Shown in pieces: positions 1 to 64,000 of a stretch of DNA of 64,000 nucleotides (its first letter is position 1; every line of letters starts with the position of its first letter). The notes beneath the pieces were generated by a model that was not told where the DNA came from, did no database searches, and saw only the letters and a list, made by a program, of their open reading frames with translations. Source of the stretch: Trueperaceae bacterium. Its GTDB lineage: Bacteria; Deinococcota; Deinococci; Deinococcales; Trueperaceae. The stretch covers positions 62,001 to 126,000 of the forward strand of contig JAABTL010000003.1 in NCBI GenBank assembly GCA_011389865.1, in the 5' to 3' direction. Made by a program: the position numbers and the translations under genes.

Positions 1-1968
1 CTCGGTGAGCAGGTTCTCCTGCGCCTCGAGGTCGGCGAGGTAGCGGCGGTACAGCGACGAGTTGCGCTCCAGGGCCGCCATGTTGTCGCGGATGCGGGAC
101 TGGTCGCGGAACACCTCGTTCACCTGCGCCTCGAGCGCCACCACCTGCCGGTCGAGTTCGGCCATGCCGCGCTGCAACTCGAGGACGGCCTCGAGCGCCT
201 CGCGGTCGGCGTCGCTCAGGTCGACGTTCTCGAGGTAGAAGGCGATCTGGTCGCCGCCGACGTTGTTCACGGCCGTCTGCCGGCCGTCGAGACGCTCCAT
301 GACGACCGTCAGGACGCACGTGTCGTCGTCGCAGACGAGGTGCGATGGCACCGTCGGGTCGACGGGGGCGCCCGTACCGATCTCGATGCCGAAGCGCCAG
401 GCGTCGCCGGTCTCGACCGGGCCCTCCGGCGATACCACCGCGAAGCCGCCGCGTTGCGGGTGCTCGACGACCACGAAGCGCTCCCCGTCGCCACGGGGCT
501 CGAGCCGGTAGCGGGTGGTGTGAACGCTGCGCCACGACGTCTCGAGCACGCTGCCGCGGAGCACCGCGGAGACGACGCGCTCCGGCTCGCTGGCGCTCGC
601 GACGGTGACCCGCACGTCGAGGTCGACGGCGTAGGCCAGCATGCGGCTGTCGTCGGGCACGACGTCGGCCATCATCGCCTGGCCGGCGAAGCCGCCCTCG
701 TCGAACACGGTCACGGGACCCGCCGCCAGGTGCAGGCCGCTGTCGTTCACCAGCCGCACCGCTCGCAGCGGGTGGTCGCGCAGCACGTCGGCGTCGTACC
801 AGCTGACGGCGTGCGCCTCGACGGTGGCCACGACGATGGGGATCATCGCCGACTCGAAGCGACCCACGGTCACCGGTTCGCTCACGCGGTACGCGAAGGT
901 GGCGCCGCCGGCGACGCCCTCCGCGGCGGCCTCCACGCCGGCGCCGCCGAAGCTGGGCGCGGCCGACTCGAGCGCGTCCGCCATCATCGCGGGCGACGGC
1001 GCCATCATCGCGCGACCGGCCTCGGCCTCTATCGGCGCGAGTTGGCCCTCGTCGGCGACGGGATCGATGCGGGGCGCCGTCGCCACGTCGACGCGCGGGC
1101 GGTCGACGTAGACGGGCGCGTAGAGGCTGGCGACGAAGCTGATGGGCTGGCCGGCGACGAACCACACCGACACGTCCTCGAGGTCGAGCGCGGTCGGGTT
1201 GTCGAGGATGGCCCACCCCTGCAGCTCGGCGCGGCCGGCCTCCTCGAGCGCGAGCCGGTAGCTCGCCTTCCACACGGGCATCTCGCGCACGTACGCGACG
1301 CGCACCTCGCGCTCGCCTTCGCCCACGAAGCGCAGCCGCACGCTGGCGGCGTCGCCGCCGCGGTAGCGGGCGATGGCGGCGAGCGCCGCGTCGAGCTCGG
1401 CCTGCAGCGCCTCGCGTTCGAAGGCGACCGCGCGCACCTCGTCGAGGTCCACGCGCTGCAGGCCGTCGTCGGTCGCCAGCGTCAGCAGCGTGCGCGGGGC
1501 CTGGTCGGGCACCGCCACGCGCTCGACGTTGACGATCACGCCCCGCAGCGTCTCCGTCGCGTCGATGCGCACGGCCTCGCCGCGCGCCTGCGCGAGCAGC
1601 TCCGCCAGCGTCGGGTCGCCGGAGAGGTCGAGGGCGTAGCTCGACAGCACCCGCCCCAGCGGATCGCGGGCGCCGTAGCGCACCGCCTCGACGCGCCCGC
1701 CGCCGAGGTCCTGCACCACCAGGCTCTGCAGCAGGTCGTCCATGTGCTCCGGGGGGACCGGCAGCTCGATCTCCTGGGTGCCGACGACGGTACCGGCGTG
1801 CTCGAAGTAGCCGACGCCGTTGGTGAACAGCACCAGGTGCTGCACCGGCAGCTCGGTCGTGAGGGCCTCGGCGGCGGGTTGCGCGCACGCCCAGGCCATC
1901 GCCGCGGCGACGACCAGGACGGCGATCCGCGTCGGCTTCCGACGTGCGCCCTTGCTCGTGATGTCCAT
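1..1968 (-). CDS. DUF4139 domain secreted protein, 3' end beyond window
   Basis: The minus-strand frame is open from ATG at 1968 to the window edge, so the C-terminus is missing. The N-terminus has basic residues, then a hydrophobic stretch ending near AWACAQ, read as a Sec signal or possibly a lipobox. Next comes HLVLFTNGVGYFEHAG, typical of DUF4139/MuiA-like proteins, whose conserved start describes a face that 'makes a gain of function' on a beta-sandwich; biochemical function is unknown. The last visible part is rich in Leu, Glu and Arg and could be a coiled coil. Start choice: a TAGCAT hexamer lies 6 nt before the ATG, the leaderless arrangement seen repeatedly here. It is divergent from the CHAD gene. 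Family call moderately strong; role unknown. Confidence 0.7.
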   Translation of the reverse strand, partial: MDITSKGARRKPTRIAVLVVAAAMAWACAQPAAEALTTELPVQHLVLFTNGVGYFEHAGTVVGTQEIELPVPPEHMDDLLQSLVVQDLGGGRVEAVRYGARDPLGRVLSSYALDLSGDPTLAELLAQARGEAVRIDATETLRGVIVNVERVAVPDQAPRTLLTLATDDGLQRVDLDEVRAVAFEREALQAELDAALAAIARYRGGDAASVRLRFVGEGEREVRVAYVREMPVWKASYRLALEEAGRAELQGWAILDNPTALDLEDVSVWFVAGQPISFVASLYAPVYVDRPRVDVATAPRIDPVADEGQLAPIEAEAGRAMMAPSPAMMADALESAAPSFGGAGVEAAAEGVAGGATFAYRVSEPVTVGRFESAMIPIVVATVEAHAVSWYDADVLRDHPLRAVRLVNDSGLHLAAGPVTVFDEGGFAGQAMMADVVPDDSRMLAYAVDLDVRVTVASASEPERVVSAVLRGSVLETSWRSVHTTRYRLEPRGDGERFVVVEHPQRGGFAVVSPEGPVETGDAWRFGIEIGTGAPVDPTVPSHLVCDDDTCVLTVVMERLDGRQTAVNNVGGDQIAFYLENVDLSDADREALEAVLELQRGMAELDRQVVALEAQVNEVFRDQSRIRDNMAALERNSSLYRRYLADLEAQENLLTE

Positions 1969-1974
1969 GCCCCG

Positions 1975-2060
1975 ATGCTAAGCCCCGCGGATGAGGAGCG
2001 TCCGTTCGGATGCCGCGCCGGCGCGGGGGCTAGCATGGGGCCATCCCGGGGGGGAGGTGG
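1975..2060. promoter_or_regulatory. Divergent promoters of the DUF4139 and CHAD genes
   Basis: On the minus strand TAGCAT (1975-1980) sits 6 nt before the ATG at 1968, giving a leaderless mRNA. On the plus strand TAGCAT (2031-2036) is followed by a short leader with a strong ribosome site, GGAGGTGG (2053-2060), 5 nt before ATG 2066. The same -10 hexamer thus serves one leaderless and one leadered gene. Confidence 0.55.
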
Positions 2061-2065
2061 AGACG

Positions 2066-3184
2066 ATGGGGTTCGGCTGGGACGCGACGCGCGACCCGTG
2101 CGACGACGCCGTACGGGCGGCGGTCGGCCAGTTGCGGGTCGCGCTGCGCGAGCTGCGGCGCGCGGCGGCGTCCGACGCTGCCGGGTCGGCGGCGGCCGGC
2201 GGATCGATCGACGCCGACACGCGCGTCGACGCCGACCTCGCGGTCCACGAGGCGCGCAAGGCGCTGCGCCGCGCGCGGGCGATGGCCGAGTTGCTGCGAC
2301 CCCTGGCCGGTGCCGACGTGGCGCGTGACCTGATCGATGCGGTGCGCGGCGCGCGCCGTCGCCTCGCGGAGGCGCGCGACGCCGCGGTGCTGCCTGCGGC
2401 GCTTCGCGCCGCCTGGCGTGAGCGCGTGGGTCCAGGTGGCGTCCGCGAGGGCCGCCCGCCGGGCTCGGCGGTGGCGCCTCTGCGGCTGCTGCTCGAGGGC
2501 GAGCGCGGCGCCGCGCCGACGCGCGTCGAGCCCGAGACCGTCGCCGCGATCGCCGCCGACCTGGAGGGCGCGCGGCACGATCTGCGGCTGCTGCACGCGG
2601 CGGCCCGGGCCGCCGGGGGCGACCTCGAGCCGCTCGGGCGTGGGCTCCGGCGCATGCACCGGCGTGCGTGCGCGGCCGGCGAGGCTGCGCGTGCGGCCGT
2701 TGACGCGGCCGCCAGCGACGCGGCCAGCCACGACGCCGTCGTGCGCGGCGATGCCGACGGTGTCGCCGTCGTTCGCGACGGTGTCGCCGTCGTGTGTGAC
2801 GGCGCCTTGCACGACGCCCGCAAGCGCTTCAAGGAGCTCGGCTACGTCATGCGCTGGTGGGCGCCGGCCTGGCGGCGTCCGATCGAGGCGTGGCTGCAGG
2901 AGGTCGACGCGTTGGTCGACGTCATCGGCGCCGACCATGACCAGGTGGTCCTGCGGTCGCGCCTGCCGGCGCTGGAGGGGGCGGTCGACGGCGACCTCCT
3001 GGCACGGGTGCTGGCGGCCTCGGAGCGCCGCAGCGCCGGGCTGCGCGCGAAGGCCGCCCGCAACCTGGCGCGGCTGACGGCGGAGCCGAGCGGCGCGTTC
3101 GCCGCCCGCCACCTCGCGTACCTGGCGTCCGCGCGGGCGTGGCGCGTGCGCCACGGGCGGCGCGTGCGCCGCGGGCGCGCATGA
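2066..3184 (+). CDS. CHAD domain protein
   Basis: 372-residue, Arg/Ala-rich helical protein. Two CHAD signatures are visible: AVHEARKALRRARAM in the first 70 residues and LHDARKRFKELGYVMRWW near residue 250; the conserved His and basic residues form a positively charged surface known to bind polyphosphate. CHAD proteins associate with polyphosphate granules, and here there is no fused CYTH domain. ATG 2066 is chosen over upstream starts because it follows GGAGGTGG by 5 nt. A 21-bp in-frame tandem repeat (2756-2772 and 2777-2793) encodes two copies of DGVAVV just before the second signature. No catalytic function is implied. Confidence 0.85.
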   Translation: MGFGWDATRDPCDDAVRAAVGQLRVALRELRRAAASDAAGSAAAGGSIDADTRVDADLAVHEARKALRRARAMAELLRPLAGADVARDLIDAVRGARRRLAEARDAAVLPAALRAAWRERVGPGGVREGRPPGSAVAPLRLLLEGERGAAPTRVEPETVAAIAADLEGARHDLRLLHAAARAAGGDLEPLGRGLRRMHRRACAAGEAARAAVDAAASDAASHDAVVRGDADGVAVVRDGVAVVCDGALHDARKRFKELGYVMRWWAPAWRRPIEAWLQEVDALVDVIGADHDQVVLRSRLPALEGAVDGDLLARVLAASERRSAGLRAKAARNLARLTAEPSGAFAARHLAYLASARAWRVRHGRRVRRGRA

Positions 3185-3191
3185 TGGGCCG

Positions 3192-3660
3192 ATGCCGACG
3201 TTCGAACTCGACCACCTGATCGTCGCCGGCCCCGACCTCGCCGACTTGGTGGAGGCGTTCGCGGGCCTGACCGGCGCCCGCGCCGCGCCCGGTGGCCGCC
3301 ACGCGGGGCAGGGCACCCACAACGCGCTCGTCGGCCTCGGCCGCGACCGCTACCTCGAGTTGCTCGCGCCCGACCCCGAGCAGTCGGGGGGCGACCGGGC
3401 ACGCCTACGGCGGCCTGGTCCCGTTCTTCATCGACTGGCGGGGCTCGCCGCACCCGTCGGGGCAGTTGCCGCCGCAGCTCACCTGCGTCGGCCTGACGCT
3501 GGCCCATCCGGACGCGTGGGGCCTCGAGCGGCTGCTCGACGCGCTCGGTGGCCCGCCCGCGGGCGTGCGCGTCGAACGGGCCGAGGCGCCCGCGCTGACC
3601 GCCACCTGGCGGGGCGCGACGGGCACGACGTCGTCGACCGGTCGCGGCGGGCCGTGCTAG
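3192..3660 (+). pseudogene. Glyoxalase-like (VOC) protein broken by a frameshift
   Basis: The frame from ATG 3192 encodes a VOC/glyoxalase_3-like N-terminus (FELDHLIVAGPDL, then RYLELLAPDPEQ). After the G6 run at 3387-3392 the homologous protein continues in another frame as GHAYGGLVPFFIDWRG and LTCVGLTLAHPDAWGLERLL, ending at TAG 3658-3660. Adding one G to the run restores one protein of about 157 residues. The family binds a metal with His/Glu and usually exceeds 200 residues, so the C-terminus may also be eroded. It starts 7 nt after the CHAD stop and probably belonged to that transcript. True pseudogene, slippage site or assembly error cannot be separated here. Confidence 0.7.
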
Positions 3661-3670
3661 CTTCGGTACC
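3658..3670 (+). promoter_or_regulatory. Leaderless -10 box of the MBL-fold gene
   Basis: TAGCTT (3658-3663) lies 7 nt before the GTG start at 3671. It overlaps the TAG stop of the broken VOC gene. Confidence 0.5.
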
Positions 3671-4303
3671 GTGCCCCTCTCGATCCGCGCGCTCACCGTC
3701 GGACCCGTCGCCGCCAACGCGTACCTGGTGACCGACGCGGCGACCGGCGCCACCGTCGTCATCGATCCGGGCGACGAGGCGCCCCGCCTGCTCGCCGCCC
3801 TCGAGGAGGCCGGCCACCCGCCCGGCGAGATCTGGCTGACGCACGCGCACTTCGACCACATCGGCGCGGTCGCCGGGTTGCGCGAGGCGCACCCCGTGCC
3901 CGTGCGTCTGCACCCCGCCGACGCGCCGCTTTACGACGGCGCCGAGCGGCAGGCGGCCTGGTTCGGCGTGACCGTGCGCCCCCCGGGCGTCGCCGCCATC
4001 GACCTCGCGGACGGCGAACGGCTCGCCCTCGGCGAACACGTCTTCGAGGTGCTCCACACGCCCGGGCACGCGCCCGGCCACGTCGCCTTCTACGCGTCCC
4101 GCGCTGGCGTGCTCTTCAGCGGCGACGCGCTGTTCCGCGGCTCGGTGGGCCGCACCGACCTGCCGCTGTGCGACCCCGCCGCGCTCGAGCGCAGCCTGCG
4201 CGAGCGCCTGCTGGTGCTGCCGGACGAGACCCGCGTCCTGCCCGGGCACGGGCCGGAGACGACGATCGGGCACGAGCGGCAGAGCAACCCGTTCCTCGTC
4301 TGA
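3671..4303 (+). CDS. MBL-fold metallohydrolase (glyoxalase II-like)
   Basis: 210 residues from a GTG start behind TAGCTT. The zinc motif THAHFDHIGA (HxHxDH) is near residue 60, followed by HTPGHAPGHV, FSGDALFRGSVGRTD and VLPGHGPETTIGHE, the order seen in short bacterial hydroxyacylglutathione hydrolase-like proteins. The long C-terminal glutathione-binding domain of true GloB is absent, so thioester or other ester substrates are possible. It is cytoplasmic; no signal peptide is seen. The neighbouring VOC remnant makes an old methylglyoxal or thiol-adduct role plausible, but this is inference. Confidence 0.85.
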   Translation: MPLSIRALTVGPVAANAYLVTDAATGATVVIDPGDEAPRLLAALEEAGHPPGEIWLTHAHFDHIGAVAGLREAHPVPVRLHPADAPLYDGAERQAAWFGVTVRPPGVAAIDLADGERLALGEHVFEVLHTPGHAPGHVAFYASRAGVLFSGDALFRGSVGRTDLPLCDPAALERSLRERLLVLPDETRVLPGHGPETTIGHERQSNPFLV

Positions 4304-4344
4304 CGCCGCCGGCGCAGTCGCAAGCGCCGACCCGCCCGCGGGCG

Positions 4345-4350
4345 TAGCCT
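4345..4350 (+). promoter_or_regulatory. Leaderless -10 box of the ZIP gene
   Basis: TAGCCT is 7 nt before ATG 4358. GTG 4355 is an alternative start 3 nt upstream. Confidence 0.5.
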
Positions 4351-4357
4351 GGGTGTG

Positions 4358-5170
4358 ATGCCCGACCTCGTCGAGCTGTTCCTCCGCGTATCCGGGCCGA
4401 ACCCCGTCGTTCAGGGTCTGGTCGGGGGCCTCGTCATCACCTTCTTCAACCTCCTGGGCGCATTGGCGATCGTCGTCTGGCGTCGCCCATCCGAGCGCTC
4501 GCTGGACGTGGCCCTCGGCTTCGCCGCCGGGGTCATGCTGACGGCCAGCTTCACGAGCCTCATCCTGCCGGGCATCGAGGTCGGCGGCCTGTGGCCCGTG
4601 GTGGTCGGCATGATCCTGGGCGCACTGGTGCTCGACCGCGCGGACGTCTGGGTACCCCACATCCACGTGCTGGTGACCGGTCGGCGGCGGGCCGACGCAG
4701 CGCCCGGCGGCGCCGGCGATCGGCGCCTGGCCGGCGTGATCCTGTTCATCGTCGCGATCACCCTGCACAACATGCCCGAGGGCCTGGCGGTCGGCGTCGC
4801 GTTCGGCGGCGGGGCCGTGCGCGACGCCATCACCCTGATGCTCGCCATCGGCCTGCAGAACGTGCCCGAGGGCCTGGCGGTCGCGGTGGCGGCGCGCAAC
4901 GCCGGCATGGGTGGGCGCTGGTACGCCGCCTTCACCGGCTTCCGCGCCGGCCTGGTCGAGGTGCCGTTGGCGGTCTTCGGCGCCTGGGCGGTCGCGCAGG
5001 CCGCGCCGCTGCTGCCCTACGCGATGGGCTTCGCCGCCGGCGGCATGCTGTTCGTCATCAGCGACGAGATCATCCCCGAGACCCACGCCCGCGGGCACGA
5101 GCGGCTGGCGACGCTCGGCACGATGATCGGGGTGCTGGTGATGCTGGTGCTGGACGTCGCCCTGGGGTGA
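4358..5170 (+). CDS. ZIP family metal transporter
   Basis: 270-residue inner-membrane protein with about eight hydrophobic segments. The two metal-binding helices carry HNMPEGLAVGVAFG and QNVPEGLAVAVA, the paired ZIP TM4/TM5 motifs; the first His of TM5 is replaced by Gln. A His/Asp-containing loop (VPHIHVLVTGRRRADA) precedes TM4. ZIP proteins move zinc, iron or manganese into the cytoplasm; the specificity cannot be read here. The similar helices give a short internal DNA repeat. The gene has its own leaderless promoter and an MBL hydrolase upstream. Confidence 0.88.
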   Translation: MPDLVELFLRVSGPNPVVQGLVGGLVITFFNLLGALAIVVWRRPSERSLDVALGFAAGVMLTASFTSLILPGIEVGGLWPVVVGMILGALVLDRADVWVPHIHVLVTGRRRADAAPGGAGDRRLAGVILFIVAITLHNMPEGLAVGVAFGGGAVRDAITLMLAIGLQNVPEGLAVAVAARNAGMGGRWYAAFTGFRAGLVEVPLAVFGAWAVAQAAPLLPYAMGFAAGGMLFVISDEIIPETHARGHERLATLGTMIGVLVMLVLDVALG

Positions 5171-5262
5171 GGCCCGGGCGGGCGGCGCGGCGGCGCCGGA
5201 AGCGGGGGGCGGACCGCGCCGGAAGCCCGCCCCCGGCGACCTCGTCCCGCCCCGCGGGGTGG

Positions 5263-5268
5263 TAGCGT
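5263..5268 (+). promoter_or_regulatory. Leaderless -10 box of the M16C peptidase gene
   Basis: TAGCGT lies 7 nt before the GTG at 5276, with no ribosome-binding site between them. Confidence 0.5.
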
Positions 5269-5275
5269 CCGGCCC

Positions 5276-8176
5276 GTGTCCAACCACGGTTTCTCCCCGA
5301 TCCGCGAGCGGGAGCTGCCCCTGCTCGGCGTCCACGCGCGTCTGCTGCGGCACGAGCCGAGCGGCGCCGAGCTGCTGCACCTCGCCGGCGACGAGCCCAA
5401 CCTGACCTTCGCGGTCGGCTTCGCCACGCTCCCCAGCGACGACACCGGCGTCCCACACATCCTCGAGCACATGGTGCTGGCGGGGTCCGAGAAGTACCCG
5501 CTCAAGGACCCCTTCTTCGAGCTCGTCAAGGGCTCGGTGGCGGGCTTCATCAACGCCATGACGTGGCCCGACCGCACCGTCTACCCCTTCGCGACCGACC
5601 ATCCGCGCGACTTCGTCAACCTGCTCCACGTCTACCTCGACGCCGTGTTCCGGCCGCGCCTGACGCGCGAGACCTTCGACCAGGAGGCGTGGCACCTCGA
5701 GCCGGGCGACGCCCCCGGCAGCCTGCGCCTGCGTGGTGTGGTGTTCAACGAGATGAAGGGCGCGGGCGGCAGCCCCGACCGGGCGCTGGAGCGCACCGAG
5801 ACCGGCGCGCTGCTCCCCGACACCGAGTACCGGCACGACTCGGGCGGCGATCCCGCCGCCATCCCCGAACTCACCTACGAGCAACTGCTCGCCTTCCACC
5901 GCGACCACTACCACCCGAGCCGCGCGCGCTTCGTGCTGCACGGCGACGTGCCGCTCGAGGAGACGCTGGAGGTGATCGCCGGCTACTTGGACGGCGCCGA
6001 GCGCCTCGAGCCGCTCCCGGCACCGGCGGCGCCGGCGCCCTTCGACGCGCCTCGGGCGGTCAGCGGGGCGTACCCGGCCGACGCCAAGGGCAAGGCGATC
6101 GCCACCGTGGCGTGGGCCACGCCCGAGCCGCGGTCGCCCGCCGACGGGATGGCGTGGGAGCTGCTGGAACACGTGCTGGTGGGGACCCCGGCGGCGCCGC
6201 TGCGGCGCGCCCTGCTCGACGCGGGACTCGGCGAGGCCTTCATCGGTGGCTTCAGCGACGACCGCCGCACGCCGGTCTTCCGGGTCGGCCTGCGGGGCGT
6301 GGCGAGCGAGAGGGTGCCCGAGGTCCACGCCCTCGTGCGCGACGCAATCGCGCGCATCGCCGAGCGGGGCGTGGCGGACGAGGACGTCGCGGCTGCGCGC
6401 AACCGCCTGGAGTTCGCCGCCCGCGAGCTCGACGCGTGGGGGGGCCAGCGAGGGCTCGCGCTCGGCCTCGGCGTCCTCGGGCGCTGGTTCCACGGACGCG
6501 ACCCGCTGGAGGAGCTCGACGCCGACCGCACCTTCGCCGAGCTCGACGCGCGCATCGCCGCGGCCGGCGGCGGCGGCGCGCTGGTCGCCGAGCTGCTGCG
6601 GCGCGACCTGCTCGACGGCAAGCACCGCGTCGACGTGACGCTGCTGCCCGACACCGAGCTGAGCCAGCAGCGCCAGGCGAGCGAGGACGCGCGGCTCGCC
6701 GCGACCGCCGCGTCGCTCGACGCCGAGGGCCTGGCGCGCGTGGCGGAGGCCGCGACGGCCCTGGAGGCCCACCAGCGACGGCCCGACGACGAGGCCGCCC
6801 GGGCCGCCCTACCGCGGCTGAAGCGGGCCGACCTCGCCGAGGCGCGCCGCCGGCCGCTGCCGGCGATCGAGCGCGTCGACGGCGCCGAGCTCGCCTGGAT
6901 CGACCAGCCGACCCGCGGGCTGCTGTACCTCGACCTGACCTTCGACCTGGCGGGTCTGCCGCAGGCGCTGCTGCCGCACGCTGCCGTGCTCGGCCGCGCG
7001 CTGCTCGAGACCGGCACGGCTCGCAGCAGCCTGGCGGACCTGACCCGGCGCATCGACCGCGATACCGGCGGGATCAGCCACGGCCTGGAGCTCCAGCCCG
7101 GCGTGGGTGACCGCCGTGGCGTGGCGCGCTTCGTACTCCACGGCAAGGCGCTGGCCTCGCGTGCCGAGGCGCTGGCCGGGCTGATGCTGGAGGTGTTGAC
7201 CGAGGCGCGGGTCGACGACCGCGACGCGGTGCGTCGCCTGGCGCTCGAGGACCTCGCCCGCCGCCGCACCGCCCTGGAGCCCGCCGGCACGCAGTTCGCG
7301 CTCCGTCGCCTGGCCGCGCACGGCGGGCCCGAGGCGCGCCTCGGCGAGTCGCTCGTCGGCCTCGCCTCGCTCGAGACGCTCGCGGACTTCGTGCGCCGCG
7401 TCGACGAGGACTGGGACGCGCTGCGGGCCGAGTTGCTCGACCTGCGCGGGCGCCTGCTGGCCCGCTCGCGGCTGGTGGCGGGCGTCACCGCCGACGACGA
7501 GGCCGCGGCGGCCGCCCGCCCGGCGGTCGCGGCGCTGTTGGAAGGCCTGCCCGAGGGCGAGGAGGCGGGCAGACTGCCCGAGCTCGCCGCGCCCGAACCG
7601 GCCGAGGGCTGGGCGCTGCCCGGGCAGGTGCACTACAGCGGCGTGCGCTGGCTTTTGCGTGACGGTGGCAGGCTCCCCGGCAGTTGGCTCGCCGCGACCC
7701 GCCACCTGAGCGCCGACGTGCTGATCCCGCTGCTCCGCTTCCAGGGCGGCGCCTACGGCGCCGGCGCGGTGCTCGATCCGCTGACCGGCTCGCTGGCGGC
7801 GCAGGCGTACCGCGACCCGAACCTCGCCCAGACGCTGGCGACCTTCCGGTCGCTGCCGCAGGCCCTGCGCGAGGCCGCCGACGCGCTCGACGACGCGGCC
7901 CTCGACACGCTGATCGTCGGCGCGGTCGGCAAGCTCGATCCCTATGCGCTCCCCGGGGCCACCGGCTACCGCGCACTGCACCGCTACCTGAGGGGGACGG
8001 AGGGCGAGGTGGACCGCCTGCGGGCCGAGTTGCTGGCGACCGAGCGGCAGGACTTCCGTGACCTCGCCGACGCGATCGAGGCGGCCGGCGAGCCGGCTTC
8101 GGTGGTGCTGGGGCCCCGCGACAACCTCGAGGCCGTCGGCGGTCCCGCGGGTTGGGTGGTGCGCGAACCTGTCTGA
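5276..8176 (+). CDS. M16C metallopeptidase, presequence protease (PreP)-like
   Basis: 966 residues, the length of one-chain PreP/Cym1-type peptidases. The inverted zinc motif HILEH is at residues 61-65, in the block HILEHMVLAGSEKYPLKDPF, and the distal Glu ligand is in GVVFNEMKGAG. The tail keeps the M16C-associated half. These enzymes close around and degrade short unstructured peptides; with no signal peptide this one is probably cytosolic. GTG 5276 is supported by the -10 box 7 nt upstream. It converges on the aldo/keto reductase gene with a perfect hairpin between them. Confidence 0.9.
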   Translation: MSNHGFSPIRERELPLLGVHARLLRHEPSGAELLHLAGDEPNLTFAVGFATLPSDDTGVPHILEHMVLAGSEKYPLKDPFFELVKGSVAGFINAMTWPDRTVYPFATDHPRDFVNLLHVYLDAVFRPRLTRETFDQEAWHLEPGDAPGSLRLRGVVFNEMKGAGGSPDRALERTETGALLPDTEYRHDSGGDPAAIPELTYEQLLAFHRDHYHPSRARFVLHGDVPLEETLEVIAGYLDGAERLEPLPAPAAPAPFDAPRAVSGAYPADAKGKAIATVAWATPEPRSPADGMAWELLEHVLVGTPAAPLRRALLDAGLGEAFIGGFSDDRRTPVFRVGLRGVASERVPEVHALVRDAIARIAERGVADEDVAAARNRLEFAARELDAWGGQRGLALGLGVLGRWFHGRDPLEELDADRTFAELDARIAAAGGGGALVAELLRRDLLDGKHRVDVTLLPDTELSQQRQASEDARLAATAASLDAEGLARVAEAATALEAHQRRPDDEAARAALPRLKRADLAEARRRPLPAIERVDGAELAWIDQPTRGLLYLDLTFDLAGLPQALLPHAAVLGRALLETGTARSSLADLTRRIDRDTGGISHGLELQPGVGDRRGVARFVLHGKALASRAEALAGLMLEVLTEARVDDRDAVRRLALEDLARRRTALEPAGTQFALRRLAAHGGPEARLGESLVGLASLETLADFVRRVDEDWDALRAELLDLRGRLLARSRLVAGVTADDEAAAAARPAVAALLEGLPEGEEAGRLPELAAPEPAEGWALPGQVHYSGVRWLLRDGGRLPGSWLAATRHLSADVLIPLLRFQGGAYGAGAVLDPLTGSLAAQAYRDPNLAQTLATFRSLPQALREAADALDDAALDTLIVGAVGKLDPYALPGATGYRALHRYLRGTEGEVDRLRAELLATERQDFRDLADAIEAAGEPASVVLGPRDNLEAVGGPAGWVVREPV

Positions 8177-8178
8177 AG

Positions 8179-8203
8179 GCGGCGGGCCGGACCGGCCCGC
8201 CGC
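8179..8203. terminator. Bidirectional terminator-like hairpin
   Basis: A perfect 12-bp stem (GCGGCGGGCCGG / CCGGCCCGCCGC) with one central A lies between two convergent stop codons. There is no T-run on either strand, so termination is inferred from position. Confidence 0.6.
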
Positions 8204-8209
8204 ACGGGC

Positions 8210-9067
8210 TCAGGTGAACAGCGGCGCCATCTCCTCCTCGTCCACCAGCTCCTGCATCTCGGCGTCGGAGGGCCGCGCCTCGAAGCGCGCGGCCTCCTCG
8301 AGCAGCCGCGGCAGCAGCGTCACGTCGCCGACGGAGTTGAGGAACACGTGCGGGTTGCCCAGCACCCAGTGCACGGCCAGGCCGATGGCCCGCGGGTCCT
8401 CGAGCGGCTGGTACCAGGTGGCTCGGTCGGCCGGGCGCTCGCCCCAGGGGCGGCGGGTGATGGCCTTGATCGTCTGCATCGCCACGCCGCGCACCTCGCA
8501 GGCCGCCTCGAGCGCCTCGAAGTCGGCCGCGTAGCTCGGGTTCTGCATCATGACGAAGCTGTAGGGCAGGAGCACCGCGTCGAAGGGGAAGCGCCGCAGG
8601 CTCGCGAGGTGCCGCGCGGCGACCTCGACGCCGTGGCCGGTGACGCCGATGAAGCGCACCAGGCCCTCGTCGCGGGCCTCGATGGCGGCTTCCAGCGCCC
8701 CGCCCGGACCGAGGGCGACCTCCCACTCCTTCTCGTCGACCAGGTTGTGGAGCTGCCACAGGTCGACGTGGTCGGTGCGCAGTCGCTCCAGCGAGCGATG
8801 CAGCTCGTCGCGCGCGGCGGCGTGCTCGCGCTCGCCGGTCTTGGTGGCGAGGAACCAGTGGCTGCGCTCGCGCTCGATCCAGGGACCGAGCCGCAGCTCC
8901 GCGTCGCCGTACGAGGCGGCCGTGTCGATGTGGTTCAGGCCGTAGCGCTCGACGGTCTCCATGGCGCGGTCGGCCTCGTCCTGAGAGACCTTCGAGAGCG
9001 CGGCGGCGCCGAAGATGACGCGGCTGCTGAGGTGTCCGGTGCGTCCGAAGGGTGCCTGGGCGATCAT
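8210..9067 (-). CDS. Aldo/keto reductase
   Basis: 285-residue TIM-barrel oxidoreductase. The catalytic residues are in place: Asp in HIDTAASYG, Tyr in the same motif, Lys in FLATKTGER and His in LWQLHNL. The C-terminal NADPH-binding part is short and lacks the usual GxKxxxQ text. GGGAGG upstream of ATG 9067 supports the start. Substrate unknown; relatives reduce aldehydes or ketones. It stands alone, with a convergent peptidase downstream and the radical SAM gene upstream on the same strand. Confidence 0.85.
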
Positions 9068-9192
9068 GGGTGCCTCCCTACCGGTGCGGCCATGGGGGCG
9101 CTGCTCCGTGACCCCATCGTCAACCTTCGCGCGCCGCGGCGCAAGCGCGCGCGGGGCCGGGCCCGGGCCAGCGGTGCGCCCGGTCCCGCGGT

Positions 9193-10368
9193 TCAGTAGA
9201 CGAACTCGTCGATCGGGTACAGCGCCACGCGCGCCGCCGGCGCCGAGGCCCGGGCCGCCGCCCGGAGGTCGGCGAGCTGCGCGGAGAGCTCGGCGGGGGA
9301 GAGCGGCGCCAGCCCCTCCGCCTCCGCGCGCGCCGCGTAGGCGGACCCCGGCTGCACCACGAAGGGCGACAGGTACACGACGTCGCGCGTGTCGAGCGGC
9401 AGGCGCGCCAGCAGTCGCGCGCTGTCGCGGAGGTGCCCGGCGGCGAAGCGCTGGCCGCCGACGCCCGCCATCAGGATGACCTGCACGGCCAGACCGGCGC
9501 CCTTGAGCTGGGCGATGAAGGTGGCCGCCTCGTCCGCGCCGCCGGGCTTGTTCAGGTACGCCAGCAGCGGGTCGTGCCCGGTCTCGACCCCGATGGCGAC
9601 GCGGGCCAGTCCGAGCTCGCGGAGCTCGCGCCAGTCGCTCGCGGGCTTGCGTTCGCCGCTGAAGACGTCGACGAAGCCAGCGAGAGGCTGGTCTGGGAAG
9701 GCCGCGCGGGCCGCCTCGAAGATCGGCCGCAGGCGGGCGTTCGCGAGCACCAGCGCGTTGCCGTCGGCGAGGAAGATGCCGCGGCGGGTGTCGGCGTCGC
9801 GTCCGAGCAGGTCGCGCACGGCGGCGACGTGCGCCTCGAAGGCGGCCGCGGGACGCACCTCGAAGTCGCGGTCCTGGTAGAAGCTGCAGAACGTGCAGCG
9901 GTTCCAGCTACAGCCGAAGCTGGCCTGCAGCACGACCGCGCCGTACTGGTCGGGCGGCAGGATGGCGATGGGCGCGTAGGTCGCGAGGAAACGCCCGCGC
10001 TCGGCGCGCAGGCGGTCCGGCGTCCAGGATCGGGCCCGCTCCAGGCGGGCGACGAACTCCCGACGGCGCGTGGCCGGCACGGCGGCGTCCGCCTCCGCCG
10101 ACGCCGCCGCGACGACCTCGGCGGCCCGCGCGAACAGCCCCGTGGCCTCGGCCTCGGGCACGCGCCAGCGCCGGCGGACGCCGGCGACCGTCCGGCGGCC
10201 GAACAGCTCGGAGGCCAGCGACCGCTTGTAGGTGTGACCGCGGACGAAGTGGGTGCGCGGCCGCCCCTCCAGGTCGAGGCTGAGCACCTCGTCGCGCGCG
10301 GGGCTCAGCACCGTCGCGCCAGGCTGCAGCGCGACGTGCCATGCCCGGGAGACGTCTCGTGGGCCCAT
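9193..10368 (-). CDS. Radical SAM protein with CX4CX2C cluster motif
   Basis: 391 residues. ATG 10368 is chosen because TATCGT lies 6 nt upstream; longer starts are low-complexity. Around residue 160 is [20 protein letters not shown], a 4Fe-4S/SAM motif spaced CX4CX2C rather than the common CX3CX2C. Further conserved blocks are [26 protein letters not shown] and [12 protein letters not shown], matching the order of strands in a radical SAM barrel. The N-terminal 150 residues contain [13 protein letters not shown] and may be a substrate domain. It could be a B12-independent anaerobic-type enzyme of the B12-binding-like group, but no cobalamin motif is seen. Substrate unknown. Confidence 0.8.
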
Positions 10369-10472
10369 CGGGTCACGATACCGGGAGCGACGGTGGCGCC
10401 TCGGCACCGTGCGTGCCCGCGGGTCCGGCGACGACGTCGCCCGGCGGCGCGGTCCCCCGGCCTCTCCGGGCG

Positions 10473-10787
10473 TCAGGCCTTCTTGGTCTTGCGGCGAGCC
10501 GGGGTCTTGGCGGCCGGTGCCTCCGCGGCCTTGGCGGTGCGCTTCTTGGGCGCGGCTTGGGCGGCGTCGGTGCCCTTGGCGGCCGTCTTGGCCGCGCGCT
10601 TCGGCCGTGGCGCGAGCTCGGTCGCGAGCTCCTCCTCGGCCTGGCGCCAATCGTCGAAGTCGGCGCCGTGGGCGTGGCCGCGGGCGACGAACTTCTCGTA
10701 CGCGCGGCGCTCGATGGCGTCGGCCGGGATCTCGGGGGCAGCGGCCTTACGGGCCTTGCGGGTGGCTTTCGTGCCGGTTTCGGACAT
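10473..10787 (-). CDS. DUF2934 protein with histone H1-like basic tail
   Basis: 104 residues. The DUF2934 core is IERRAYEKFVARG followed by HGADFDDWRQAEEEL. The remaining 45 residues are Lys/Ala/Pro repeats ending in TPARRKTKKA, like bacterial histone H1 tails, which suggests nucleic-acid or nucleoid contact (inference). AGGAGG lies 9 nt before ATG 10787. Upstream is a long structured leader that may start at the promoter element near 11.1 kb. Function unknown. Confidence 0.75.
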   Translation of the reverse strand: MSETGTKATRKARKAAAPEIPADAIERRAYEKFVARGHAHGADFDDWRQAEEELATELAPRPKRAAKTAAKGTDAAQAAPKKRTAKAAEAPAAKTPARRKTKKA

Positions 10788-11021
10788 CGTTCGATTCCTC
10801 CTGGGGACGCGCTGCGTGTCGCCGGGGCGCGCCCGTCGCGAGCGGCGCGGCGGCCATCGGCCTGCGCGCCTGGCGTCAGGTTCCAGTCAGGTCGAACGCG
10901 GTGGCGCCGAGGGGATGCTCCGCGCCGACCGTGGGTGACGATAGCACCGGGGCGATGCTGGAAGATGAGGCCAACCGACGTGGTTGGACGTCGAACGTTC
11001 GAGGGCGGCGTCGGCATGGGA

Positions 11022-11062
11022 GAGGCCGGCGGCGTGCTGCATCGCAACGCGCCGCCGGCCTC
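11022..11062 (-). promoter_or_regulatory. Strong stem-loop in the DUF2934 leader
   Basis: Perfect 13-bp inverted repeat, GAGGCCGGCGGCG (11022-11034) and its complement (11050-11062), with a 15-nt loop. It lies about 40 nt into the putative minus-strand transcript and about 235 nt before the DUF2934 start. No T-run follows on either strand, so a regulatory or stabilising fold is more likely than a terminator. Confidence 0.5.
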
Positions 11063-11098
11063 GATGAGGACGGGTGACCGGAGGTAGCGGTTCCATCA

Positions 11099-11143
11099 CC
11101 CTGGTCGGAGATTAGGGGGCCGACCGTGAGGTCAGCGTGAGGT
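11099..11143 (-). promoter_or_regulatory. SARP-like direct-repeat promoter, copy A
   Basis: Minus strand: ACCTCACGCTGACCTCACG (11143-11125), then 10 nt, then -10 TAATCT (11114-11109). The unit CTCACG recurs after 11 bp with TGAC between. The plus strand shows GTGAGGT twice, 11 bp apart. About 30 nt downstream of the -10 box remain similar to copy B at 19.8 kb. SARP regulators are known to bind such 11-bp repeats just before a -10 box. Confidence 0.6.
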
Positions 11144-11206
11144 GGTGCCGCGGCCGCGCCGCTGCCACGGACAGGCCCGCAAGGGACGTGTCACCTTCTG
11201 GCTGAA

Positions 11207-11212
11207 TATGAT
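11207..11212 (+). promoter_or_regulatory. Leaderless -10 box of the BTAD regulator
   Basis: TATGAT is 5 nt before ATG 11218, in an unusually AT-rich patch. Copy A of the repeat element lies about 65 nt upstream on the other strand. Confidence 0.55.
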
Positions 11213-11217
11213 GCGGC

Positions 11218-14200
11218 ATGCGGCCCGAGGTGCGGCTCCTGGGTCCGGCGGCCGTCCGGATCGGCGCGAACGCGTGGGAGCCGGCGGCCGACCGGCGCAG
11301 CGCGGTGCTCTTCTACCTCGCGTACGCCGGGTCATGGGTACCGCGCGACGACCTCCTCTACCTGTTCTGGCCCGACTCGGACGAACAGAAGGGGCGCACC
11401 AACCTCCGGCAGCTGCTGGTGGCGCTGCGCGCGCTGCCGTTCGCCGAGGGCCTGGAGGCCGAGCGGACCCGGGTGCGGTGGCCCGTGGTGGCCGACGTCG
11501 CTGCCTGGTCCGATGCGCTTGGCCGCCGTGATCTCGGCGTCGCGCGCGACGGCTGGCCGCGGCCGCTGTTGGAGGGCTTCCGCCTCGCGTCGGCGCCGGA
11601 GTTCGAGTCCTGGCTCGAGCTGGAGCGCGCGGCGTGGCGGGAGCGCCTCCGTGGCGCGCTGCTCGAGGCGGTCGCCCGTGGCGGCGAGGACCTCGGCGAC
11701 GACGAGTCGGCCGGGCTGCTGGAGGGCTGGCTGGCGATCGAGCCGCTCGACGAGGAGGTCCTGCGGGCGTGGTTGGCGACCTGTGTCCGTGCGGGGCGGC
11801 GCACCGCGGCGCTGGCACGCTTCGCCGCCTTCGAGGCGCGCCTCGCCGCCGAGATGGGCCTTGCACCCGAGAGGGCGACGGTCGCGTTGGTCGATGCCTT
11901 GCGCGCGGAGTCGGGCGCCCAGGTGCTGGCGGCATTCGCCCCCGAGCCGATCGCCCAACCGCGCGGTCACCGCGGTCGCGGCGGCGCCTTCTTCGGTCGC
12001 GATGCCGAACTCGCGCGGCTCGAGACCGAGCTCCTGCGCGACGACTCGCCCGTCGTGACCCTCTTGGCCGCCGGCGGCGTCGGCAAGACGAGGCTCGCCA
12101 TCGAGGCCGCCGATCGCCTCGAAGCGCGCTTCCCCGACGGCGCCGCGGTGGTGTGGCTCGCCGGCGCGCGCGCCCTCAACGAGGTCGCCCCGGCCCTCCT
12201 CGATGCGCTGGGCCTCGAGCCGATACCGCTGCGATCGCCACTGGAGCAGGCGGCGGAGGCACTCGCCGAGCGGCGGATGCTCGTCGTGCTCGACAACCTC
12301 GAGCAGTTGCCGGGTGCCGATGCGGTCGTCGCCAGGCTCCGGTCGGATGCTCCCGGCGTGGCCTGGCTGCTGACCTCGCGCGAGCGGCTCGGCCTCGGCG
12401 CCGAGACCGTGTTCGAGATCGAAGGGCTGCCCGTGCCCGAGCCCGACGCGAGCGATCTCGAGGCGTACGGCGCGGTCACGCTGCTGCAGGCGCGGGCCCG
12501 GCGCGTGGGCCACCCACTGGACCTGCCGCGGCAGGCCGAGGCGGTCGTGCGCGTGTGCCGGGCGACCGCGGGCATGCCGCTGGCCCTCGAGCTCGCGGCC
12601 GGCTGGTTGCGGGTGCTGCCGATCGAGGACGTCGCGGACGAGCTCGAGCGGGGTCTCGAGGTCCTGGCGGCGACCGACGCCGACGTCGACCCGCGCCACG
12701 TGAGCATGCGGGTGGTGTTCGACGCCTCCTGGCGCGCGCTCTCGACGGCCGAGCGCTCCGCGCTGCTGCGCCTGTCGGTCTTCCGCGGCGGCTTCCGCGA
12801 CGAGGCGGCGCGCGAGGCGGCCGCGGTCGGACGGCCGCTGCTGCTCGCCCTGCGCAACAAGTCGTTCGTCTCGCTGTCCGCCGACGGCCGCTTCTTCCAG
12901 CACCCGCTGCTCGCGGTCTACCTGCGCGAGCGCGCGGCCGAGGACCCGGCCGCCGTGGAGGCGGCGCGGGAGGCGCACGCACGCTACTACCTCGACCACC
13001 TGCGTCGCTGGGAGGACGAGGGCCAACGCGGGCAGCGACGGGCGGCCGTGCACGCGCTGGCGTCCGAGCACCCCAACCTAGAGGCTGCCTGGGCGCTCGC
13101 GGTGGAGCGTCGTTGGTGGAAGCCTCTCGAGAAGGGCGGCGCGTTCTTCGGGTTGTCGTACGTGTTGGCCGGCCGGCCCGAGCGCTGGGCCGAGGTGCTG
13201 CGCGAGGCGCTGGCGCGGGTGCCGCCGACGTCCGTGACGTGGGGCGTGCTCGAGGTCCACGAGTCCTCGCTCGACGAGTTCGCCGGCCGGCACCGCGAGG
13301 CGTACGCGCGTCGGAGCCGCGCCGTCGAGGTGCTCCGGAGCCACGTCGACCCGTTCTCCCTTGCCTGGGGGCTGCTGCTCCTCTCGGAGCCTGCCGCCAG
13401 CCTCGGGCTCGCCGAGGAGGCCCGGGCGTGCCTGACGGAGTCGGCGGACCTGTTCGAGGCGCTCGGCGAGCGCGACCTGAGGGCCATGGCGCTCGACAAG
13501 CTCCACGCGGCCACCGACGATCCCGACGAGCGCGAGCGCATGTACGAGCGTCTGATGGCGGACGTAGGTACGGTGCACCACGGGGAGTACGAGATCCGGG
13601 TGATGCGCGACCATGGCGTCTTCCTGGCGCATGCGTACGGCGAGTACGCCGAGGCCCTGGCGCTGCTCGACCGCGCCATCGCGCTCGAGCGCGAGGACGA
13701 CTGGGTCGACGTCTACCTCGCCTTCTTCCTTGCCGATGCTGCCGCGGTCCGGCTGGCCGCCGGCGACCTCGCCGGTGCGGCCGAGCAGATGGCCGAGGCC
13801 ATCGAGCGCTTCGCATACAGCCGCCACCTCTTCCTCCACGCGGAACCGGAGATGCGGGCACTGGCGGCGACGATCGCCTGGCAGCGAGGCGACGCTGCGG
13901 GCGTCCGGGCGTGGATGCCGCCCGCGAGCGAGGCGGCGGCCTGCCTCGGCGGCCTGCTGCTGAGCAGCGAGATGGCCCGCGCCGACGATCCGGTCGCCGC
14001 GCGAGCCTTCGCCGAGCGTGCTCTGGCGCTCGCATCGCCGCCCCGCTCGGGTCGGGACGGGCACCTCGAGCGCGTGCGCGCGCTGGTCGTGGCGGCCGAG
14101 GCCGCCCTCGCGGCGGCCAACACCGACGCCGCCACGCGTGAGCTGACCGAGGCACTGGAGACGGCGATGCGCTGGCGCTTCCTGCCGGCGCTGCTGGAGG

Positions 14201-14418
14201 CCTGTGCCGCGGCGCTGCCGCTGCTCCCCGGAGATCTTGCCAGCGTGTTCGTGGGCTGGATCGCCCACCATCCGGCCGCGCCCTACGCGCAGCGCGTCCG
14301 CTGGGCTGCCGATGCGGCGACGACCGGCAGTCCGCTCGAGGCCCCCGCCGAACGCGACGCGCGGTGGGCGCAGGCGCTCGAGGTGGCGCGCCGGGTGCGC
14401 GAAGTGCTCGCGGCATAG
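11218..14418 (+). CDS. AfsR-like transcriptional regulator (BTAD + ATPase + TPR)
   Basis: 1066 residues. The N-terminus (VRLLGPAAVRIG, then DLLYLFWPDSDEQKGRTNLRQ) is the winged-helix/OmpR-like half of a SARP-type regulator. Residues about 90-230 form the helical bacterial transcriptional activation domain. An NB-ARC/STAND ATPase follows, with Walker A AAGGVGKTRLA near residue 285 and Walker B MLVVLDNLEQLP. The last 500 residues are TPR-like helices rich in Glu and Ala. Such proteins bind direct repeats and recruit polymerase in an ATP-gated way. The ATPase differs clearly from those of the two other BTAD proteins here. Targets may be the 11-bp repeat promoters (inference). Confidence 0.85.
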   Translation: MRPEVRLLGPAAVRIGANAWEPAADRRSAVLFYLAYAGSWVPRDDLLYLFWPDSDEQKGRTNLRQLLVALRALPFAEGLEAERTRVRWPVVADVAAWSDALGRRDLGVARDGWPRPLLEGFRLASAPEFESWLELERAAWRERLRGALLEAVARGGEDLGDDESAGLLEGWLAIEPLDEEVLRAWLATCVRAGRRTAALARFAAFEARLAAEMGLAPERATVALVDALRAESGAQVLAAFAPEPIAQPRGHRGRGGAFFGRDAELARLETELLRDDSPVVTLLAAGGVGKTRLAIEAADRLEARFPDGAAVVWLAGARALNEVAPALLDALGLEPIPLRSPLEQAAEALAERRMLVVLDNLEQLPGADAVVARLRSDAPGVAWLLTSRERLGLGAETVFEIEGLPVPEPDASDLEAYGAVTLLQARARRVGHPLDLPRQAEAVVRVCRATAGMPLALELAAGWLRVLPIEDVADELERGLEVLAATDADVDPRHVSMRVVFDASWRALSTAERSALLRLSVFRGGFRDEAAREAAAVGRPLLLALRNKSFVSLSADGRFFQHPLLAVYLRERAAEDPAAVEAAREAHARYYLDHLRRWEDEGQRGQRRAAVHALASEHPNLEAAWALAVERRWWKPLEKGGAFFGLSYVLAGRPERWAEVLREALARVPPTSVTWGVLEVHESSLDEFAGRHREAYARRSRAVEVLRSHVDPFSLAWGLLLLSEPAASLGLAEEARACLTESADLFEALGERDLRAMALDKLHAATDDPDERERMYERLMADVGTVHHGEYEIRVMRDHGVFLAHAYGEYAEALALLDRAIALEREDDWVDVYLAFFLADAAAVRLAAGDLAGAAEQMAEAIERFAYSRHLFLHAEPEMRALAATIAWQRGDAAGVRAWMPPASEAAACLGGLLLSSEMARADDPVAARAFAERALALASPPRSGRDGHLERVRALVVAAEAALAAANTDAATRELTEALETAMRWRFLPALLEACAAALPLLPGDLASVFVGWIAHHPAAPYAQRVRWAADAATTGSPLEAPAERDARWAQALEVARRVREVLAA

Positions 14419-14434
14419 CGCCGCGGGCCTCGTT

Positions 14435-14998
14435 TCAGCCGCGTGGGTTCACGGAGATTCGGGCGAGGGCGGGGTGAAGCGCGAACGTCAGGCATGCGTC
14501 GTCGGACGGCTGCGGCGCGAACCCGAGCCGCTCGAGCAGCCCGATGGACGCCGCGTTGTCCGACGCGGTGCGCGCCACGATCTTCGTGAGGCCGAGGGGC
14601 CCGAAGCCGTGGGCGACGGCGAGCGCGAGCGCCTCGCGCATGAGGCCGCGCCGCCGGTAGGGGGAGCGCATCACGTAGCCGACCTCGCCCGTCCCGTCGG
14701 CGAACCCGCGGTAGAAGCCGATCGTGCCGACCACGGTGTCGCGGCCGGCGAGGCAGACGCCCCAGTGCACGGTCTCCCCACGGTCGGCGTCGGCCTCGAT
14801 GCGCCGCAGCATCGCGAGCGCCTCCGCCGCGCTGGACGCCGTCACACCGTCGTACACGGAGATGTCGACGATGTCGGCGACGTCGTCGGGCCGGACGGCG
14901 CGCAGCACGACGCGCCGGCCCGACAGGGTGGGGGTCCGCGCCGTCCCCGGGATCGAGGCGTCGGCGGAGGCTTCGTGGGCCACGCGGCATGATGGCAC
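14435..14998 (-). CDS. GNAT N-acetyltransferase, RimJ/RimL type
   Basis: 187 residues from GTG 14998; GTG 14983 behind CATCAT is an equally reasonable start. Core blocks are LSGRRVVLRAVRPDD, GEVGYVMRSPYRRRGLMREAL (acetyl-CoA pyrophosphate loop, RRRGL) and NAASIGLLERLGF. RimJ/RimL relatives acetylate protein N-termini or small amines; the substrate is not predictable. It converges on the BTAD gene with only 16 nt between stops. Confidence 0.85.
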   Translation of the reverse strand: MPSCRVAHEASADASIPGTARTPTLSGRRVVLRAVRPDDVADIVDISVYDGVTASSAAEALAMLRRIEADADRGETVHWGVCLAGRDTVVGTIGFYRGFADGTGEVGYVMRSPYRRRGLMREALALAVAHGFGPLGLTKIVARTASDNAASIGLLERLGFAPQPSDDACLTFALHPALARISVNPRG

Positions 14999-15058
14999 GC
15001 CGACGCGGACGACGGGCGGCGGGCGCTTGGCAGCGGACGATGGGCGCTGGGCCGCCGC

Positions 15059-15101
15059 CTCACGATGACATCACGATGGCCCTCGTAGGCTCCGCCGCGT
15101 G
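15059..15101 (+). promoter_or_regulatory. SARP-like direct-repeat promoter, copy C
   Basis: CTCACGATGACATCACG (15059-15075) is followed by exactly 10 nt and -10 TAGGCT (15086-15091), then GTG 7 nt later. TCACGATG repeats with an 11-bp period. It matches copies A and B at all but two of 17 positions. It points toward the small ORF and the hydrolase. Confidence 0.6.
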
Positions 15102-15145
15102 GGGCCCGCGGGTCCCGCAAGTCCCTTCCCCACGAAGGAGCTCGC

Positions 15146-15202
15146 ATGCGCGCATCGAAGGCGACTCGCATCAGCCCTTGGCCGAACGGCGTCAACCGCT
15201 AG
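15146..15202 (+). CDS. 18-codon upstream ORF, possible gene relic
   Basis: ATG 15146 follows a strong ribosome site, GAAGGAG, by 7 nt and reads MRASKATRISPWPNGVNR before TAG. The stop is in the same frame as the hydrolase whose GTG lies 16 nt further on. The final 24 nt match the final 24 nt of that hydrolase at 20 positions (WPNGVNR versus WPEGVNR plus stop). It may be a regulatory uORF, or the fused ends of a deleted tandem copy. Confidence 0.4.
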   Translation: MRASKATRISPWPNGVNR

Positions 15203-15217
15203 ACGGCGGGCGACCAT

Positions 15218-16207
15218 GTGCGGGCATCGCGCAGAACGTCACGTAGCGCACCCACGCGTCGCCTCGGGTCCGTCCGCCTCGCCGTGCCCGGCGTAGGGCT
15301 CGCCATGGCGGGGTCGGGCCTGGCGCAGCCCCCGGCCACCGAGTCCGGCTTCGTGCAGGTCGAGCCCGACGTGCGCCTCTATTACCAGCGGTACGGCACG
15401 GGCACGCCTACGGTGTTCATCCCCAACCGGCTCGAGCTCGTGCACGCGTTCGCCTCGTTGCTCCCCTTCCACGACGTGGTCACGTGGGACCCCCGCGGGC
15501 GCGGCCTCTCCGATCGGCCCACGGCGTCCGAGCGCTACGGGATCGATGCCGAGCTGGCCGACGTCGAGGTCCTGAGGCGCCATTTCGGTGCCGAGCGGGT
15601 CACCTACGTGGGGACCTCGCTCTGGGGCAACCTCGCGGTCCTGTACGCCGCCCGCCATCCGGAGAGCGTGGCGGGCGTCGTCGCCATGGCACCGCTCCCG
15701 ATCGCTCATGGTCTGCGACGCGACTCGCTGAAGAGACCCATGCCGAACGTCCACGCGCAGCGGCTGGAGCTCGACCGGATGCGGGTCGACGGGCGCGTCC
15801 GGTCGCAGCCGTACGCCTACTGCGTCCTCGAGAAGTACGTCGAGTACGCCGACTCGTACGTGGACCCGGCCGCGATGGCGCCGTTCCTCGCGGCCAACCT
15901 TTGCCAGTACGCCAACGAGCAGGCCTCCCGGCAGGCGCTGGTGATCGACGGCATGTTCCGCAGCTTCGGGCGCTGGGACTGGCGCGCCGACGCCGAGGCC
16001 GTGGTGGCGCCGGTCCTCCTGCTGTTCGGGGAACACGAGACGTGGCGCACGGACGGCGTTCGCGCGTACGCCGACCACCTGCGCGACGTCGGTTGGCTGG
16101 AGGTGCCGCGCGCCGGCCACCACCTGTGGAACGACCGCGCGGACGTGGTCCTCCCCATGCTCGACGCGTTCTTTCGCGGCGGGTGGCCGGAGGGGGTGAA
16201 CCGCTAG
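15218..16207 (+). CDS. Alpha/beta hydrolase, probably secreted
   Basis: 329 residues from GTG 15218; ATG 15305 is a possible shorter start. A Sec-like hydrophobic segment ends at GSGLAQPPA, which favours the longer form. The fold is marked by VVTWDPRGRGLSDRP, the nucleophile elbow GTSLWGNL and a late His in VPRAGHHLWNDR; the acid is probably in LLLFGEHETW. Relatives are epoxide or haloalkane hydrolases and esterases; activity unknown. Its stop overlaps the convergent dppC-like stop by 4 bp. Confidence 0.8.
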   Translation: MRASRRTSRSAPTRRLGSVRLAVPGVGLAMAGSGLAQPPATESGFVQVEPDVRLYYQRYGTGTPTVFIPNRLELVHAFASLLPFHDVVTWDPRGRGLSDRPTASERYGIDAELADVEVLRRHFGAERVTYVGTSLWGNLAVLYAARHPESVAGVVAMAPLPIAHGLRRDSLKRPMPNVHAQRLELDRMRVDGRVRSQPYAYCVLEKYVEYADSYVDPAAMAPFLAANLCQYANEQASRQALVIDGMFRSFGRWDWRADAEAVVAPVLLLFGEHETWRTDGVRAYADHLRDVGWLEVPRAGHHLWNDRADVVLPMLDAFFRGGWPEGVNR

Positions 16208-17124
16208 CCCGGGCGGCGGTGCCCAGGTACTCCGGCGCCGCGCGCGACCGGGGCGCGCCGGGCGAGGCGTGCGCCGCCTCCCGCCCCGGCACGGTCCGCC
16301 AGCGCGTCGCGCAGGGCGTCGCCGAGGAGGTTGGCGCCGAGCACGGCGGCCGTGATCGCCGCGCCGGGGGCGAGCATGAGCCAGGGCGCGGCCGGCAGGT
16401 GGTGGCGGGCGCGCGCCAGCATGTCGCCCCAGTCGGCGGTGGGGGGCTGCACGCCGAGACCCAGGAAGCCGAGCCCCGCGAGGGCGACGACCACGAAGCC
16501 CATCGTCACCGTTGCCTGCACGACCACCACGCCGGTCGCCGCGGGCAGGACGTGCCGCAGTAGCACCCGGCGGGGCCGCGCCCCGCTCGCGACGGCGGCC
16601 TCGACGTAGGGGAGTTCGCGCGTCGTCAGGATCACGCTCCGCACCAGGCGCGCGAAGACCGGGGTCTCGGCGACGGCGAGGGCGATGGCGGCGGGCCACA
16701 GGCCGGGACCGAGCGCACCGACGATCACCAGCGCCAGCAGCAGCGGGGGGCAGATGAGCAGCGCGTCGACGAGCCGCATGAGGAGGCCGTCGAGCCGGCC
16801 GGGCGCGGCGCCCGCCAGCAACCCGAGGGCGCCGCCCGCCGCGGCCGCCGCCAGCACGGTCACGACGGCCACCCACAGCGAGACGCGTCCGGCGTGGAGC
16901 GCCCGCGCGAGCGTGGAGCGGCCGAGCTCGTCGGTCCCGAGCGGCTCGTTCCAGGAGGGCGGCTGCAGGCGGCGGCGCAGGTCGACCTCGGTCGGTCCGC
17001 GCGGCGAGAGCCACGGCGCCAGCAGCGTCGCGACGAGCAGGACCGCGAGCAGCGTCGCCCCGACGACGCCCGACGGGTGGAGACGGCGGCGCCGCCCGGG
17101 CCGCGCGGCCGGGGCGCCGGTCAC
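16204..17124 (-). CDS. Peptide ABC transporter permease, DppC/OppC type
   Basis: 306 residues with about six membrane helices. The N-terminal PLGTDELGRSTLARALHAG block is diagnostic of DppC/OppC proteins; the EAA loop is YVEAAVASGARPRRVLLRHVLP. GTG 17124 overlaps the previous gene's stop as GTGA, so the permeases are translationally coupled. The C-terminal tail after DALRDALADR is Arg/Gly-rich and atypical. The DppD and DppF ATPases that usually follow are missing; the next gene converges. Confidence 0.9.
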   Translation of the reverse strand: MTGAPAARPGRRRRLHPSGVVGATLLAVLLVATLLAPWLSPRGPTEVDLRRRLQPPSWNEPLGTDELGRSTLARALHAGRVSLWVAVVTVLAAAAAGGALGLLAGAAPGRLDGLLMRLVDALLICPPLLLALVIVGALGPGLWPAAIALAVAETPVFARLVRSVILTTRELPYVEAAVASGARPRRVLLRHVLPAATGVVVVQATVTMGFVVVALAGLGFLGLGVQPPTADWGDMLARARHHLPAAPWLMLAPGAAITAAVLGANLLGDALRDALADRAGAGGGARLARRAPVARGAGVPGHRRPG

Positions 17125-18050
17125 CGGTAGCGCACCCGCGGGTCGAGCCGGAGGTAGGTGAGGTCGACCAGCAGGCCGAGCGCCAACACGGCCACGGCGG
17201 TGACGAGCACGACGCCCTGGACGAGGGCGAGGTCGCGCGCGAGGATCGCGTCGACCGCCAGGTGGCCGAGGCCGGGCCAGCCGAACACGGCCTCGACGAA
17301 GACGACGCCCCCGAGCATGCGGCCGAGGTCGATGGCCGCCACCGTCACCACCGGGGCGAGCGCGTTGCGCAGGCCGTGCCGCAGCAGCACGCTGGGCCGC
17401 GAGAGCCCGCGAGCACGGGCGGCGACCACGTGCGGCGCGGCGAGGGCGTCGAGCAGCGCGGCGCGCGTGACGCGCGCGAGCGGCGCCGCCGAGGCGAGCC
17501 CGAGCGAGAGGGCCGGCAGCAGCAGGTGGCGCCAGCCCCCGCCCCCGGACGCCGGAAGCCAGCCGAGCGCGAGGGAGAAGGCGTAGAGCAGGAGCAGGCC
17601 CGTCCAGTACACGGGAACGGCCGCGCCGAGGAGCAGCGCGCCCGTGAGCAGGGGATCGAGCCAGCTGCGGGCGAAGGCGGCGGCCGCGACGCCGACGATC
17701 AGCCCCAGCGCCAGGGCCAGCGTCAGCGCAGCAGCGGCGAGGGCGACGGTGGCGGGCAGGCGGCCGCGCAACTCGTCCGCCACGGGACGCCCGCTGCGCC
17801 GGGAGGTGCCGAGGTCGCCGCGCAGCACGGCCCCGAGGTACGCGGCGGCCTGCTGCGGCCAGGGGCGGTCGAGCCCCGCCTCGATCCGCATGCGTTCGCG
17901 CTGCGCCTCCGGGAGGCCCAGGATCCCCGGCCCCAGCAGGGCGACCAGCGGGTCGCCCGGGGCGGCCGCGACGAGACCGTGCACCACGACCAGCAGCAGG
18001 GCGACGGAGACGGCGCCGCCGCCGAGGCGGGCGAGCAGGTAGGCGACCAC
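17121..18050 (-). CDS. Peptide ABC transporter permease, DppB/OppB type
   Basis: 309 residues, second gene of the peptide operon. GTG start. It shows the GDLGTSRRSGRPVADELRGR block and the EAA loop of DppB proteins, plus about six hydrophobic segments. Together with the DppC-like protein it forms the channel for peptides, nickel or similar solutes. It starts 15 nt after the solute-binding gene. Confidence 0.9.
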   Translation of the reverse strand: MVAYLLARLGGGAVSVALLLVVVHGLVAAAPGDPLVALLGPGILGLPEAQRERMRIEAGLDRPWPQQAAAYLGAVLRGDLGTSRRSGRPVADELRGRLPATVALAAAALTLALALGLIVGVAAAAFARSWLDPLLTGALLLGAAVPVYWTGLLLLYAFSLALGWLPASGGGGWRHLLLPALSLGLASAAPLARVTRAALLDALAAPHVVAARARGLSRPSVLLRHGLRNALAPVVTVAAIDLGRMLGGVVFVEAVFGWPGLGHLAVDAILARDLALVQGVVLVTAVAVLALGLLVDLTYLRLDPRVRYR

Positions 18051-18065
18051 GCCGCGTGGCGCCGC

Positions 18066-19577
18066 TCAGCGGGCGGCGGCGCCCGTCCCGTTCGCGTCGA
18101 TCCTAGCGCCGCGCAGGTCGAGCTGGAACGACGAGCCCGGCAGGCGCTCGCCCTCCAGGCCGCCGCGCTTCGCGAAGGTGCCCACGTGGTGGTAGAGCGG
18201 CAGCATCGGCAGGTCGGCCAGCGCCAGCTCCTGCGCCTCGCGGTACGCGGCTGCCCGCTCGGGGCCGTCCTCGGTAGCGGCGCCGCGCTCCAGGAGCGCG
18301 TCGAACGCGTCGCTGGCGTAGCGGCTGGTGTTGTTGCTGCCGATCTCGCGGCTGTGCAGCGCCATGGAGAGCATGAAGTGCGGATCGAGCGTGTCCGACC
18401 CCCAGAACCCGAGCGTGAGCTCCGCGTCCGGCGACGTGACGATCTCGAGGAGGGTGGCGAACTCGTGGATGCGCAGTTCGACGCGCAGGCCGATCTCGGC
18501 GAGCGCCGCCTGGACGTACTGTGCCACGTCTTCGAGGCCGCCGTCGGTGGCCATGTCGAGCACCAACCGGGTGCCCTCGGCACCGGCCTCGCGCAGGAGC
18601 TCGCGGGCGCGTGCGGGGTCGTACGGGCGATCGTCGGGGGCGTCCAGGGCGTAGCGCACGAGTGGCGACAGGGGGCCGACGGGCGGCAGCGCGAGGCCGC
18701 TGAAGAGCGCGTCGACCAGCAGCTGGCGGTCGAGCGCGTGCGCGATCGCGCTGCGGACGCGCGGATCGCCGAGCACGGGGTGCTCCACGTTCATCCCGAG
18801 GTACGTCGTGCGGTCGCTGGGGTAGCGGCCGAGCGCCACGCCCGGCTCTCCCTCGAGCGCGAGGAAGGCGTCGGCCGCGAGGTCGTGGATGAGGTGCAGG
18901 TCGCCGGCGCGGAAGGCGATGAGCCGTGCCGCGGCCTCGGGGATGACGCGGTAGTGCACGCCGGCGAGCGCGGGCGCGCCGCCCCAGTAGTCGGGATCGG
19001 CGGCGATCTCGACGACCTCGCCCTCGCGCCAGGCGACGAAGCGGAACGGTCCGGTCCCCACGGGCGCGCGGCCGAGCTCGGGGCCGGCGCCCGGGGGCAC
19101 GATCGCGGTCGCGGGGAAGGTCAGGTTGGCCAGCAGCGGCACGAAGGGCGGGTCGCTGACGAGGTCGAGCGTGTGGTCGTCGACGACCACGATGTCGTCG
19201 ATGGTGGCCACGAGGAACGCGCCGCGGGCGCCGGTGGCGGGGTCGGCCAGGCGGCGCAACGAGGCGGCGACGGCGGCGGCGTCCAGCGGGCGGCCGTCGT
19301 GGAAGCGCACGCCGCGACGGAGTTCCAGCCGCAGCACGGTGGGCTCGGGGCGGCTCCAGGCGACCGCCAGGCCGGGTTCGATGGCGCCGTCGGCCCCCAA
19401 CCGCAGCAGCGTGTCGTAGAGCTGGTTGGTCACCATGAACGAGTACCCCTCGATGGCCCGGTGGGGGTCGAGGGAGGTCGGGTTGAGGGGCAGGGCCGTG
19501 ACGAGCACCTGCGCGGCGGCCAGGGCCGACAGGAGCGCCAGGACCATGACCCCAACGAGTCGCATGCCTCTCGTCAT
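18066..19577 (-). CDS. Peptide-type ABC solute-binding protein (family 5)
   Basis: 503 residues. ATG 19577 is chosen: it follows GGAGTGAAACG, and a signal peptide ends in SALAAAQ. The longer frame to GTG 19778 would bury the signal. Family 5 blocks include LPLNPTSLDPHRAIEG, LRRGVRFHDGRPLDAAAVA and YLGMNVEHPVLGDPRVRSAI. It captures oligopeptides or similar ligands outside the membrane for the two permeases downstream. It is likely transcribed from TAATCT at 19627 and perhaps also from the repeat promoter near 19.8 kb. Confidence 0.9.
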   Translation of the reverse strand: MTRGMRLVGVMVLALLSALAAAQVLVTALPLNPTSLDPHRAIEGYSFMVTNQLYDTLLRLGADGAIEPGLAVAWSRPEPTVLRLELRRGVRFHDGRPLDAAAVAASLRRLADPATGARGAFLVATIDDIVVVDDHTLDLVSDPPFVPLLANLTFPATAIVPPGAGPELGRAPVGTGPFRFVAWREGEVVEIAADPDYWGGAPALAGVHYRVIPEAAARLIAFRAGDLHLIHDLAADAFLALEGEPGVALGRYPSDRTTYLGMNVEHPVLGDPRVRSAIAHALDRQLLVDALFSGLALPPVGPLSPLVRYALDAPDDRPYDPARARELLREAGAEGTRLVLDMATDGGLEDVAQYVQAALAEIGLRVELRIHEFATLLEIVTSPDAELTLGFWGSDTLDPHFMLSMALHSREIGSNNTSRYASDAFDALLERGAATEDGPERAAAYREAQELALADLPMLPLYHHVGTFAKRGGLEGERLPGSSFQLDLRGARIDANGTGAAAR

Positions 19578-19626
19578 CGTTTCACTCCGTCCATCTCGGT
19601 CCGGGGCCGGTTTCGTAGGTGGGACG

Positions 19627-19632
19627 AGATTA
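19627..19632 (-). promoter_or_regulatory. -10 box of the peptide importer operon
   Basis: Minus strand TAATCT, identical to the hexamer in repeat copy A, about 50 nt before the ATG at 19577. Confidence 0.45.
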
Positions 19633-19787
19633 GCAGGTCGCGCGGCGGCGCGGTTCGAGCGACGCGTGGGCGCACGGCCCGGACCGGCATGACACGAGCT
19701 CCGGCGGACGATGAGAGGGACGTCTCCACCATCCGCCGTGGGCCCCGTTCTGGTGACGCGAGGTGGCGGTTCGATCACCCTGCGCGG

Positions 19788-19822
19788 ACGTTAGCGAGCG
19801 CAGCGTGAGGTCAGCGTGAGGT
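19788..19822 (-). promoter_or_regulatory. SARP-like direct-repeat promoter, copy B
   Basis: Minus strand ACCTCACGCTGACCTCACG (19822-19804) is identical over 19 nt to copy A. It is followed by 10 nt, then TAACGT (19793-19788), then a downstream stretch matching copy A (AGGGTGATSGAACCGC). It sits 30 bp beyond the nitronate monooxygenase stop and points at the peptide importer operon, 210 nt away. Confidence 0.6.
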
Positions 19823-19851
19823 CGATCCTGCGGCGCGGCGGCCGCGCGAGG

Positions 19852-21342
19852 TCAGGCCTGGCCGAGCAGGTAGTCCACCACCTCGGCCGCCGTGTACGAC
19901 GTCGCGCCCGGCTTGAGGACGCGGGTGATCGCCGCGAGGTCGTCGCCGCTGGTGACCAGTGGCAGCTCGGGGGTCGTCTGACCCTTCTGGACCTGGCCGA
20001 CGCCGACGTTGGCCATCAGGGCGTTGCACAGGCACTTGCGGCCGACGGTCTCCGCGATGTCGCCGCCCTTGGCGACGTAGTCCGCCACCGGCTCCGAGGC
20101 GCAGCGGTAGGCGAGCTTGCCCTCGTCCGTGCGCACCACCTCGCGCAGGTAGCCGAGGTCGCAGACGCGCGTGCGCTGCTCGTACACCTCGCTCTCGGAG
20201 AGGCTACCGGGGAGGGTGACCACCTTGAAGGGGAAACCCGTGGGCGAGGCCTTGGCGTCCGTGAGGACGTCGGTGTCGCCGGCGAGCACGCGGTCGATCA
20301 CCTGCTGCTTGACGGCGGTCTCGAAGCCCGACTCGTCGCAGTAGGCGAAGATCGTACCGACCTGCACGCCGGCGGCCCCCTCGTCCAGTGCCGCCGCGAG
20401 CGCATCGGGGGAGCCGCTCGAGCCGGCGAGCCAGAAGGGCATGCCCAGCGCGCGCATCTGCTCGAGGTCGGCGCGATCGCGGTCGCCGTAGACGGGCTGG
20501 CCGCGTTCGTCGAAGGTCTTGCCGCCGCGCGGCGGCGCGTTGTGGCCGCCCGCGGTGGGCGCCTCGACGATGAAACCCTGGATGGCGCCGGTGGCCTTCT
20601 TCAGCAGGATGCTCGCCAGGGCGTGGGTCGAGATGATCGGGAAGAAATCCGGGCGCCCGAGCTCGGGCAGAGCGTCACCGCCGAGCTCCGCGGGGTCGAA
20701 GTGGGCGACCACCGGCTCGCCGTCGCGCGGGACCGTGGCGTCGATGCGCATCGACGTGCGGCGGTGCTGCGACAGCTCGTCGAGGATGCCCGGGATGTCG
20801 CGCGGGATCCCGGCACCCATGAGCACGTGGCTCACGCCCGCGAGCATGGCGCCGTAGAGCGTCGCCATGTTGGGCAACTGGATCTTGGTGAGCAGGTTGA
20901 TGCCGATGGGGCCGTCGTGGCCCTCCTTCGCCAGGAACACCTCGGTGTAGCCGGCCAGCGCCATCAGACCGCGGTGGAAACGGTTGCCCTCGACGGTCGG
21001 CAACGGCAGCCGGAGGTACGGCTTGTCGGCCGGGCGCCCGTCGGGCAGGAAGTAGCGGCGCAGCGTGTCCTTCACGATGTCGCTGAACGGGAAGTGCTCC
21101 ATCGCGCGGCGCACGTGGCCGCCGACGTCGCCGTCCTGCAGGCGGCGGACCAACACCGAGTCGATGCCCGTGCCGGAGACGACGCCGAGCTGCCCGCACA
21201 GGGCGACCGCCTTGGCCAGGCGCCAATTGGAGACGGCGACGCCCATGCCGCCTTGGATGATCGTCGGGTGGCCGCCACCGGCGAGTCCCGCCGTCGCGAG
21301 CGCCGGCGTCCTGCCAGGGTTGGGGAATCGTGCGTCGCTCAT
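19852..21342 (-). CDS. Nitronate monooxygenase-like FMN oxidoreductase (PfaD-like)
   Basis: 496 residues, longer than the usual 310-380 of Ncd2-type enzymes and closer to PfaD-like proteins. FMN-barrel blocks are TIIQGGMGVAVSNWRLAKAV, LGVVSGTGIDSV, FIVEAPTAGGHNAPPRGG (His in the active site) and GAAGVQVGTIFAYCDESG. A C-terminal extension contains KCLCNALMANVGVGQV and TTPELPLVTSGDD. Known relatives oxidise nitronates or act as enoyl reductases; which applies cannot be told. TGAGGA precedes ATG 21342. It is monocistronic. Confidence 0.8.
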   Translation of the reverse strand: MSDARFPNPGRTPALATAGLAGGGHPTIIQGGMGVAVSNWRLAKAVALCGQLGVVSGTGIDSVLVRRLQDGDVGGHVRRAMEHFPFSDIVKDTLRRYFLPDGRPADKPYLRLPLPTVEGNRFHRGLMALAGYTEVFLAKEGHDGPIGINLLTKIQLPNMATLYGAMLAGVSHVLMGAGIPRDIPGILDELSQHRRTSMRIDATVPRDGEPVVAHFDPAELGGDALPELGRPDFFPIISTHALASILLKKATGAIQGFIVEAPTAGGHNAPPRGGKTFDERGQPVYGDRDRADLEQMRALGMPFWLAGSSGSPDALAAALDEGAAGVQVGTIFAYCDESGFETAVKQQVIDRVLAGDTDVLTDAKASPTGFPFKVVTLPGSLSESEVYEQRTRVCDLGYLREVVRTDEGKLAYRCASEPVADYVAKGGDIAETVGRKCLCNALMANVGVGQVQKGQTTPELPLVTSGDDLAAITRVLKPGATSYTAAEVVDYLLGQA

Positions 21343-21599
21343 GAACGTCCTCAGGTCGGCGATCGGACGCCCCGGGGGCTCGAGCGGCGCCAGTCGCCGC
21401 CCTCCACGCCGCGGACCGTGGGGCGACGGGCCGGATCGCGACGAGTTCGCGCGCGGCCCCGACCCACGAGGGGCCGAACGAGCGCCTGCAACACCATACG
21501 GCCTACAGGATGATGGAACGTGTGCCTGGATGCCAAGTCGGCGTTCGCGGGCGTGGGCGCGCGAGGTTCTGCGGAGACCGTGCTGCGTGCGTTCGCCGT

Positions 21600-22667
21600 T
21601 CAGTCGGCCCACCTCGGTGAACGAATCACGACCCCGCCGACGGCCTCGATGCTGGCCGGCGCGGCCGCGTCCGCCGCCAGCCGCGTGAGGCCGGCCGGCT
21701 CGAACGCGGTGATGCGAACGTCGAGCGGCGCGAGGTCGACGTCGACGAGGGCGACCACCGAACGCGGCGGCGCGGACGAGCCCAGGAGCGGTCGCGCGCC
21801 GACCCCGCCGGCGAACAGCAGCTCGAGGTCGCCCCAGCGACCGGCGTAGAACGCCGCCTGGTGGCCGCTGACGTAGGTATCGACCCCTTCGTCGCGCAGC
21901 AGGTCCCGCAACGCCTCGGCGCGCCAGAGCACCTCGCCCTCGTGGGCGCGGCCCTCGGCGATCCCGAGCAGCGGCAGGTGCCCCATCACCCAACGAAGCG
22001 ATGCCGACCGCGCCGGTGGCGAGCGCAGCGTCGCTTGCAGCCACGCGCGTTCCACCTCGTCGAGCACGGGCCCCGAGGCGTCGAGCACGGCGACGAACAG
22101 CGGCCCCTGGCGGAACGACCAGGCGAAGGGGTGATCGTCCACGGCGACCCCATCGAGCCCCGCCAGCCGATGGGATTCGCGCCAGTAGGCGGCGGCCGCC
22201 TCGCGCTCGCGGGCGAAGACGTAGCCGCCGTCGGCGTCGCGCAGCTTGGAGCCGTCGTGGTTGCCCATGGCCGCGGCGTAGGCGATGCCGGCCTCCCGCA
22301 GTGGCGCGGCCACGGCGAGGTCGAAGGCGGCCCACATCGCGGGGAAGCGATCGTCGGGCAGGGCGCGCGACTGGCCCGCGACCAGATCGCCTGGGAGCAG
22401 GACCAGGTCGGGGCGCCACACGTCGACGATGGCCGCGACGGTGCGCGCCACGGCGGCCGGGTAGTCGAGGCTGCCGTACGGGCCGTTGAAGTCGCCGAAG
22501 ACCACCAGCCGCAGATCGCCGCGGGGTGGGTCGATGGGCGGGGTCGGCTGGGCGTGTGCAGCGGTGACGATGCAGGCCGCGACGGCGATGGCGAGCACGG
22601 TGTCGAGGCGGCGCCGACGGCGCGCATCACCGGCGCGTCGCGCGCGATCGGGGCGGGGCGGACCCAT
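21600..22667 (-). CDS. Secreted calcineurin-like phosphoesterase
   Basis: 355 residues. A Sec signal peptide ends in TAAHAQP. The dimetal motifs are LVVFGDFNG (DxN variant of DxH), LLPGDLV (GDxv), AAMGNHDG (GNHD) and VMGHLPLLG with VSGHQAAFY (GHx). This order fits metallophosphatases; the first motif has Asn in place of His. ATG 22667 lies 6 nt behind CATACT. It probably acts outside the membrane on phosphomonoesters or diesters. Confidence 0.85.
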   Translation of the reverse strand: MGPPRPDRARRAGDARRRRRLDTVLAIAVAACIVTAAHAQPTPPIDPPRGDLRLVVFGDFNGPYGSLDYPAAVARTVAAIVDVWRPDLVLLPGDLVAGQSRALPDDRFPAMWAAFDLAVAAPLREAGIAYAAAMGNHDGSKLRDADGGYVFAREREAAAAYWRESHRLAGLDGVAVDDHPFAWSFRQGPLFVAVLDASGPVLDEVERAWLQATLRSPPARSASLRWVMGHLPLLGIAEGRAHEGEVLWRAEALRDLLRDEGVDTYVSGHQAAFYAGRWGDLELLFAGGVGARPLLGSSAPPRSVVALVDVDLAPLDVRITAFEPAGLTRLAADAAAPASIEAVGGVVIRSPRWAD

Positions 22668-22673
22668 CCCATG

Positions 22674-22739
22674 AGTATGCCAGCCGCTGGCTGCGCAAGC
22701 CGACGCCTCGTCGGCAGCCGCCGTCGGTAGGCGTATGCT
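22674..22739. promoter_or_regulatory. Divergent promoters of phosphoesterase and BCCT genes
   Basis: Minus strand CATACT (22674-22679) lies 6 nt before ATG 22667 and implies a leaderless mRNA. Plus strand TATGCT (22734-22739) would start a leader of about 70 nt ending in TTGGAGGT before ATG 22816. Confidence 0.5.
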
Positions 22740-22815
22740 GGTCGTGCCTGACGCAAGCCGTGTCGCGGGCATCGCCGTTCGAGGTGAACTTCGCATCGCG
22801 CCTTGGAGGTCGTGC

Positions 22816-24549
22816 ATGAACCGCAAGACCGGGTCCCCCCCACCCACCACGGTCGCCACCGGACCGTTCCTGGTCTTCCCACAGGTCTCGCGTCCCGTGT
22901 TCATCGCCAGCGCCACGGTGATCTTCACCTTCGTCGCCTTCGCCGTGCTCTTCACGCCCGCCGCGGAGCGGCTGTTCGCCGCGTTGCAGGGCTGGATCTC
23001 CTCGGTCTTCGGCTGGTTCTACGTCCTGTCCGCGACGGCCTTCTTGGCGTTCGTCATCTACCTCGCGTTCAGCCGCTACGGGCTCGTGCGGCTGGGCGAC
23101 CCGTTCGAGCAGCCACGCTTCGGCCTCGGCGGTTGGTTCGCGATGCTCTTCAGCGCCGGCATGGGCATCGGTCTCGTGTTCTGGAGCGTGGCCGAACCGA
23201 TGCTCCACTTCCTGCGGCCGCCTTTCGGGGCACCGGGCGATGTCACCCTGGCCATGCGGAGCACGTTCTTCCACTGGGGTCTGCACGCCTGGGGGGTCTA
23301 CTGCGTCGTCGGATTGGCGATCGGCTACTTCGCGTACCGCCAGAAGCTCCCGATCACGATCCGGTCCGCGCTCTACCCGCTGCTCGGCGAGCGCATCTAC
23401 GGACCCATCGGTCACGCCGTCGACACGTTCGCCATCTTCGGCACCATGTTCGGCGTCGCCACCTCGCTGGGCCTGGGGGTCCTGCAGATCAACTCGGGCC
23501 TCGACTTCCTGCTCGGCGTGGGCGAGTCCGCCTGGCTGCAGGTGGCCATCATCGCCGTCGTCACGCTCATGGCCACGGGGTCGGTCGTGTTGGGCCTGTC
23601 GCGTGGCATCCAGCGCCTGAGCCAGATCAACATCGTGCTCAGCGTGGCGCTGCTGGTCTTCGTCCTGCTGACGGGTCCCACCCTCTTCCTCCTCCGCTTC
23701 CTGGTGGAGGGCGTCGGCGACTACCTGCAGCACCTGCCGTCGCTCAGCCTGTGGAACGACGCGGTCGCCCAGAGCGGCTGGCAGGACGCTTGGACCATCT
23801 TCTACTGGGGTTGGTGGATCTCGTGGGCGCCGTTCGTCGGCCTGTTCATCGCCCGCGTCTCACGCGGACGCACCGTGCGTGAGTTCGTGGCCGGCGCGCT
23901 CCTGGCGCCCACCTTGGCCGGTTTCGTGTGGCTGACCGTGATGGGTGGCACGGGTCTGCAGCAACACATGACCGGCATCGTCGATCTGGGCGCAGCGGTG
24001 GAGGCCAACGTCGCGACCCCGCTGTTCATCATGCTCGATCAACTCCCCTGGACGGCGCTCACGGCGACCATCGCGACGATCCTGGTGGTCACGTACTTCG
24101 TGACCTCGTCCGACTCGGGGTCGCTCGTCATCGACATGCTGGCCGCCGGTGGGCACACCGACCCACCGAAGGTGCAGCGGGTGTTCTGGGCCGTGACGGA
24201 AGGCGTGGTGGCCGGCGTCCTGCTCGTGCTCGGCGGGTTGACGGCGCTGCAGACGGCCTCGATCGCGGCGGGGTTGCCGTTCGCGGTCATCATGTGGCTC
24301 ATGTGCTTCGCCTTGCTGAAGGCGCTGAAGGACGAACCGGTCACGCCGGATCCAGGGGAGCGCGAACCCGAGGCGCCGCCGTCGACCATGGGTGACCTCG
24401 AGCACGTCGAACCCGACGACGTGGAGCCAGCCGAAGAGCCAGCGTCGGCAGCCGACGACGATGCCTCGCGCGCCGAGGACCCGCACGGCGCGGCCGGCGA
24501 CGATCAGGCGAAGAAGAGCCCCGCCAGCAAGCCGCCCAAGGACGCGTAG
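22816..24549 (+). CDS. BCCT family betaine/choline/carnitine transporter
   Basis: 577 residues from ATG 22816, which follows TTGGAGGT. About twelve membrane helices. Family signatures are present: GMGIGLVFWSVAEP and the aromatic box TIFYWGWWISWAPFVGLFIA, then ISRGRTVREF in the variant RVSRGRTVREF. The last 75 residues are acidic and end in Lys-rich KKSPASKPPKDA, a tail of the kind that can sense ionic strength in BetP relatives (inference). Likely substrate: glycine betaine or choline, driven by sodium or protons. The 3' end overlaps the convergent lactate permease by 46 bp. Confidence 0.92.
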   Translation: MNRKTGSPPPTTVATGPFLVFPQVSRPVFIASATVIFTFVAFAVLFTPAAERLFAALQGWISSVFGWFYVLSATAFLAFVIYLAFSRYGLVRLGDPFEQPRFGLGGWFAMLFSAGMGIGLVFWSVAEPMLHFLRPPFGAPGDVTLAMRSTFFHWGLHAWGVYCVVGLAIGYFAYRQKLPITIRSALYPLLGERIYGPIGHAVDTFAIFGTMFGVATSLGLGVLQINSGLDFLLGVGESAWLQVAIIAVVTLMATGSVVLGLSRGIQRLSQINIVLSVALLVFVLLTGPTLFLLRFLVEGVGDYLQHLPSLSLWNDAVAQSGWQDAWTIFYWGWWISWAPFVGLFIARVSRGRTVREFVAGALLAPTLAGFVWLTVMGGTGLQQHMTGIVDLGAAVEANVATPLFIMLDQLPWTALTATIATILVVTYFVTSSDSGSLVIDMLAAGGHTDPPKVQRVFWAVTEGVVAGVLLVLGGLTALQTASIAAGLPFAVIMWLMCFALLKALKDEPVTPDPGEREPEAPPSTMGDLEHVEPDDVEPAEEPASAADDDASRAEDPHGAAGDDQAKKSPASKPPKDA

Positions 24550-26099
24550 GCCAGCGCCACCCAGAGGGTGCGCCGCAGCACCTCGCCCTCGCGGCCCACC
24601 AGCCCCACGGTGGCGCCGGCGGCGATGAGGTTGTGGGGGCAGACGATGTTGCCGACGGCGGCGCCGAACCCCTGCGCGCCCAGCATCGCCGTCGGCGAGA
24701 GCCCCAGGCCGCGGGCGGCGACGAGCTGGAAGTCGGTGAAGAGGATGTTCGAGGTGGTCGCGGAGCCGGTCACGAAGGTGCCGAGGAGGCCGACGAAGGG
24801 CGCGAAGTAGGGCCAAGCCGGCCCGGCGCCCGCCGCGGCCGCGTCGGCCAAGGCCTCGATCATGCCGGCATGCAGCATCAGCCGCGACAGGCTCAGCATC
24901 GCGACCAGAGCCAGCGTGACCGGGACGAGGCGAAGGGCGGCGTCGCGCGCGGCGTGCAGGGCCTCGCGTCGCGGCGCCCGCTGCCAGGTGGCGCCGACCA
25001 CGAACGCGAGCAGCAGCAGGCTACCCGGGTGGTAGAGGGGCGCGAAGCTGCCCCCGAAGGGGCCCTGCTGCCAGGCCCACGCCGCCTCGGTGAGCGCTTC
25101 GCGCAACGGCGGCACCAGCCGCGTGGCCAGCACCGCGGCCACCAGCACCAGGTAGGGCGCGCCGGCGGTCAGCAGGGCCGGGGCAGCCGGCGGTCGTGCC
25201 GGGAACTCTTCGGCAGGGGCGGGCGACGACGCCTCGTCGGGCGCCCGTTCGCGCTCGTGTCGCGCGCGATCGCGCCCGCCCGCGACCCGCAGGACGCCGA
25301 CGAACGCCAGGCCGCCGAGCAGGGAGCCCGCCAGCGTGGGGAGCTCGGGCCCGATGTAGGTGGCGAGCAGGTGGTGTGGCAGCAGGAACGAGACGGCGGC
25401 GAGGAGCGTCCAGCCCCAGGCCCCCCAACCGGTACGCCGCTCGCGCGGCAGCGTACGGGTCACCAGCAGCATCACCACCAGCGGCAGCAGCGCTCCCGCC
25501 AGCGAGTGGTAGGCGACCGTCGCCGCCGACAGCTCGCGGCCCGTGAACTCGGTGACCGCCACCTGCGCCAGCACCGGCGTGCCGACGGCGCCGAACGAGA
25601 CCCCGGCGGCGTGGCCGATGAGCGCGACGGTGACGGCCTCGACCCGACCGAAGCCGGCGGCGACCAGGAAGGGCGCGGCCAACGCGACCGAGGTGCCGAA
25701 GCCGGCGGCGCCCTCCACGAACAGGACGAAGAACCAGGCGACGAGCAGCGCCAGGATGCGCGGATCGCCGCTGAGGCGCGCCATCGCGTCGCGCAGCACG
25801 TCGACCGCGCCGGTGCGCAGCTGCAGCTCGTGGATGCACAAGGCGGGGAACACGATCCACAGGATGGTCGCGGCGATGAAGACGGCCTCGAGCAGCACGC
25901 CGCCGGTGGCCGCTAGGGCGCCCAGCTGCGGCAGGCGCTGGACGCCGAAGCCGAAGGCCAGGACCGCGATCAGCAGGCCCAGCGCCAGACCCGCGGCGCC
26001 CGCCCGCGCCGCCGACCAGCGCAAGCCGAGCATGGCGACCAGCACGACGAGCAGCGGGAGACCCGCCAGGACCGCCGCGGTGGGGCCCCCGGCGCCCAC
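24504..26099 (-). CDS. lctP: L-lactate permease family transporter
   Basis: 531 residues, about 13 membrane helices. LctP-family blocks are FVEGAAGFGTSVALAAPFLVA, GHAAGVSFGAVGTPV, GLLGTFVTGSATTSNILF and CPHNLIAAGATVGLVGREG. GTG 26099 is 3 nt after the ldhA-like stop, so the genes form one operon. It imports lactate or glycolate with protons. The 3' end overlaps BCCT coding sequence. Confidence 0.92.
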   Translation of the reverse strand: MGAGGPTAAVLAGLPLLVVLVAMLGLRWSAARAGAAGLALGLLIAVLAFGFGVQRLPQLGALAATGGVLLEAVFIAATILWIVFPALCIHELQLRTGAVDVLRDAMARLSGDPRILALLVAWFFVLFVEGAAGFGTSVALAAPFLVAAGFGRVEAVTVALIGHAAGVSFGAVGTPVLAQVAVTEFTGRELSAATVAYHSLAGALLPLVVMLLVTRTLPRERRTGWGAWGWTLLAAVSFLLPHHLLATYIGPELPTLAGSLLGGLAFVGVLRVAGGRDRARHERERAPDEASSPAPAEEFPARPPAAPALLTAGAPYLVLVAAVLATRLVPPLREALTEAAWAWQQGPFGGSFAPLYHPGSLLLLAFVVGATWQRAPRREALHAARDAALRLVPVTLALVAMLSLSRLMLHAGMIEALADAAAAGAGPAWPYFAPFVGLLGTFVTGSATTSNILFTDFQLVAARGLGLSPTAMLGAQGFGAAVGNIVCPHNLIAAGATVGLVGREGEVLRRTLWVALAYASLGGLLAGLFFA

Positions 26100-26102
26100 G
26101 GG

Positions 26103-27104
26103 CTACGCGCCCTTGGCCGCGGTGACCCGGTGCAGGTCACCGTCGCCGGACTCGAAGGCCGTGACGTTGGCCAGGGTCGTCTCGGCGATGTTGGTCACGG
26201 CCTCCTGGGTGAAGAAGCCCTGGTGCCCCGTGACCAGCACGTTCGGGAAGGTGAGCAGCCGGCTGAACACGTCGTCCTGGATCACCTGACCGGAGAGATC
26301 CTGGAAGAACAGCTCCTCTTCCTCCTCGTAGACGTCGAGGCCGAGGTGGCCGATGCGCCCGCTCTTCAGGCCGTCGATCACCGCGCCGGTGTCCACCAGG
26401 TGACCGCGGCTGGTGTTGATGAGCATGACGCCGTCGCGCATGCGGGCGACGGCCTCGGCGTCGATGATGTCGCGGGTCTCGGGCGTGAGCGGGCAGTGCA
26501 GCGAGATGATGTGGCTGCGGGAGAAGAGCTCGTCGAGGGACACGTACGAGAGGACGGTCTCGGCGTCGGGGTCGGGATAGGGGTCGTAGCCGAGGACCTC
26601 GCAGCCGAAGCCGCGCATGATGCCGGCGAAGATCTGCCCGATCCGGCCGGTGCCGACCACGCCGACCGTGCGGCCGTGTAGGTCGAAGCCCAGCAGTCCC
26701 TCCAGCGAGAAGTTGCCCTCACGCACGCGGTTGTAGGCCCGGAACACCTTGCGGTTGAGACCCAGGATCAGGGCGACCGCGTGCTCGGCGACGGCGTGCG
26801 GCGAGTAGGCGGGCACGCGTGCGACGGTGAGGCCGAGGTCGTCCGCGGCCTCCAGGTCGAGGTGGTTGAAGCCGGCCGAGCGCAGGGCCAGGAGCTCGAC
26901 GCCGTGCTCCTTCAGGCTGCGCAGGACCTCGGCCGACAGGTCGTCGTTCACGAACGCGCAGACCGCGGCGTGACCGGCCGCCAGCGGTGCCGTCTCCGGC
27001 AGCAGCCGCGGCTCGAGGAAGGTGATCTCGTGACCGTGCGCGCGGTTGGCGCGCTCGAAGTAGGTCTTGTCGTAGCTCTTGGTGCTGAACATGGCGATCT
27101 TCAC
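26103..27104 (-). CDS. ldhA: D-2-hydroxyacid dehydrogenase (D-lactate dehydrogenase)
   Basis: 333 residues, first gene of the lactate operon. NAD motif [14 protein letters not shown], catalytic Arg in [11 protein letters not shown], Glu in [11 protein letters not shown] and His in [12 protein letters not shown] match fermentative-type LdhA. It interconverts pyruvate and D-lactate with NADH. GTG 27104 follows GGAGGTCGCACC. A TAGCGT hexamer at 27173-27178 is a likely -10. Coupling to a permease suggests lactate use or exchange rather than pure fermentation (inference). Confidence 0.9.
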
Positions 27105-27268
27105 GGTGCGACCTCCGGGGCGGCGTGAGGCGGTGGGTGCGGAAGGGTCTCCGGGCGAAGCCGGACCCCGTCACGCTACCCGCGCCGCGACGTCCAGCGG
27201 GTCGCGGCGGAGGCGCAGCAGGGCGGTCGCGCGGCGCCCGCCCCCTGTGAGGCTTGCGCGAGCCAGCC

Positions 27269-27300
27269 TTGACGCTCACCTGACGCGAGCGCGAGACCCT
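27269..27300 (+). promoter_or_regulatory. Degenerate SARP-like repeat, copy D
   Basis: TTGACGCTCACCTGACG (27269-27285) matches the A/B consensus at 13 of 17 positions; three of the four differences are C/G swaps. TGACGC recurs after 11 bp. No good -10 box lies 10 nt on; GACCCT at 9 nt is weak. It is upstream of the UgpB-like gene. Confidence 0.35.
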
Positions 27301-27367
27301 GTCAGGGGTCCGACACCCGACCGGACGACCGGTCGAGCGTCGATCCCACACGCACCTGGAGGTACGC

Positions 27368-28672
27368 ATGCTTCGAACGCTCCTACTCCTTCTCGCCGCC
27401 CTGTCGATCGGCTTCGGCAGCGCCCAGACCTCGATCGAGTTCTGGTACGCCTTCAGCGACGCGCCGCGTTCCGGCTGGATCGACGACCGCATCGACGAGT
27501 TCAACGTGACGCTGGCCGAGCAGGGCCTCGACTACCGCGTCGTCGGCGAGCGCAAGGGCAGCTACCGCGAGACGCTGCAGGCCGCGGTCCTGGCCGCGCG
27601 CCAGGGCGAGCCGCCCCACCTGGTGCAGCTGTTCGAGGTCGGCAGCCAGCTGGCCGTCGACTCGGGCATCTTCGAGCCGATCGGTAACCTCGGCGGCCTC
27701 GACGCCAGCCTCTACATCGAGCCGGTCATCAACTACTACACCATCGACGGCGCCGTGAACTCGCTGCCGTTCAACAGCAGCAGCCCCATCCTGTACGCCA
27801 ACGTGCAACTGATGGAGCAGGCCGGCCTCGACCCCGACGCGCTCCCCGAGACGTTCGGCGAGGTCATGGATGCCTGCGAGACGATCCGCGCGAGCAGCGT
27901 CAGCGCGTCGTGCATCACCTTCCCGCTGCACAGCTGGCTCTTCGAGCAGTGGGTCGCGGAGCAGGGCGCCATGCTGGTCAACAACGGCAACGGGCGCGAC
28001 GCGCGCGCCACCGAGGTGCTGCTCGACAGCGAGGCGGCGCTGCGGGTCGGGCAGTTCATGGCGGATCTGGCCGTGCACCGCGACTACGCGTACACCGGCA
28101 CGCTCGAGGACTGGAGCGGTTCCGAGGCGATCTTCGGGAACCAGGAGGCGGTGTTCTTCATCACCTCCACCGCGGACGCCGGCAACATCACGCGCGCCGC
28201 GGCGGACGTCGGCTTCGACGTGCGGACCGGCCTCCTGCCGATCCCCGATGGCGTCGAGCGCAACGGCGTGGTCATCGGCGGCGCCAGCGTCTGGCTCACC
28301 AAGGGCAACCCGCAGCAGGAGCTCGAGGTCGCGCGCGACTTCGTGCTGTTCATGACGAACGCCGAGAACATGGTCAGCTGGCACAAGCTGACCGGCTACT
28401 ACCCGGTGGTCGACGCCTCCGTCGCCCTGCTCGAGGACGAGGGCTGGTTCGAGGCGGAGCCGAACTTCGCGGTCGCGTTCGAGCAGCTGCTCGAGACGAT
28501 CCCCAACCAGGCCACCGCCGGCGCGCTCCTCGGCAGCTTCCTCGAGACGCGCACGATCATCGGCGAGGCGCTGCAGCGCATCTACTCGGGCGGCGCGGAC
28601 GTCGAGGCCACGATGCGGCAGGCCAAGGCCGAGGCCGACGCCCGCCTCGCGGAGTACAACGCGAACTTCTGA
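27368..28672 (+). CDS. Sugar ABC solute-binding protein, UgpB type
   Basis: 434 residues. The signal peptide ends at GFGSAQ; the mature part begins TSIEFWYAFSDAPRSG. Family 1 solute-binding features include ETLQAAVLAARQGEPPHLVQLFE and YYTIDGAVNSLPFNSSSP, as in glycerol-3-phosphate or oligosaccharide binders. GGAGGT precedes ATG 27368. A stem-loop and 100 nt separate it from the permease genes. Ligand unknown; UgpB-like resemblance favours glycerol phosphodiester or a disaccharide. Confidence 0.9.
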   Translation: MLRTLLLLLAALSIGFGSAQTSIEFWYAFSDAPRSGWIDDRIDEFNVTLAEQGLDYRVVGERKGSYRETLQAAVLAARQGEPPHLVQLFEVGSQLAVDSGIFEPIGNLGGLDASLYIEPVINYYTIDGAVNSLPFNSSSPILYANVQLMEQAGLDPDALPETFGEVMDACETIRASSVSASCITFPLHSWLFEQWVAEQGAMLVNNGNGRDARATEVLLDSEAALRVGQFMADLAVHRDYAYTGTLEDWSGSEAIFGNQEAVFFITSTADAGNITRAAADVGFDVRTGLLPIPDGVERNGVVIGGASVWLTKGNPQQELEVARDFVLFMTNAENMVSWHKLTGYYPVVDASVALLEDEGWFEAEPNFAVAFEQLLETIPNQATAGALLGSFLETRTIIGEALQRIYSGGADVEATMRQAKAEADARLAEYNANF

Positions 28673-28718
28673 GCCTCGCCGCCCGGCGCGAGCGAGCGCC
28701 GCGTGGTCTTCGCGCGCA

Positions 28719-28747
28719 GGAGGTGGGTCGCATCGCGGCCCACCTCC
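28719..28747 (+). terminator. Intercistronic stem-loop after the sugar-binding gene
   Basis: Perfect 9-bp stem GGAGGTGGG / CCCACCTCC with an 11-nt loop, flanked by CGCG runs. Position between binding protein and permeases suggests partial termination or 3'-end protection. The left arm contains an SD-like GGAGGT. Confidence 0.5.
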
Positions 28748-28774
28748 CACGCGCGGAGGCGGGAGCCGCCCAGC

Positions 28775-29704
28775 ATGAAGGACAACGCCGTATTCAAGAG
28801 TCGGGTGCTGCCGTGGCTGCTGCTGCTCCCGTCCTTCCTCATCTTGCTGACCTTCCTCTATTACCCCGCCATCCAGGCGTGGGTCCTGTCGCTGCACCGC
28901 TCGAACCTCTTCCTGGGCACCCGCCGGTACGTGGGGCTGGACAACTTCCGCCTCATGTTCACCGGGGCGCTGGCGGACAAGTACATCCAGGTGGTGCTAC
29001 AGACGTTCCTCTATGGCTTCCTGGTGATCGCGATCGGCATCAGCCTGTCGATGGTCATCGCGGCGCTGGCGAGTCAGAAGATCGCAGGCGCCCGCGTCTA
29101 CCGCCTGCTGCTGATCTGGCCGTTCGCGCTCTCACCGGCGGTCGCCGGCACGATCTTCCTGTTCATGTTCAACCCCGACATCGGCAGCGTGAACCAGATC
29201 CTGAACGAGTTGTTCGGCGTCAAGCCACGCTGGCTGGACACGCCCACGCTGGCGTTCGGACTGGTGGTGTTGGCGTCCGTCTGGAAGAACCTCGGCTACA
29301 ACATCGTCTTCTACCTGGCCGCACTGCAGAACATCCCCTACGAGCTGGCGGAGGCCGCCGCCATCGATGGCGCCGGGCCCATCCAGCGGTTCCTCCGCAT
29401 CACGTTCCCCATGCTGTCGCCGATGACGTTCTTCCTGGTCTTCACCAACCTGACGTTCGCCTTCTTCGAGTCGTTCGGGCTCATCGACATCCTCACGAAG
29501 GGCGGGCCGGTCGGCTTCCCGCCGATGGACGCCGCCGGCGTCAGCACCACGATGATCTACCAGGTCACGCTGGACGGCTTCGGCGGCAGCGGCAACACCG
29601 GGCTCGCGGCCGCGCTCGGCAACGTCATCCTCTTCTTCGTCATCGTCATGACGCTGCTGCAGTTCCGCTACGGCGGCCGGCGCGTGCAGTACGGGGACAA
29701 CTGA
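28775..29704 (+). CDS. Sugar ABC permease, UgpA/MalF type
   Basis: 309 residues. ATG 28775 is chosen; the 72 nt upstream in frame are leader and hairpin. Six or so hydrophobic segments; the EAA loop is ELAEAAAIDGAGPIQRFLRITFP. It forms one half of the channel with the next gene, whose ATG overlaps this stop by 1 nt. Confidence 0.9.
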   Translation: MKDNAVFKSRVLPWLLLLPSFLILLTFLYYPAIQAWVLSLHRSNLFLGTRRYVGLDNFRLMFTGALADKYIQVVLQTFLYGFLVIAIGISLSMVIAALASQKIAGARVYRLLLIWPFALSPAVAGTIFLFMFNPDIGSVNQILNELFGVKPRWLDTPTLAFGLVVLASVWKNLGYNIVFYLAALQNIPYELAEAAAIDGAGPIQRFLRITFPMLSPMTFFLVFTNLTFAFFESFGLIDILTKGGPVGFPPMDAAGVSTTMIYQVTLDGFGGSGNTGLAAALGNVILFFVIVMTLLQFRYGGRRVQYGDN

Positions 29705-30597
29705 TGGGTATTCGACGCAACTGGCTGACGCACCTGATCCTGATCGTCGCCTGCGCGGTGGTGGCGTTCCCCATCCTCTTCGCGCTGGTGAAGTCCACCC
29801 AGATCCGCAGCGCGGTGTTGAGCCCCAGCCTGATCCCGGGCGACCAGTTCCTGACGAACGTGCGCAACGTCTTCCTGAACGCCAACCTGCTGGTGTTCAT
29901 GCGCAACTCGTTCATCGTCGCGATCGCCGTCACCGTCGGCAAGACCACGCTCTCGCTGATGGCGGGCATGGCGCTGGTCTACTTCCGCTTCCCGTTCAAG
30001 CGCGGCGTCTTCGGCTTGATCCTGCTGACGCTGATGATGCCGGTCGAGGTCCTCATCGTCCCCCTCTTCGACGTCATCAGCCTGCAGCCGCCCCACACCT
30101 GGGCCGAGTTCGCGGCGTGGATCGCCCGACCCGACAAGATCCTCTTCGAGCCGGCCCGCTACGGCTTCGGCTGGGCCAACACCTACCTGGCGATGATCGT
30201 GCCGTTCCTCGCCTCCGCCACCGGCACCTTCCTGTTCCGGCAGCACTTCATGGCGATCCCGCGCAGCTTGGCGGATGCGGCCCGCATCGACGGCGCCACC
30301 CCCTGGCAGTTCCTGCAGCGCGTGCTCGTGCCGATGAGCTGGAACACGATCGGCGCGCTCGCCGTGATCGAGTTCGTGTACATCTGGAACCAGTACCTGT
30401 GGCCCAAGATCATCATTCGGCGCGAGGAGCTGCAGGTGGTCCAGGTCGGCCTGAACCTCATCATCGGCACGGGCGAGGGCGTGCAGTGGGGCTACGTCAT
30501 GGCCGGGGTGATCCTCAGCCTGGTGCCGCCGCTCGTGGTCTTCATGCTGCTGCAGGAGCAGTTCATGCGCGGCTTCGCGCTTTCCGAGTCGAAGTAG
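29704..30597 (+). CDS. Sugar ABC permease, UgpE/MalG type
   Basis: 297 residues, translationally coupled to the previous gene (TGATG). EAA loop SLADAARIDGATPWQFLQRVLVP and about six hydrophobic segments. A 20-residue loop around PPHTWAEFAAWIARPDKILF between helices is somewhat longer than usual. No ATPase gene follows, so a shared MsmK/UgpC-like ATPase must be encoded elsewhere. Confidence 0.9.
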   Translation: MGIRRNWLTHLILIVACAVVAFPILFALVKSTQIRSAVLSPSLIPGDQFLTNVRNVFLNANLLVFMRNSFIVAIAVTVGKTTLSLMAGMALVYFRFPFKRGVFGLILLTLMMPVEVLIVPLFDVISLQPPHTWAEFAAWIARPDKILFEPARYGFGWANTYLAMIVPFLASATGTFLFRQHFMAIPRSLADAARIDGATPWQFLQRVLVPMSWNTIGALAVIEFVYIWNQYLWPKIIIRREELQVVQVGLNLIIGTGEGVQWGYVMAGVILSLVPPLVVFMLLQEQFMRGFALSESK

Positions 30598-30649
30598 CGG
30601 CGCGCCGGCCGCCGCGGACGACCCCGGCCGAGGGCATTCGCGGCGGCCC

Positions 30650-30692
30650 TTGACGCAACCTAAACGCACGTTCAAGAATATGAACATGCGTT
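30650..30692 (+). promoter_or_regulatory. TetR promoter overlapped by a 30-bp palindromic operator
   Basis: -35 TTGACG (30650-30655), 18 nt, -10 AAGAAT (30674-30679), predicted start at the ATG of 30686. A palindrome covers 30663-30692: arms AACGCACGTTCA and TGAACATGCGTT are complementary at 11 of 12 positions around AGAATA. The operator covers the -10 and the start codon. Confidence 0.7.
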
Positions 30693-31402
30693 CAGCCAAC
30701 ACGCCGCCCGGCCCGGCAGACGACCGCAGCACGCCCGCGCGCATCCGTGACGCGGCGCTCGTGACCTTCGCGGAGGCCGGCTTCCGCGCGGCCACGGTGC
30801 GCGCCATCGCCGAGCGCGCGGGCGTGTCGCCCGCCCTCGTCATCCACCACTACGGCAGCAAGGAGCGCCTGCGGGAGGCCTGCGACGCCTTCGTCACGGG
30901 CTTCGTCCGCGAGCGCAAGGTCGAGGCGATGAAGGCGGGCCCCGGCCTGGACCCGCTGGCGCTGCTGCGCGACGAGGACGACCGCCTGCCGCTGCTCGCC
31001 TACCTCGCGCGCGCGCTGCAGGACGGCTCGGCGGCGGTGGCGGCACTCGTCGACGAGATGGTGGCCGACGCCGAGGCGGTGCTGGCCGCCGGCGTCGAGA
31101 GCGGCATGGTCCGACCGCTCGACCACCCGCGCGGCGTCGCCGCCGTGCTCACGCTGTGGTCGCTCGGCGCGCTCGTGCTGCACGAGCACGTGCGCCGGGT
31201 CCTGGGGACCGACCTCACCGGCCCCATGTCGAACGTGACGCTGAGCGCCGGCTACATGGTCCCGGCCATGGAGATCCTGACCCACGGACTGATCGCCCCC
31301 GGCATGTACGAGCGGCTCGCCGCCGTCTCGGGGCAGCCGGGCGGCGTCGACGAAGCCGAGGCGCCGACGTCGGCGTCCGCGCCGACGAAGGAGGGTTCAT
31401 GA
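30686..31402 (+). CDS. TetR family repressor of the adjacent ABC exporter
   Basis: 238 residues from ATG 30686 (ATG 30680 is possible; a TTG at 30650 is inside the -35 box and is rejected). HTH: ARIRDAALVTFAEAGFRAAT and VRAIAERAGVSPALVIHHYG, the standard TetR N-terminus. The C-terminal domain is helical and ligand-binding. Leaderless start inside its own operator implies autorepression. Its stop overlaps the ATPase start as ATGA, so it controls the exporter operon. Confidence 0.9.
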   Translation: MRSANTPPGPADDRSTPARIRDAALVTFAEAGFRAATVRAIAERAGVSPALVIHHYGSKERLREACDAFVTGFVRERKVEAMKAGPGLDPLALLRDEDDRLPLLAYLARALQDGSAAVAALVDEMVADAEAVLAAGVESGMVRPLDHPRGVAAVLTLWSLGALVLHEHVRRVLGTDLTGPMSNVTLSAGYMVPAMEILTHGLIAPGMYERLAAVSGQPGGVDEAEAPTSASAPTKEGS

Positions 31403-32331
31403 CGACACCGGTCATCCGCACGCGAGGCCTGGTCAAGGACTACGGCCGCACACGCGCGCTCGCCGGGCTCGACCTCGAGGTGCAGGCGGGTGAGGTGTAC
31501 GGCTTCATCGGGCCCAACGGCGCGGGGAAGTCGACCACCATCCGCATCCTCCTGGACCTGCTGCGGCCCACGGCGGGCGAGGCCGAGGTGCTCGGCCAGG
31601 CGCCGGCCGCCGGCGGGCCGGCGTTGCGCGCGCGGATCGGCTACCTGCCGGGCGAGCTGGCGATGCCCGCGCGCGTCACCGCGCGCGAGCAGCTGGCGCA
31701 CCTCGCGGCCCTGCGGGGCGGCCGTGGCAGCGAGCGCGTCGACGCCCTGGCCGAGCGCTTCACCCTCGATCTCGACCGCCCGCTGCGGGCGCTGTCGCGC
31801 GGCAACAAGCAGAAGCTGGGCGTGATCCAGGCGTTCATGCACGAGCCCGAGCTGCTGATCCTCGACGAGCCGACCAGCGGCCTCGACCCGTTGCTGCAGC
31901 ACGAGTTCCTCGACCTCGTTCGCGAGACGTCGGCGCGTGGCGCCACCGTGTTCATGTCTTCGCACGTGCTGCGCGAGGTCGAGAGCGTCGCCGACCGGGT
32001 GGCCGTCATCCGCGAGGGCCGCACCGTCGACGTCGACTCCGTGCGTGGCCTGCGCGCCCGCGCCGGCCAGCGGGTGTCGCTGACCTTCGCCGAGGCGCCC
32101 GACCTGGCGGCGTTCGAGGCCCTCGACGCCGTGCGCGACGTCCGGCTCGAGGGGGCGACGCTGCACTGCCTGCTGCACGGCGAGCCCGACGCCCTGCTGA
32201 AGCTCGCGGCCCGCTCGCGCGTCACCCACTGGGCGGCCCGCGACCTCGACCTGGAGGACCTGTTCATGGACGTCTACCGCTACGGACCCGACGGCGTCGA
32301 CGGCGCGAACGGGGTGCGCGATGCGCGCTGA
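31399..32331 (+). CDS. ABC exporter ATPase, CcmA/drug-resistance type
   Basis: 310 residues. Walker A GPNGAGKST, signature LSRGNKQKLG, Walker B LLILDEPTSGLDP and H-loop MSSHVL are intact. The C-terminal 90 residues form the accessory domain seen in drug and antibiotic exporters. GAAGGAGGG precedes ATG 31399. It drives the permease encoded next, whose start lies within this gene's last codons. Substrate is probably the TetR inducer or a related toxic compound (inference). Confidence 0.92.
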   Translation: MTTPVIRTRGLVKDYGRTRALAGLDLEVQAGEVYGFIGPNGAGKSTTIRILLDLLRPTAGEAEVLGQAPAAGGPALRARIGYLPGELAMPARVTAREQLAHLAALRGGRGSERVDALAERFTLDLDRPLRALSRGNKQKLGVIQAFMHEPELLILDEPTSGLDPLLQHEFLDLVRETSARGATVFMSSHVLREVESVADRVAVIREGRTVDVDSVRGLRARAGQRVSLTFAEAPDLAAFEALDAVRDVRLEGATLHCLLHGEPDALLKLAARSRVTHWAARDLDLEDLFMDVYRYGPDGVDGANGVRDAR

Positions 32332-33115
32332 GATCCTCACCAGCCTGCGCCGCGTGCTGCGCGACCACCGCCGCGGCTTCGCGATCTGGGCGGCCGCGCT
32401 CTCGGCCATCACCTTCTTCTACATGTCGTTCTGGCCCACCATGGGCCAGGCGATGGTCGACGCCATCGAGGGGATGCCCCAGGGGTTGATGGCGGCGATG
32501 GGCTATGACCGCATCGGCACGGCCGCCGGCTACCTCGAGGCCGTCGTCTACGGCCTGCTCGGCCCGGTGCTGCTGCTCGTGCACGGCATCGCCCTGGGCG
32601 GTCGGCTGATCGCCGGCCAGGAGGAGGACGGCACCCTCGAGCTGGACTTCGCCGCCCCCGTGAGCCGGGCGCGGCTGTACTGGGAGCGGCTGGCGGCCGC
32701 CTGGCTGCTCGTCACCGGGCTCGTCGCGGCGATCACGCTGGCGGTGCTGGTCAGCAACCCCTTGTTCGACCTGGACGTGTCACCCGCCAACGTCGTCGCC
32801 GCGGGCGTCGGCCTGTGGCTGCTGGTCGGCGGTTTCGTCACCGCCGCCTTCGCCGTCGGCGCCGCGACCGGCCGCCGCGGTCTCGCGGTCGGCGTGGTGG
32901 CGGGCCTGGCGGTGATCACCTACGTCTTCCGTGGCGTCGCCAACGCCGCGGGGATCGAGGTCTACGCCGCCCTCTCGCCGCTGTCGTGGTTCCTGCGACC
33001 CGACCCGCTGGCGAACGGGCTCGACCTGGCGAGCACGCTTCAGCTGGCCGCGATCACGCTGGTCGCAGCGCCCGTGGGCCTGTGGCGCTTCCGGCGGCGG
33101 GACCTGATGACTTGA
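32321..33115 (+). CDS. ABC-2 type exporter permease
   Basis: 264 residues with about six hydrophobic helices and the block LIAGQEEDGTLELDFAAPVS typical of ABC-2 permeases with one-domain architecture. It overlaps the ATPase gene by 11 nt. This completes a TetR-ATPase-permease operon, like many intrinsic drug exporters. Confidence 0.9.
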   Translation: MRAEILTSLRRVLRDHRRGFAIWAAALSAITFFYMSFWPTMGQAMVDAIEGMPQGLMAAMGYDRIGTAAGYLEAVVYGLLGPVLLLVHGIALGGRLIAGQEEDGTLELDFAAPVSRARLYWERLAAAWLLVTGLVAAITLAVLVSNPLFDLDVSPANVVAAGVGLWLLVGGFVTAAFAVGAATGRRGLAVGVVAGLAVITYVFRGVANAAGIEVYAALSPLSWFLRPDPLANGLDLASTLQLAAITLVAAPVGLWRFRRRDLMT

Positions 33116-33189
33116 GGCGGTGCTCGCCGTGTGCGACCACCTTGCGGCCGCCGCCGCCGGCGAAGCGGACGGGGTAGCCTTCCGCCGAG

Positions 33190-34482
33190 CTACTCCCAGC
33201 TCTCGTAGGTGTAGCTGTCGTAGGTGTACTCGTCGAACTGCGGGTCGTACGACTCGCAGCCCGCGGCCGCCCAGCAGCCCTGGGCCGCCGTGGCGTCGGC
33301 GTAGGCGTCGGGCGCAAAGGTAGCCATGCACGCGTCGATGGTGTCGCAAGCGCCACCCCCACCGCCGCCCGCGCGGCTCTCCCTGGCCTCCTGCAGCGCC
33401 TGCAGCACGGCCTCCTCGCCGAACGCCAGGACGAACACGGCGATGTGGAACTCCTCCCGCTCGTCCGCGGTGGCCTCCGGCCAGTGGGTTCGAACCCGGG
33501 TCCATACCTCCCGCGACCGCGCCAGCACGACCTGGTCCGGCTGCGGCAGGATGGCGTAGCGATCGGCCATCGCCTGCAGCAGTTCGAGCCGGTCGGCGTC
33601 CGTGAGCGCGATCTGGTAGCCCACCTCGACGAGCGAGAACTCCAGCGCCTCGATGAAGGCGAGGGCGTTGTCGCGCGTCAGGATCGCGTGTTCACCCTCC
33701 ACCAGGACCGGGTCGTTCGCGGCCGCCAGCCGTTGGGTGACGTACACCGCGCCGTCCGAGGTGACCGTGAGGGTGTCGCCGGCCAGCTCGGCGGCGAAGC
33801 GGAAGCGCGTCCCGTCGGCGAGGAAGACGCCCGTCAGCCGCCCATCGCCGCCGTTGGCGCCGAACGGGTAGCGCTGCCCGGAGAGGAGCGGTATGAGCTC
33901 GCCGGTGTAGTTGCCGTCGCCGCCCATGACGGTGACGCGCAGGTCGTGGCCCTCGAAGGTGCCCAGCAGCGGGTCGTCCCCTCGCGGCAACGGGCGTGGC
34001 GCCGCTTTGCCCTTTCCGGGCGCGTCGCCCACGGGCGCGGCGGTTACCGTCAGCCGGTAACGCGCCGGTGTGGGCAGCAGGTTCATCACGTCGACGTACA
34101 GCGGCCCGGCGACGGGCGCCTCGATCGTGTGGCTCGGATTGGGATCGGTGCTGGTGTCGAGGTGGTCGGCGTCGGCGTAGGCGTGGATCGGCGCGCCGAG
34201 GTTGAGGGCCAGGTCGACGTCGCTACCGAAGCCCTCCACCCACACGCTCACGGGCCCGGAGTCCGGCGGGATGGTCACCACGTAGGTGTGGAACACGACG
34301 GTCTCCAGCCCCTGGATGCCGGCCAGCACGCCCTCGGCGCTGCCGCCGAGCGCCAGCGCGCCGTACTCGCCACTCGGCGTGCCCTGGGCCCAGGCCGGGA
34401 CGCCGGTGGCGACCAGGAGGAGGGCGAGCGCGACGGCCAACGGCCGGTCGCGGCGCGACTGGGTGCGATCGACGGGGATCAT
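33190..34482 (-). CDS. Secreted protein with PPC-like domain and Tyr-rich tail
   Basis: 430 residues. Signal peptide ends in VPAWAQ. Residues about 50-130 (HTYVVTIPPDSGPVSVWVEG, then PLYVDVMNLL) resemble a pre-peptidase C-terminal beta-sandwich. A beta-rich middle part (LRVTVMGGDGNYTGELIP) follows, then a helical region and a tail with four Cys, Gly6 and DEYTYDSYTYESWE. AAGGAG precedes ATG 34482. No catalytic motif seen. Likely an envelope or secreted protein; function unknown. Confidence 0.65.
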   Translation of the reverse strand: MIPVDRTQSRRDRPLAVALALLLVATGVPAWAQGTPSGEYGALALGGSAEGVLAGIQGLETVVFHTYVVTIPPDSGPVSVWVEGFGSDVDLALNLGAPIHAYADADHLDTSTDPNPSHTIEAPVAGPLYVDVMNLLPTPARYRLTVTAAPVGDAPGKGKAAPRPLPRGDDPLLGTFEGHDLRVTVMGGDGNYTGELIPLLSGQRYPFGANGGDGRLTGVFLADGTRFRFAAELAGDTLTVTSDGAVYVTQRLAAANDPVLVEGEHAILTRDNALAFIEALEFSLVEVGYQIALTDADRLELLQAMADRYAILPQPDQVVLARSREVWTRVRTHWPEATADEREEFHIAVFVLAFGEEAVLQALQEARESRAGGGGGGACDTIDACMATFAPDAYADATAAQGCWAAAGCESYDPQFDEYTYDSYTYESWE

Positions 34483-34521
34483 GGTCCGCTCCTTCCGCTT
34501 CGGACGCGAGGAGAGGCACCA

Positions 34522-34536
34522 CCAGTCTAGAACTGG
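34522..34536 (-). promoter_or_regulatory. Promoter with palindrome for the PPC-like gene
   Basis: CCAGTCTAGAACTGG has 5-bp palindromic arms (CCAGT / ACTGG). On the minus strand it contains TAGACT, a -10-like hexamer about 45 nt before ATG 34482. It may be a repressor site over the -10. Confidence 0.4.
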
Positions 34537-34594
34537 CGGGGCGATCCGTGGCCTGGTGTGGGGCGGATGGGGTCGGGAACGCAGCGACCGTCGC

Positions 34595-36073
34595 TCAGGT
34601 CGACGGCGCCGGGAGCGCCAGACGCCAGGCGCGCACGCCACTGACCCGCACGCTGCCGCGCGTCGCCAGTCCCCACCACGGGTCGGGCGCCGGGTCGTAC
34701 AGCCGGCCGCTGAAGGCGACGCGGTCTGCGATGAAGGCCTCGAGGAGGCTACCGTCCAGCAGGAGCCGCAGGGTCATCGCGTCGGGCAGGTCGGCCGGCA
34801 GTTCCAGTCGCTGCAGGATCGGGCTCGCGGGGTTGGCGTGCGGCAGCAGCCGACGCAGCGTGAGGTCGCATCTGACGCGGTCGAAGTCGAGGCGGTACCC
34901 GCGGGAGAGGTCGCCGTCGACCCGCAGGAGGACGCCCAGCGTGCCTGACGGCCCCCAATGGGCCGTGAGCTCGAGCTCCGCCTGGGTGTCCAAGTGACCC
35001 AGGAGCGCGACCGCCAGGTCGGGTCCGCCCGCGGCGACGGCGCCGCCCAGATCGTCGCCGGCGGTGGACCAGTCGCCCGCGACGACGCGCGGCGCGGCGA
35101 CGAGGCCGGCCCGTTCCTGGCGCAACCGGTCGAGCTCGCGCGCCGGCCGTATGCCGATGCCGCCGTCGGGCGCAGGCGTCAGCTCCCGCGGGAAGGCCAT
35201 GACGCCGCCCCAGGTCCATGGGCTACCGTCGTGGGGGAGCGCCAGCGGGGCATCGGGGACGTGGCGATCGAACACGAAGCCGTAGACCAGACGGCGCTCG
35301 CCGAAGGCGGCCGTCTTGGCCGCGTAGTAGCGGAAGTCGTCGAGGCGCGGCGCGCTCGGGGTGGTCCAGGGGCCGACGGGGCTCGGCGCGATGCGCACCT
35401 GGACGCCGTAGTCCGAATAGAGCAGGGCGTGGCGTCCGTCGACGGCCACCACCTCCGGGCACTCGCAGCGGTGCACGTCGCCCGGGCGGTAGAGCAGCCG
35501 CCCGTCGCCCCAGTGACGGAGGTCCGCAGAGACGAAGCGCGCCACGCAGCCGCGCAGGGCCGGCGGCGCGTCGGCGGCGTCGGCGGTGAGGACCATCTCG
35601 AACCCGCCCGACGGCAGCGCCCGGACCTGCGGATCGCGCCAGGCCGCGCCGTGATGGGTGGCGAAGGGCGCGACGGGCCTCAGGATCGGGTTGGCGGGGT
35701 CCTTGCGCCAGCTCGTCAGGTCGTCGCTCATGGCGTGACAGACGGTCTGTCGCTGCCCGTCCGGGCCGCCGATGCCGGTATAGAAGGCGTGGAAGCGATC
35801 GTTGGCGCGAATGACGCAGCCCGTCCAGCAGCCGTAGGCATCGGGTCCTTGGGGGTCCGGCGCGATCGCGTCCGGCAGCGTGTGCCAGCGCAGCAGATCG
35901 TCGCTGACGACGTGTGCCCAGCGCATGGCGCCGAAGTCGTCGGGGCGCGGCGAGTTCTGGAAGAACACGTGGTGCCGGTCGTCCCAGACGATGGGCGATG
36001 GGTCGCCGAAGCGCCCCTCGCCGGGGGCGTGGTGCAGGCGGACGGCCCGCGGGTCGAGGGGCCCGCCGGTCAA
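34595..36073 (-). CDS. GH32-like glycoside hydrolase (fructofuranosidase type)
   Basis: 492 residues from a TTG that overlaps the permease stop as TTGA. Five-blade propeller landmarks: GDPSPIVWDDRHHVFFQ (degenerate NDPNG, nucleophile Asp kept), GCWTGCVI in place of GxFSGS, AWRDPQV (RDP motif) and CECPEVV (EC motif with acid Glu). A C-terminal beta-sandwich follows. No signal peptide: it works inside the cell, probably splitting imported sucrose or short fructans. Last gene of the second sugar operon. The altered first motif makes another fructoside or related sugar possible. Confidence 0.8.
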   Translation of the reverse strand: MTGGPLDPRAVRLHHAPGEGRFGDPSPIVWDDRHHVFFQNSPRPDDFGAMRWAHVVSDDLLRWHTLPDAIAPDPQGPDAYGCWTGCVIRANDRFHAFYTGIGGPDGQRQTVCHAMSDDLTSWRKDPANPILRPVAPFATHHGAAWRDPQVRALPSGGFEMVLTADAADAPPALRGCVARFVSADLRHWGDGRLLYRPGDVHRCECPEVVAVDGRHALLYSDYGVQVRIAPSPVGPWTTPSAPRLDDFRYYAAKTAAFGERRLVYGFVFDRHVPDAPLALPHDGSPWTWGGVMAFPRELTPAPDGGIGIRPARELDRLRQERAGLVAAPRVVAGDWSTAGDDLGGAVAAGGPDLAVALLGHLDTQAELELTAHWGPSGTLGVLLRVDGDLSRGYRLDFDRVRCDLTLRRLLPHANPASPILQRLELPADLPDAMTLRLLLDGSLLEAFIADRVAFSGRLYDPAPDPWWGLATRGSVRVSGVRAWRLALPAPST

Positions 36074-36909
36074 CCCTTGACCCCGCTCGAGGCGATGCTC
36101 TGCACGAACCAGCGGTTGAAGAGCAGGTACACGATGAGCACCGGGATGGTGATCATGGCGGCGAAGGCCATGATCTGGCCCCACTCGCGCGGCTGCTGGC
36201 CGAAGAACTGCTGCATCGCGACCGTCAGCGGCCGCACCTCGACGCTGCGTGCCACCATGACCGGCCACAGCAGCTGGCCCCAGTGACGCAGGAACAGCAG
36301 GATCGTGACGGTCGCGATGATCGGTCGCGACAGCGGCAGGACGACGGACCAGTAGATGCGGAAGCGGCTGGCGCCGTCGACCACCGCCGCCTCCTCCAGG
36401 TCGCGCGGGACCTGGATGAAGAACTGGTAGAAGAGGAAGATCGAGAACGCGTCGGCGATGAACGGGATCGCCTGCACGTAGAGGGTGTCGAGCCAGCCGA
36501 AGCGGTTGACGATCAGGAGCAGCGGCACCGCGATCGACTCGAACGGGATGATGATCAGCGCGATGACCACGCTGACGAGCAGCGCGCGCCCGCGAAAGCG
36601 GAAGCGCGCCAGGCCGTAGGCGATCAGGCTGTTGACGAACAGGCCGATGACGACGATGGAGCCGACGATCAGCACCGAGTTGCGCAGCGCCTTGAGGAAG
36701 GCGACGTTGGCGAACACGTCGCGGTAGTTCTGCAGCGACACCTCGGTGGGCACGAAGGCCATCCCCGAGCTCATGTGGCGCATGATCAGCGCATCGTCGG
36801 GCTTGAAGCTCGACACCAGCATGATCACCACCGGGAACAGGAAGAACGCCGCCAGCAGCGTCATCAGCAGGTAGTCCAGGGCGTGCGTCCAGGCGGCGCG
36901 GCGTACCAC
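36070..36909 (-). CDS. Sugar ABC permease, MalG type
   Basis: 279 residues, GTG start 1 nt after the previous stop. EAA loop DLEEAAVVDGASRFRIYWSVVLP and six hydrophobic segments. Third gene of the SBP-MalF-MalG-GH32 operon; coupled by overlap to the hydrolase. Confidence 0.92.
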   Translation of the reverse strand: MVRRAAWTHALDYLLMTLLAAFFLFPVVIMLVSSFKPDDALIMRHMSSGMAFVPTEVSLQNYRDVFANVAFLKALRNSVLIVGSIVVIGLFVNSLIAYGLARFRFRGRALLVSVVIALIIIPFESIAVPLLLIVNRFGWLDTLYVQAIPFIADAFSIFLFYQFFIQVPRDLEEAAVVDGASRFRIYWSVVLPLSRPIIATVTILLFLRHWGQLLWPVMVARSVEVRPLTVAMQQFFGQQPREWGQIMAFAAMITIPVLIVYLLFNRWFVQSIASSGVKG

Positions 36910-36910
36910 C

Positions 36911-37846
36911 TCAGACCGTCCTCTCCTCGCGCAGGAAGCGGCGCTGCAGGAGGGCCACGGCCAGCACGATGAGGAAGAACACGACGGTCAGGGCCGACGC
37001 GTAGCCGACGCGGAGCTGGCCGAAGCCGACCCGCTCGATCTGGTAGACGACCGTCTGGGTGGCGTTCTGCGGGCCGCCCTGGGTCATGATCTTGACCTGG
37101 TCGTAGAGGCGGAACGCCAGGATGGTCGTGGAGATGATGACGAAGATCGTGGTGTTGCGCAGGCTCGGCAGGGTGATGCTACGGAACATCTGCAGGCGGT
37201 TGGCCCCGTCGATGCGGGCCGCCTCGTACAGCTGCTGCGCGATCTCCTGCAGCCCCGCGAGGAAGATGACCATCTGGAAGCCGACGCCCTGCCAGATCGA
37301 CAGGATGGCGATCGCCGCCAACGCGCTGCGGGTGTCCTGCAGCCAGGCGATCGGTTCGATGAGGCCGAAGCTGATGGCGCCGAGGAAGGCGTTGATGAAC
37401 CCCTCGGTGGGGTTGTAGAGCAGGAACCAGATCGCGGACACGACCACCATGGTCGTGACCACGGGCGAGAAATAGATCGTGCGGAACACGAGCGAGCCGC
37501 GCAGCCGCTGGTTGACCAACATCGCCATGGCCAGCGCGAGGGCCGACTGGACCGGCACGACGAACGCCGCGAAGGCGAAGTTGTTGAGCAGCGCGCGCTG
37601 GAAGGTGGCGTCCTGCAGGAGCCGCTCGAAGTTGCGCAGCCCAACGAACTCGGTCGGCAGCCGCGGGTTGGGGATCAGCCGCTGGTCGGTGAACGCCAGC
37701 GCGAACGCCAGCACGAACGGCACGATGAGGAAGGCGGTGAGCAACAGCAGTGCCGGTAGCGAGAAGGTCCAGGCGGCGCGCGCCTCCCGGCGCTGCATGG
37801 CGCCCGCGCGTGGACGGCGCGGTGCGGAGGCTGAGGTCGTGGCCAC
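36911..37846 (-). CDS. Sugar ABC permease, MalF type
   Basis: 311 residues. GTG 37846 follows GGGAGG by 6 nt. EAA loop QLYEAARIDGANRLQMFRSITLP. Pairs with the MalG-type protein in the membrane. A hairpin lies in the 106-nt gap from the binding-protein gene. Confidence 0.92.
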   Translation of the reverse strand: MATTSASAPRRPRAGAMQRREARAAWTFSLPALLLLTAFLIVPFVLAFALAFTDQRLIPNPRLPTEFVGLRNFERLLQDATFQRALLNNFAFAAFVVPVQSALALAMAMLVNQRLRGSLVFRTIYFSPVVTTMVVVSAIWFLLYNPTEGFINAFLGAISFGLIEPIAWLQDTRSALAAIAILSIWQGVGFQMVIFLAGLQEIAQQLYEAARIDGANRLQMFRSITLPSLRNTTIFVIISTTILAFRLYDQVKIMTQGGPQNATQTVVYQIERVGFGQLRVGYASALTVVFFLIVLAVALLQRRFLREERTV

Positions 37847-37885
37847 CGGTGGGCCTCCCGAGTGGGGGTGCGCGCGTGGGGTTGG

Positions 37886-37920
37886 GGGCCGCCCGCGTCG
37901 TGCGCGGCTGCGGGCGGCCC
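37886..37920 (-). terminator. Intercistronic stem-loop after the second sugar-binding gene
   Basis: Perfect 11-bp stem GGGCCGCCCGC / GCGGGCGGCCC with a 13-nt loop, between the binding protein and MalF genes. No T-run. It matches the arrangement in the 28.7-kb operon and suggests graded expression. Confidence 0.55.
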
Positions 37921-37952
37921 GGGGTCGTGGGTGTCGGCGGGCGCCGCGGCCC

Positions 37953-39218
37953 TCAGTCGGTCGGGTAGCCGCGGTTGTCCTCGATGTCCTGCTCGATGCG
38001 CTGTCGCGCCTGCTGCAACTGCGTGGCGACGTCGGCGCCGCCCGCGATGTTGGCGACCGCCTCGGCGAAGGCGTCGGTGATCACCGGGTAGGCCGGCGTC
38101 TGCGGCCGGGGTACCGCGATGGTGTTCAGCTGCTCGGCGAACAGCTCCAGCGGGGCGCCCTCACCGTAGAGTTCGGACATCTCGATCGCCGAGAAGCGCG
38201 CGGGGACCGCCCCGTTCGCGTCGGTCATGCGGAGGATCTCGTCGGGCTGCATGAGGAACTCGAGGAACGCCCAGGCGCCGTCCGGCACGCCGCAGGAGGT
38301 CGTGATGCCCCAGTTCCAGGAGCCCATGCCGGTCTTGGAGCCGGTGCCGAAGTCGGGCAGCGGCAGGATGACGAGGTCCTCGCCCAGGGCCTCGACGTGC
38401 GGGTTGTACTGCCAGTGGCCGACCCACGACAGCGCCGCGATCTGGCGCTCGTGGAAGTCGACGTCGCCGGCGGGCGCGTTGGTGGCCCAGCCATTGGCGA
38501 ACCAGCTCTGGAAGCGCTCCATGGCCGCGATGGCCTCGGGGCTCGTCAGCGGCTCGGCGTTCTGGTAGCCGTCCCGGTCGATCAGGTCGGCGCCCGCGCT
38601 CTGGAGGATGGGGCTGAAGCCGTAGGTGAACCACTCGCCCTGACCGTAGTTGAACTTCAGGTCGAGGGCGTACTCCACCTCGGGCAGGGCCGTGAGGCGG
38701 GCGAGCGCGTCATCGAACTCCTCCGCCGTCCAGGCGTCGTCGATGCCCGTCGGGATGCGGACGCCCGCGGCCTCGAGGTAGCGGCGGTTGGCGTAGAGGC
38801 CGAGGCCGCTGTCGAAGGTGCCGAGGCTGTAGAGCTGTCCGGCGTAGGTGCCCTGGTCGAGGATGCTCGGCAGCACGTCCGCGCGCAGTTCGTCGCTGAC
38901 GTACGCGTCGATCGGCCGCAGGAAGCCGCTCCAGGCGTAGTTGTAGATGAACGGACCGTCGAAGTCGAGCAGGCAGGGCAGGTCGTTCGACAGCGCCGCG
39001 GCCTGCACCTGGTCGTTGTAGGTACCTTCGGGCAGCTGCTCCGCGACCACCCGGTACTCGCTCTGGCCGGCGTTGAAGGCCTCGACTTGCGCCGCGAGCG
39101 CGTCGCGCTCGGGACCCTTGCCGCTGTGGAACCAGACGCTGACGTCGGTCTGGGCCAACGCGCCGGCCGTCAGCGCCAGCGCGGCCAGGGTGAGGACGAG
39201 ACGTCGGATGCGTTCCAT
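37953..39218 (-). CDS. Sugar ABC solute-binding protein, MalE type
   Basis: 421 residues. Signal peptide ends in TAGALAQ; the mature part begins TDVSVWFHSGKGPE, the family 1 opening. Other blocks are YNDQVQAAALSNDLPCLLDFDGP and SKTGMGSWNWGITTSC. GGGAGG precedes ATG 39218. First gene of the operon ending in GH32, so the ligand is probably a fructose-containing sugar (inference). Divergent from an HTH regulator. Confidence 0.92.
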   Translation of the reverse strand: MERIRRLVLTLAALALTAGALAQTDVSVWFHSGKGPERDALAAQVEAFNAGQSEYRVVAEQLPEGTYNDQVQAAALSNDLPCLLDFDGPFIYNYAWSGFLRPIDAYVSDELRADVLPSILDQGTYAGQLYSLGTFDSGLGLYANRRYLEAAGVRIPTGIDDAWTAEEFDDALARLTALPEVEYALDLKFNYGQGEWFTYGFSPILQSAGADLIDRDGYQNAEPLTSPEAIAAMERFQSWFANGWATNAPAGDVDFHERQIAALSWVGHWQYNPHVEALGEDLVILPLPDFGTGSKTGMGSWNWGITTSCGVPDGAWAFLEFLMQPDEILRMTDANGAVPARFSAIEMSELYGEGAPLELFAEQLNTIAVPRPQTPAYPVITDAFAEAVANIAGGADVATQLQQARQRIEQDIEDNRGYPTD

Positions 39219-39338
39219 GTGCAACCTCCCGAAGAACATGGGCGACCCCACCGCGTGATCGCCATGATCCCGCGGACCGGTCCAGGACGGACCGGACGTG
39301 TGCGCCGCCTTCCTCGCGTACGCTTCGAAGGTAGCATG

Positions 39339-39380
39339 ACCCCCTGGGGGGGTAAGTGGGTGGGGTAAGCCTGCTACGAT
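39339..39380. promoter_or_regulatory. Divergent control region of sugar operon and HTH regulator
   Basis: Palindrome ACCCCCTGGGGGGGT (39339-39353), direct repeats of GGGGTAAG (39349-39356 and 39362-39369) and -10 TACGAT (39375-39380), 6 nt before GTG 39387. The sugar operon promoter on the other strand probably uses TACCTT at 39328-39333. Confidence 0.5.
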
Positions 39381-39386
39381 CGGGGC

Positions 39387-40685
39387 GTGGCGGCGACCAA
39401 CTTGGCCCAACGGAGCTACGCGGTCCTGGTCGAGGTCCTCGAGGAGATCGGCGATCTGGAACCTGGGCACGGTCTGCGCGCTGCCGACCGGGCGGTTGCC
39501 GAGCGCTTCGACGTCTCGCTGGCGACGGCGCGGAACTGGCGCCGTGGACGCCAGCATCACGTCTCGTTCCGGGTCGGGGAGCGCCTGCTGGAGGAGGTGG
39601 CCGCGCTGGCGCCCCGGCACCTGGAGAGATTGCGCCTGCAGCACGACCTCGCCCACCGCCTGGAGCGTATCGATCGCATCGCCGAGCGGCTGGCCGCCGA
39701 GCTCGCCGTGCACATGGGCGCTGGCACGAGTTGGCACATCTACTCGGGTCCCCTGGTGCTTGCCTTCGCGCCCGCACTGGACGCCGCGCGCCGCGCCGAC
39801 CTCGCCTCGCGAGCGACGCAGTTGATCGATCGCATCGGTGAGCTCGGGTTCGACCACCGCGACGTCCCCGCGCTGCCCGAGTTGGTCCGCGCGATGCTCC
39901 ATCTGTGGCACCACGCGGGGACCTTCGGGGTGCGCGGTCGCAGCGTCCAGACCTCGCTCGCGCGCGCCGGCGCGAGCTACCTCAACCGCATCGAGCTGGC
40001 GCTCTATTTCGGGGACGTGTGCGCCATGGCATCGCTCTTCACCGGTGATCTGGCCTCCTCGGATCGCTACAGCGCCCGAGCGCGCAGCCTGCTCGCGAGC
40101 GCCGACGCCGCCGATGAGGCGGCCTCGCCGGTGCCGCGCGTCGAGGCCGAGACGATGGTCGCGGCGGTGCGCGCCCAGATCCTCGCTTGCCACGGTGGCG
40201 CGGAGGCGTCCGAGGAGCTCGACGCCTTCGCGGCTGGGCCCGGTGGTCGCCCCGCCACTTGCGGGTGGATCGACAGCGTGCGCTGCGGCGCCCTCGGTTA
40301 CCTGACCGTGGGTCGGTTCGACGACCGGACGGCCGGTGAGCACTTCCTGACCGCCTGTGAGCGGTCGGACGCTTGGCTCCGCTCGTTCGGGATCGCCTTC
40401 GGTAGCACGCCACACCGTGCGCTGGCTGCCTGTGCACGGTTCCGTTCTGGCACCCCCGTCGAGGCGTGCCTCGCGTGGGTCTACCGCGCCCTGCACGACG
40501 CGCACCAGCACGCGGTGGTCGTGGACCAGGTGGCCGCGCTGCGGGCCGCCGAAGCGCTGCATCGCGCAGAGGGCGACGAGCTCCGCGCAACGCACCACGC
40601 CCGTCGGGCCGAGGCCGAGGTGCTGGCCCACGGTCTGGAGGCGTGGGACGGGGTGCTGCGCAGGCGGTTGGTTCGGACGGCGTAG
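39387..40685 (+). CDS. HTH regulator with TPR-like C-terminus, divergent from sugar operon
   Basis: 432 residues, leaderless GTG start. Residues about 28-60 (LRAADRAVAERFDVSLATAR, then NWRRGR) form a helix-turn-helix with a basic recognition helix. The rest is helical, Ala/Arg-rich, with several 34-residue-like periods, and may bind sugar or signal. I do not recognise the family. Its place next to the operator repeats suggests control of the MalEFG-GH32 operon and of itself. Confidence 0.6.
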   Translation: MAATNLAQRSYAVLVEVLEEIGDLEPGHGLRAADRAVAERFDVSLATARNWRRGRQHHVSFRVGERLLEEVAALAPRHLERLRLQHDLAHRLERIDRIAERLAAELAVHMGAGTSWHIYSGPLVLAFAPALDAARRADLASRATQLIDRIGELGFDHRDVPALPELVRAMLHLWHHAGTFGVRGRSVQTSLARAGASYLNRIELALYFGDVCAMASLFTGDLASSDRYSARARSLLASADAADEAASPVPRVEAETMVAAVRAQILACHGGAEASEELDAFAAGPGGRPATCGWIDSVRCGALGYLTVGRFDDRTAGEHFLTACERSDAWLRSFGIAFGSTPHRALAACARFRSGTPVEACLAWVYRALHDAHQHAVVVDQVAALRAAEALHRAEGDELRATHHARRAEAEVLAHGLEAWDGVLRRRLVRTA

Positions 40686-40958
40686 GGGCGGCACGCGCTG
40701 CCCTGGAAGGCGCGGTCAGACGTAGAGGCGCGAGGCGCTGACGACGGTCTCGACGAACCCGTACGTCCGAGTGGCGACGGGCCTCGCGGTGCCGCTGGCG
40801 GCGTTCGCGAAAACGCCGTACGCCGAGCACGACCTGGGGAGCCGCATCTGCCGCGAGGGGTGAGCCGCCCGTGCGCTACCATCGAGGCACGTCGCCCACG
40901 CGTGGGCGATGCGGAGAGCCGCATGGACCCGCGCCTCGCCCGTCGAGAGGGGAAGACC
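40686..40958. other. 273-bp intergenic region upstream of chaB
   Basis: TACCAT (40877-40882) is the likely -10, giving a leader of about 75 nt. A 43-codon minus-strand frame ends at 40716 (PVATRTYGFVETVVSASRLYV is longer than can be matched to any family by eye); I make no gene call. Nothing else is seen. Confidence 0.4.
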
Positions 40959-41189
40959 ATGCCCTACGGCAAGATCGAAGAGTTGCCCGACAGCGTCCGC
41001 GACAACCTCCCCGAGCACGCCCAGGAGATCTACAAGGAGGCGTTCAACAGCGCCTGGGACCAGTACGCCGAGCCGGAGGACCGGCAGGGCGATGCCGGCC
41101 GCGAGGAGACCGCGCACCGCGTCGCCTGGGGCGCCGTGAAGCAGTCCTACAAGCAGGACGCGGACGGCCGCTGGCGGGAGCTGGATTGA
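40959..41189 (+). CDS. chaB: ChaB domain protein
   Basis: 76 residues. PYGKIEELPDSVRDNLPEHA, then AQEIYKEAFNSAWDQY and AHRVAWGAVKQSY are the ChaB family text at full family length. E. coli ChaB is linked to the ChaA cation antiporter, but the molecular role is uncertain; relatives occur in stress-tolerant bacteria. GAGGGGAAG precedes ATG 40959. It is monocistronic. Confidence 0.9.
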   Translation: MPYGKIEELPDSVRDNLPEHAQEIYKEAFNSAWDQYAEPEDRQGDAGREETAHRVAWGAVKQSYKQDADGRWRELD

Positions 41190-41330
41190 CGTCGTAGGGG
41201 CGCCGCGCTCGCCCACCGGCCGCGCGTGCGCACGATGATCGGTGCGGCCGTGGTACCCGTGGAGCGTGACGTGGTCGGCCTGCGTGGCGGAGCTCGCGCG
41301 CAGGCCGACGGCGATCGGCAGGATCTTGAG

Positions 41331-41365
41331 GTTCGGAGCGGTCAGGGCGTACGCCCGCTCCGAAC
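41331..41365. terminator. Terminator-like hairpin between convergent genes
   Basis: Perfect 11-bp stem GTTCGGAGCGG / CCGCTCCGAAC with a 13-nt loop, 25 nt beyond the stop of the minus-strand secreted protein and 140 nt after chaB. No T-run. Confidence 0.5.
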
Positions 41366-41389
41366 GACCGACGGACGAGTGGCCGGGCC

Positions 41390-41944
41390 CTACGGGCGCA
41401 GCCGGTAGTAGGTGCCCACCGCGTGCTTGCCGCCGATGGGTGGGCTACCGCCACAAGCATCGGCGAAGCCCTCGAGCTCGGCGGGCGACAGGGGAGTGAG
41501 CTCCGAGACGACGTACATCCCCTCGAGATCGGGGCCGTTGCCGTGGGCCATGGCCCGGCCCTGCGGGCCGTCGTCGTCGATCAGCATGGTGAAGACGCCG
41601 GTCCAGGTGCCGTCGATCGCCTCGGGGCGGATCTCGAAGGTGCCCGACTGGACGAGGCGTCCGTTGCTCGTGTCGATGTCGGCGCTGGAGATGACCGTGC
41701 CCGTCCCCGCGTGGGCGACGTGGTCGGAGATCACCACGCTCGCCATCTTGCGGTTCCGGACGTGCATGATCCCGTCGTCCACCCAGCTGTCGTCTTCGAG
41801 GGTCTCGCAGGTGATCTGGTAGGCCTCGTGGGGCCCTGCGACCACGCCACGATCCACCGGGTCGTCGGCCAAGACCGCCGCCAACGTGCTGAAGGCGACC
41901 ACCAGCACGGCTGCCAGAGCCATCCGTGTCCACGTTCCGTTCAT
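41390..41944 (-). CDS. Small secreted protein of unknown function
   Basis: 184 residues. Signal peptide ends in TLAAVLAD. The mature part is beta-rich: WVDDGIMHVRNRKMASVVIS and GTWTGVFTMLIDD suggest a compact barrel; two Cys occur far apart. AAGGAGG precedes ATG 41944. It lies 58 nt after the DUF6064 gene on the same strand and may share its transcript. No family recognised. Confidence 0.6.
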   Translation of the reverse strand: MNGTWTRMALAAVLVVAFSTLAAVLADDPVDRGVVAGPHEAYQITCETLEDDSWVDDGIMHVRNRKMASVVISDHVAHAGTGTVISSADIDTSNGRLVQSGTFEIRPEAIDGTWTGVFTMLIDDDGPQGRAMAHGNGPDLEGMYVVSELTPLSPAELEGFADACGGSPPIGGKHAVGTYYRLRP

Positions 41945-42002
41945 GACGTCCTCCTTGGGTTCACCGGCGAGCGTGTCGCCAGTGCTGGACCCGAGTTGCG
42001 GT

Positions 42003-42587
42003 TCAGGGCTCGTCTGCGAGGTCCAGGCTCCACCCCCTTCGCGGCGACGCGCCGGCCCGTCGTGCGGGCCGCCCGTGGGGCCCCTCGCTCCGCGATCCGA
42101 CGAGCCACAGGCACGCCAAGCCACTCAGGGCCAGGGCGATACGCTCGGGCGCAGGACCCACCATCCAGAACGGACCGGTCAGGGCCATCACCAACGGCAG
42201 GACGAGGAGCGTCTTGGGGACGCGCGACCGGGCCAGCAGCAGCATGCCGATGGTGTAGATGACGAGCGGGCCGGTTGTGGGCTGCAGGGACCCGGCGGCC
42301 GACGGCGGTGGGCACCCCACCCACGCGACGATCGGTCGACCCACCAGTGCGTAGGCGCAGAGTCCGACGCCCGCCCATGCGGCCGGCCCGCGCCTTCGGC
42401 CGAAGGCGATCCCGCGTCGCCATGCCTGTCGGGCGAACAGTGCGCCCTGCGTCAGTAGCGCGGCCGCCCAGGCGATGCCTGGAACGGGCGATCGTGGGTT
42501 TGCGCCCGCGGACGTCACGGCGAGCGCGGCGGCAAGCCACAGGGCCGCCAGCATGGTCGGCACCCAGCGCGCGTGCGTTGCCATCAT
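42003..42587 (-). CDS. DUF6064-like membrane protein
   Basis: 194 residues with about five hydrophobic segments. The late block GCPPPSAAGSLQPTTGPLVI, then YTIGMLLLARSRVPKTLLVL, has the spacing of DUF6064 (the usual PCPTTIFTFGLLLL region) though several residues differ. Basic C-terminal tail. AGGAGG lies 8 nt before ATG 42587. Function unknown. Divergent from a BTAD regulator across 11-bp repeats. Confidence 0.6.
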   Translation of the reverse strand: MMATHARWVPTMLAALWLAAALAVTSAGANPRSPVPGIAWAAALLTQGALFARQAWRRGIAFGRRRGPAAWAGVGLCAYALVGRPIVAWVGCPPPSAAGSLQPTTGPLVIYTIGMLLLARSRVPKTLLVLPLVMALTGPFWMVGPAPERIALALSGLACLWLVGSRSEGPHGRPARRAGASPRRGWSLDLADEP

Positions 42588-42606
42588 GCGGTTGCCTCCT
42601 GTCCCC

Positions 42607-42655
42607 ACTCTTGCGGTGCAGCGTGTCGAGAGCGTGTCGAGAACGTGGAGAGGGC
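42607..42655. promoter_or_regulatory. Triple 11-bp direct repeat (TCGAG type) upstream of BTAD gene
   Basis: GTGTCGAGAGC (42623-42633), GTGTCGAGAAC (42634-42644) and GTGGAGAGGGC (42645-42655) are tandem with an exact 11-bp period. The TCGAGxx heptamer equals the published SARP-site consensus. Toward the DUF6064 gene, 10 nt separate the repeats from AAGAGT (42612-42607), the same spacing as in copies A-C. Confidence 0.6.
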
Positions 42656-42701
42656 GCGGGCCCCTCCCGTGGACGGTGCGGTGAACCCGTCGCAAGATCC
42701 G

Positions 42702-42707
42702 TATGAT
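42702..42707 (+). promoter_or_regulatory. -10 box of the second BTAD regulator
   Basis: TATGAT, about 110 nt before ATG 42818 and about 50 nt downstream of the 11-bp repeats. Confidence 0.4.
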
Positions 42708-42817
42708 GGGAAGCGATCACAGCGGGCCGCCGCCGTGGGCCGGCCCCCCGGTGGGCGGCGCGGAGTTCCGGGGTCGGCCGAGTTGGTTCGTTCGACCCCA
42801 GGCGATGGGGGCACCGC

Positions 42818-45800
42818 ATGGCGCGTTGGTCGCTGCGCATGCTCGGCCCGTTCGTCGCGGAACGCGACGGCGCGCCGCTGCCCGGCTTCCGCTCGGACAA
42901 GGTCCGGGCCCTGCTGGCGTTCCTCGCCGTGCACGTCGACCGACCGTGGTCGCGGACGACGCTGGCCGACCTGTTGTGGCCCGAGCAACCCGAGCCGATG
43001 GCCCGCGGCAGCCTTCGGAACGCCCTGTCCAACCTGCGCCAGGTGATCGGCGACCGCGACAGCGAGCCGCCGTTCTTGCGCGTCACGCAGGCCGCGGTGC
43101 AGGCGAACGCGGCCGCCGAGCGCTGGGTCGACGTCGACGACTTCCTGCGCCTGCGGGCGCGCGCGGGCGATGTTGACGTCGCCGACGCCGAGCCCGAGGC
43201 GGTGGCGCCGCTGGAGCGGGCTCTGTCGCTCTACCGTGGCCCCTTCCTGGAGGGTTTCGTCGTACCCAGCGCGCCGTTCGAGTCGTGGTTGGCGACCACG
43301 CGTGAGCAGCTGCAACGCGAGGCGGTGCGTGCCGCGCGCACCCTGGCGTTCACGCACGCGCGTCAGGGCGACGTGGAGGCAGCAACGGTGGCTGCCCGAC
43401 GCTGGCTCGATCTCGAGCCGTGGGACGAGGCGGCGCATCGCCAGCTGGTCCGGCTACTGCTGCTGCAGGGCCAACGTGCCGCCGCACTGGCGCAGTACGA
43501 GGCACTCCGAGCGCGCCTGGCCGAGGACCTCGGGGTCGAGCCGGAGCTCGAGACGACGCAGCAGGACGAGGCGATCCGTGCCGAGCGCTCCTCGCGGTCG
43601 GTGGTCGGCCCCACGCCCGTCGCCTGGCCGGGCCTGCGGCGGAACGCGCCGGGGTCGGAGCCGGAGCCTGCGTTCGTTGCCCGCGAGGAGGAGATGCGGC
43701 GGCTGAGCGATGTTCTGGAGCACGTCGTCGCGGGTGGCGCGGGCGTCGCCTTCGTGACGGGCGAGCCGGGCAGCGGCAAGACCGCGCTGCTGGCGGAGTT
43801 CGCCCGCCAGGCCATCGTCGACCACGCCCAGCTGGTCGCCCTCTGGGGTCAGGGGAATGCCTTCACGGGCAGGGGCGATCCCTTCGAGCCGTTCCGGCAC
43901 GCCGCCCAGATGTTGTCGGGTGAGGTGGAGGCCCCACCGGCCGCCGGCGCGAGCCGGGCCGAGGCGGCGCGGCGCCTGTGGCGCTGCCTGCCGTCGACAC
44001 TCGACGCCCTCCTCGAGCGCGGTCCGGACCTCATCGACCGCTTCGTCTCGGGCCGGACCCTGCTCGACTTCGCCCGCCGTCACGCCGGGGTGACCGCCGA
44101 TCAACTGCGCCGGCTCGAGCGGCGAGCGGACGAATCGATGGGCGCGCCGGGCCCGCGGGCCGCCGAGCGCCAGACGGAGTTCTTCGAACAGTTCACCCGC
44201 GTCATCGGCACGCTCGCCGAACGGCACCCCCTCCTGCTCGTCTTGGACGACCTGCAGTGGATCGATCCCGGCTCGAGCGACCTTCTCTTCCACTTGGCGC
44301 GCGGGGTGGCGGGGCGTCGCGTTCTACTGCTGGGTGCGTACCGCGCAGAGGAGGCGGCGCTGCGGCCGGGCGGCGGGGGGCGCTCCCTGGTCAGCGCCGT
44401 CGAGGAGCTCCTGACGGCCGACGGGAGCGTGCGCATCGACCTGACGAACGCCGGTGGCCGGCGGTTCGTGGATGCCCTGCTCGAAAGCGAGCCGAACGCG
44501 CTGCGTCCCGCGTTTCGCCGCAGCCTCGCGGAGCGGACGTCCGGTAACCCGCTGTTCACCATCGAACTGCTGCGTGGGCTGCAACTGCGTGGCCACCTGC
44601 GGCGCGATCGGCACGGGCGTTGGGTCGAGGGACCGGCGCTGAGCTGGGACGATGTGCCCGCGCGTGTTGAGGCCGTCATCGAAGGGCGGATCGGCCACCT
44701 GTCTGCGACGTGCCGCGAGCTGCTCACGATCGCCGCAGTCGAGGGCGAGCAGTTCACCGCCGAGGTGGCCGCGGCCGTGATCGGCCTACCGCTGGTGCAT
44801 GCGTGCGAGCTGCTGAGCGAAGAGGGGGCTCGACGACACCAGCTGGTGGCGGCGCACACCGTGCGCAGCGTCGGGGGCGCGAGCCTCGCGCTCTACCGCT
44901 TTCGGCACGGCCTGTTCCAGACGTACCTCTACCAGCGCCTCGACCCGGTGGAGCGGGCGCGCCTGCACGGTCGCGTCGGCCGCGAGTTGCGAAGCCTTTA
45001 CCGACCCGACCCCGGCCGCTACCCGCGTGTGGCCCTGTCGTTGGCGCGCCACTTCGAGGCCGCAGGCCTGGCTGGCGACGCCGTGGGCGCCCACGCCGAC
45101 GCAGCGCGTCACGCCCTCGGCCTGTCGGCCAACGCCGAGGCCGTTGCCCATCTGCGCCGGGGACTGGAACTGCTGCGCACGCTTCCAGCCTCCAAGGAGC
45201 GTGACCGCCAGGAGTTCGAGATGCAGTTGGGCCTCGGCCCGCCACTGACGGCCATCAAGGGGTGGGCGCCGCCGGAGCTGGCGGTGGCCTACGCCCGTGC
45301 CGAGGAGCTGAGTGCCGGCATCGACGACGCCGCGCAGTTGGTCCCAGCCCTGTGGCTACTGTCGGTGTTCCACCTCGGCCGTTCGGAGCATCAGGAGGTG
45401 CAGCGGCTGAAGGAGCGGATGAGGCACTTGGCGTGGAAGACGGGCGACCCGGCGCTGGTCGCGCTGGCCCGCCTGAACACCGCCACCTTCTTTCAAGGAC
45501 GCTTCGTGGAGGCGCGTCGCCAGCTGGAGGAGGCCTGCGCGGACCCGGATGTCGGGCTGCAGCGGCAGCTCGCTCGCCGCTTCGGCATGGCGCCCGCGGT
45601 CGTGGCGCTCGCGTTCCTGTCCGAGTGCCTGTGGCTCCTGAACCGCCCGCGTGAGGCCGACCGGCGTGGGTGCGAGGCGCGCGCGTTGGCGGAGCGGATC
45701 GACCACCCGATGACGACGTGCTACGCCGTCGGGCGCGCATGCTGGCTCGCGGCCCTGCGCGGCGACGGCGAGGCCACCCGTGCCTTCGCCGCCGAGCTGC

Positions 45801-46255
45801 TTGCCGAGGCCGCGCCTCACGGGCTCGACAACTTCGCCTCAGCCGCCACCTTCTTCGGGCACCGGGCTTCGCTGCGCGGCGGCACGGCGGCCGTCGATCT
45901 CGACGCCATGGAGGCGGCGATCGAGCGCTACGCCGCCCGCGGGACGACCCTCAACCGTTCCGCCTTCCTTGCGCACCACGCACGGGCCTGCGGCGAGGCG
46001 GGGCAGATCGACCGCGGGCTCGCGGCGGTCGACGCGTCACTGTCCGAGGCGGAGCGTAGCGGTGAGCTGTGGTTCCAGGCGGAGGCTTGGCGCGTCAAGG
46101 GGGAGCTGTTGGGCTTACGGGCGGCGACGGGCGCGGGGCGGGCGCAGAGCCGCCGCGCCGGGCGCGCCTGCTTCGAGGCGGCGCAGCGGACCGCCCGGGG
46201 CCAGGGCGCCGTGGCTCTCGAGCGGCGGGCGGCCGCGTGCTTGGCGTCGTGCTGA
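42818..46255 (+). CDS. BTAD-domain regulator with AAA ATPase and TPR
   Basis: 1145 residues. DNA-binding half: RWSLRMLGPFVAERDG and TTLADLLWPEQPEPMARGSL. BTAD helices run to about residue 245. ATPase: Walker A GEPGSGKTALL near residue 315, sensor/Walker B LLLVLDDLQWIDPGSSDLLF. The C-terminal 450 residues are TPR-like (HLRRGLELLRTLPASKERDR, then GWAPPELAVAYARAEEL). It closely resembles the regulator at the right end of the window over its whole length, and only distantly the 11.2-kb one. A weak GGGGG precedes ATG 42818. It is followed 10 nt later by yhhN, probably in one transcript. Confidence 0.88.
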   Translation: MARWSLRMLGPFVAERDGAPLPGFRSDKVRALLAFLAVHVDRPWSRTTLADLLWPEQPEPMARGSLRNALSNLRQVIGDRDSEPPFLRVTQAAVQANAAAERWVDVDDFLRLRARAGDVDVADAEPEAVAPLERALSLYRGPFLEGFVVPSAPFESWLATTREQLQREAVRAARTLAFTHARQGDVEAATVAARRWLDLEPWDEAAHRQLVRLLLLQGQRAAALAQYEALRARLAEDLGVEPELETTQQDEAIRAERSSRSVVGPTPVAWPGLRRNAPGSEPEPAFVAREEEMRRLSDVLEHVVAGGAGVAFVTGEPGSGKTALLAEFARQAIVDHAQLVALWGQGNAFTGRGDPFEPFRHAAQMLSGEVEAPPAAGASRAEAARRLWRCLPSTLDALLERGPDLIDRFVSGRTLLDFARRHAGVTADQLRRLERRADESMGAPGPRAAERQTEFFEQFTRVIGTLAERHPLLLVLDDLQWIDPGSSDLLFHLARGVAGRRVLLLGAYRAEEAALRPGGGGRSLVSAVEELLTADGSVRIDLTNAGGRRFVDALLESEPNALRPAFRRSLAERTSGNPLFTIELLRGLQLRGHLRRDRHGRWVEGPALSWDDVPARVEAVIEGRIGHLSATCRELLTIAAVEGEQFTAEVAAAVIGLPLVHACELLSEEGARRHQLVAAHTVRSVGGASLALYRFRHGLFQTYLYQRLDPVERARLHGRVGRELRSLYRPDPGRYPRVALSLARHFEAAGLAGDAVGAHADAARHALGLSANAEAVAHLRRGLELLRTLPASKERDRQEFEMQLGLGPPLTAIKGWAPPELAVAYARAEELSAGIDDAAQLVPALWLLSVFHLGRSEHQEVQRLKERMRHLAWKTGDPALVALARLNTATFFQGRFVEARRQLEEACADPDVGLQRQLARRFGMAPAVVALAFLSECLWLLNRPREADRRGCEARALAERIDHPMTTCYAVGRACWLAALRGDGEATRAFAAELLAEAAPHGLDNFASAATFFGHRASLRGGTAAVDLDAMEAAIERYAARGTTLNRSAFLAHHARACGEAGQIDRGLAAVDASLSEAERSGELWFQAEAWRVKGELLGLRAATGAGRAQSRRAGRACFEAAQRTARGQGAVALERRAAACLASC

Positions 46256-46265
46256 CGGCGCCGCC

Positions 46266-46898
46266 GTGACTGCTCCCGTCCTGGCGGTCGCGGTCGGCGT
46301 CGCGGCGGCCCTCGCCGCTGCCCGTACCGGGAGACCTTGGGCGTACGGACTGGCCAAGGTCGTCGCGTCTCTGGGCTTCATCGCGGTGGCCGTGGCGGCC
46401 GGCGCGACGGGCGCCGGCTGGAGCCGCTGGGCGCTGGCGGCCCTCGTGCTGTCCGGCGTCGGCGACGCGGTCTTGGCCGTGCGTTCCCGCGGGGGGTTCG
46501 TCGCCGGCCTGGCGGCGTTCCTCGTCGCCCACGCGGTCTACGCCGTGGCGTTCCTGATGCGTGGCGCCGATGCGTGGCCGCTCGTGGTGGCCGCGCTCGC
46601 GCTGGCGCTCGCGGCGCCGCTCGGCTGGCGCGCGCTCGCGGCCCACGTGCCGCGCGCGCTGAGACGCGCCGTCCTCGCGTACCTCGTCGTGGTGTCGGCC
46701 GTGGTGGCGACCGGACTGGCCGTCCGCGTCACGCACGGAGCCCCGGGCCTGGCGCTCGGGGCCGTGCTCGTCGTGGGCTCGGACCTCGCGGTCGCGCGAG
46801 AGCGGTTCGGCCGGCCGGGGTTCGTGAACAAGGTGGTCGGTCTACCCGCGTACTACCTGGGGCAGCTGCTCATCGCGGCGAGCCTGGGCGGCGGCTGA
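46266..46898 (+). CDS. YhhN family membrane protein (lysoplasmalogenase-like)
   Basis: 210 residues, about seven hydrophobic helices, GTG start 10 nt after the regulator stop. Family text: LVLSGVGDAVLAV, FVAGLAAFLVAHAVYAVAF, LGAVLVVGSDLAVARERF and PAYYLGQLLIAASL. YhhN/TMEM86 proteins hydrolyse the vinyl-ether bond of lysoplasmalogens; the bacterial substrate is less clear. Linkage to a BTAD regulator is unusual. Confidence 0.82.
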   Translation: MTAPVLAVAVGVAAALAAARTGRPWAYGLAKVVASLGFIAVAVAAGATGAGWSRWALAALVLSGVGDAVLAVRSRGGFVAGLAAFLVAHAVYAVAFLMRGADAWPLVVAALALALAAPLGWRALAAHVPRALRRAVLAYLVVVSAVVATGLAVRVTHGAPGLALGAVLVVGSDLAVARERFGRPGFVNKVVGLPAYYLGQLLIAASLGGG

Positions 46899-46960
46899 CC
46901 GACGCGTCGCGGGGCCCGTCCGGCGTCGTCCGCGCCCCGCTCGAACCCGAGTGGGTCGAG

Positions 46961-46966
46961 TAGGCT
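46961..46966 (+). promoter_or_regulatory. Leaderless -10 box of the iron permease gene
   Basis: TAGGCT lies 8 nt before GTG 46975. Confidence 0.45.
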
Positions 46967-46974
46967 GGTCAACC

Positions 46975-48681
46975 GTGCGAACTTGGATGACGAGCCAGGC
47001 CCAACGCGGGCGCATCGCACGGTCCCTCGGCGGGGCGCGCGGCAGTGGCCTGCTGAGCGGCTGGAGCGTCGCCGTCACGCTGCTGGCGCTGCTCGTGGCG
47101 GCACCCGTATGGGTCGTGCTGAGCAGCGCGTTCACCCCGTCCGGGGACGTCTGGTCGCACCTCGCGTCGACCGTGTTGCCTCGCTACGTGCGCAACTCGC
47201 TGTGGCTCCTGCTCGGCGTCGGTTTGGGGAGCCTGGTGATCGGCGTGGGCCTCGCCTGGCTGGTGACCATGTGCCGCTTCCCCGGGAAGCGGGTCTTCGA
47301 GTGGGCCCTTCTCCTGCCGATGGCGGTGCCGGCCTACATCCTGGCGTACACCTACACCGATTTCCTGCAGTTCGCGGGTCCGCTCCAGACCACCCTGCGG
47401 GCGGTCACCGGTTGGGGGCCGGGCGAGTACTGGTTCCCGAACGTCCGCTCGCTGGGCGGCGCGATCGCCATGCTGACGCTGGCCCTCTACCCCTACGTGT
47501 ACCTCCTGTCGCGCGCGGCCTTCCTCGAGCAGTCGTCGTCGATCCTGGAGGCGAGTCGGAGCCTCGGGCGGGGACCGTGGCGGAGCTTCTTCTCGGTCTC
47601 GCTGCCGCTGGCGCGACCGGCGATCGCGGCCGGCGTCGCGCTCGCACTCATGGAGACGCTCAGCGACTTCGGCACCGTCGACTACTTCGGGGTGCAGACC
47701 TTCACGACCGGCATCTACCGCACGTGGTTCGGAATGGGCGAGCGGGTCGCGGCGGCGCAGCTGGCGGCCCTGCTGTTGGTGTTCGTCTTCGTGCTCGTCG
47801 TGCTCGAGCGGTGGCCGCGCCGACGCGGGGCGTACCAGCAGCCGATGTCGAGCCGGTACCGTGTCCTCGCCATGTACCGCCTCACCGGCCGGCGGGCGGC
47901 CCTGGCGTTCATGGCGAGCCTGATGCCGATCGCCTTGGGTTTCCTGCTGCCAGCCGGGGTGCTGCTCACGATGGCCGTGCGCAACGCCGGGCGCTCGGTG
48001 AGTCCGGCGTTCTGGCAGTACGCGGGTAACAGCCTGCTGCTGGCCGTGCTCACCGCGCTGTTGGCGATGGTGCTGGCGCTGGTGCTGGCGTACGGCGTGA
48101 GGATCCGCCCGAACGTCCTCACCAAGCTGTCGACGCGGGTCGCGTCGATGGGTTACGCCGTGCCGGGCTCGGTCATCGCCGTGGGCGTGCTCATGCCGCT
48201 CGGGTTCATCGACAACACGGTCGACGGCTGGATGCGCAGCGTCTTCGGGGTCTCCACGGGCCTGCTGCTGAGCGGGACGATCGTCGGCCTGGTGTTCGCC
48301 TACCTGGTGCGCTTCCTCGCCGTCTCGTTCGGAACGGTCGAGGCCGGTCTCGGGAAGGTCACGCGCAGCATGGACGAAGCGGCGGGGAGCCTGGGGCACA
48401 AGCCCCTGAGCACGCTGGTCCGGGTGCACATGCCGATCCTCCGCGGGAGCCTCCTCACCGCGATGCTGTTGGTGTTCGTCGACGTGATCAAGGAGCTGCC
48501 GGCCACGCTGATCGTGCGGCCGTTCAACTTCGACACGCTGGCGGTGCGCGTCTACCGGTTGGCGTCGGACGAGCGGCTGGTCGAGGCTTCGGGGGGTGCG
48601 TTGGCGATCGTGTTGGTCGGCATCCTGCCGGTGATCGTGCTGAGCACGGCGATCGCGCGGTCCCGTGAACGCCGTCGCTGA
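46975..48681 (+). CDS. fbpB: Iron(III) ABC permease, FbpB type (fused double permease)
   Basis: 568 residues from GTG 46975 (ATG 46987 is possible). Two complete permease halves, about twelve helices. EAA loops: ILEASRSLGRGPWRSFFSVS in the first half and SMDEAAGSLGHKPLSTLVRV in the second. This is the FbpB/SfuB layout for ferric iron. The binding protein follows 134 nt later behind its own operator; no FbpC ATPase is nearby. Confidence 0.92.
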   Translation: MRTWMTSQAQRGRIARSLGGARGSGLLSGWSVAVTLLALLVAAPVWVVLSSAFTPSGDVWSHLASTVLPRYVRNSLWLLLGVGLGSLVIGVGLAWLVTMCRFPGKRVFEWALLLPMAVPAYILAYTYTDFLQFAGPLQTTLRAVTGWGPGEYWFPNVRSLGGAIAMLTLALYPYVYLLSRAAFLEQSSSILEASRSLGRGPWRSFFSVSLPLARPAIAAGVALALMETLSDFGTVDYFGVQTFTTGIYRTWFGMGERVAAAQLAALLLVFVFVLVVLERWPRRRGAYQQPMSSRYRVLAMYRLTGRRAALAFMASLMPIALGFLLPAGVLLTMAVRNAGRSVSPAFWQYAGNSLLLAVLTALLAMVLALVLAYGVRIRPNVLTKLSTRVASMGYAVPGSVIAVGVLMPLGFIDNTVDGWMRSVFGVSTGLLLSGTIVGLVFAYLVRFLAVSFGTVEAGLGKVTRSMDEAAGSLGHKPLSTLVRVHMPILRGSLLTAMLLVFVDVIKELPATLIVRPFNFDTLAVRVYRLASDERLVEASGGALAIVLVGILPVIVLSTAIARSRERRR

Positions 48682-48712
48682 CGGCGAGGCGCGGCGGCCC
48701 GGATACTTGACC

Positions 48713-48773
48713 TTGACACTCGGGATTCGCGCCTGTCATCATGCCGGCAATCCTGAGTAAAGTACTTGGGATT
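48713..48773 (+). promoter_or_regulatory. Iron-uptake promoter with palindromic operator
   Basis: -35 TTGACA (48713-48718), 18 nt, -10 CATCAT (48737-48742). A palindrome spans 48749-48773, beginning at the expected transcript start: arms AATCCTGAGTA and TACTTGGGATT (9 of 11 complementary) around AAG. A metal-responsive repressor (Fur or DtxR class) is the likely ligand, by context. Confidence 0.65.
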
Positions 48774-48815
48774 GAGCCATTGGACGTCGGCCCCGCGAGC
48801 CGACGGGAGGGACAC

Positions 48816-49838
48816 ATGCACCGACGCCTGCCCACCGCCTTCGTGACCGTCGCGCTCCTCGCGCTGCTGGGGCTCACCAGCGCGCAGGGGGTCGTCAACG
48901 TCTACTCCGCGCGTCACTACGACTCCGACACGACCCTCTTCGAGGCCTTCACCGAGGCGACCGGGATCGAAGTCAACCTCATCGAGGCCGGTGCGGACGA
49001 ACTCATCCAGCGCATCCTCAGCGAGGGCGCGAACAGCCCCGCCGACGTCATCATCACCGTCGACGCCGGACGCCTCTGGCGCGCCGACGACGCCGGCATC
49101 CTCGCCCCCGTCGAATCGGACGCGCTCGAGGCCGCGATCCCGGCCAACCTCCGCCATCCGGACGGGCACTGGTTCGGGCTCTCACAGCGCGTCCGCGGCC
49201 TCGTCTACAGCAGCGATCGCGTCGATCCGGCCGAGCTGTCGACCTACGAGGATCTGGCGACCGACGCGTGGCGTGACCGCGTGTGCGTCCGCTCCTCGAC
49301 CAACATCTACAACATCTCGCTCACCGCGTCGGTCATCGCCAGCGCCGGCGTCGACGCGGCGCAGGCCTGGGCCGACGGCATCGCTCGGAACCTCGCGCGC
49401 TCCCCGCAGGGCGGCGACACCGACCAGATCCGTGCGGTGGCCGCGGCCGAGTGCGACGTCGCGATCGTGAACCACTACTACCTCGCCCGCCTCATCGCCT
49501 CGAGCGATCCGGCCGACCAGGCCGTCGTGGCTGCCGTCGGCATGTTCTTCCCCAACCAGGAGGACCGCGGCACGCACGTCAACATCAGCGGCGCTGGCGT
49601 GGTCGCGACGGCCCCCAACCGGGAGAACGCGATCCGCTTCATCGAGTTCCTCGCGACGCCCGAGGCGCAGGAGGTGTTCGCGAAGGCGAACCACGAGTTC
49701 CCCGCCGTCGAGGGCGTCGCGGTGTCCGAGGCCGTGGCCGGCTTCGGGACGTTCCGGACCGACGAACTCAACGTCGCCGCGGTCGGCGAGAACAGCGCGG
49801 AGGCGCTGCGGGTAATGGACCGCGCCAACTGGCCCTGA
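48816..49838 (+). CDS. fbpA: Iron(III) ABC solute-binding protein, FbpA/FutA type
   Basis: 340 residues. ATG 48816 follows GGGAGG; the earlier ATG 48741 is inside the operator. Signal peptide ends in GLTSAQ. VVNVYSARHYDSDTTLFEAF is the family opening, with Tyr ligands also in IVNHYYLARL. It binds ferric iron outside the membrane for FbpB. Confidence 0.93.
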   Translation: MHRRLPTAFVTVALLALLGLTSAQGVVNVYSARHYDSDTTLFEAFTEATGIEVNLIEAGADELIQRILSEGANSPADVIITVDAGRLWRADDAGILAPVESDALEAAIPANLRHPDGHWFGLSQRVRGLVYSSDRVDPAELSTYEDLATDAWRDRVCVRSSTNIYNISLTASVIASAGVDAAQAWADGIARNLARSPQGGDTDQIRAVAAAECDVAIVNHYYLARLIASSDPADQAVVAAVGMFFPNQEDRGTHVNISGAGVVATAPNRENAIRFIEFLATPEAQEVFAKANHEFPAVEGVAVSEAVAGFGTFRTDELNVAAVGENSAEALRVMDRANWP

Positions 49839-49896
49839 TGCCGGGCACGGCGCGCCGCCGACCTGCGTCGGACGCGCGCAGCGGCGAGCCACGAGC

Positions 49897-49962
49897 GGGC
49901 GCGCGCCAAGGCGGCGCGCGCCCGCGCCCGTCGCTCAGGTCGCCGCGGGCAGGCACCCGCGG
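49897..49962. terminator. Two terminator-like hairpins between fbpA and the SLC13 gene
   Basis: First stem GGGCGCGCGCC / GGCGCGCGCCC (49897-49923), 11 bp, 5-nt loop. Second stem CCGCGGG / CCCGCGG (49943-49962), 6-nt loop, just beyond the SLC13 stop. No T-runs; convergent context. Confidence 0.55.
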
Positions 49963-49967
49963 GCCCG

Positions 49968-51731
49968 TCAGAACGGCCACACCCGCGGGATCATGAGCAG
50001 GGAGACGGCTGCGGTGACGAGCAACAGCGGCACGCCCGCGCGCAAGAAGTCGCTGAACACGTAACCGCCGGGGCCGTACACCATCAGGTTCGTCTGGTAG
50101 CCGATGGGCGTCGCGACGGCGGCGGCCGCGGCCAACACGATCGCCATGACGAAGGGCATCGGATCGACGCCGAGGCCCGCGGCGGCGGCGACCGCGATCG
50201 GGAACATCAACACCACGGCGGCGTTGTTGGTGATCACCTGGCTGAACGCCGACGTGAGGGCGAAGAGCGCCAGCAACGCGAGAAAGGGATCGTCGCCCAC
50301 GCGTGCGATCACCACCGCCGCGGTCGTGCCGGCCAGGCCCGAGGCGTCCATCGCGCGGCCCACGCCGATCGAGCAGCCGATCACCAGGACGACCTGCCAG
50401 TCGACACTGCTTCGCGCCGCCTCGACGCTCGTGCAGCGGCTCGCCAGCATCGCGATCGCGGCGACCAGCGCGGCCTGCAGCATCGTCAGGATGCCGAGGG
50501 CGGCGGCGACGACCATCGCCGCGAGGATCCCGACCGCCAGGAGCGCGCGGTCGAAGCGCAGCGGACGGCTGTCGGGCAGCGCACTGACCAGGAAGAAGTC
50601 GCGGCTGTGGCGATGGCGCTCCACGAACGCCGGCGGGGCCTCGAGTAGCAGCGTGTCGCCCGGGCGCAGGACGATGTCGCGCAGGTTGCCCGTGACGCGA
50701 GCGGCGTTTCGGGCCACGGCGATGACGACCGCGCCGTAGCGCGTCCGGAAGCGACCGGCGCGGATGCTGCCGCCCACCAGCGGCGAGGTGTCCGAGACAA
50801 CGGCCTCGGTCAGCACACGCTCGCTGCGGGGGGCATCGAGCTTGAACACCTGATCGGTGGCCGGTGTCAGGCCGTGGCGGCGCTGCAGGTCGACGACCGA
50901 GTCGATCTCGCCCGCCAGGACCAAGCGGTCACCGGCGTGAAGCCGATATTGGGCACCGACGACGGGGAAGACCTCACCCGCCCGATGGACCTCGATGAGC
51001 TGCAGGCCGCTCTCGTCGGCGATGCCCGATTCCGCTACGGTGCGGTTGGCGAGCGGCCCGTCGGTATCGACCGTCATCTCCACCGTGTACTCGCGCGGAT
51101 CCGCGAAGGTCGCCCGCGCTGGGCTGCGGTCGGGCAGCAGCCAGCGCGACGTCGCGACCAGGAACACGAGCCCGACCACGGCGACCGGCACGCCCACCCA
51201 AGCGATCTCGAAGAAGCCCATGCCCACGCCACGCTGCTCGATCAACAGGCCGTGCGCGACGAGCGTGGGACTGGTGCCGACGAGGGTGCACATCCCCCCG
51301 AGCATCGCGGCGTACGACAGCGGGATCATCAGCTTCGAGGGTGGCAGCCGGTGGGTCTTGGCCCAGTCCTGGACGGCAGGGATCAGCATCGCGACGATCG
51401 GCGTGTTGTTGAGGAAGGCGCTGAAGGCGGCCACGGGCGCGGTGAGACGCACCTGGGCGCTGGTGAGCCCTCGGGGGCGCCCGAGCAGCGCGCGCGAGAT
51501 GCGCTGCACGCTGCCGGTCTCTCGCAGGCCGGACACGACCACGTACAGGATGGCTACCGTGACCACGCCCTCGTTGGCGAACCCCGAGAACGCCTCGCCG
51601 GGCGTCAGCACACCGACGAGAAGCAGCACCGCCAGCGCGGCGAGGAACAGGACCTCGGGCGCGATGCGCGTGCGCACCAGCGCGGCGAGCAGCGCGACCA
51701 AGACGGCGGCCGTCCACATGGCGGGCGACAT
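49968..51731 (-). CDS. SLC13-type anion transporter with two TrkA-C domains
   Basis: 587 residues, about 11 helices split by a 210-residue cytoplasmic part. The helical hairpins carry FSAFLNNTPIVAMLIPAV and FSQVITNNAAVVLMFPIAV (paired NxxP/N motifs); the middle contains two RCK/TrkA-C modules (FPVVGAQYRLHAGDRLVLAG, later ending LRPGDTLLLEAPP). This is the SLC13/DASS layout for sulfate or dicarboxylates. A TAAGGT hexamer lies 5 nt before ATG 51731. Confidence 0.88.
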   Translation of the reverse strand: MSPAMWTAAVLVALLAALVRTRIAPEVLFLAALAVLLLVGVLTPGEAFSGFANEGVVTVAILYVVVSGLRETGSVQRISRALLGRPRGLTSAQVRLTAPVAAFSAFLNNTPIVAMLIPAVQDWAKTHRLPPSKLMIPLSYAAMLGGMCTLVGTSPTLVAHGLLIEQRGVGMGFFEIAWVGVPVAVVGLVFLVATSRWLLPDRSPARATFADPREYTVEMTVDTDGPLANRTVAESGIADESGLQLIEVHRAGEVFPVVGAQYRLHAGDRLVLAGEIDSVVDLQRRHGLTPATDQVFKLDAPRSERVLTEAVVSDTSPLVGGSIRAGRFRTRYGAVVIAVARNAARVTGNLRDIVLRPGDTLLLEAPPAFVERHRHSRDFFLVSALPDSRPLRFDRALLAVGILAAMVVAAALGILTMLQAALVAAIAMLASRCTSVEAARSSVDWQVVLVIGCSIGVGRAMDASGLAGTTAAVVIARVGDDPFLALLALFALTSAFSQVITNNAAVVLMFPIAVAAAAGLGVDPMPFVMAIVLAAAAAVATPIGYQTNLMVYGPGGYVFSDFLRAGVPLLLVTAAVSLLMIPRVWPF

Positions 51732-51954
51732 GATCCACCTTAGCGGGCGGACGCGCGCGGCATGGCGCGACCCGTGTCCGAGCGCGCGGCACGCTCGGGA
51801 TGCTCTGCCACGAGGAGCGCCGCAGGAGGCGCAGGCGGCCAGGGTGTCGGTTCCACGCCTCGGCCGTGATCGGCCCGTGGGTCGGCAGGACCGTGCCGAA
51901 CTGGGCGACCCCGATGGCGCCGATCGGCTCCAGGACCGGGTCGCGTCGCCGGGC
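51732..51954 (-). other. 223-bp gap with a possible gene relic
   Basis: Minus strand frame reading DPVLEPIGAIGVAQFG, then TVLPTHGPITAEAWNR, ends without a start or full domain; the HGP piece recalls the last motif of MBL-fold enzymes. It may be a remnant of a gene once upstream of SLC13. The SLC13 -10 box is at 51737-51742. Confidence 0.3.
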
Positions 51955-53379
51955 CTAAGGTCCTGCGTCCAACTCGAACACCTTGCCCGGGTTCATGATG
52001 AGGTTCGGGTCCCAGGCGCGTTTGATGGCGCGCATGAGGTCGATCTCGACGGGGTTGGTGACGTCGGGGAGGTATTTCTTGCGCTTGAGGCCGATGCCGT
52101 GCTCGCCGCTGATCTTGCCGCCGAGCCCCTGGACGAAGTGGTAGAGCTCCCGCAGGCAGGCGTCCTTGTTCCGCAACCAGGTCGCGTCGTCCATGGCCGG
52201 GTCCTTGACCAGCGTGGCGTGGAGGTTGCCGTCGCCGGCGTGTCCGTAGCAGGGGATCTGCATGCCGTAGGTGGCGGCGAGCCGCTCGAGCTCGGGGATG
52301 ACGTCGGGGATGCTGGCTACGGGGACGACGATGTCCTCCAGGCTCTGCACCGGGCTGGCGACCTTGAAGGCCTCGGCGATGTTGCGGCGCACGGCCCACA
52401 CCCGCTCCACCGCGTTGCGGTCCTCGGCGACGTACACCTCGATGGCGCCGTGCTTCTCGCACAGGTCGCCGATCGCGAGCAGGTCGGCCTCGACCGCGGC
52501 GGGGTCGTTGCCGTCGACCTCGATGAGCAGCATGGCGCCGGCGTTCTCGGAGGGCAGTGTCTCGTTGAGGTACTCGCAACTCGTCTGGAAGGAGAGCCGG
52601 TCCATGAACTCGATGCCGGTGGGCACGATGCCCTGCCGCAACATCCGGGGCACCAGGTCGATCGCCGCGCGTGGGCTCTCGAACAGCACCAGCAGGTCGG
52701 AGGCCGCCTTGGGGTAGGCGGTCAGCTTGATGATCGCTTGGGTGACGATGCCGAGGGTGCCTTCGCTGCCGATGACGAGTTGTTTGAGGTCGTAGCCGCT
52801 GACGTCCTTGGCGAGTTTGCCGCCGAGCCACACGACGTCGCCGGTGGGGGTCACCAGCTCCAGTCCCATGACGTAGCGGCCGGTGACGCCGTACTTGACG
52901 GCCTTGCCGCCGCCGGCGTTCTCGGCGATGTTGCCGCCGATCTGGCAGGTCTCGACGCTCATCGGGTAGCCGGCGAAGAAGAGGCCGTGTTCGGCGACGG
53001 TGTGGGCGAGGTCGTTGGTGACCATGCCGGCCTCTGCGGTGATGGTCATGTTGTCGAGGTCGAGGTCGATGAGTTTGTCCATGCGTTCGAGGCTGATGAG
53101 GATGCCGCCGAAGACGGGGATGGCGCCGCCGGAGAGGCCGCTGCCGGCGCCGCGGGGGGTGATGGGGATGTGGTGGTGGTTGGCGAGGCGAACGATGGCG
53201 GCGACGTGTTCGGTGGTGGTGGGGAGGACGACGGCCTCGGGCGCGTGGGCGTACTCCTCGGCGCTGGTCTCGTCGTGCGCGTAGGTTTCGAGGCGCTCCT
53301 CGTCGATCCAGACGCTCTTCTCGCCCACGATGGCGCGCAGCTCGGCGACGACGCCGGCGGTGACGGTGCCGTAGGTCAT
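51955..53379 (-). CDS. glcD: FAD-linked 2-hydroxyacid dehydrogenase, GlcD/D-LDH type
   Basis: 474 residues. FAD-binding PCMH text PRGAGSGLSGGAIPVFGG and TCQIGGNIAENAGGGKAVKYG; C-terminal GHAGDGNLHATLV and GEHGIGLKRKKYL are diagnostic of GlcD/DLD. It oxidises D-lactate or glycolate. ATG 53379 overlaps the etfA stop as ATGA after GGAGGACC. Third gene of etfB-etfA-glcD, so its electrons probably pass to that ETF. Confidence 0.92.
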   Translation of the reverse strand: MTYGTVTAGVVAELRAIVGEKSVWIDEERLETYAHDETSAEEYAHAPEAVVLPTTTEHVAAIVRLANHHHIPITPRGAGSGLSGGAIPVFGGILISLERMDKLIDLDLDNMTITAEAGMVTNDLAHTVAEHGLFFAGYPMSVETCQIGGNIAENAGGGKAVKYGVTGRYVMGLELVTPTGDVVWLGGKLAKDVSGYDLKQLVIGSEGTLGIVTQAIIKLTAYPKAASDLLVLFESPRAAIDLVPRMLRQGIVPTGIEFMDRLSFQTSCEYLNETLPSENAGAMLLIEVDGNDPAAVEADLLAIGDLCEKHGAIEVYVAEDRNAVERVWAVRRNIAEAFKVASPVQSLEDIVVPVASIPDVIPELERLAATYGMQIPCYGHAGDGNLHATLVKDPAMDDATWLRNKDACLRELYHFVQGLGGKISGEHGIGLKRKKYLPDVTNPVEIDLMRAIKRAWDPNLIMNPGKVFELDAGP

Positions 53380-54389
53380 GCGCGGTCCTCCTCGCCGCCG
53401 CGCCGGCGCTCGTCGAGGCGCCGCTGCAGCTCGTTCAGCACCTGGAACAGGTCGCCGACGATGCCGAAGTCCGCCACCTGATGCAGGCTGGCATCCGGGT
53501 CGCTGTTGATCGACACGATCGTCTCGCTGGTCTTGATGCCGGCGAGGTGCTGGATGGCGCCCGAGATGCCGGCGCCGACGTACAGCCGCGGCGAGATCGT
53601 CTTGCCGGAGAGGCCGACCTGGTGCGGGTAGCCGATCCAGCCGCGGTCGACCGCGTCGCGGGTGGCGCCCACCGCGCCCCCGAGCGCCTTGGCGAGCCCC
53701 TGCAGCAGCGCGAAGTGCTCCGCCTTCTTCATCCCGCGGCCGCCGGCGATCACGACGTCGGCCTCCTCGAGGTTGACGAAGTCGACGGCGTCGCCGCGGT
53801 AGCCGCGCGCCTGCACGCGCTCGTCCACGAGGACGAGGTCCAGCGGGACCTCGATCACGCGCCCGGCGCGGGTCGGGTCGGCGGGCAGCGGGCGACTCGA
53901 CTTCGGCCGCACCGTCGCCATCTGCGGCCGGTGGTCGGGCGTCTTGATCGTCGCCATGATGTTCCCGCCGATCGCCGGGCGCGTCTGCAGCAGGTGCCCC
54001 GTGCCCGGCTCGATGTCGAGCTCGGTGCAGTCGGCGGTGAGGCCCGCATGGCTACGCACGGCGACGTGCGGCATCAGCGTGCGGCCGGTCGAGGTGGCGG
54101 CCGCCAGGATGACGCTGGGCCGGTAGGTCTTGATCAGGTGGACGAGCACGTTGCTGTACGTCTCGCAGGTGAAGCTCGCCAACCGTGGGTCCTGGATGGC
54201 GTAGACCTCGTCGGCGCCGTGGTGGACCAGCGTCTGCAGCTGCTCGTCGGAGACGCCGTCGCCGATCAGCAGCGACGCGAGCTTGGTGTCGAGCTTGTCG
54301 GCGAGCGCGCGCCCGCGCCCCAGGAGCTCGTACGACACGGCCTTCAGGCGTCCTTCGTGCTGCTCGGCCAGCGTCCAGACGAAGCTCAT
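53376..54389 (-). CDS. etfA: Electron transfer flavoprotein alpha subunit
   Basis: 337 residues. The FAD signature LYVGAGISGAIQHLAGIKTS and preceding GLSGKTISPR are intact; the N-terminal half carries the AMP/alpha-beta domain. No fused ferredoxin domain, unlike LctC of acetogens. Translationally coupled to etfB (ATGA) and to glcD. With EtfB it carries single electrons from flavin dehydrogenases to the quinone pool. Confidence 0.95.
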   Translation of the reverse strand: MSFVWTLAEQHEGRLKAVSYELLGRGRALADKLDTKLASLLIGDGVSDEQLQTLVHHGADEVYAIQDPRLASFTCETYSNVLVHLIKTYRPSVILAAATSTGRTLMPHVAVRSHAGLTADCTELDIEPGTGHLLQTRPAIGGNIMATIKTPDHRPQMATVRPKSSRPLPADPTRAGRVIEVPLDLVLVDERVQARGYRGDAVDFVNLEEADVVIAGGRGMKKAEHFALLQGLAKALGGAVGATRDAVDRGWIGYPHQVGLSGKTISPRLYVGAGISGAIQHLAGIKTSETIVSINSDPDASLHQVADFGIVGDLFQVLNELQRRLDERRRGGEEDRA

Positions 54390-55204
54390 GCGCGGCCCCC
54401 CGTCGGCAGCAGGTCGCGCGCATCCAGGAACGCCAGCAGTTGGTCGACCGCGTCCGCCACGGCGTCCTCGTCGAGCGCCCGGACCAGCGTGCCGCCCCGC
54501 GTCACCTTGGGCGTCGCGACCTTGACCACCTTGGTGGGGGAGCCCTTGAGCCCCAGGTAGCTCGGCTCGAGATCGAGGTCGGCCGCGGTGAAGAGCGGGA
54601 TCTCGGCCGCCTTGGCCCGCTTCTTGCCGCGCAGGGTCGGGAGCCGCGGTGCGGCGACCTCCTTGACGACGGTGATGAGCGCGGGAAAGGGCAGATCGAC
54701 CACCTGGTAGCCCTCCTCGACGAGCCGCTCGACGGTGAGTCCACGCGCGGGCTCGACGCGGGTGATGGCGGCGACGTAGGTGGCGAGCGGCAGGTCGAGC
54801 CACGCCGCGATGCCGGGCCCCACCTGGCCGGTGTCGCCGTCGGTGGCGCGCTCGCCGGCGACGATGAGGTCGAAGTCGCCGAGCTTGCGGATCGCCTGGG
54901 AGAGCGTGTACGAGGTCGCCCAACTGTCGGAGCCCGCGAACGCGCGGTCCGAGATCAGCACGCCGTCGTCGCAGCCCATGGCCATGGCCTCGCGCAGCGC
55001 CTTGTCGGCCCCGCGGGGCCCCATGGTGAGCGTGGTGATGCGGCCGCCGTGCGCCTCCTTGAGACGCACCGCCGTCTCGATGGCGAACAGGTCGAGGGGG
55101 TTGACGACGGTGCCGACGCCGGCGCGGATCATGGTGCCCGTCACCGGGTCCATCTTCACGTTGCTCGTCTCGGGCACCTGCTTGATGGGCACGATGATGT
55201 GCAC
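54386..55204 (-). CDS. etfB: Electron transfer flavoprotein beta subunit
   Basis: 272 residues from GTG 55204, which follows GGAGGCGAAGC; longer starts lack homology. HIIVPIKQVPETSNVKMDP and the family signature around VEEGYQVVDLPFPALITV fit EtfB. First gene of the etfB-etfA-glcD operon. The pairing with a dedicated FAD dehydrogenase suggests a lactate- or glycolate-specific ETF. Confidence 0.95.
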   Translation of the reverse strand: MHIIVPIKQVPETSNVKMDPVTGTMIRAGVGTVVNPLDLFAIETAVRLKEAHGGRITTLTMGPRGADKALREAMAMGCDDGVLISDRAFAGSDSWATSYTLSQAIRKLGDFDLIVAGERATDGDTGQVGPGIAAWLDLPLATYVAAITRVEPARGLTVERLVEEGYQVVDLPFPALITVVKEVAAPRLPTLRGKKRAKAAEIPLFTAADLDLEPSYLGLKGSPTKVVKVATPKVTRGGTLVRALDEDAVADAVDQLLAFLDARDLLPTGGRA

Positions 55205-55310
55205 GCTTCGCCTCCGATGGGCGGCCTCCCCGGCGAGGTCGCGATGACTCCTGGCCCCATCATCGCGCGACCGGGCGGGTACGGATTGCCCGCGAGCGTG
55301 ACCCGACACG

Positions 55311-55544
55311 TCAGTTCGTGGCGTCTGCCGCCCGCGTGCTCACCCACTCCACCCCGACGCCCGCGTGGTTCCTTACCCGATCGGCGAGCTGGGCCGCGTA
55401 GGCGAGCACCTGATCGCGGGTGTACGGCTCGGGCACGAGGGGCAGCGGGTGCGTGGGGTCATCGGGCCCGGCGATGCCGTCGGGGTGCTGGACGCCGGCT
55501 TGGTGGCCGGACCAGGGGCGGAACGCGGCCTCCTCCGACCGCAT
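55311..55544 (-). CDS. Possible 77-residue protein, unrecognised
   Basis: ATG 55544 to TAA-type stop at 55311; weak ribosome site GGGCAAG. The text GPDDPTHPLPLVPEPYTRDQ and VLAYAAQLADRVRNHAGV looks protein-like (amphipathic helix, low Arg) compared with shadow frames. It lies in the 413-bp gap between etfB and the DLH-like gene. It might be the end of a larger decayed protein. Nothing else is seen in that gap. Confidence 0.4.
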   Translation of the reverse strand: MRSEEAAFRPWSGHQAGVQHPDGIAGPDDPTHPLPLVPEPYTRDQVLAYAAQLADRVRNHAGVGVEWVSTRAADATN

Positions 55545-55617
55545 CTTGCCCGTTCCGCGGTATGCAGGCGCCGGCCTGGGCCGGCAGGCACGAGGCCCCG
55601 GTCGCTGGCGAATCGTC

Positions 55618-56298
55618 TCAGGCGTCGGTGCGCCGCCCCAAGGCGGCGCGCAGGTGCTCGACGAACCAGCCGCTGGCCAGGTCGACCACCGATTCCAGCG
55701 TCCCCGGCCCTTCGAAGAGGTGACCCGCGCCCGGCACGATCGCCAGCTGGTTCGGTGCCGTCAGCGCACGCTGCGCCTGCTCGTTGAGTTCGATGACCTT
55801 CGTGTCGTCCCCGCCGACGATCAGCAGGGTCGGCGCGCGGACGGCGGCGAGCAAGCCGCCGGCGAGGTCGGGTCGACCGCCACGCGACACCACCGCGGCC
55901 ACGGCTTCCGGTCGCCGGGCCGCCGCGATCAGCGCGGCCGCCGCGCCCGTGCTGGCGCCGAACAGCCCGCGGGGTAACGAACCGGTCTCGTCGTCATCCG
56001 CCAGCCACGTCATCGCGCCCGTCAAGCGACCCGCGAGCCACGCGACGTCGAAACGCAGGTCATGGGTGACGTCGTCGATGCGTTCTTCGTCCTCGGTCAG
56101 GAGGTCGATCAGCAGCGTCGCGAAGCCCGCGCGCTGCAGCCCGCGCGCCACGAAGCGGTTGCGGGGGCTGTGCCGCCCGCTGCCGCTGCCGTGCGCGAAG
56201 AGCACGACGCCGAGTGCCCCGGTGGGCGCCGCGAAGTCACCGTGCAGCGTCGCGTCCTCGGTCTCGATCTCGACTGGGCGTTCGAGGGGTTCGTCCAT
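55618..56298 (-). CDS. Dienelactone hydrolase-like alpha/beta hydrolase
   Basis: 226 residues. VVLFAHGSGSGRHSPRNRFV (oxyanion region), nucleophile elbow GLFGASTGAAAAL, acid in LLIVGGDDTKV and His in VPGAGHLFEG form a complete triad. This small-hydrolase group is often found beside phosphoribosyltransferase genes; none is here. Cytoplasmic, substrate unknown. A perfect 9-bp inverted repeat lies 25 bp upstream of the start. Confidence 0.85.
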   Translation of the reverse strand: MDEPLERPVEIETEDATLHGDFAAPTGALGVVLFAHGSGSGRHSPRNRFVARGLQRAGFATLLIDLLTEDEERIDDVTHDLRFDVAWLAGRLTGAMTWLADDDETGSLPRGLFGASTGAAAALIAAARRPEAVAAVVSRGGRPDLAGGLLAAVRAPTLLIVGGDDTKVIELNEQAQRALTAPNQLAIVPGAGHLFEGPGTLESVVDLASGWFVEHLRAALGRRTDA

Positions 56299-56322
56299 GC
56301 TCGCCGTCCCTGGGGCATGCGC

Positions 56323-56352
56323 GCGTGAACGGCCGTCCCCGCTCGTTCACGC
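56323..56352. promoter_or_regulatory. Inverted repeat upstream of the DLH-like gene
   Basis: GCGTGAACG (56323-56331) and CGTTCACGC (56344-56352) are perfect 9-bp arms, 12 bp apart, centred about two helical turns apart. Candidate operator or, less likely, a leader hairpin. Confidence 0.5.
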
Positions 56353-56473
56353 CGGGCGCTTCGCTGGCCCGCACCCCCAGGTTACGTCCCCGATGGGGGT
56401 CACCTCACGTCGCGGCGCGACCTCGAGTCGCCTCACCGCCCAGCCGGGGTTCGCGTCCACGGCGATCCGGCGC

Positions 56474-57139
56474 TCAGGACGCGTCCGCGAGGAACGCCCG
56501 CTCTGCCGCGAGGGTCGCGTCGTGCTCGGTCAGGGCCCGGAACAGGGGTACGGGCACGGTGACCGCGCCCACGCCCAGACGCAGGAGGTCGCGGAAGGCC
56601 TCCGGCGAGCGGATGCTGGCGACGAGCAGACGGAGGGCGGGCTCGCCGGCTGTCCCGTAGGCCCGCGCGACGTCCTGCATCGCGCCGACGACGGCGAGGC
56701 CGTCGCGACCCGACTCGTCCATGCGCCCCAGGTAGGGCGCGGCGTAGCGGGCGCCGATCAGCGCGGACCAGAGCACCTGCTCGGGCTCGACCACGGCCGT
56801 CATGGTGACGGGCGCGCCCTCCGCCGTCAGCGCGCTGGCTGCGGCGAAGCCCGCGCGCGTCGCGGGCAGCTTGGTGATCACCGTCGTTCCGCTGCCCAGC
56901 GCCAGATACTCGCGGGCGTCGCGCAGCATGCCGTCGACGTCCGCGTGGCGGACCTGGACGTGGACGGTCGACACCCCCAGGTCGTGCAGTCGGCGCACGA
57001 GATCCGGGAGGTCGTCCCACCCGAGGCCCGCGCGCCGCATCAGTGTCGGGTTGGTCGTGACGCCCGCCACGAGCGGGCTCGGGAGGACGCGACCGAGTTC
57101 TGCCGCGTCTGCGGAGTCGAGGTAGAGGTGCATCGCCAT
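56474..57139 (-). CDS. Transaldolase/fructose-6-phosphate aldolase-like protein
   Basis: 221 residues, the short TalC/FSA size. MHLYLDSADAAELGRVLPSP, GVTTNPTLMRRAG and the Schiff-base lysine in TTVITKLPATRAG match the family. C-terminal VGAVTVPVPLFRAL also fits. GGAGGT precedes ATG 57139. Reaction: transfer or cleavage of dihydroxyacetone units in sugar phosphate metabolism; FSA versus transaldolase activity not decided. Confidence 0.88.
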   Translation of the reverse strand: MAMHLYLDSADAAELGRVLPSPLVAGVTTNPTLMRRAGLGWDDLPDLVRRLHDLGVSTVHVQVRHADVDGMLRDAREYLALGSGTTVITKLPATRAGFAAASALTAEGAPVTMTAVVEPEQVLWSALIGARYAAPYLGRMDESGRDGLAVVGAMQDVARAYGTAGEPALRLLVASIRSPEAFRDLLRLGVGAVTVPVPLFRALTEHDATLAAERAFLADAS

Positions 57140-57260
57140 CGAGGGTACCTCCGTCGGGAGCAGGTGTTCGGATCCGTCGATCGAGAGCCGGCACGCCGGC
57201 ATCCCGGAGTCTACCGGCCCCCCGGTCCGCGCGCGGCCGGCGAGCGGCCCGTCGCTGACG

Positions 57261-57266
57261 TAGGCT
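57261..57266 (+). promoter_or_regulatory. Leaderless -10 box of the antiporter gene
   Basis: TAGGCT lies 6 nt before GTG 57273; the same hexamer is used at 15.09 and 46.96 kb. Confidence 0.5.
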
Positions 57267-57272
57267 GGTGCC

Positions 57273-59054
57273 GTGCACGGCGCGACGATGATGCTGACGA
57301 TCCTGGGCGTCGGGCTGGCGAGCCAATGGCTCGCCTGGCGGCTGCGGCTGCCCGCGATCGTCGTCCTGATCGCGTCCGGCTTCGTGCTGGGTCCGCTGAC
57401 CGGGGTCATCGACCTCGGGCCCGACCGGGCCGCGCTGGCCGAGTGGATCGGCCTCGGCGTGGCCATCATCCTCTTCGAGGGCGGCATGGACCTGCGGCTC
57501 AGCGAACTGCGCCGCGTGGGGCACGGCGTCGGCCGCCTGACGGTCCTCGGGCCGCCCCTGGCCTGGCTCTTCGGCGCCCTCGCCGCCCATTACCTGGGGG
57601 GCCTCTCGTGGCCCGTCGCCTGGGTCCTCGGCGCCATCCTCGTGGTGACGGGCCCTACCGTCATCCTGCCGCTCATCCGCCAGGCCCGCCTCAACAAGCG
57701 CTCCGCGGCGCTGCTCAAGTGGGAGGGCATCGTCAACGACCCGATCGGTGTCTTGCTCGCGGTGCTGACCTTCCAGTACTTCACGTCGGCCGGTGCCGGA
57801 TGGGGCGACACCGCCTCGAGCCTGGGGCGCGCTCTTCTCGCGGCGGCCCTGCTCGGCGGCGTCGGCGGCTGGGCGACGGGCTGGGCGTTCCGCCGCGGCC
57901 TCGTGCCCGAGCACCTCAAGCCGCCGCTGCTCACGGTGCTGGTGCTGGCGGTCTATTGGCTGAGCAACCTCTTCCAGCACGAGGCCGGCCTCCTCAGCGT
58001 CACCGCCATGGGGCTGGTGATCGGCAACATGCGGCTGGTCGAGCGCGATTCCCTGCGGCACTTCAAGGAGAACCTCACCGTCGTGCTGCTGTCGGTCCTG
58101 TTCATCGTCATCCCGTCGCAGCTCGAGCTCGAGCAGTTCGCCCTGCTCGACGTGCACGCCATCGCGTTCGTCGCGGCCGTCCTGTTGCTCGTCCGGCCGC
58201 TCGCCATCGCGCTGGCCACGGTGGGCGCGCCGGTGCGCCGCGAGGACAAGCAGCTGCTCGGCTGGATCGCCCCCCGCGGCATCGTGGCGGCGGCGACGGC
58301 GAGCATCTTCGGGCCGGCGCTGCTGGACGCCGGCTACACGGACGCCGAGCGGCTGCTGCCGCTGGTGTTCGTCATCATCGTCGCGACGGTGCTGGCGCAC
58401 GGTCTGACGATCGGGCCGCTCACCCGGCGCTTGGGCCTGTCCGCGCAGGACAGCGAAGGCGTGCTCATCGTGGGCGCGTCGCGCTGGACGCTCGCGCTGG
58501 TCGAGGCCCTGCGGCGCCTCGACATCGACGTGCTGGTCGCGGACGGCGCCTATGCCCGCCTCGGTGCCTTCCGCATGGCCGAGATCCCGACCTACTACGG
58601 TGAGGTGCTCTCCGAGCACGCGGAGGACGAGCTCGAGACCCAGCACTTGCGGCACCTGCTGTGCGCGACCTCGAACGACTTCTACAACGCGCTCGTCTGC
58701 CGTGCCTGGGGCCCGGCCTTCGGTCGTCACCGGACGTTCCAGCTGGCCACCCACCAGGAGTCGAACCGCAGCGAGCGGCGCATGACCCTGCAGCAGCGCG
58801 GCTACCTCGCGTTCGACGCGGCCGCCAACTACGAGACGCTCGAGGCGCGCCTCGATGGCGGCTGGACGGTGCAGACCAAACGCCTCAGCGAACGGTACGG
58901 CCTGAAGGAGCTCGAGGAGCGCCTGGGCAAGCGCGGGCACGACTGGGTGCTGATCGGCGGCCTTTCCGCGGACGGCGCGTTCTCGCTGCACGCGGTCGAG
59001 CGGCCCATCGCGCCGGGTCCCGGGTGGTCGGTCATCGTGTTCGCACCCGCGTAG
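57273..59054 (+). CDS. Cation/proton antiporter (NhaP/CPA type) with TrkA-N-like domain
   Basis: 593 residues. About 12 helices: IVVLIASGFVLGPLTGVIDL, the ion-binding region LLKWEGIVNDPIGVLLAV (ND motif) and GWIAPRGIVAAATASIFGP. The C-terminal 200 residues contain GVLIVGASRWTLALVEALRR, a TrkA-N-like nucleotide fold, and a final small domain. Exchanges Na+ or K+ for protons; the nucleotide domain may gate it. Leaderless GTG start. Confidence 0.9.
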   Translation: MHGATMMLTILGVGLASQWLAWRLRLPAIVVLIASGFVLGPLTGVIDLGPDRAALAEWIGLGVAIILFEGGMDLRLSELRRVGHGVGRLTVLGPPLAWLFGALAAHYLGGLSWPVAWVLGAILVVTGPTVILPLIRQARLNKRSAALLKWEGIVNDPIGVLLAVLTFQYFTSAGAGWGDTASSLGRALLAAALLGGVGGWATGWAFRRGLVPEHLKPPLLTVLVLAVYWLSNLFQHEAGLLSVTAMGLVIGNMRLVERDSLRHFKENLTVVLLSVLFIVIPSQLELEQFALLDVHAIAFVAAVLLLVRPLAIALATVGAPVRREDKQLLGWIAPRGIVAAATASIFGPALLDAGYTDAERLLPLVFVIIVATVLAHGLTIGPLTRRLGLSAQDSEGVLIVGASRWTLALVEALRRLDIDVLVADGAYARLGAFRMAEIPTYYGEVLSEHAEDELETQHLRHLLCATSNDFYNALVCRAWGPAFGRHRTFQLATHQESNRSERRMTLQQRGYLAFDAAANYETLEARLDGGWTVQTKRLSERYGLKELEERLGKRGHDWVLIGGLSADGAFSLHAVERPIAPGPGWSVIVFAPA

Positions 59055-59072
59055 GGCGGGCCGCCCGGTCGC

Positions 59073-59121
59073 TATCATGGGGGCTTGGGGGCGCGGCCCC
59101 GGTTTCGCGCCCCGGGAGGAG
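59073..59121 (+). promoter_or_regulatory. Aldolase promoter with hairpin abutting the ribosome site
   Basis: TATCAT (59073-59078) is the likely -10. A perfect 8-bp stem GGGGCGCG (59088-59095) / CGCGCCCC (59106-59113) ends exactly where the SD GGGAGGAG (59114-59121) begins, 6 nt before ATG 59128. Confidence 0.5.
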
Positions 59122-59127
59122 CGAGCC

Positions 59128-60180
59128 ATGGAACGCGACGACCCTCGTACCGACGACCTCTGGAGCACCGCCCAGGCCATGGTGGCCGAGGGGAAGGGCA
59201 TCCTCGCTGCGGACGAGAGCACCGGCACGATCGCCAAGCGCCTCGCTTCCATCGGCACGGAGAACACCGAGGACAACCGCCGCGACTACCGCGAGCTGCT
59301 GTTCCGCACGGAGGGCTTCGAGCGCTACGTCAGCGGCGTCATCCTGTTCGACGAGACCCTGCGGCAGCGGGCGGTCGACGGCACGCCGCTGGTCGACCTG
59401 CTGACGGCCGTCGGGGTGATCCCGGGCATCAAGGTCGACGCCGGCGCCAAGCCCTTGGCGGGCGCACCCGAAGAGACGGTGACGGAGGGGTTGGACGGCC
59501 TCCGTGGGCGGCTGGCGGAGTACCGCGAGCTGGGTGCGCGCTTCGCCAAGTGGCGGGCGGTGCTGCACATCGGCGACGGCCGCCCGACGGGTTACGCGAT
59601 CGACGTCAACGCGCACGCGTTGGCCCGCTACGCCGCGCTGTGCCAGGAGGAGGGCCTCGTGCCGATCGTGGAGCCCGAGGTGCTGATGGACGGCGACCAC
59701 GACATCGAGGCGTGCTTCGACGCCACCGAGGCGACCCTGCGCGAGGTCTTCTACCAGCTCGGTCACCAGGGCGTGGCCCTGGAGGGGATGGTGCTCAAGC
59801 CGAACATGGTGCTGTCGGGCAAGTCGGCGAGTGAGCGCGCGACGCCCGAGGAGGTGGCCGAGATGACGCTGGCGTGCTTCCTGCAGACGGTGCCGGCGGC
59901 CGTCCCCGGCATCGCCTTCCTCTCTGGTGGGCAGGGCGACGAGGAGTCCACCCGCAACCTCGACGCGATCAACCGGCTGGCCAACGACACCGGCGCCCCT
60001 TGGGAGCTCACGTTCTCGTACGGTCGCGGCCTGCAGGCCGCCCCGCTGCAGGCATGGGGCGGGAAGCCGGAGAACGTGACTGCCGCCCAGCGCGCCTTCC
60101 GCCACCGCGCCCGCATGGTCGCCGCCGCGCGCATGGGGGCGTACGAGCCGGAGATGGAGGAGGAGGCGTCCGGGTCCTGA
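59128..60180 (+). CDS. Class I fructose-bisphosphate aldolase
   Basis: 350 residues, the size of animal-type class I FBA. GKGILAADESTGTIAKRL is the substrate loop; LKPNMVLSG holds the Schiff-base Lys; IAFLSGGQGDEESTRNLDAI and TFSYGRGLQ bind phosphate. C-terminal tail lacks the usual terminal Tyr. Glycolysis and gluconeogenesis. ATG 59128 follows GGGAGGAG. Confidence 0.95.
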   Translation: MERDDPRTDDLWSTAQAMVAEGKGILAADESTGTIAKRLASIGTENTEDNRRDYRELLFRTEGFERYVSGVILFDETLRQRAVDGTPLVDLLTAVGVIPGIKVDAGAKPLAGAPEETVTEGLDGLRGRLAEYRELGARFAKWRAVLHIGDGRPTGYAIDVNAHALARYAALCQEEGLVPIVEPEVLMDGDHDIEACFDATEATLREVFYQLGHQGVALEGMVLKPNMVLSGKSASERATPEEVAEMTLACFLQTVPAAVPGIAFLSGGQGDEESTRNLDAINRLANDTGAPWELTFSYGRGLQAAPLQAWGGKPENVTAAQRAFRHRARMVAAARMGAYEPEMEEEASGS

Positions 60181-60192
60181 CCGCGGTCGATC

Positions 60193-60209
60193 CGCGGCGG
60201 CCCGCCGCG
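60193..60209 (+). terminator. Short hairpin after the aldolase gene
   Basis: CGCGGCG / CGCCGCG with a 3-nt loop starts 13 nt after the stop. A TATCCT hexamer (60218-60223), probable -10 of the next gene, follows. Confidence 0.45.
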
Positions 60210-60289
60210 TCGTCGCGTATCCTCGTCACATGCGCCGATCCGGCCGAGGCCGGCACGACCGGTGTTCACGTCGGCGATGAGGAGCAGAC

Positions 60290-60613
60290 ATGCCGAAGTT
60301 CATGTTCACGGGCGCCTACAGCACGCAGGGCCAGAACGGCATCCTCAAGGAGGGCGGCACGGCTCGCCGCGCGGCGGTGGCGGCGATCGTCGAGCGGGTG
60401 AAGGGGAAGGTCGAGTCGCACCACTTCGCGCTCGGCAGGAACGACTTCTACATCATCGCGGAGCTGCCGAGCAACGCCGCCGCCGCCGCGGTGGCCGCTA
60501 CGATCTGCGCGTCGGGCGCGATCGCGGAATTCGAGACCGTGGCGCTGCTCACCGGCGAGGACCTCGACGGCGCCGTCAAGCTGAGCCCGATCTACCGCGC
60601 GCCCGGGCGCTGA
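60290..60613 (+). CDS. GYD domain protein
   Basis: 107 residues, full family length. KEGGTARRAAVAAIVERVKG, then RNDFYIIAELPSNAAAAAVA and LLTGEDLDGAV are the GYD family blocks. It is a small ferredoxin-like-fold protein of unknown role. GAGGAG precedes ATG 60290. Confidence 0.9.
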   Translation: MPKFMFTGAYSTQGQNGILKEGGTARRAAVAAIVERVKGKVESHHFALGRNDFYIIAELPSNAAAAAVAATICASGAIAEFETVALLTGEDLDGAVKLSPIYRAPGR

Positions 60614-60765
60614 GGGAGGCTCGGACCGGCGGCCGGCACCAGCGGGGGTATGCTGTGGGCGTCAGATCAGTCCGCACGGCCCGCTCGGGCGCGGCATCGT
60701 GGCCGATCCTCGACCCTGGATGCACGTCCCGCGCGGGTGCGCCCGCGGAAGCCCAGGAGGCGATC

Positions 60766-61152
60766 ATGGCCGGTTACACCACCAACATCGAGACCGACAC
60801 CCTGAAGAACGGCGACTTCCGCCGCGTGCTCTACACCGCCGAGAACCTGCAGCTCGTGCTCATGACGCTGCAGCCGGGCGAGAACATCGGTATGGAGACC
60901 CACGAGCACGGTGACCAGTTCTTCCGGGTCGAGGCGGGCGAGGGCGAGGCGATCCTCGACGGCGAGCACCACCCGCTGTCCGACGGCGTGGTGGTCGTCA
61001 TCCCGGCCGGCACCGAGCACGACATCGTCAACACCTCGAACAGCGAGGCGCTGAAGGTGTACACGATCTACACCCCGCCCGAGCATCCGGACGGCACCGT
61101 CCACGCCAACAAGGCCGAGGCCGACGCCTACGAGGAGGCGCACGGGCACTGA
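60766..61152 (+). CDS. Single-domain cupin
   Basis: 128 residues. Motif 1 METHEHGDQFFRVEAGEGEA and motif 2 VVIPAGTEHDIVNT give His/His/Glu/His metal ligands. The C-terminus ending EEAHGH is His-rich. Function may be enzymatic or sensory. CAGGAGG precedes ATG 60766; TATGCT (60649-60654) is the likely -10. Confidence 0.92.
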   Translation: MAGYTTNIETDTLKNGDFRRVLYTAENLQLVLMTLQPGENIGMETHEHGDQFFRVEAGEGEAILDGEHHPLSDGVVVVIPAGTEHDIVNTSNSEALKVYTIYTPPEHPDGTVHANKAEADAYEEAHGH

Positions 61153-61188
61153 GGCGCGGGGGTTCGCGCCCCACGCGGTTCCTGGGGT

Positions 61189-64000
61189 TCAGGCCCCCGC
61201 CCGGCGCTCGAACGCGATGGCGCCCTGCCGCCGCGCGACGCGGCGGGCGCGCTCGCGGCAGGTGTGTGCGGCGCTGGGGCGCATACCCGGTAGGGCCCGC
61301 AGAAGGTCGCCCGAGACGCGCCAGGCCTCGGCTTGGAACCACGTCTCGCCGCTGCGGGCGGCCTCGGCCAGCGCCTCCGTGACCGCCGCGAGCCCGCTCT
61401 CGACGCGGCCGGCGGCGCCGCAGGCGTCGGCGTAGAAGGTGAGGAAGCCAGGCCGGTTGAGGGCCGTGCCCGCCGCGCGGTAGGCGTCGATCGCGTCGCG
61501 CATGGGCCGCAGCCACGACGCCGCGTCGCCGTCGGCCGCGGCATCGTGAACGCCGGTCTGGTGCAGGAAGAAGGTCGCGGCCAGGCGGAACGCGCCGAGG
61601 CCGTGGGTCCCGGCCGTGTCGCCGAGATCGCGGGCGAACCGGCGGGTGGCCTCGGGGTCGCCGCGGGTGGCGGCGCGCCAGCAGTTGCGGCCCAGGACGT
61701 AGCAGGTCGTCATGGGGTGATCGACGCGCTCGGCCAGCGCGATGGCCTCGGCGCCGCGGTCCTCCGCTTCATCGGGCAGCCCGAGGATGTACAGACACTC
61801 CGCGAGGTACGCCAGCGCCACGGCCGCGGGGGCCATGCCGAAGCGTTGCGCGAGCTCGCGCTGCAGGCCGAGGTCCGGGTGGACGCTCGCCGCCTCGAAC
61901 ACGTCTCGGGCCTGAGCGAATCGGCCCTGGTAGAAAGGGCTGATCCTGAACGGCGTCAGCGCGAGCAGCATCGGATCGCGGGATCGCGTTGCGAGCCGCT
62001 CCATCCGCTCGGCCAGCGCGTCGACCTGGGCGTGCTCGGAGCGACCGATGCGGAACAGCGTCAGGGGCCACAGGGCGGCCACGAGTTGTGCGTCGTCCTC
62101 GAGGCCGGCCAGCAACTCCTGCGCACGCGCGTACGCGGCCTCGAGCTCCGGCGGCGCCCAGCCCTTGGCGGCCGTGAGCGGTGGGCCCAGCGCCAGCTGT
62201 AGCGCGAGCTCTCGGCGGTCCCGCACCGGGGTCGCGGGGAGCGACTGCAGCAGCCGCAGCGCGGTCTGCAGATGGGCGACCGCCTCGCCGTTGGCAGACA
62301 GGCGGGCCGCGTGCCGTGCGGCGCCGGCGAAGTGCTCGATCGCCTCGTCGAGCTGGCCGGCGGCCTCGAAGTGGCGTGCCAGCACGAGGGCGGCCTCGGC
62401 CCGGCACTCTGGATCGGCCGGTAGCGCTGCCAGCAGGGCGCGAGCGACCTGCGCGTGCAGGCGTGCGCGCTCCACCTCGTCTAGGCGCTGATGGAGGAAC
62501 GACTGGAACAGTCCGTGCCGGAAGCGGTAGCCCGCGACCGGACGCCCGTCGGCGTCGAGCCAGGTGGTCGCCGTCACCAGGCGGTGCTGCCGCCCCGCCT
62601 CACGGCTCAGCAGGTCGCAGGCGTCGGCCAGCGGTCGATCGGTCACGGCGGCGGCCACCGCGGCGGTGAACGCCTCCCCCTCGACGCTGCCGGCCGTCAG
62701 CAGTTCGGCGCATGGCGGCGACAGGTGCCCGATGCGGCGCGCGATGACGGCCTCGACCCGCGCGGGCAGCGCATCCCAGTCGAGGCCGGGCCGCGCGGTC
62801 CAGCGGCCCTCAGCATCCCGCCGCAGGTCGCCGCGCAGCTGCATGCCGCGCAGCAGCTCCACCGTGAAGAGCGGGTTGCCGGCGGTCAATCCGTGGAGGC
62901 GCGCGCGGAAACCGTCGCCCAGGTCGTTCGGCTCGAGGTCGAGCAGGGCGTCGACGAACGCCCGTCCGGCGCCGCCGGTCAGGTCGATCCGCCCGCCGCC
63001 GCCGCGGGCGAGCAGCTCCTCGACGACGTCGAGCAGCGGCCGGACCTCGCCGGGTGCGGGCCGCGCCGCGTCCTCCTCGCGGTAGGCGCCCAGCAGCAGG
63101 CAGCGCCGCTCGCCGAGTCCGCGCGCCAGGTGGAAGAGCAGGTCGATCGACGCCGGGTCGATCCACTGCAGGTCGTCCAGCAACAGCAGGAGCGGTCGGT
63201 GGTAGGCGAGTTCCCCCAGCACTGCCGTGAGCTGTGCGAACAGCGCGCCCTGAGGGCGGGGCCCGGTCGGGGGCGCATCCGCCCTTTGCCCGAGTTCTTC
63301 GAGACGCCGGAGCTGCTCGCCGCTCACCCCGCCGTGGCGGCGGGCGAAGGCGAGCAAGGAGCGGCCCGAGACGAAACGGTCGACGAGGTCGGGGCCGTGG
63401 TCCAGCAGCGAGGCGACGGTGGCCGGCAGTCGCCGCCACAGCCTGCGCGCGGAGTCGCTGCCGCTGGCGCGGGCGGCCGGCGGGGCCTCGGCCTCGCCGG
63501 TCAACATCCGCAGCGCCTGACGGAACGGCTCGAACGGGTCGCCGCGGCCGGTGACGGCGCTACACGAGCCCCACAGGACCACGAGCTGCGGGTCGTCGGC
63601 GAGAGCGCGTCGGGTGAACTCCGCCAGCAGGGCGGTCTTGCCGCTGCCCGGTTCGCCGGTGACGAAGAGGGCCGCGCCGCGCCCCTCCGCGGCCGCCGCC
63701 AGCGCCGCGCGCAGCGAGGCCAGCTCGCCGCCGCGGGCGACGAACGGCTCGGCGTTCGAGGGCGGCGAGGTCGCCAGGCCCGGCCATGCGGGCGCCTCCG
63801 GATCCGCCGTGCCGGACGCGCCCGCCCCGGCCCGGATCGCGTCGGCCAGGTCGGTCGTCGCGGCTTCCGGCTCGGCGCCCAGGTCCGTGGCCAGTGCGCG
63901 GCGGCAGGTCTCGTACTGGACGAGCGCCGCCGACCGGCGGCCTTGTCGGAGCAGCACGCGCATGAGATGCCGGTGCCCGGCCTCGTCCCACGGCTCGAGA
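61189..64000 (-). CDS. BTAD-domain regulator, N-terminus beyond window
   Basis: 936 codons are visible; the frame stays open to the edge (LEPWDEAGHRHLMRVLL continues the BTAD domain). ATPase: GEPGSGKTALLAEFTRRAL and LLLLLDDLQWIDPASIDLLF. TPR-like C-terminus includes GWAPPELEAAYARAQELLAG. The text parallels the 42.8-kb regulator from end to end, including DHPMTTCYVLGRNCWRAATR, so they are recent paralogues. Promoter not visible. Confidence 0.88.
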   Translation of the reverse strand, partial: LEPWDEAGHRHLMRVLLRQGRRSAALVQYETCRRALATDLGAEPEAATTDLADAIRAGAGASGTADPEAPAWPGLATSPPSNAEPFVARGGELASLRAALAAAAEGRGAALFVTGEPGSGKTALLAEFTRRALADDPQLVVLWGSCSAVTGRGDPFEPFRQALRMLTGEAEAPPAARASGSDSARRLWRRLPATVASLLDHGPDLVDRFVSGRSLLAFARRHGGVSGEQLRRLEELGQRADAPPTGPRPQGALFAQLTAVLGELAYHRPLLLLLDDLQWIDPASIDLLFHLARGLGERRCLLLGAYREEDAARPAPGEVRPLLDVVEELLARGGGGRIDLTGGAGRAFVDALLDLEPNDLGDGFRARLHGLTAGNPLFTVELLRGMQLRGDLRRDAEGRWTARPGLDWDALPARVEAVIARRIGHLSPPCAELLTAGSVEGEAFTAAVAAAVTDRPLADACDLLSREAGRQHRLVTATTWLDADGRPVAGYRFRHGLFQSFLHQRLDEVERARLHAQVARALLAALPADPECRAEAALVLARHFEAAGQLDEAIEHFAGAARHAARLSANGEAVAHLQTALRLLQSLPATPVRDRRELALQLALGPPLTAAKGWAPPELEAAYARAQELLAGLEDDAQLVAALWPLTLFRIGRSEHAQVDALAERMERLATRSRDPMLLALTPFRISPFYQGRFAQARDVFEAASVHPDLGLQRELAQRFGMAPAAVALAYLAECLYILGLPDEAEDRGAEAIALAERVDHPMTTCYVLGRNCWRAATRGDPEATRRFARDLGDTAGTHGLGAFRLAATFFLHQTGVHDAAADGDAASWLRPMRDAIDAYRAAGTALNRPGFLTFYADACGAAGRVESGLAAVTEALAEAARSGETWFQAEAWRVSGDLLRALPGMRPSAAHTCRERARRVARRQGAIAFERRAGA

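Follow-up and report, generated by a model that had tools for sequence, protein, structure and literature searches.

Putative afs-box-type operator-promoters of AfsR-like regulators in Trueperaceae point to a SARP-type regulon outside the actinomycetes

OmpR/PhoB-type regulators act on 11-bp direct repeats, as in the Pho box, which overlap the -35 region and lie ahead of the -10. The protein AfsS has a size of 63 aa. Its gene, afsS, is adjacent to that of AfsR and is activated by AfsR, as stated in a review. The afs box has been described as 11-bp units at -40 to -30 and -29 to -19, with contacts to the first eight bp of the repeats and with R92 of AfsR contacting T-38 and T-27 (PMC10936776). 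For SARP operators it has been reported that 8 bp separate the 3' repeats from the -10 and that the direct repeats of small SARPs show an 11-bp or 22-bp phase and overlap the -35 region (PMC10936776, PMC10972967). Small SARPs consist of the SARP domain only, and the larger AfsR is held back by its NOD and TPR parts and freed by ATP (PMC10936776). Within the Deinococcota the only open-access paper on a SARP that we found, among the titles listed, deals with Deinococcus deserti, where Deide_19260 is a CheY-SARP response regulator whose targets are still to be studied (PMC3564903, in the part available). This protein resembles the regulator described here in being a SARP protein from the Deinococcota and differs from it in its receiver-domain architecture.

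The locus compared here with these systems lies in a 64-kb stretch of Trueperaceae DNA, which was analysed as a whole and is called the window in the following. According to the original prediction CTCACGMTGACMTCACG is found there 10 nt ahead of TAATCT and the same arrangement returns at 15.06 and 19.8 kb, and all three copies could be confirmed as exact (Table 1). The pattern CTCACGMTGACMTCACG-N10-TANNNT occurs three times in the window with 0 mismatches, with an expectation of 0.00, and 0 of 100 shuffles reached three. A search of the window for the 17-mer without the -10, allowing up to three mismatches, led to the same three places only, all of them exact; the count of the 17-mer alone is not significant under these settings, with 1.09 places expected and 8 of 100 shuffles reaching three. 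The boxes and their spacing can be read directly from the DNA, copies B and C having the same layout as copy A, namely two units, six bases and TAnnnT. Copies A and C are alike in sequence well outside the box, and the flanks of copy B are unlike those of the other two. Between copy B and the hydrolase gene there is also an 18-codon ORF (15146-15202), which, judged by eye, looks like the two ends of another hydrolase gene joined together, the sister genome G014 having this gene intact (L103:8466-9419).

Table 1: Coordinates of the features around copies A, B and C in the window.
Feature	Position	Strand	Remark
Radical SAM protein, next leftward gene after the DUF2934 gene	9193..10311	-	family match on longer ORF 9193-10650
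DUF2934 protein, 104 aa, first called gene left of copy A	10473..10787	-	about 320 nt from copy A
Conserved two-hairpin element behind copy A	11022..11101	-	hairpin 1 11072-11101, hairpin 2 11022-11062
Copy A, full pattern	11109-11141	-	exact match
TAATCT, proposed -10 of copy A	11109..11114	-	6 bp past unit 2
Box A, two 11-bp units	11121..11142	-	CCTCACGCTGA (11142-11132) and CCTCACGGTCG (11131-11121)
TATGAT, possible -10 of a leaderless BTAD transcript	11207..11212	+	by eye
AfsR-like regulator, 1066 aa, proposed activator	11218..14418	+	SARP domain (winged helix and BTAD) and NB-ARC
Box B, two units	15058..15079	+	CCTCACGATGA and CATCACGATGG
Copy B, full pattern	15059-15091	+	exact match
TAGGCT, proposed -10 of copy B	15086..15091	+	
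Alpha/beta hydrolase (Abhydrolase_1), exported-looking N-terminus	15218..16207	+	proposed copy B target
Second ABC permease in the same gene run	16204..17124	-	named from sequence by eye, no family search
ABC permease (BPD_transp_1)	17121..18050	-	
Oligopeptide-type solute-binding protein (SBP_bac_5)	18066..19577	-	first gene left of copy C
Two-hairpin element, second copy, directly behind copy C	19702..19780	-	
Copy C, full pattern	19788-19820	-	exact match
TAACGT, proposed -10 of copy C	19788..19793	-	
Box C, two units	19800..19821	-	CCTCACGCTGA and CCTCACGCTGC

A BTAD gene had also been predicted to start 75 bp from copy A, and this distance is right (ATG at 11218), but the gene lies on the plus strand while copy A reads on the minus strand. 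Copy A is divergent from the BTAD gene and its -10 reads leftward, where a conserved two-hairpin element of about 80–90 nt begins about at the position at which a transcript from copy A would begin. The sequence CAGGGTGATNGAACCGCNACCTCNNGTCACC, which in copies A and C comes right after the -10, has only four occurrences in 39 genomes with up to three mismatches; all four immediately follow such a box and a second hairpin comes after each of them. Using a covariance model we found six copies of the element in five of the 39 genomes, each behind a TCACG-type box, and as this search scored at most 106 first-look candidates per genome further copies may have been missed. The sixth copy, in genome G008, was found by the RNA model alone and is located behind a three-unit TCACG box beside an apparent orthologue of the BTAD gene, with the next same-strand called gene 3.7 kb from the element. 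In genome G004 the contig ends about 0.9 kb from the element, and the sole gene called before this end lies on the opposite strand. The folding z-scores of the six copies are -6.1, -2.1, -2.5, -3.6, -2.3 and -4.3 and hairpin 1 is paired to 90.5% over the six sequences. Covariation in hairpin 1 of these six sequences was not above that of column shuffles (163 of 500 reach it), and the covariation term in the fold of the alignment was unfavourable (+3.28). A search of window positions 9000-21000 against Rfam returned two matches, both under the gathering score and neither on the element, and no match at the gathering score was obtained for the stretches L197 and L105. A short conserved peptide encoded in the element had been considered as well and was dropped by eye, the frame being shifted by one missing base in G004 and G008. 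Because no same-strand gene is called near the element in G008 and G004, the transcript driven by copy A is most likely a short structured RNA, be it an sRNA or the leader of the DUF2934/radical-SAM genes 320 nt further on; the function of this RNA is inferred.

Copy A could instead be the operator of the divergent BTAD gene and serve its auto-repression or auto-activation, the leftward transcript being incidental. Its position would suit such a role, as the transcription units on either side of it diverge and the BTAD start is 75 bp away, and at one locus of a relative (L172:7135) a box does stand directly ahead of its BTAD gene. Against this, both the -10 of copy A and the two-hairpin element are on the leftward strand, and the element follows the box in six of six copies, including those of G008 and G004 without a same-strand gene called nearby. 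We regard this explanation as unlikely, and it is not excluded.

For the 1066-aa protein encoded beside copy A Pfam assigned a BTAD domain (PF03704, E 6.7e-9) and an NB-ARC domain (PF00931, E 1.4e-7, residues 263-483) with a visible P-loop GGVGKT. An N-terminal OmpR-like winged helix followed by BTAD is present as judged from the aligned winged-helix region and the profile; Trans_reg_C was not reported by Pfam for this protein. No TPR family was found in it by Pfam at E 0.001, and about 580 C-terminal residues are without assignment. We built a SARP profile from 16 SARP regions of this and related genomes with the window protein as head, and its best solved relatives were AfsR (8hvr, E 6e-17) and EmbR (2fez, E 2e-16), with matches spanning about 227–237 profile positions. 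A single-sequence phmmer search of the whole protein against the PDB did not reach AfsR and gave only plant NB-ARC proteins at E 0.2. With this domain homology, the window protein is, on the evidence of its sequence, a member of the AfsR-like group with a SARP domain plus NB-ARC. In an ungapped alignment, mapped by eye, its Q65 and A69 fall on T88 and R92 of AfsR and its R64 on the phosphate-contacting R87. Among the regulators beside TCACG boxes position 69 is variable and position 65 is Q in the readable helices, except for C3, which has A and a partly different word. The window encodes two more large BTAD proteins, at 42818-46255 (+) and 61189-64000 (-, running past the window end), with another helix type (SLRNALSNLRQ and NLRNALSNLHR, respectively); a word-free scan showed no boxes near these two genes at the threshold used.

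With TAnnnT set to start at -12, the boxes coincide with the 22-bp afs frame, and the two TCAC motifs have their T at -38 and -27, respectively. As in AfsR–afsS from Streptomyces coelicolor, a SARP domain and NB-ARC are combined within one large protein and two 11-bp direct repeats take the place of the -35 (-40 to -19, according to the available part of the source), and several relatives carry a boxed gene for about 60 aa directly behind the regulator gene. Unlike in that system, the repeat words differ and there are many paralogues here, and among the proposed targets are exported hydrolases, lipoprotein-like proteins and ABC importers. The small SARPs ActII-ORF4, DnrI and RedD share the 11-bp-phase repeats ahead of the -10, and in contrast to the window protein with its SARP domain and NB-ARC they are described, in the sources as far as available, as having the SARP domain only. 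The gap of 6 bp to the -10 was measured here; for afsS it holds only if the -10 is at -12, which is not stated in the accessible part of PMC10936776.

To a search of the whole 3.05-Mb genome, the check proposed along with the original prediction, the core TCACGNTGACNTCAC gave five exact places and ten with at most one mismatch, and the reversed pattern gave none. An association with BTAD genes was indeed observed, as all five exact copies of the core are no more than about 5.4 kb from one. With up to three mismatches the full pattern was found at nine places in the genome versus one for the reversed control. The two exact copies not located in the window are on contig C28 at 6079 and 6662, between BTAD genes and each immediately 5' of one of two paralogous exported-looking proteins. 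A third copy on this contig is degenerate with three 11-bp units and precedes an exported-looking protein of 71 residues, and one C28 copy is one base shorter in spacing. The middle one of the three C28 BTAD genes (L020 5166-5864) shows an in-frame stop and no NB-ARC part in sight. Only one of the five one-mismatch places, C11:212333, has a BTAD hit in its vicinity, at a distance of about 2 kb, and in this place CAGCAT stands at the correct spacing instead of TAnnnT. PF03704 has 21 hits in this genome, 20 of them above the cut-off, and a word-free scan around the BTAD genes yielded five rows in 17 stretches, namely copy A, two sites of C28, one of C2 and a weak three-unit site (L075:18352) that was not counted. 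The C2 site (L066:11761, +) carries another word, GACTGATAGCC GACTGAGACCC with TAGCCT, and sits between two BTAD genes and before an 863-aa lipoprotein-like FG-GAP protein. Weaker word-guided matches at L071:12921 and L073:11488 are suggestive only. The putative regulon of the TCACG word comprises few genes and is mainly a local one.

A search of 39 genomes of the family for the TCACG word with a -10 gave 18 hits in 8 of them, versus one hit for the reversed pattern. Fourteen of these sites are outside the genome of the window, on 12 fetched stretches, and nine of the 14 share the stretch with a BTAD gene identified by profile; one occurs with a BTAD fragment (L105), one with a C-terminal BTAD part recognised by text (L103), and three have no BTAD gene in the fetched stretch (L096, L099 and L101). 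The genes downstream of the relatives' sites encode alpha/beta hydrolases, the DUF2934 and radical-SAM proteins, an oligopeptide-binding protein together with permeases, and further proteins of small or medium size with an exported look. Flanks and downstream genes are not the same for copies in other genera, but the spacing is the same or nearly so. In G015, a genome listed in the same genus, only fragments of the counterpart of the window BTAD gene are left (L105).

We also compiled 60 BTAD stretches of relatives, chosen from PF03704 hits without looking for the motif; these loci were hand-picked from a part of the hit list, mostly from short N-terminal matches, and G000, G014, G015 and G016 were excluded. 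Self-similar 9-mers ahead of noncoding TAnnnT numbered 82 at period 11 versus 2–28 at nine other periods. Under a stricter rule period 11 gave 25 sites in 20 of the 60 loci, 17 of them no more than 300 nt from a called gene, compared with 1–11 sites (0–3 near genes) at eleven other periods; 40 of the 60 loci had no site at the threshold. Only four period-11 sites were present in 20 BTAD-free 20-kb stretches of the same family, two being N runs and one a palindrome, and these controls hold fewer noncoding TAnnnT (1263 versus 3620). The words vary and include TCACG, G[CT]CACGG, CCACG, CTG[AC]AACGG, TTTGAGG, GTTTGAGGC, GTGGAACG and others. Nine extra stretches of relatives and 20 of other families were likewise picked from the listed matches. 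The former contributed eight more period-11 sites, five of them in one low-GC locus. The latter, stretches with large BTAD genes from families f2–f5 of the order, showed 20 period-11 sites in 12 of 20 loci, with 5 of the 20 sites at most 300 nt from a called gene and with 0–9 sites at nine other periods, the nine belonging to period 12. In a low-GC member of the family (L205, G025:C633) five AACG-type period-11 sites surround two BTAD genes. BTAD hits at E 1e-8 were obtained in 82 of 91 genomes drawn evenly from the phylum, the own family included. The idea of one SARP motif whose copy A faces the BTAD gene has to be modified accordingly: as far as the sequence can tell it is of the SARP type, but many words exist and copy A faces away.

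In order to compare words and regulators we took all 25 sites of the Trueperaceae set, each paired to its nearest BTAD gene, and the 20 sites of other families as a second set. Similarity of the operators correlated with that of helix alpha-3 of the regulators in the Trueperaceae set (r 0.23, p 0.004), as opposed to similarity of the flanks (r -0.01, p 0.52). In the other families the values are r 0.36 (p 1e-4) for the helix and r 0.18 (p 0.02) for the flanks. Compared with the helix, the rest of the SARP domain performs equally well in the Trueperaceae set, at r 0.28 (p 0.001) and with a partial r of 0.10 for the helix, and less well in the other families, at r 0.26 with a partial r of 0.28. 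All p values are rough, since sites of one locus and close relatives are not independent. A first test with r 0.58 was discarded as inflated, having used 19 of the 25 sites by judgement (without L145:923, L147:7306, L113:11345, L156:11306, L160:7952 and L148:8237) and some regulators paired by hand. The covariation observed supports, as a comparison of sequences can, the pairing of the word with the adjacent regulator. Of five site-bearing loci whose regulator has an NLRPLL helix, four carry CCACG words and the fifth (L167) carries CAACG. ATAACG occurs in three loci with the helix RNLRQELFRL and a fourth locus with the same helix (L217) shows no site. Regulators with NLRQLL are found in three loci with and nine without a site, those with NLRPLL in four with and three without, and those with NLRKLL in two with and one without; the NLRQLL locus L113 has ATAACG, not TCACG. 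The word is not determined by the recognition helix alone, since regulators with the same helix core may or may not have a site beside them and in one case have a different word.

Could the boxes belong to a response regulator of the OmpR/PhoB type, with the BTAD genes as bystanders? The Pho box is similar in its 11-bp direct repeats ahead of the -10, the genome contains 11 Trans_reg_C hits outside BTAD genes, and in Streptomyces the sites of PhoP and AfsR overlap (PMC10972967, in the part available). However, the contigs of the exact copies, C28 and C33, carry none of these 11 hits and no response regulator hit outside BTAD genes, the boxes are concentrated around BTAD genes with hardly any in BTAD-free stretches, and unlike for PhoB/PhoP the words here differ among the BTAD subtypes and follow them. 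Moreover, no phosphate gene is among the families found downstream in the window, and altogether we consider this origin of the boxes very improbable. That the repeats are only duplicated promoter copies or chance in high-GC DNA, without any regulator, can hardly be maintained. It is true that copies A and C are alike far past the box and that the two exact C28 copies precede paralogous genes, but copy B, the C28 copies and those of other genera have different flanks and downstream genes at the same or nearly the same spacing, and the period-11 peak is missing at other periods and in the control stretches.

Regarding the genes next to the boxes, in the 60 loci an exported-looking protein is encoded by 8 of the 17 genes that come first downstream of a site, versus 38 of 240 other genes (p 0.004). 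The export heuristic is crude and misses proteins with long or mis-called starts, e.g. L156:11358. A second class consists of proteins of about 60 residues, a group which we built from eight seeds chosen for their position and whose members include L147, L152, L153, L156, L205, L208, L218, L220 and L222; none of the members tested was matched significantly by Pfam. Including the eight seeds, the searched stretches contain 29 small ORFs that match this group at E ≤0.5, and 21 of these, seven seeds and 14 others, start -100 to 400 nt from the stop codon of a BTAD gene. When 20 such genes were checked, nine had a period-11 pair with at least 8 of 9 identities ahead of a start-proximal TAnnnT, three had 7 of 9 (L170, L211 and L154) and six had none. 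In L210 a repeat at 12 bp was seen by eye, and L221 was outside the scan span, a separate scan listing a site 45 nt behind that BTAD gene. Five small genes behind or beside BTAD genes (L116, L147, L156, L208 and L218) start 12–13 nt past the first T of TAnnnT, as would fit leaderless transcripts, for which there are no transcript data. By analogy with the position of AfsS relative to AfsR, the protein of about 60 aa may act as a feedback partner of its regulator.

From these data we conclude that the element is very probably an afs-box-type operator-promoter of an AfsR-like regulator, with binding, activation and transcript starts being inferred. The predicted existence of a SARP-type regulon outside the actinomycetes is thereby supported, namely by the afs frame, the profile matches to AfsR and EmbR, the linkage to BTAD genes, the period-11 peak and the covariation. 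For such an operator-promoter we propose that two side-by-side SARP domains of the regulator would each take one 11-bp unit and so replace the normal -35, and that the bound domains would retain RNA polymerase with sigma at the TAnnnT -10. The regulator would most likely be the 1066-aa protein, although a homologue of the same subgroup might act instead. Its NB-ARC part may block activity as long as a signal and ATP are missing, which is transferred from what the accessible part of the literature reports for AfsR; the signal, too, is inferred. Box B would then drive the exported hydrolase, box C the oligopeptide ABC importer, and box A as well as box C, directly behind it, the short structured RNA.

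What is new here is the scale, with many AfsR-like regulators sharing one frame and using many words. In a wider picture, for which belief and doubt are in balance, the order would be equipped with insulated one-gene circuits in which every AfsR-like STAND regulator has its own word in the fixed register of the afs box and an adjacent target, either an exported protein or a partner of about 60 aa, together forming a SARP protein–DNA code, and the branch of the window would in addition switch on a new two-hairpin sRNA. In the literature that we examined SARP operators have so far been described promoter by promoter in Streptomyces. The present set assigns a good dozen operator words to adjacent AfsR-like regulators as their likely partners, at a near-fixed spacing and in a phylum far from the actinomycetes. 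With this knowledge the sequence specificity of SARPs becomes directly testable, and activators with possibly no cross-talk come within reach. The findings also suggest a greater age or mobility for sigma-appropriating activation of the AfsR type than for the regulation of antibiotics. For the numerous uncharacterised regulators of the Deinococcota they offer a first guess at a role, which would be the control of neighbouring exported proteins and importers.

Follow-up and report, generated by a model that had tools for sequence, protein, structure and literature searches.

Background

SARP operators have so far been described from Streptomyces antibiotic clusters, and our literature searches brought up no paper in which BTAD/SARP operators of Deinococcus or Trueperaceae are treated. 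In SARP promoters, direct repeats are spaced by 11 or 22 bp, and the 3' repeat is located 8 bp from the -10 element (PMC10936776, PMC8306873). The 22-bp afs box in the AfsR complex extends from -40 to -19, and the -10 element is a weak CACTGT; of each 11-bp repeat, the first 8 bp are in contact with one protomer (PMC10936776). The repeat of AfsR has been given as CGTT(T/C)ATCGNN (PMC10972967). A putative ActII-like site reads CTCGAGAAATCCTCGAC (PMC8306873). All SARPs characterised to date are activators (PMC10972967).

An 11-bp direct repeat between the BTAD2 and DUF6064 genes

In the window (i.e. the whole 64-kb stretch of Trueperaceae DNA that was analysed), the start codon of a DUF6064 gene on the minus strand and that of a gene encoding a BTAD protein, here termed BTAD2, on the plus strand are separated by a spacer of 230 bp. 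Both annotations, made in an earlier note from the letters of the DNA, are correct (PF03704, E=5.5e-26; PF19540, E=3.2e-10, above the gathering score). Read directly, 42620-42630 and 42631-42641 both have the sequence AGCGTGTCGAG, and the third unit, 42642-42652 (AACGTGGAGAG), has diverged from them at 3 of 11 positions. Where the same note described three perfect-period 11-bp units with TCGAG, the period is indeed exact across all three (42620-42652) and two identical units contain TCGAG, but the third lacks it. No other position in the window reaches a period-11 match score of at least 19/22, the value observed here, and 5000 dinucleotide shuffles of the 230-bp spacer never equalled the observed repeat at any period from 7 to 30. 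The three-unit TCGAG pattern as such needs 2 mismatches at the site, which is chance level (0.60 occurrences expected in the window).

On the DUF6064 strand, the layout comprises three 8+3-bp units, then 6 nt, then the weak -10 AAGAGT, with the order TCTCCACG-TTC-TCGACACG-CTC-TCGACACG-CTG (Table 1). The -10-like AAGAGT, previously proposed to point toward DUF6064, is present on the minus strand, with 9 nt between it and CGTGTCG, the first core (42622). The repeat has the 11-bp variant of the two SARP periods, in a conserved layout, and the 9 nt from the 7-8-bp core to the inferred -10 compare with a SARP spacing of about 8 bp. The earlier reading of the site as a SARP-type direct-repeat operator of the divergent DUF6064 promoter is supported, a unit being found at SARP spacing before the -10 (PMC10936776, PMC8306873).

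Table 1. Features of the BTAD2/DUF6064 locus and sites of the CTCACG motif (window positions unless a contig is given).
Feature	Position	Strand	Remarks
Unit 1, TCGACACG on target strand	42622..42629	-	Direct reading; NNGRTGCG-like, degenerate in orthologues
Unit 2, TCGACACG on target strand	42633..42640	-	Direct reading; NCTCCACG in orthologues
Unit 3, TCTCCACG on target strand	42644..42651	-	Direct reading; NCTCCACG in most orthologues
9-nt spacer, unit 1 core to -10 (3 nt of unit + 6 nt)	42613..42621	-	Equal length in all aligned orthologues; 9-10 nt is the family-wide peak
-10-like AAGAGT, DUF6064 promoter	42607..42612	-	Position conserved in orthologues
Probable -10 TATGAT of BTAD2 gene	42702..42707	+	Orthologues: TATGAT, TATCAT, TAGGAT, TATAAT, TACAAT
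BTAD2, regulator with OmpR-type winged helix, BTAD, AAA and C-terminal region; proposed binder	42818..46255	+	Pfam; N-terminal 261 aa match AfsR and EmbR
DUF6064-family membrane protein, proposed first target gene	42003..42587	-	PF19540; AGGAGG at 42595-42600
Secreted 184-aa protein, proposed second operon gene, 58-nt gap	41390..41944	-	Conserved beside DUF6064-like gene in L075, L076, L078 and the paralogous locus
CCTCACG-CTGA-CCTCACG, upstream of BTAD1	11109..11138	-	Region divergent from BTAD1
CCTCACG-CTGA-CCTCACG, upstream of SBP_bac_5 gene (18066-19577)	19788..19817	-	C33:81788
CCTCACG-CTGA-CCTCACG, before secreted-protein gene	C28:6658..6692	+	C28:6664

Conservation of the layout

The close orthologues of BTAD2 in named genomes are from Trueperaceae bacteria; five orthologues (L029, L030, L031, L032 and L033) share 62-69% identity over the N-terminal 261 aa, and a second copy in the same genome, the 64-kb paralogue (L047, C33:126590, just beyond the window), shares 59% over the same region. 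In an anchored alignment on the DUF6064 strand, the three 8+3-bp units, the 6 nt and the -10 align without gaps among the window, L029-L032, the paralogue and a Chloroflexi locus (L080), and the letters of the units drift while units, spacers and -10 stay aligned. The anchor was used for the units; MAFFT run on whole intergenic regions mis-aligned the sequence from genome G024. A second Chloroflexi locus (L082) is one base shorter and has TATACT one base nearer. The -10 position is occupied by GAGAGT, GAGAGT, GAGAGT and GACAGT in the orthologues, by GACGAT in the paralogue and by TATACT in L080. Units 2 and 3 mostly read NCTCCACG in the relatives (unit 3 of L029 ends with ACC). Unit 1 is degenerate there, e.g. 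GCGGTGCG, with a clean copy only in the window, so the three-unit form has so far been seen only in the window. L033 has a different neighbour gene and weak units only, and the only same-genus orthologue (in G003) is cut by a contig end.

A functionless tandem duplication, arisen by chance in a G+C-rich spacer, would account for two letter-identical units, such as recent slippage would leave, and for the poor match of unit 1 in the orthologues, but units 2 and 3 are found at an unchanged place, with substitutions, in five relatives, which together with the shuffling result makes this explanation very improbable.

The word TCGAG shows no such conservation. TCGAG heptamers are of the ActII-ORF4/DnrI type, and the earlier note took TCGAG for the recognised word; the orthologues, however, keep CTCCACG/NGGTGCG units in place without TCGAG, and in the window TCGAG is spelled by the complement of the DUF6064 promoter strand. 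In the 64-kb paralogue, where the note suggested looking for TCGAG repeats, these are absent, but units at equal spacing are present. The literal match to the published SARP word is coincidental. A TCGAG-type regulon was also sought and rejected: surveyed as a list, the genome-wide hits of the GTGTCGAGNNCGTG and CGTGKMGNNNNCGTGKMG patterns show one clear promoter-like case, the present site, and the AGCGTGTCGAGAGCGTG pattern gives scattered one-mismatch matches across 120 relatives.

Domain architecture of BTAD2

BTAD2 (1145 aa) has the order typical of SARP/AfsR-type proteins, i.e. an OmpR-like winged helix (Trans_reg_C, 25.2 bits, slightly below the cut-off of 26.2) followed by the BTAD, and, as in the large forms of the family, continues with an ATPase domain (AAA_16 at 286-504, E=6.9e-24) and a C-terminal region, in which Pfam detects no TPR region. 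By profile as well as by predicted fold (pLDDT 81, TM about 0.6), AfsR and EmbR are the best solved-structure matches of its N-terminus. The residues of AfsR that contact phosphates (R87, S91, R94 and W74) align with conserved R67, S71, R74 and W54 of BTAD2, although S71 varies in more distant family members. In the helix alignment (RTYASRLRK in AfsR vs RNALSNLRQ in BTAD2), the base-reading T88 and R92 of AfsR correspond to N68 and N72; the replacement of both base contacts by Asn would fit a different heptamer.

The divergent operon

The DUF6064 gene is followed by one for a secreted 184-aa protein, which has no Pfam match and a poor predicted fold (pLDDT 43). The pair adjoins orthologous regulators also in L075, L076 and L078 (with a short DUF6064-like part in L078), and a homologue of the secreted protein is encoded at the paralogous locus; this retention beside orthologues, together with the paralogous copy, indicates that the regulator gene and the operon move, and are duplicated, as one unit. 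The DUF6064 protein ends with a tail, RGWSLDLADEP, that is conserved in L075, L076 and L078 as RGWSLDLxDEP (42003-42040, minus strand, in the window). A tail of this type is found also at the paralogous locus (L047/L203), on a small one-helix membrane protein without the DUF6064 part.

Since the window promoter shares the arithmetic of the AfsR promoter and the N-terminus of BTAD2 matches AfsR, we read the repeat as a SARP (AfsR-type) operator through which BTAD2 would activate the divergent operon of the DUF6064 and secreted 184-aa proteins, a reading to which we assign a probability of about 0.75. BTAD2 is the putative binder and activator, on the grounds of sequence. Its N-terminal winged helix and BTAD would bind side by side on the 11-bp repeats, one helix turn apart. 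With the nearest unit ending 9 nt before the poor -10 AAGAGT, bound BTAD2 may replace the -35 element and recruit RNA polymerase to the DUF6064 promoter; a weak -10 without a -35 suits an activator. The AAA and C-terminal domains would gate BTAD2, as NOD and TPR do in AfsR.

Spacing of repeats across the BTAD family

We compiled 116 non-redundant BTAD upstream regions from the BTAD matches in 39 Trueperaceae genomes and from other loci; gene starts were set by a rule, and -10 elements were recognised by their consensus. The controls (other periods, the opposite strand, other gaps and shuffles) were all drawn from BTAD upstream regions. Among these 116 regions, repeated words favour period 11 over every other non-codon period, and CGT is the best of the 64 trinucleotide anchors for heptamers repeated at this period. 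CGT-initial heptamers, which are ACG-ended on the strand of the divergent gene, are repeated with at least 6/7 identity in 21/116 regions at period 11, as compared to 0-7 regions (mostly 1-5) at the other periods from 7 to 29 and to 3 on the opposite strand. A TANNNT follows on the divergent strand at a gap of 9 or 10 nt in 10 of the 21, while the remaining 24 gaps in the range 0-25 together give one. The binomial probability of this peak, about 2e-16, ignores relatedness; as the ten loci are spread over 7 of 13 protein clusters, it overstates independence, yet the peak is not the doing of one clade. The BTAD2 orthologues are not among the ten. An earlier test, in which an 18-base window was run over 34 regions, showed no more than a modest excess at period 11; of the two, the anchored test on the 116 regions is the one to rely on.

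For other lineages, nine genomes with the labels Chloroflexi, Proteobacteria, Variovorax and Acidimicrobiia supplied 26 BTAD upstream regions. The period-11 repeat is found on the strand of the divergent gene in 8 of these, with at most 1 for other periods and none for the opposite strand. TANNNT at 9-10 nt accompanies 5 of the 8. As four of the eight loci had been known before the rule was set on these regions, the set is only partly out of sample. We lean, with some reserve, towards a cross-phylum rule for pairing BTAD regulators with target genes: on the divergent-gene strand, ACG-ended heptamers recur at 11 bp, 9-10 nt before TANNNT.

The same distances bear on whether the repeats mainly serve the promoter of BTAD2 itself (TATGAT), activating or repressing it, with the proximity of DUF6064 being incidental. 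On the forward side, TANNNT lies anywhere from 7 to 60 nt from the repeat, without a peak, whereas the divergent side is sharp at 9-10 nt; in the window, TATGAT is about 50 nt away, and two of the CTCACG sites (C33:81788 and C28:6664) precede non-BTAD genes at equal spacing. Control of the regulator's own gene is thus unlikely, even though the -10 of BTAD2 is conserved, the repeats always adjoin a BTAD gene, and in the Chloroflexi loci L080 and L082 the last unit abuts the -35 (TTGAAA/TTGAGA) of the BTAD gene. We give slightly less credit still to the repeats being the operator of a non-BTAD regulator, or to repression of DUF6064 by BTAD2 covering the promoter: the pairing of BTAD2 with the site is drawn from sequence, and the overlap of site and promoter makes blocking geometrically possible, but across lineages the 11-bp repeat goes with BTAD genes, the weak -10 without a -35 fits activation, and the SARPs characterised to date are activators (PMC10972967). 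Activation of the DUF6064 operon by BTAD2 remains our preferred reading.

The genome from which the window comes (a Trueperaceae-like MAG of 3.05 Mb) has 21 BTAD matches, 20 of them above the family cut-off, with clusters on contigs C28 and C2. The pattern ACG-N8-ACG-N9/10-TANNNT occurs in it at 20 places, some of which may lie in genes, vs 2 for the reversed pattern. Upstream of another BTAD gene (L037), TTGCGACG repeats are found with TAAGCT at 9 nt, and the divergent strand, further along, encodes a repetitive beta-helix-like protein that is probably secreted.

CTCACG sites proposed for BTAD1

The CTCACG motif occurs at three sites (Table 1), followed after 9 or 10 nt by TAATCT, TAACGT and TAGCCT, and matching sites exist in the same-genus genomes G001 and G002. 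Judged by its letters, it is the same type of operator as the BTAD2 site, with a different heptamer. BTAD1 would be the binder of all three sites, which are candidates for a small BTAD1 regulon. The suggestion that paralogous BTAD proteins have separate codes overdrew the contrast between the two motifs, as architecture and ACG end are shared. Differences do exist in the first half of the heptamer and in the helix residues that read bases, so the idea can fairly be kept as one of distinct specificities on a shared frame.

At both CTCACG promoters of the window, the sequence GGTGATSGAACCGCYACCTC lies 3' of the -10 (11081-11100 and 19760-19779, both on the minus strand). It recurs in two same-genus genomes (L206, L207), in leaders of about 200-320 nt; one copy, in G024 (L176), is set apart by a gap of one base, which makes a reading frame improbable.

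Implications

If the rule is true, the operator and first target of many BTAD proteins could be read from sequence in Deinococcota, Chloroflexota and Proteobacteria, including the targets of the 20 above-cut-off BTAD matches in the present genome. It would also suggest that outside Streptomyces, BTAD regulators often govern envelope or secreted proteins, not antibiotics. Pairs of recognition helix and heptamer could then be collected in bulk, to learn what the helix residues specify.

Comparison with known systems

The sites of ActII-ORF4 and DnrI share with the BTAD2 site the 11-bp period and the 8-bp distance to the -10, but at the BTAD2 site TCGAG does not lie on the strand read toward DUF6064, and relatives do not conserve it. 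The operator of the SARP-LAL protein PimR in the pimM-pimR intergenic region of Streptomyces natalensis (PMC3367932, PMC5930380) likewise comprises three heptamers with 4-bp spacers, located between the gene for a large regulator and a divergent/adjacent target gene that PimR activates; its heptamer, however, is CGGCAAG and it lies clear of the -35, whereas the nearest unit of the BTAD2 site is 9 nt from the -10. The CTCACG operators proposed for BTAD1 have ACG-ended heptamers at 11 bp and TANNNT 9-10 nt away, but the heptamer is CCTCACG, there are two units, and the helix reads LRQLLVALR in BTAD1 vs LRNALSNLR in BTAD2.

AfsR with the afs box of the afsS promoter in Streptomyces coelicolor (PDB 8HVR, 8JKE, 8K60; PMC10936776) resembles BTAD2 in combining winged helix, BTAD, ATPase and further C-terminal domains, and its site in having at least two 11-bp direct repeats, with 8 bp contacted and 3 not, about 6 nt from a weak -10. 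It belongs to another phylum and has two repeats instead of three, and its target is a small regulator gene, whereas the one proposed for BTAD2 is an operon for membrane and secreted proteins. As the afs-box word differs and T88/R92 of AfsR are replaced by N68/N72, we do not claim equivalence in sequence; what the two operators share is their geometry.
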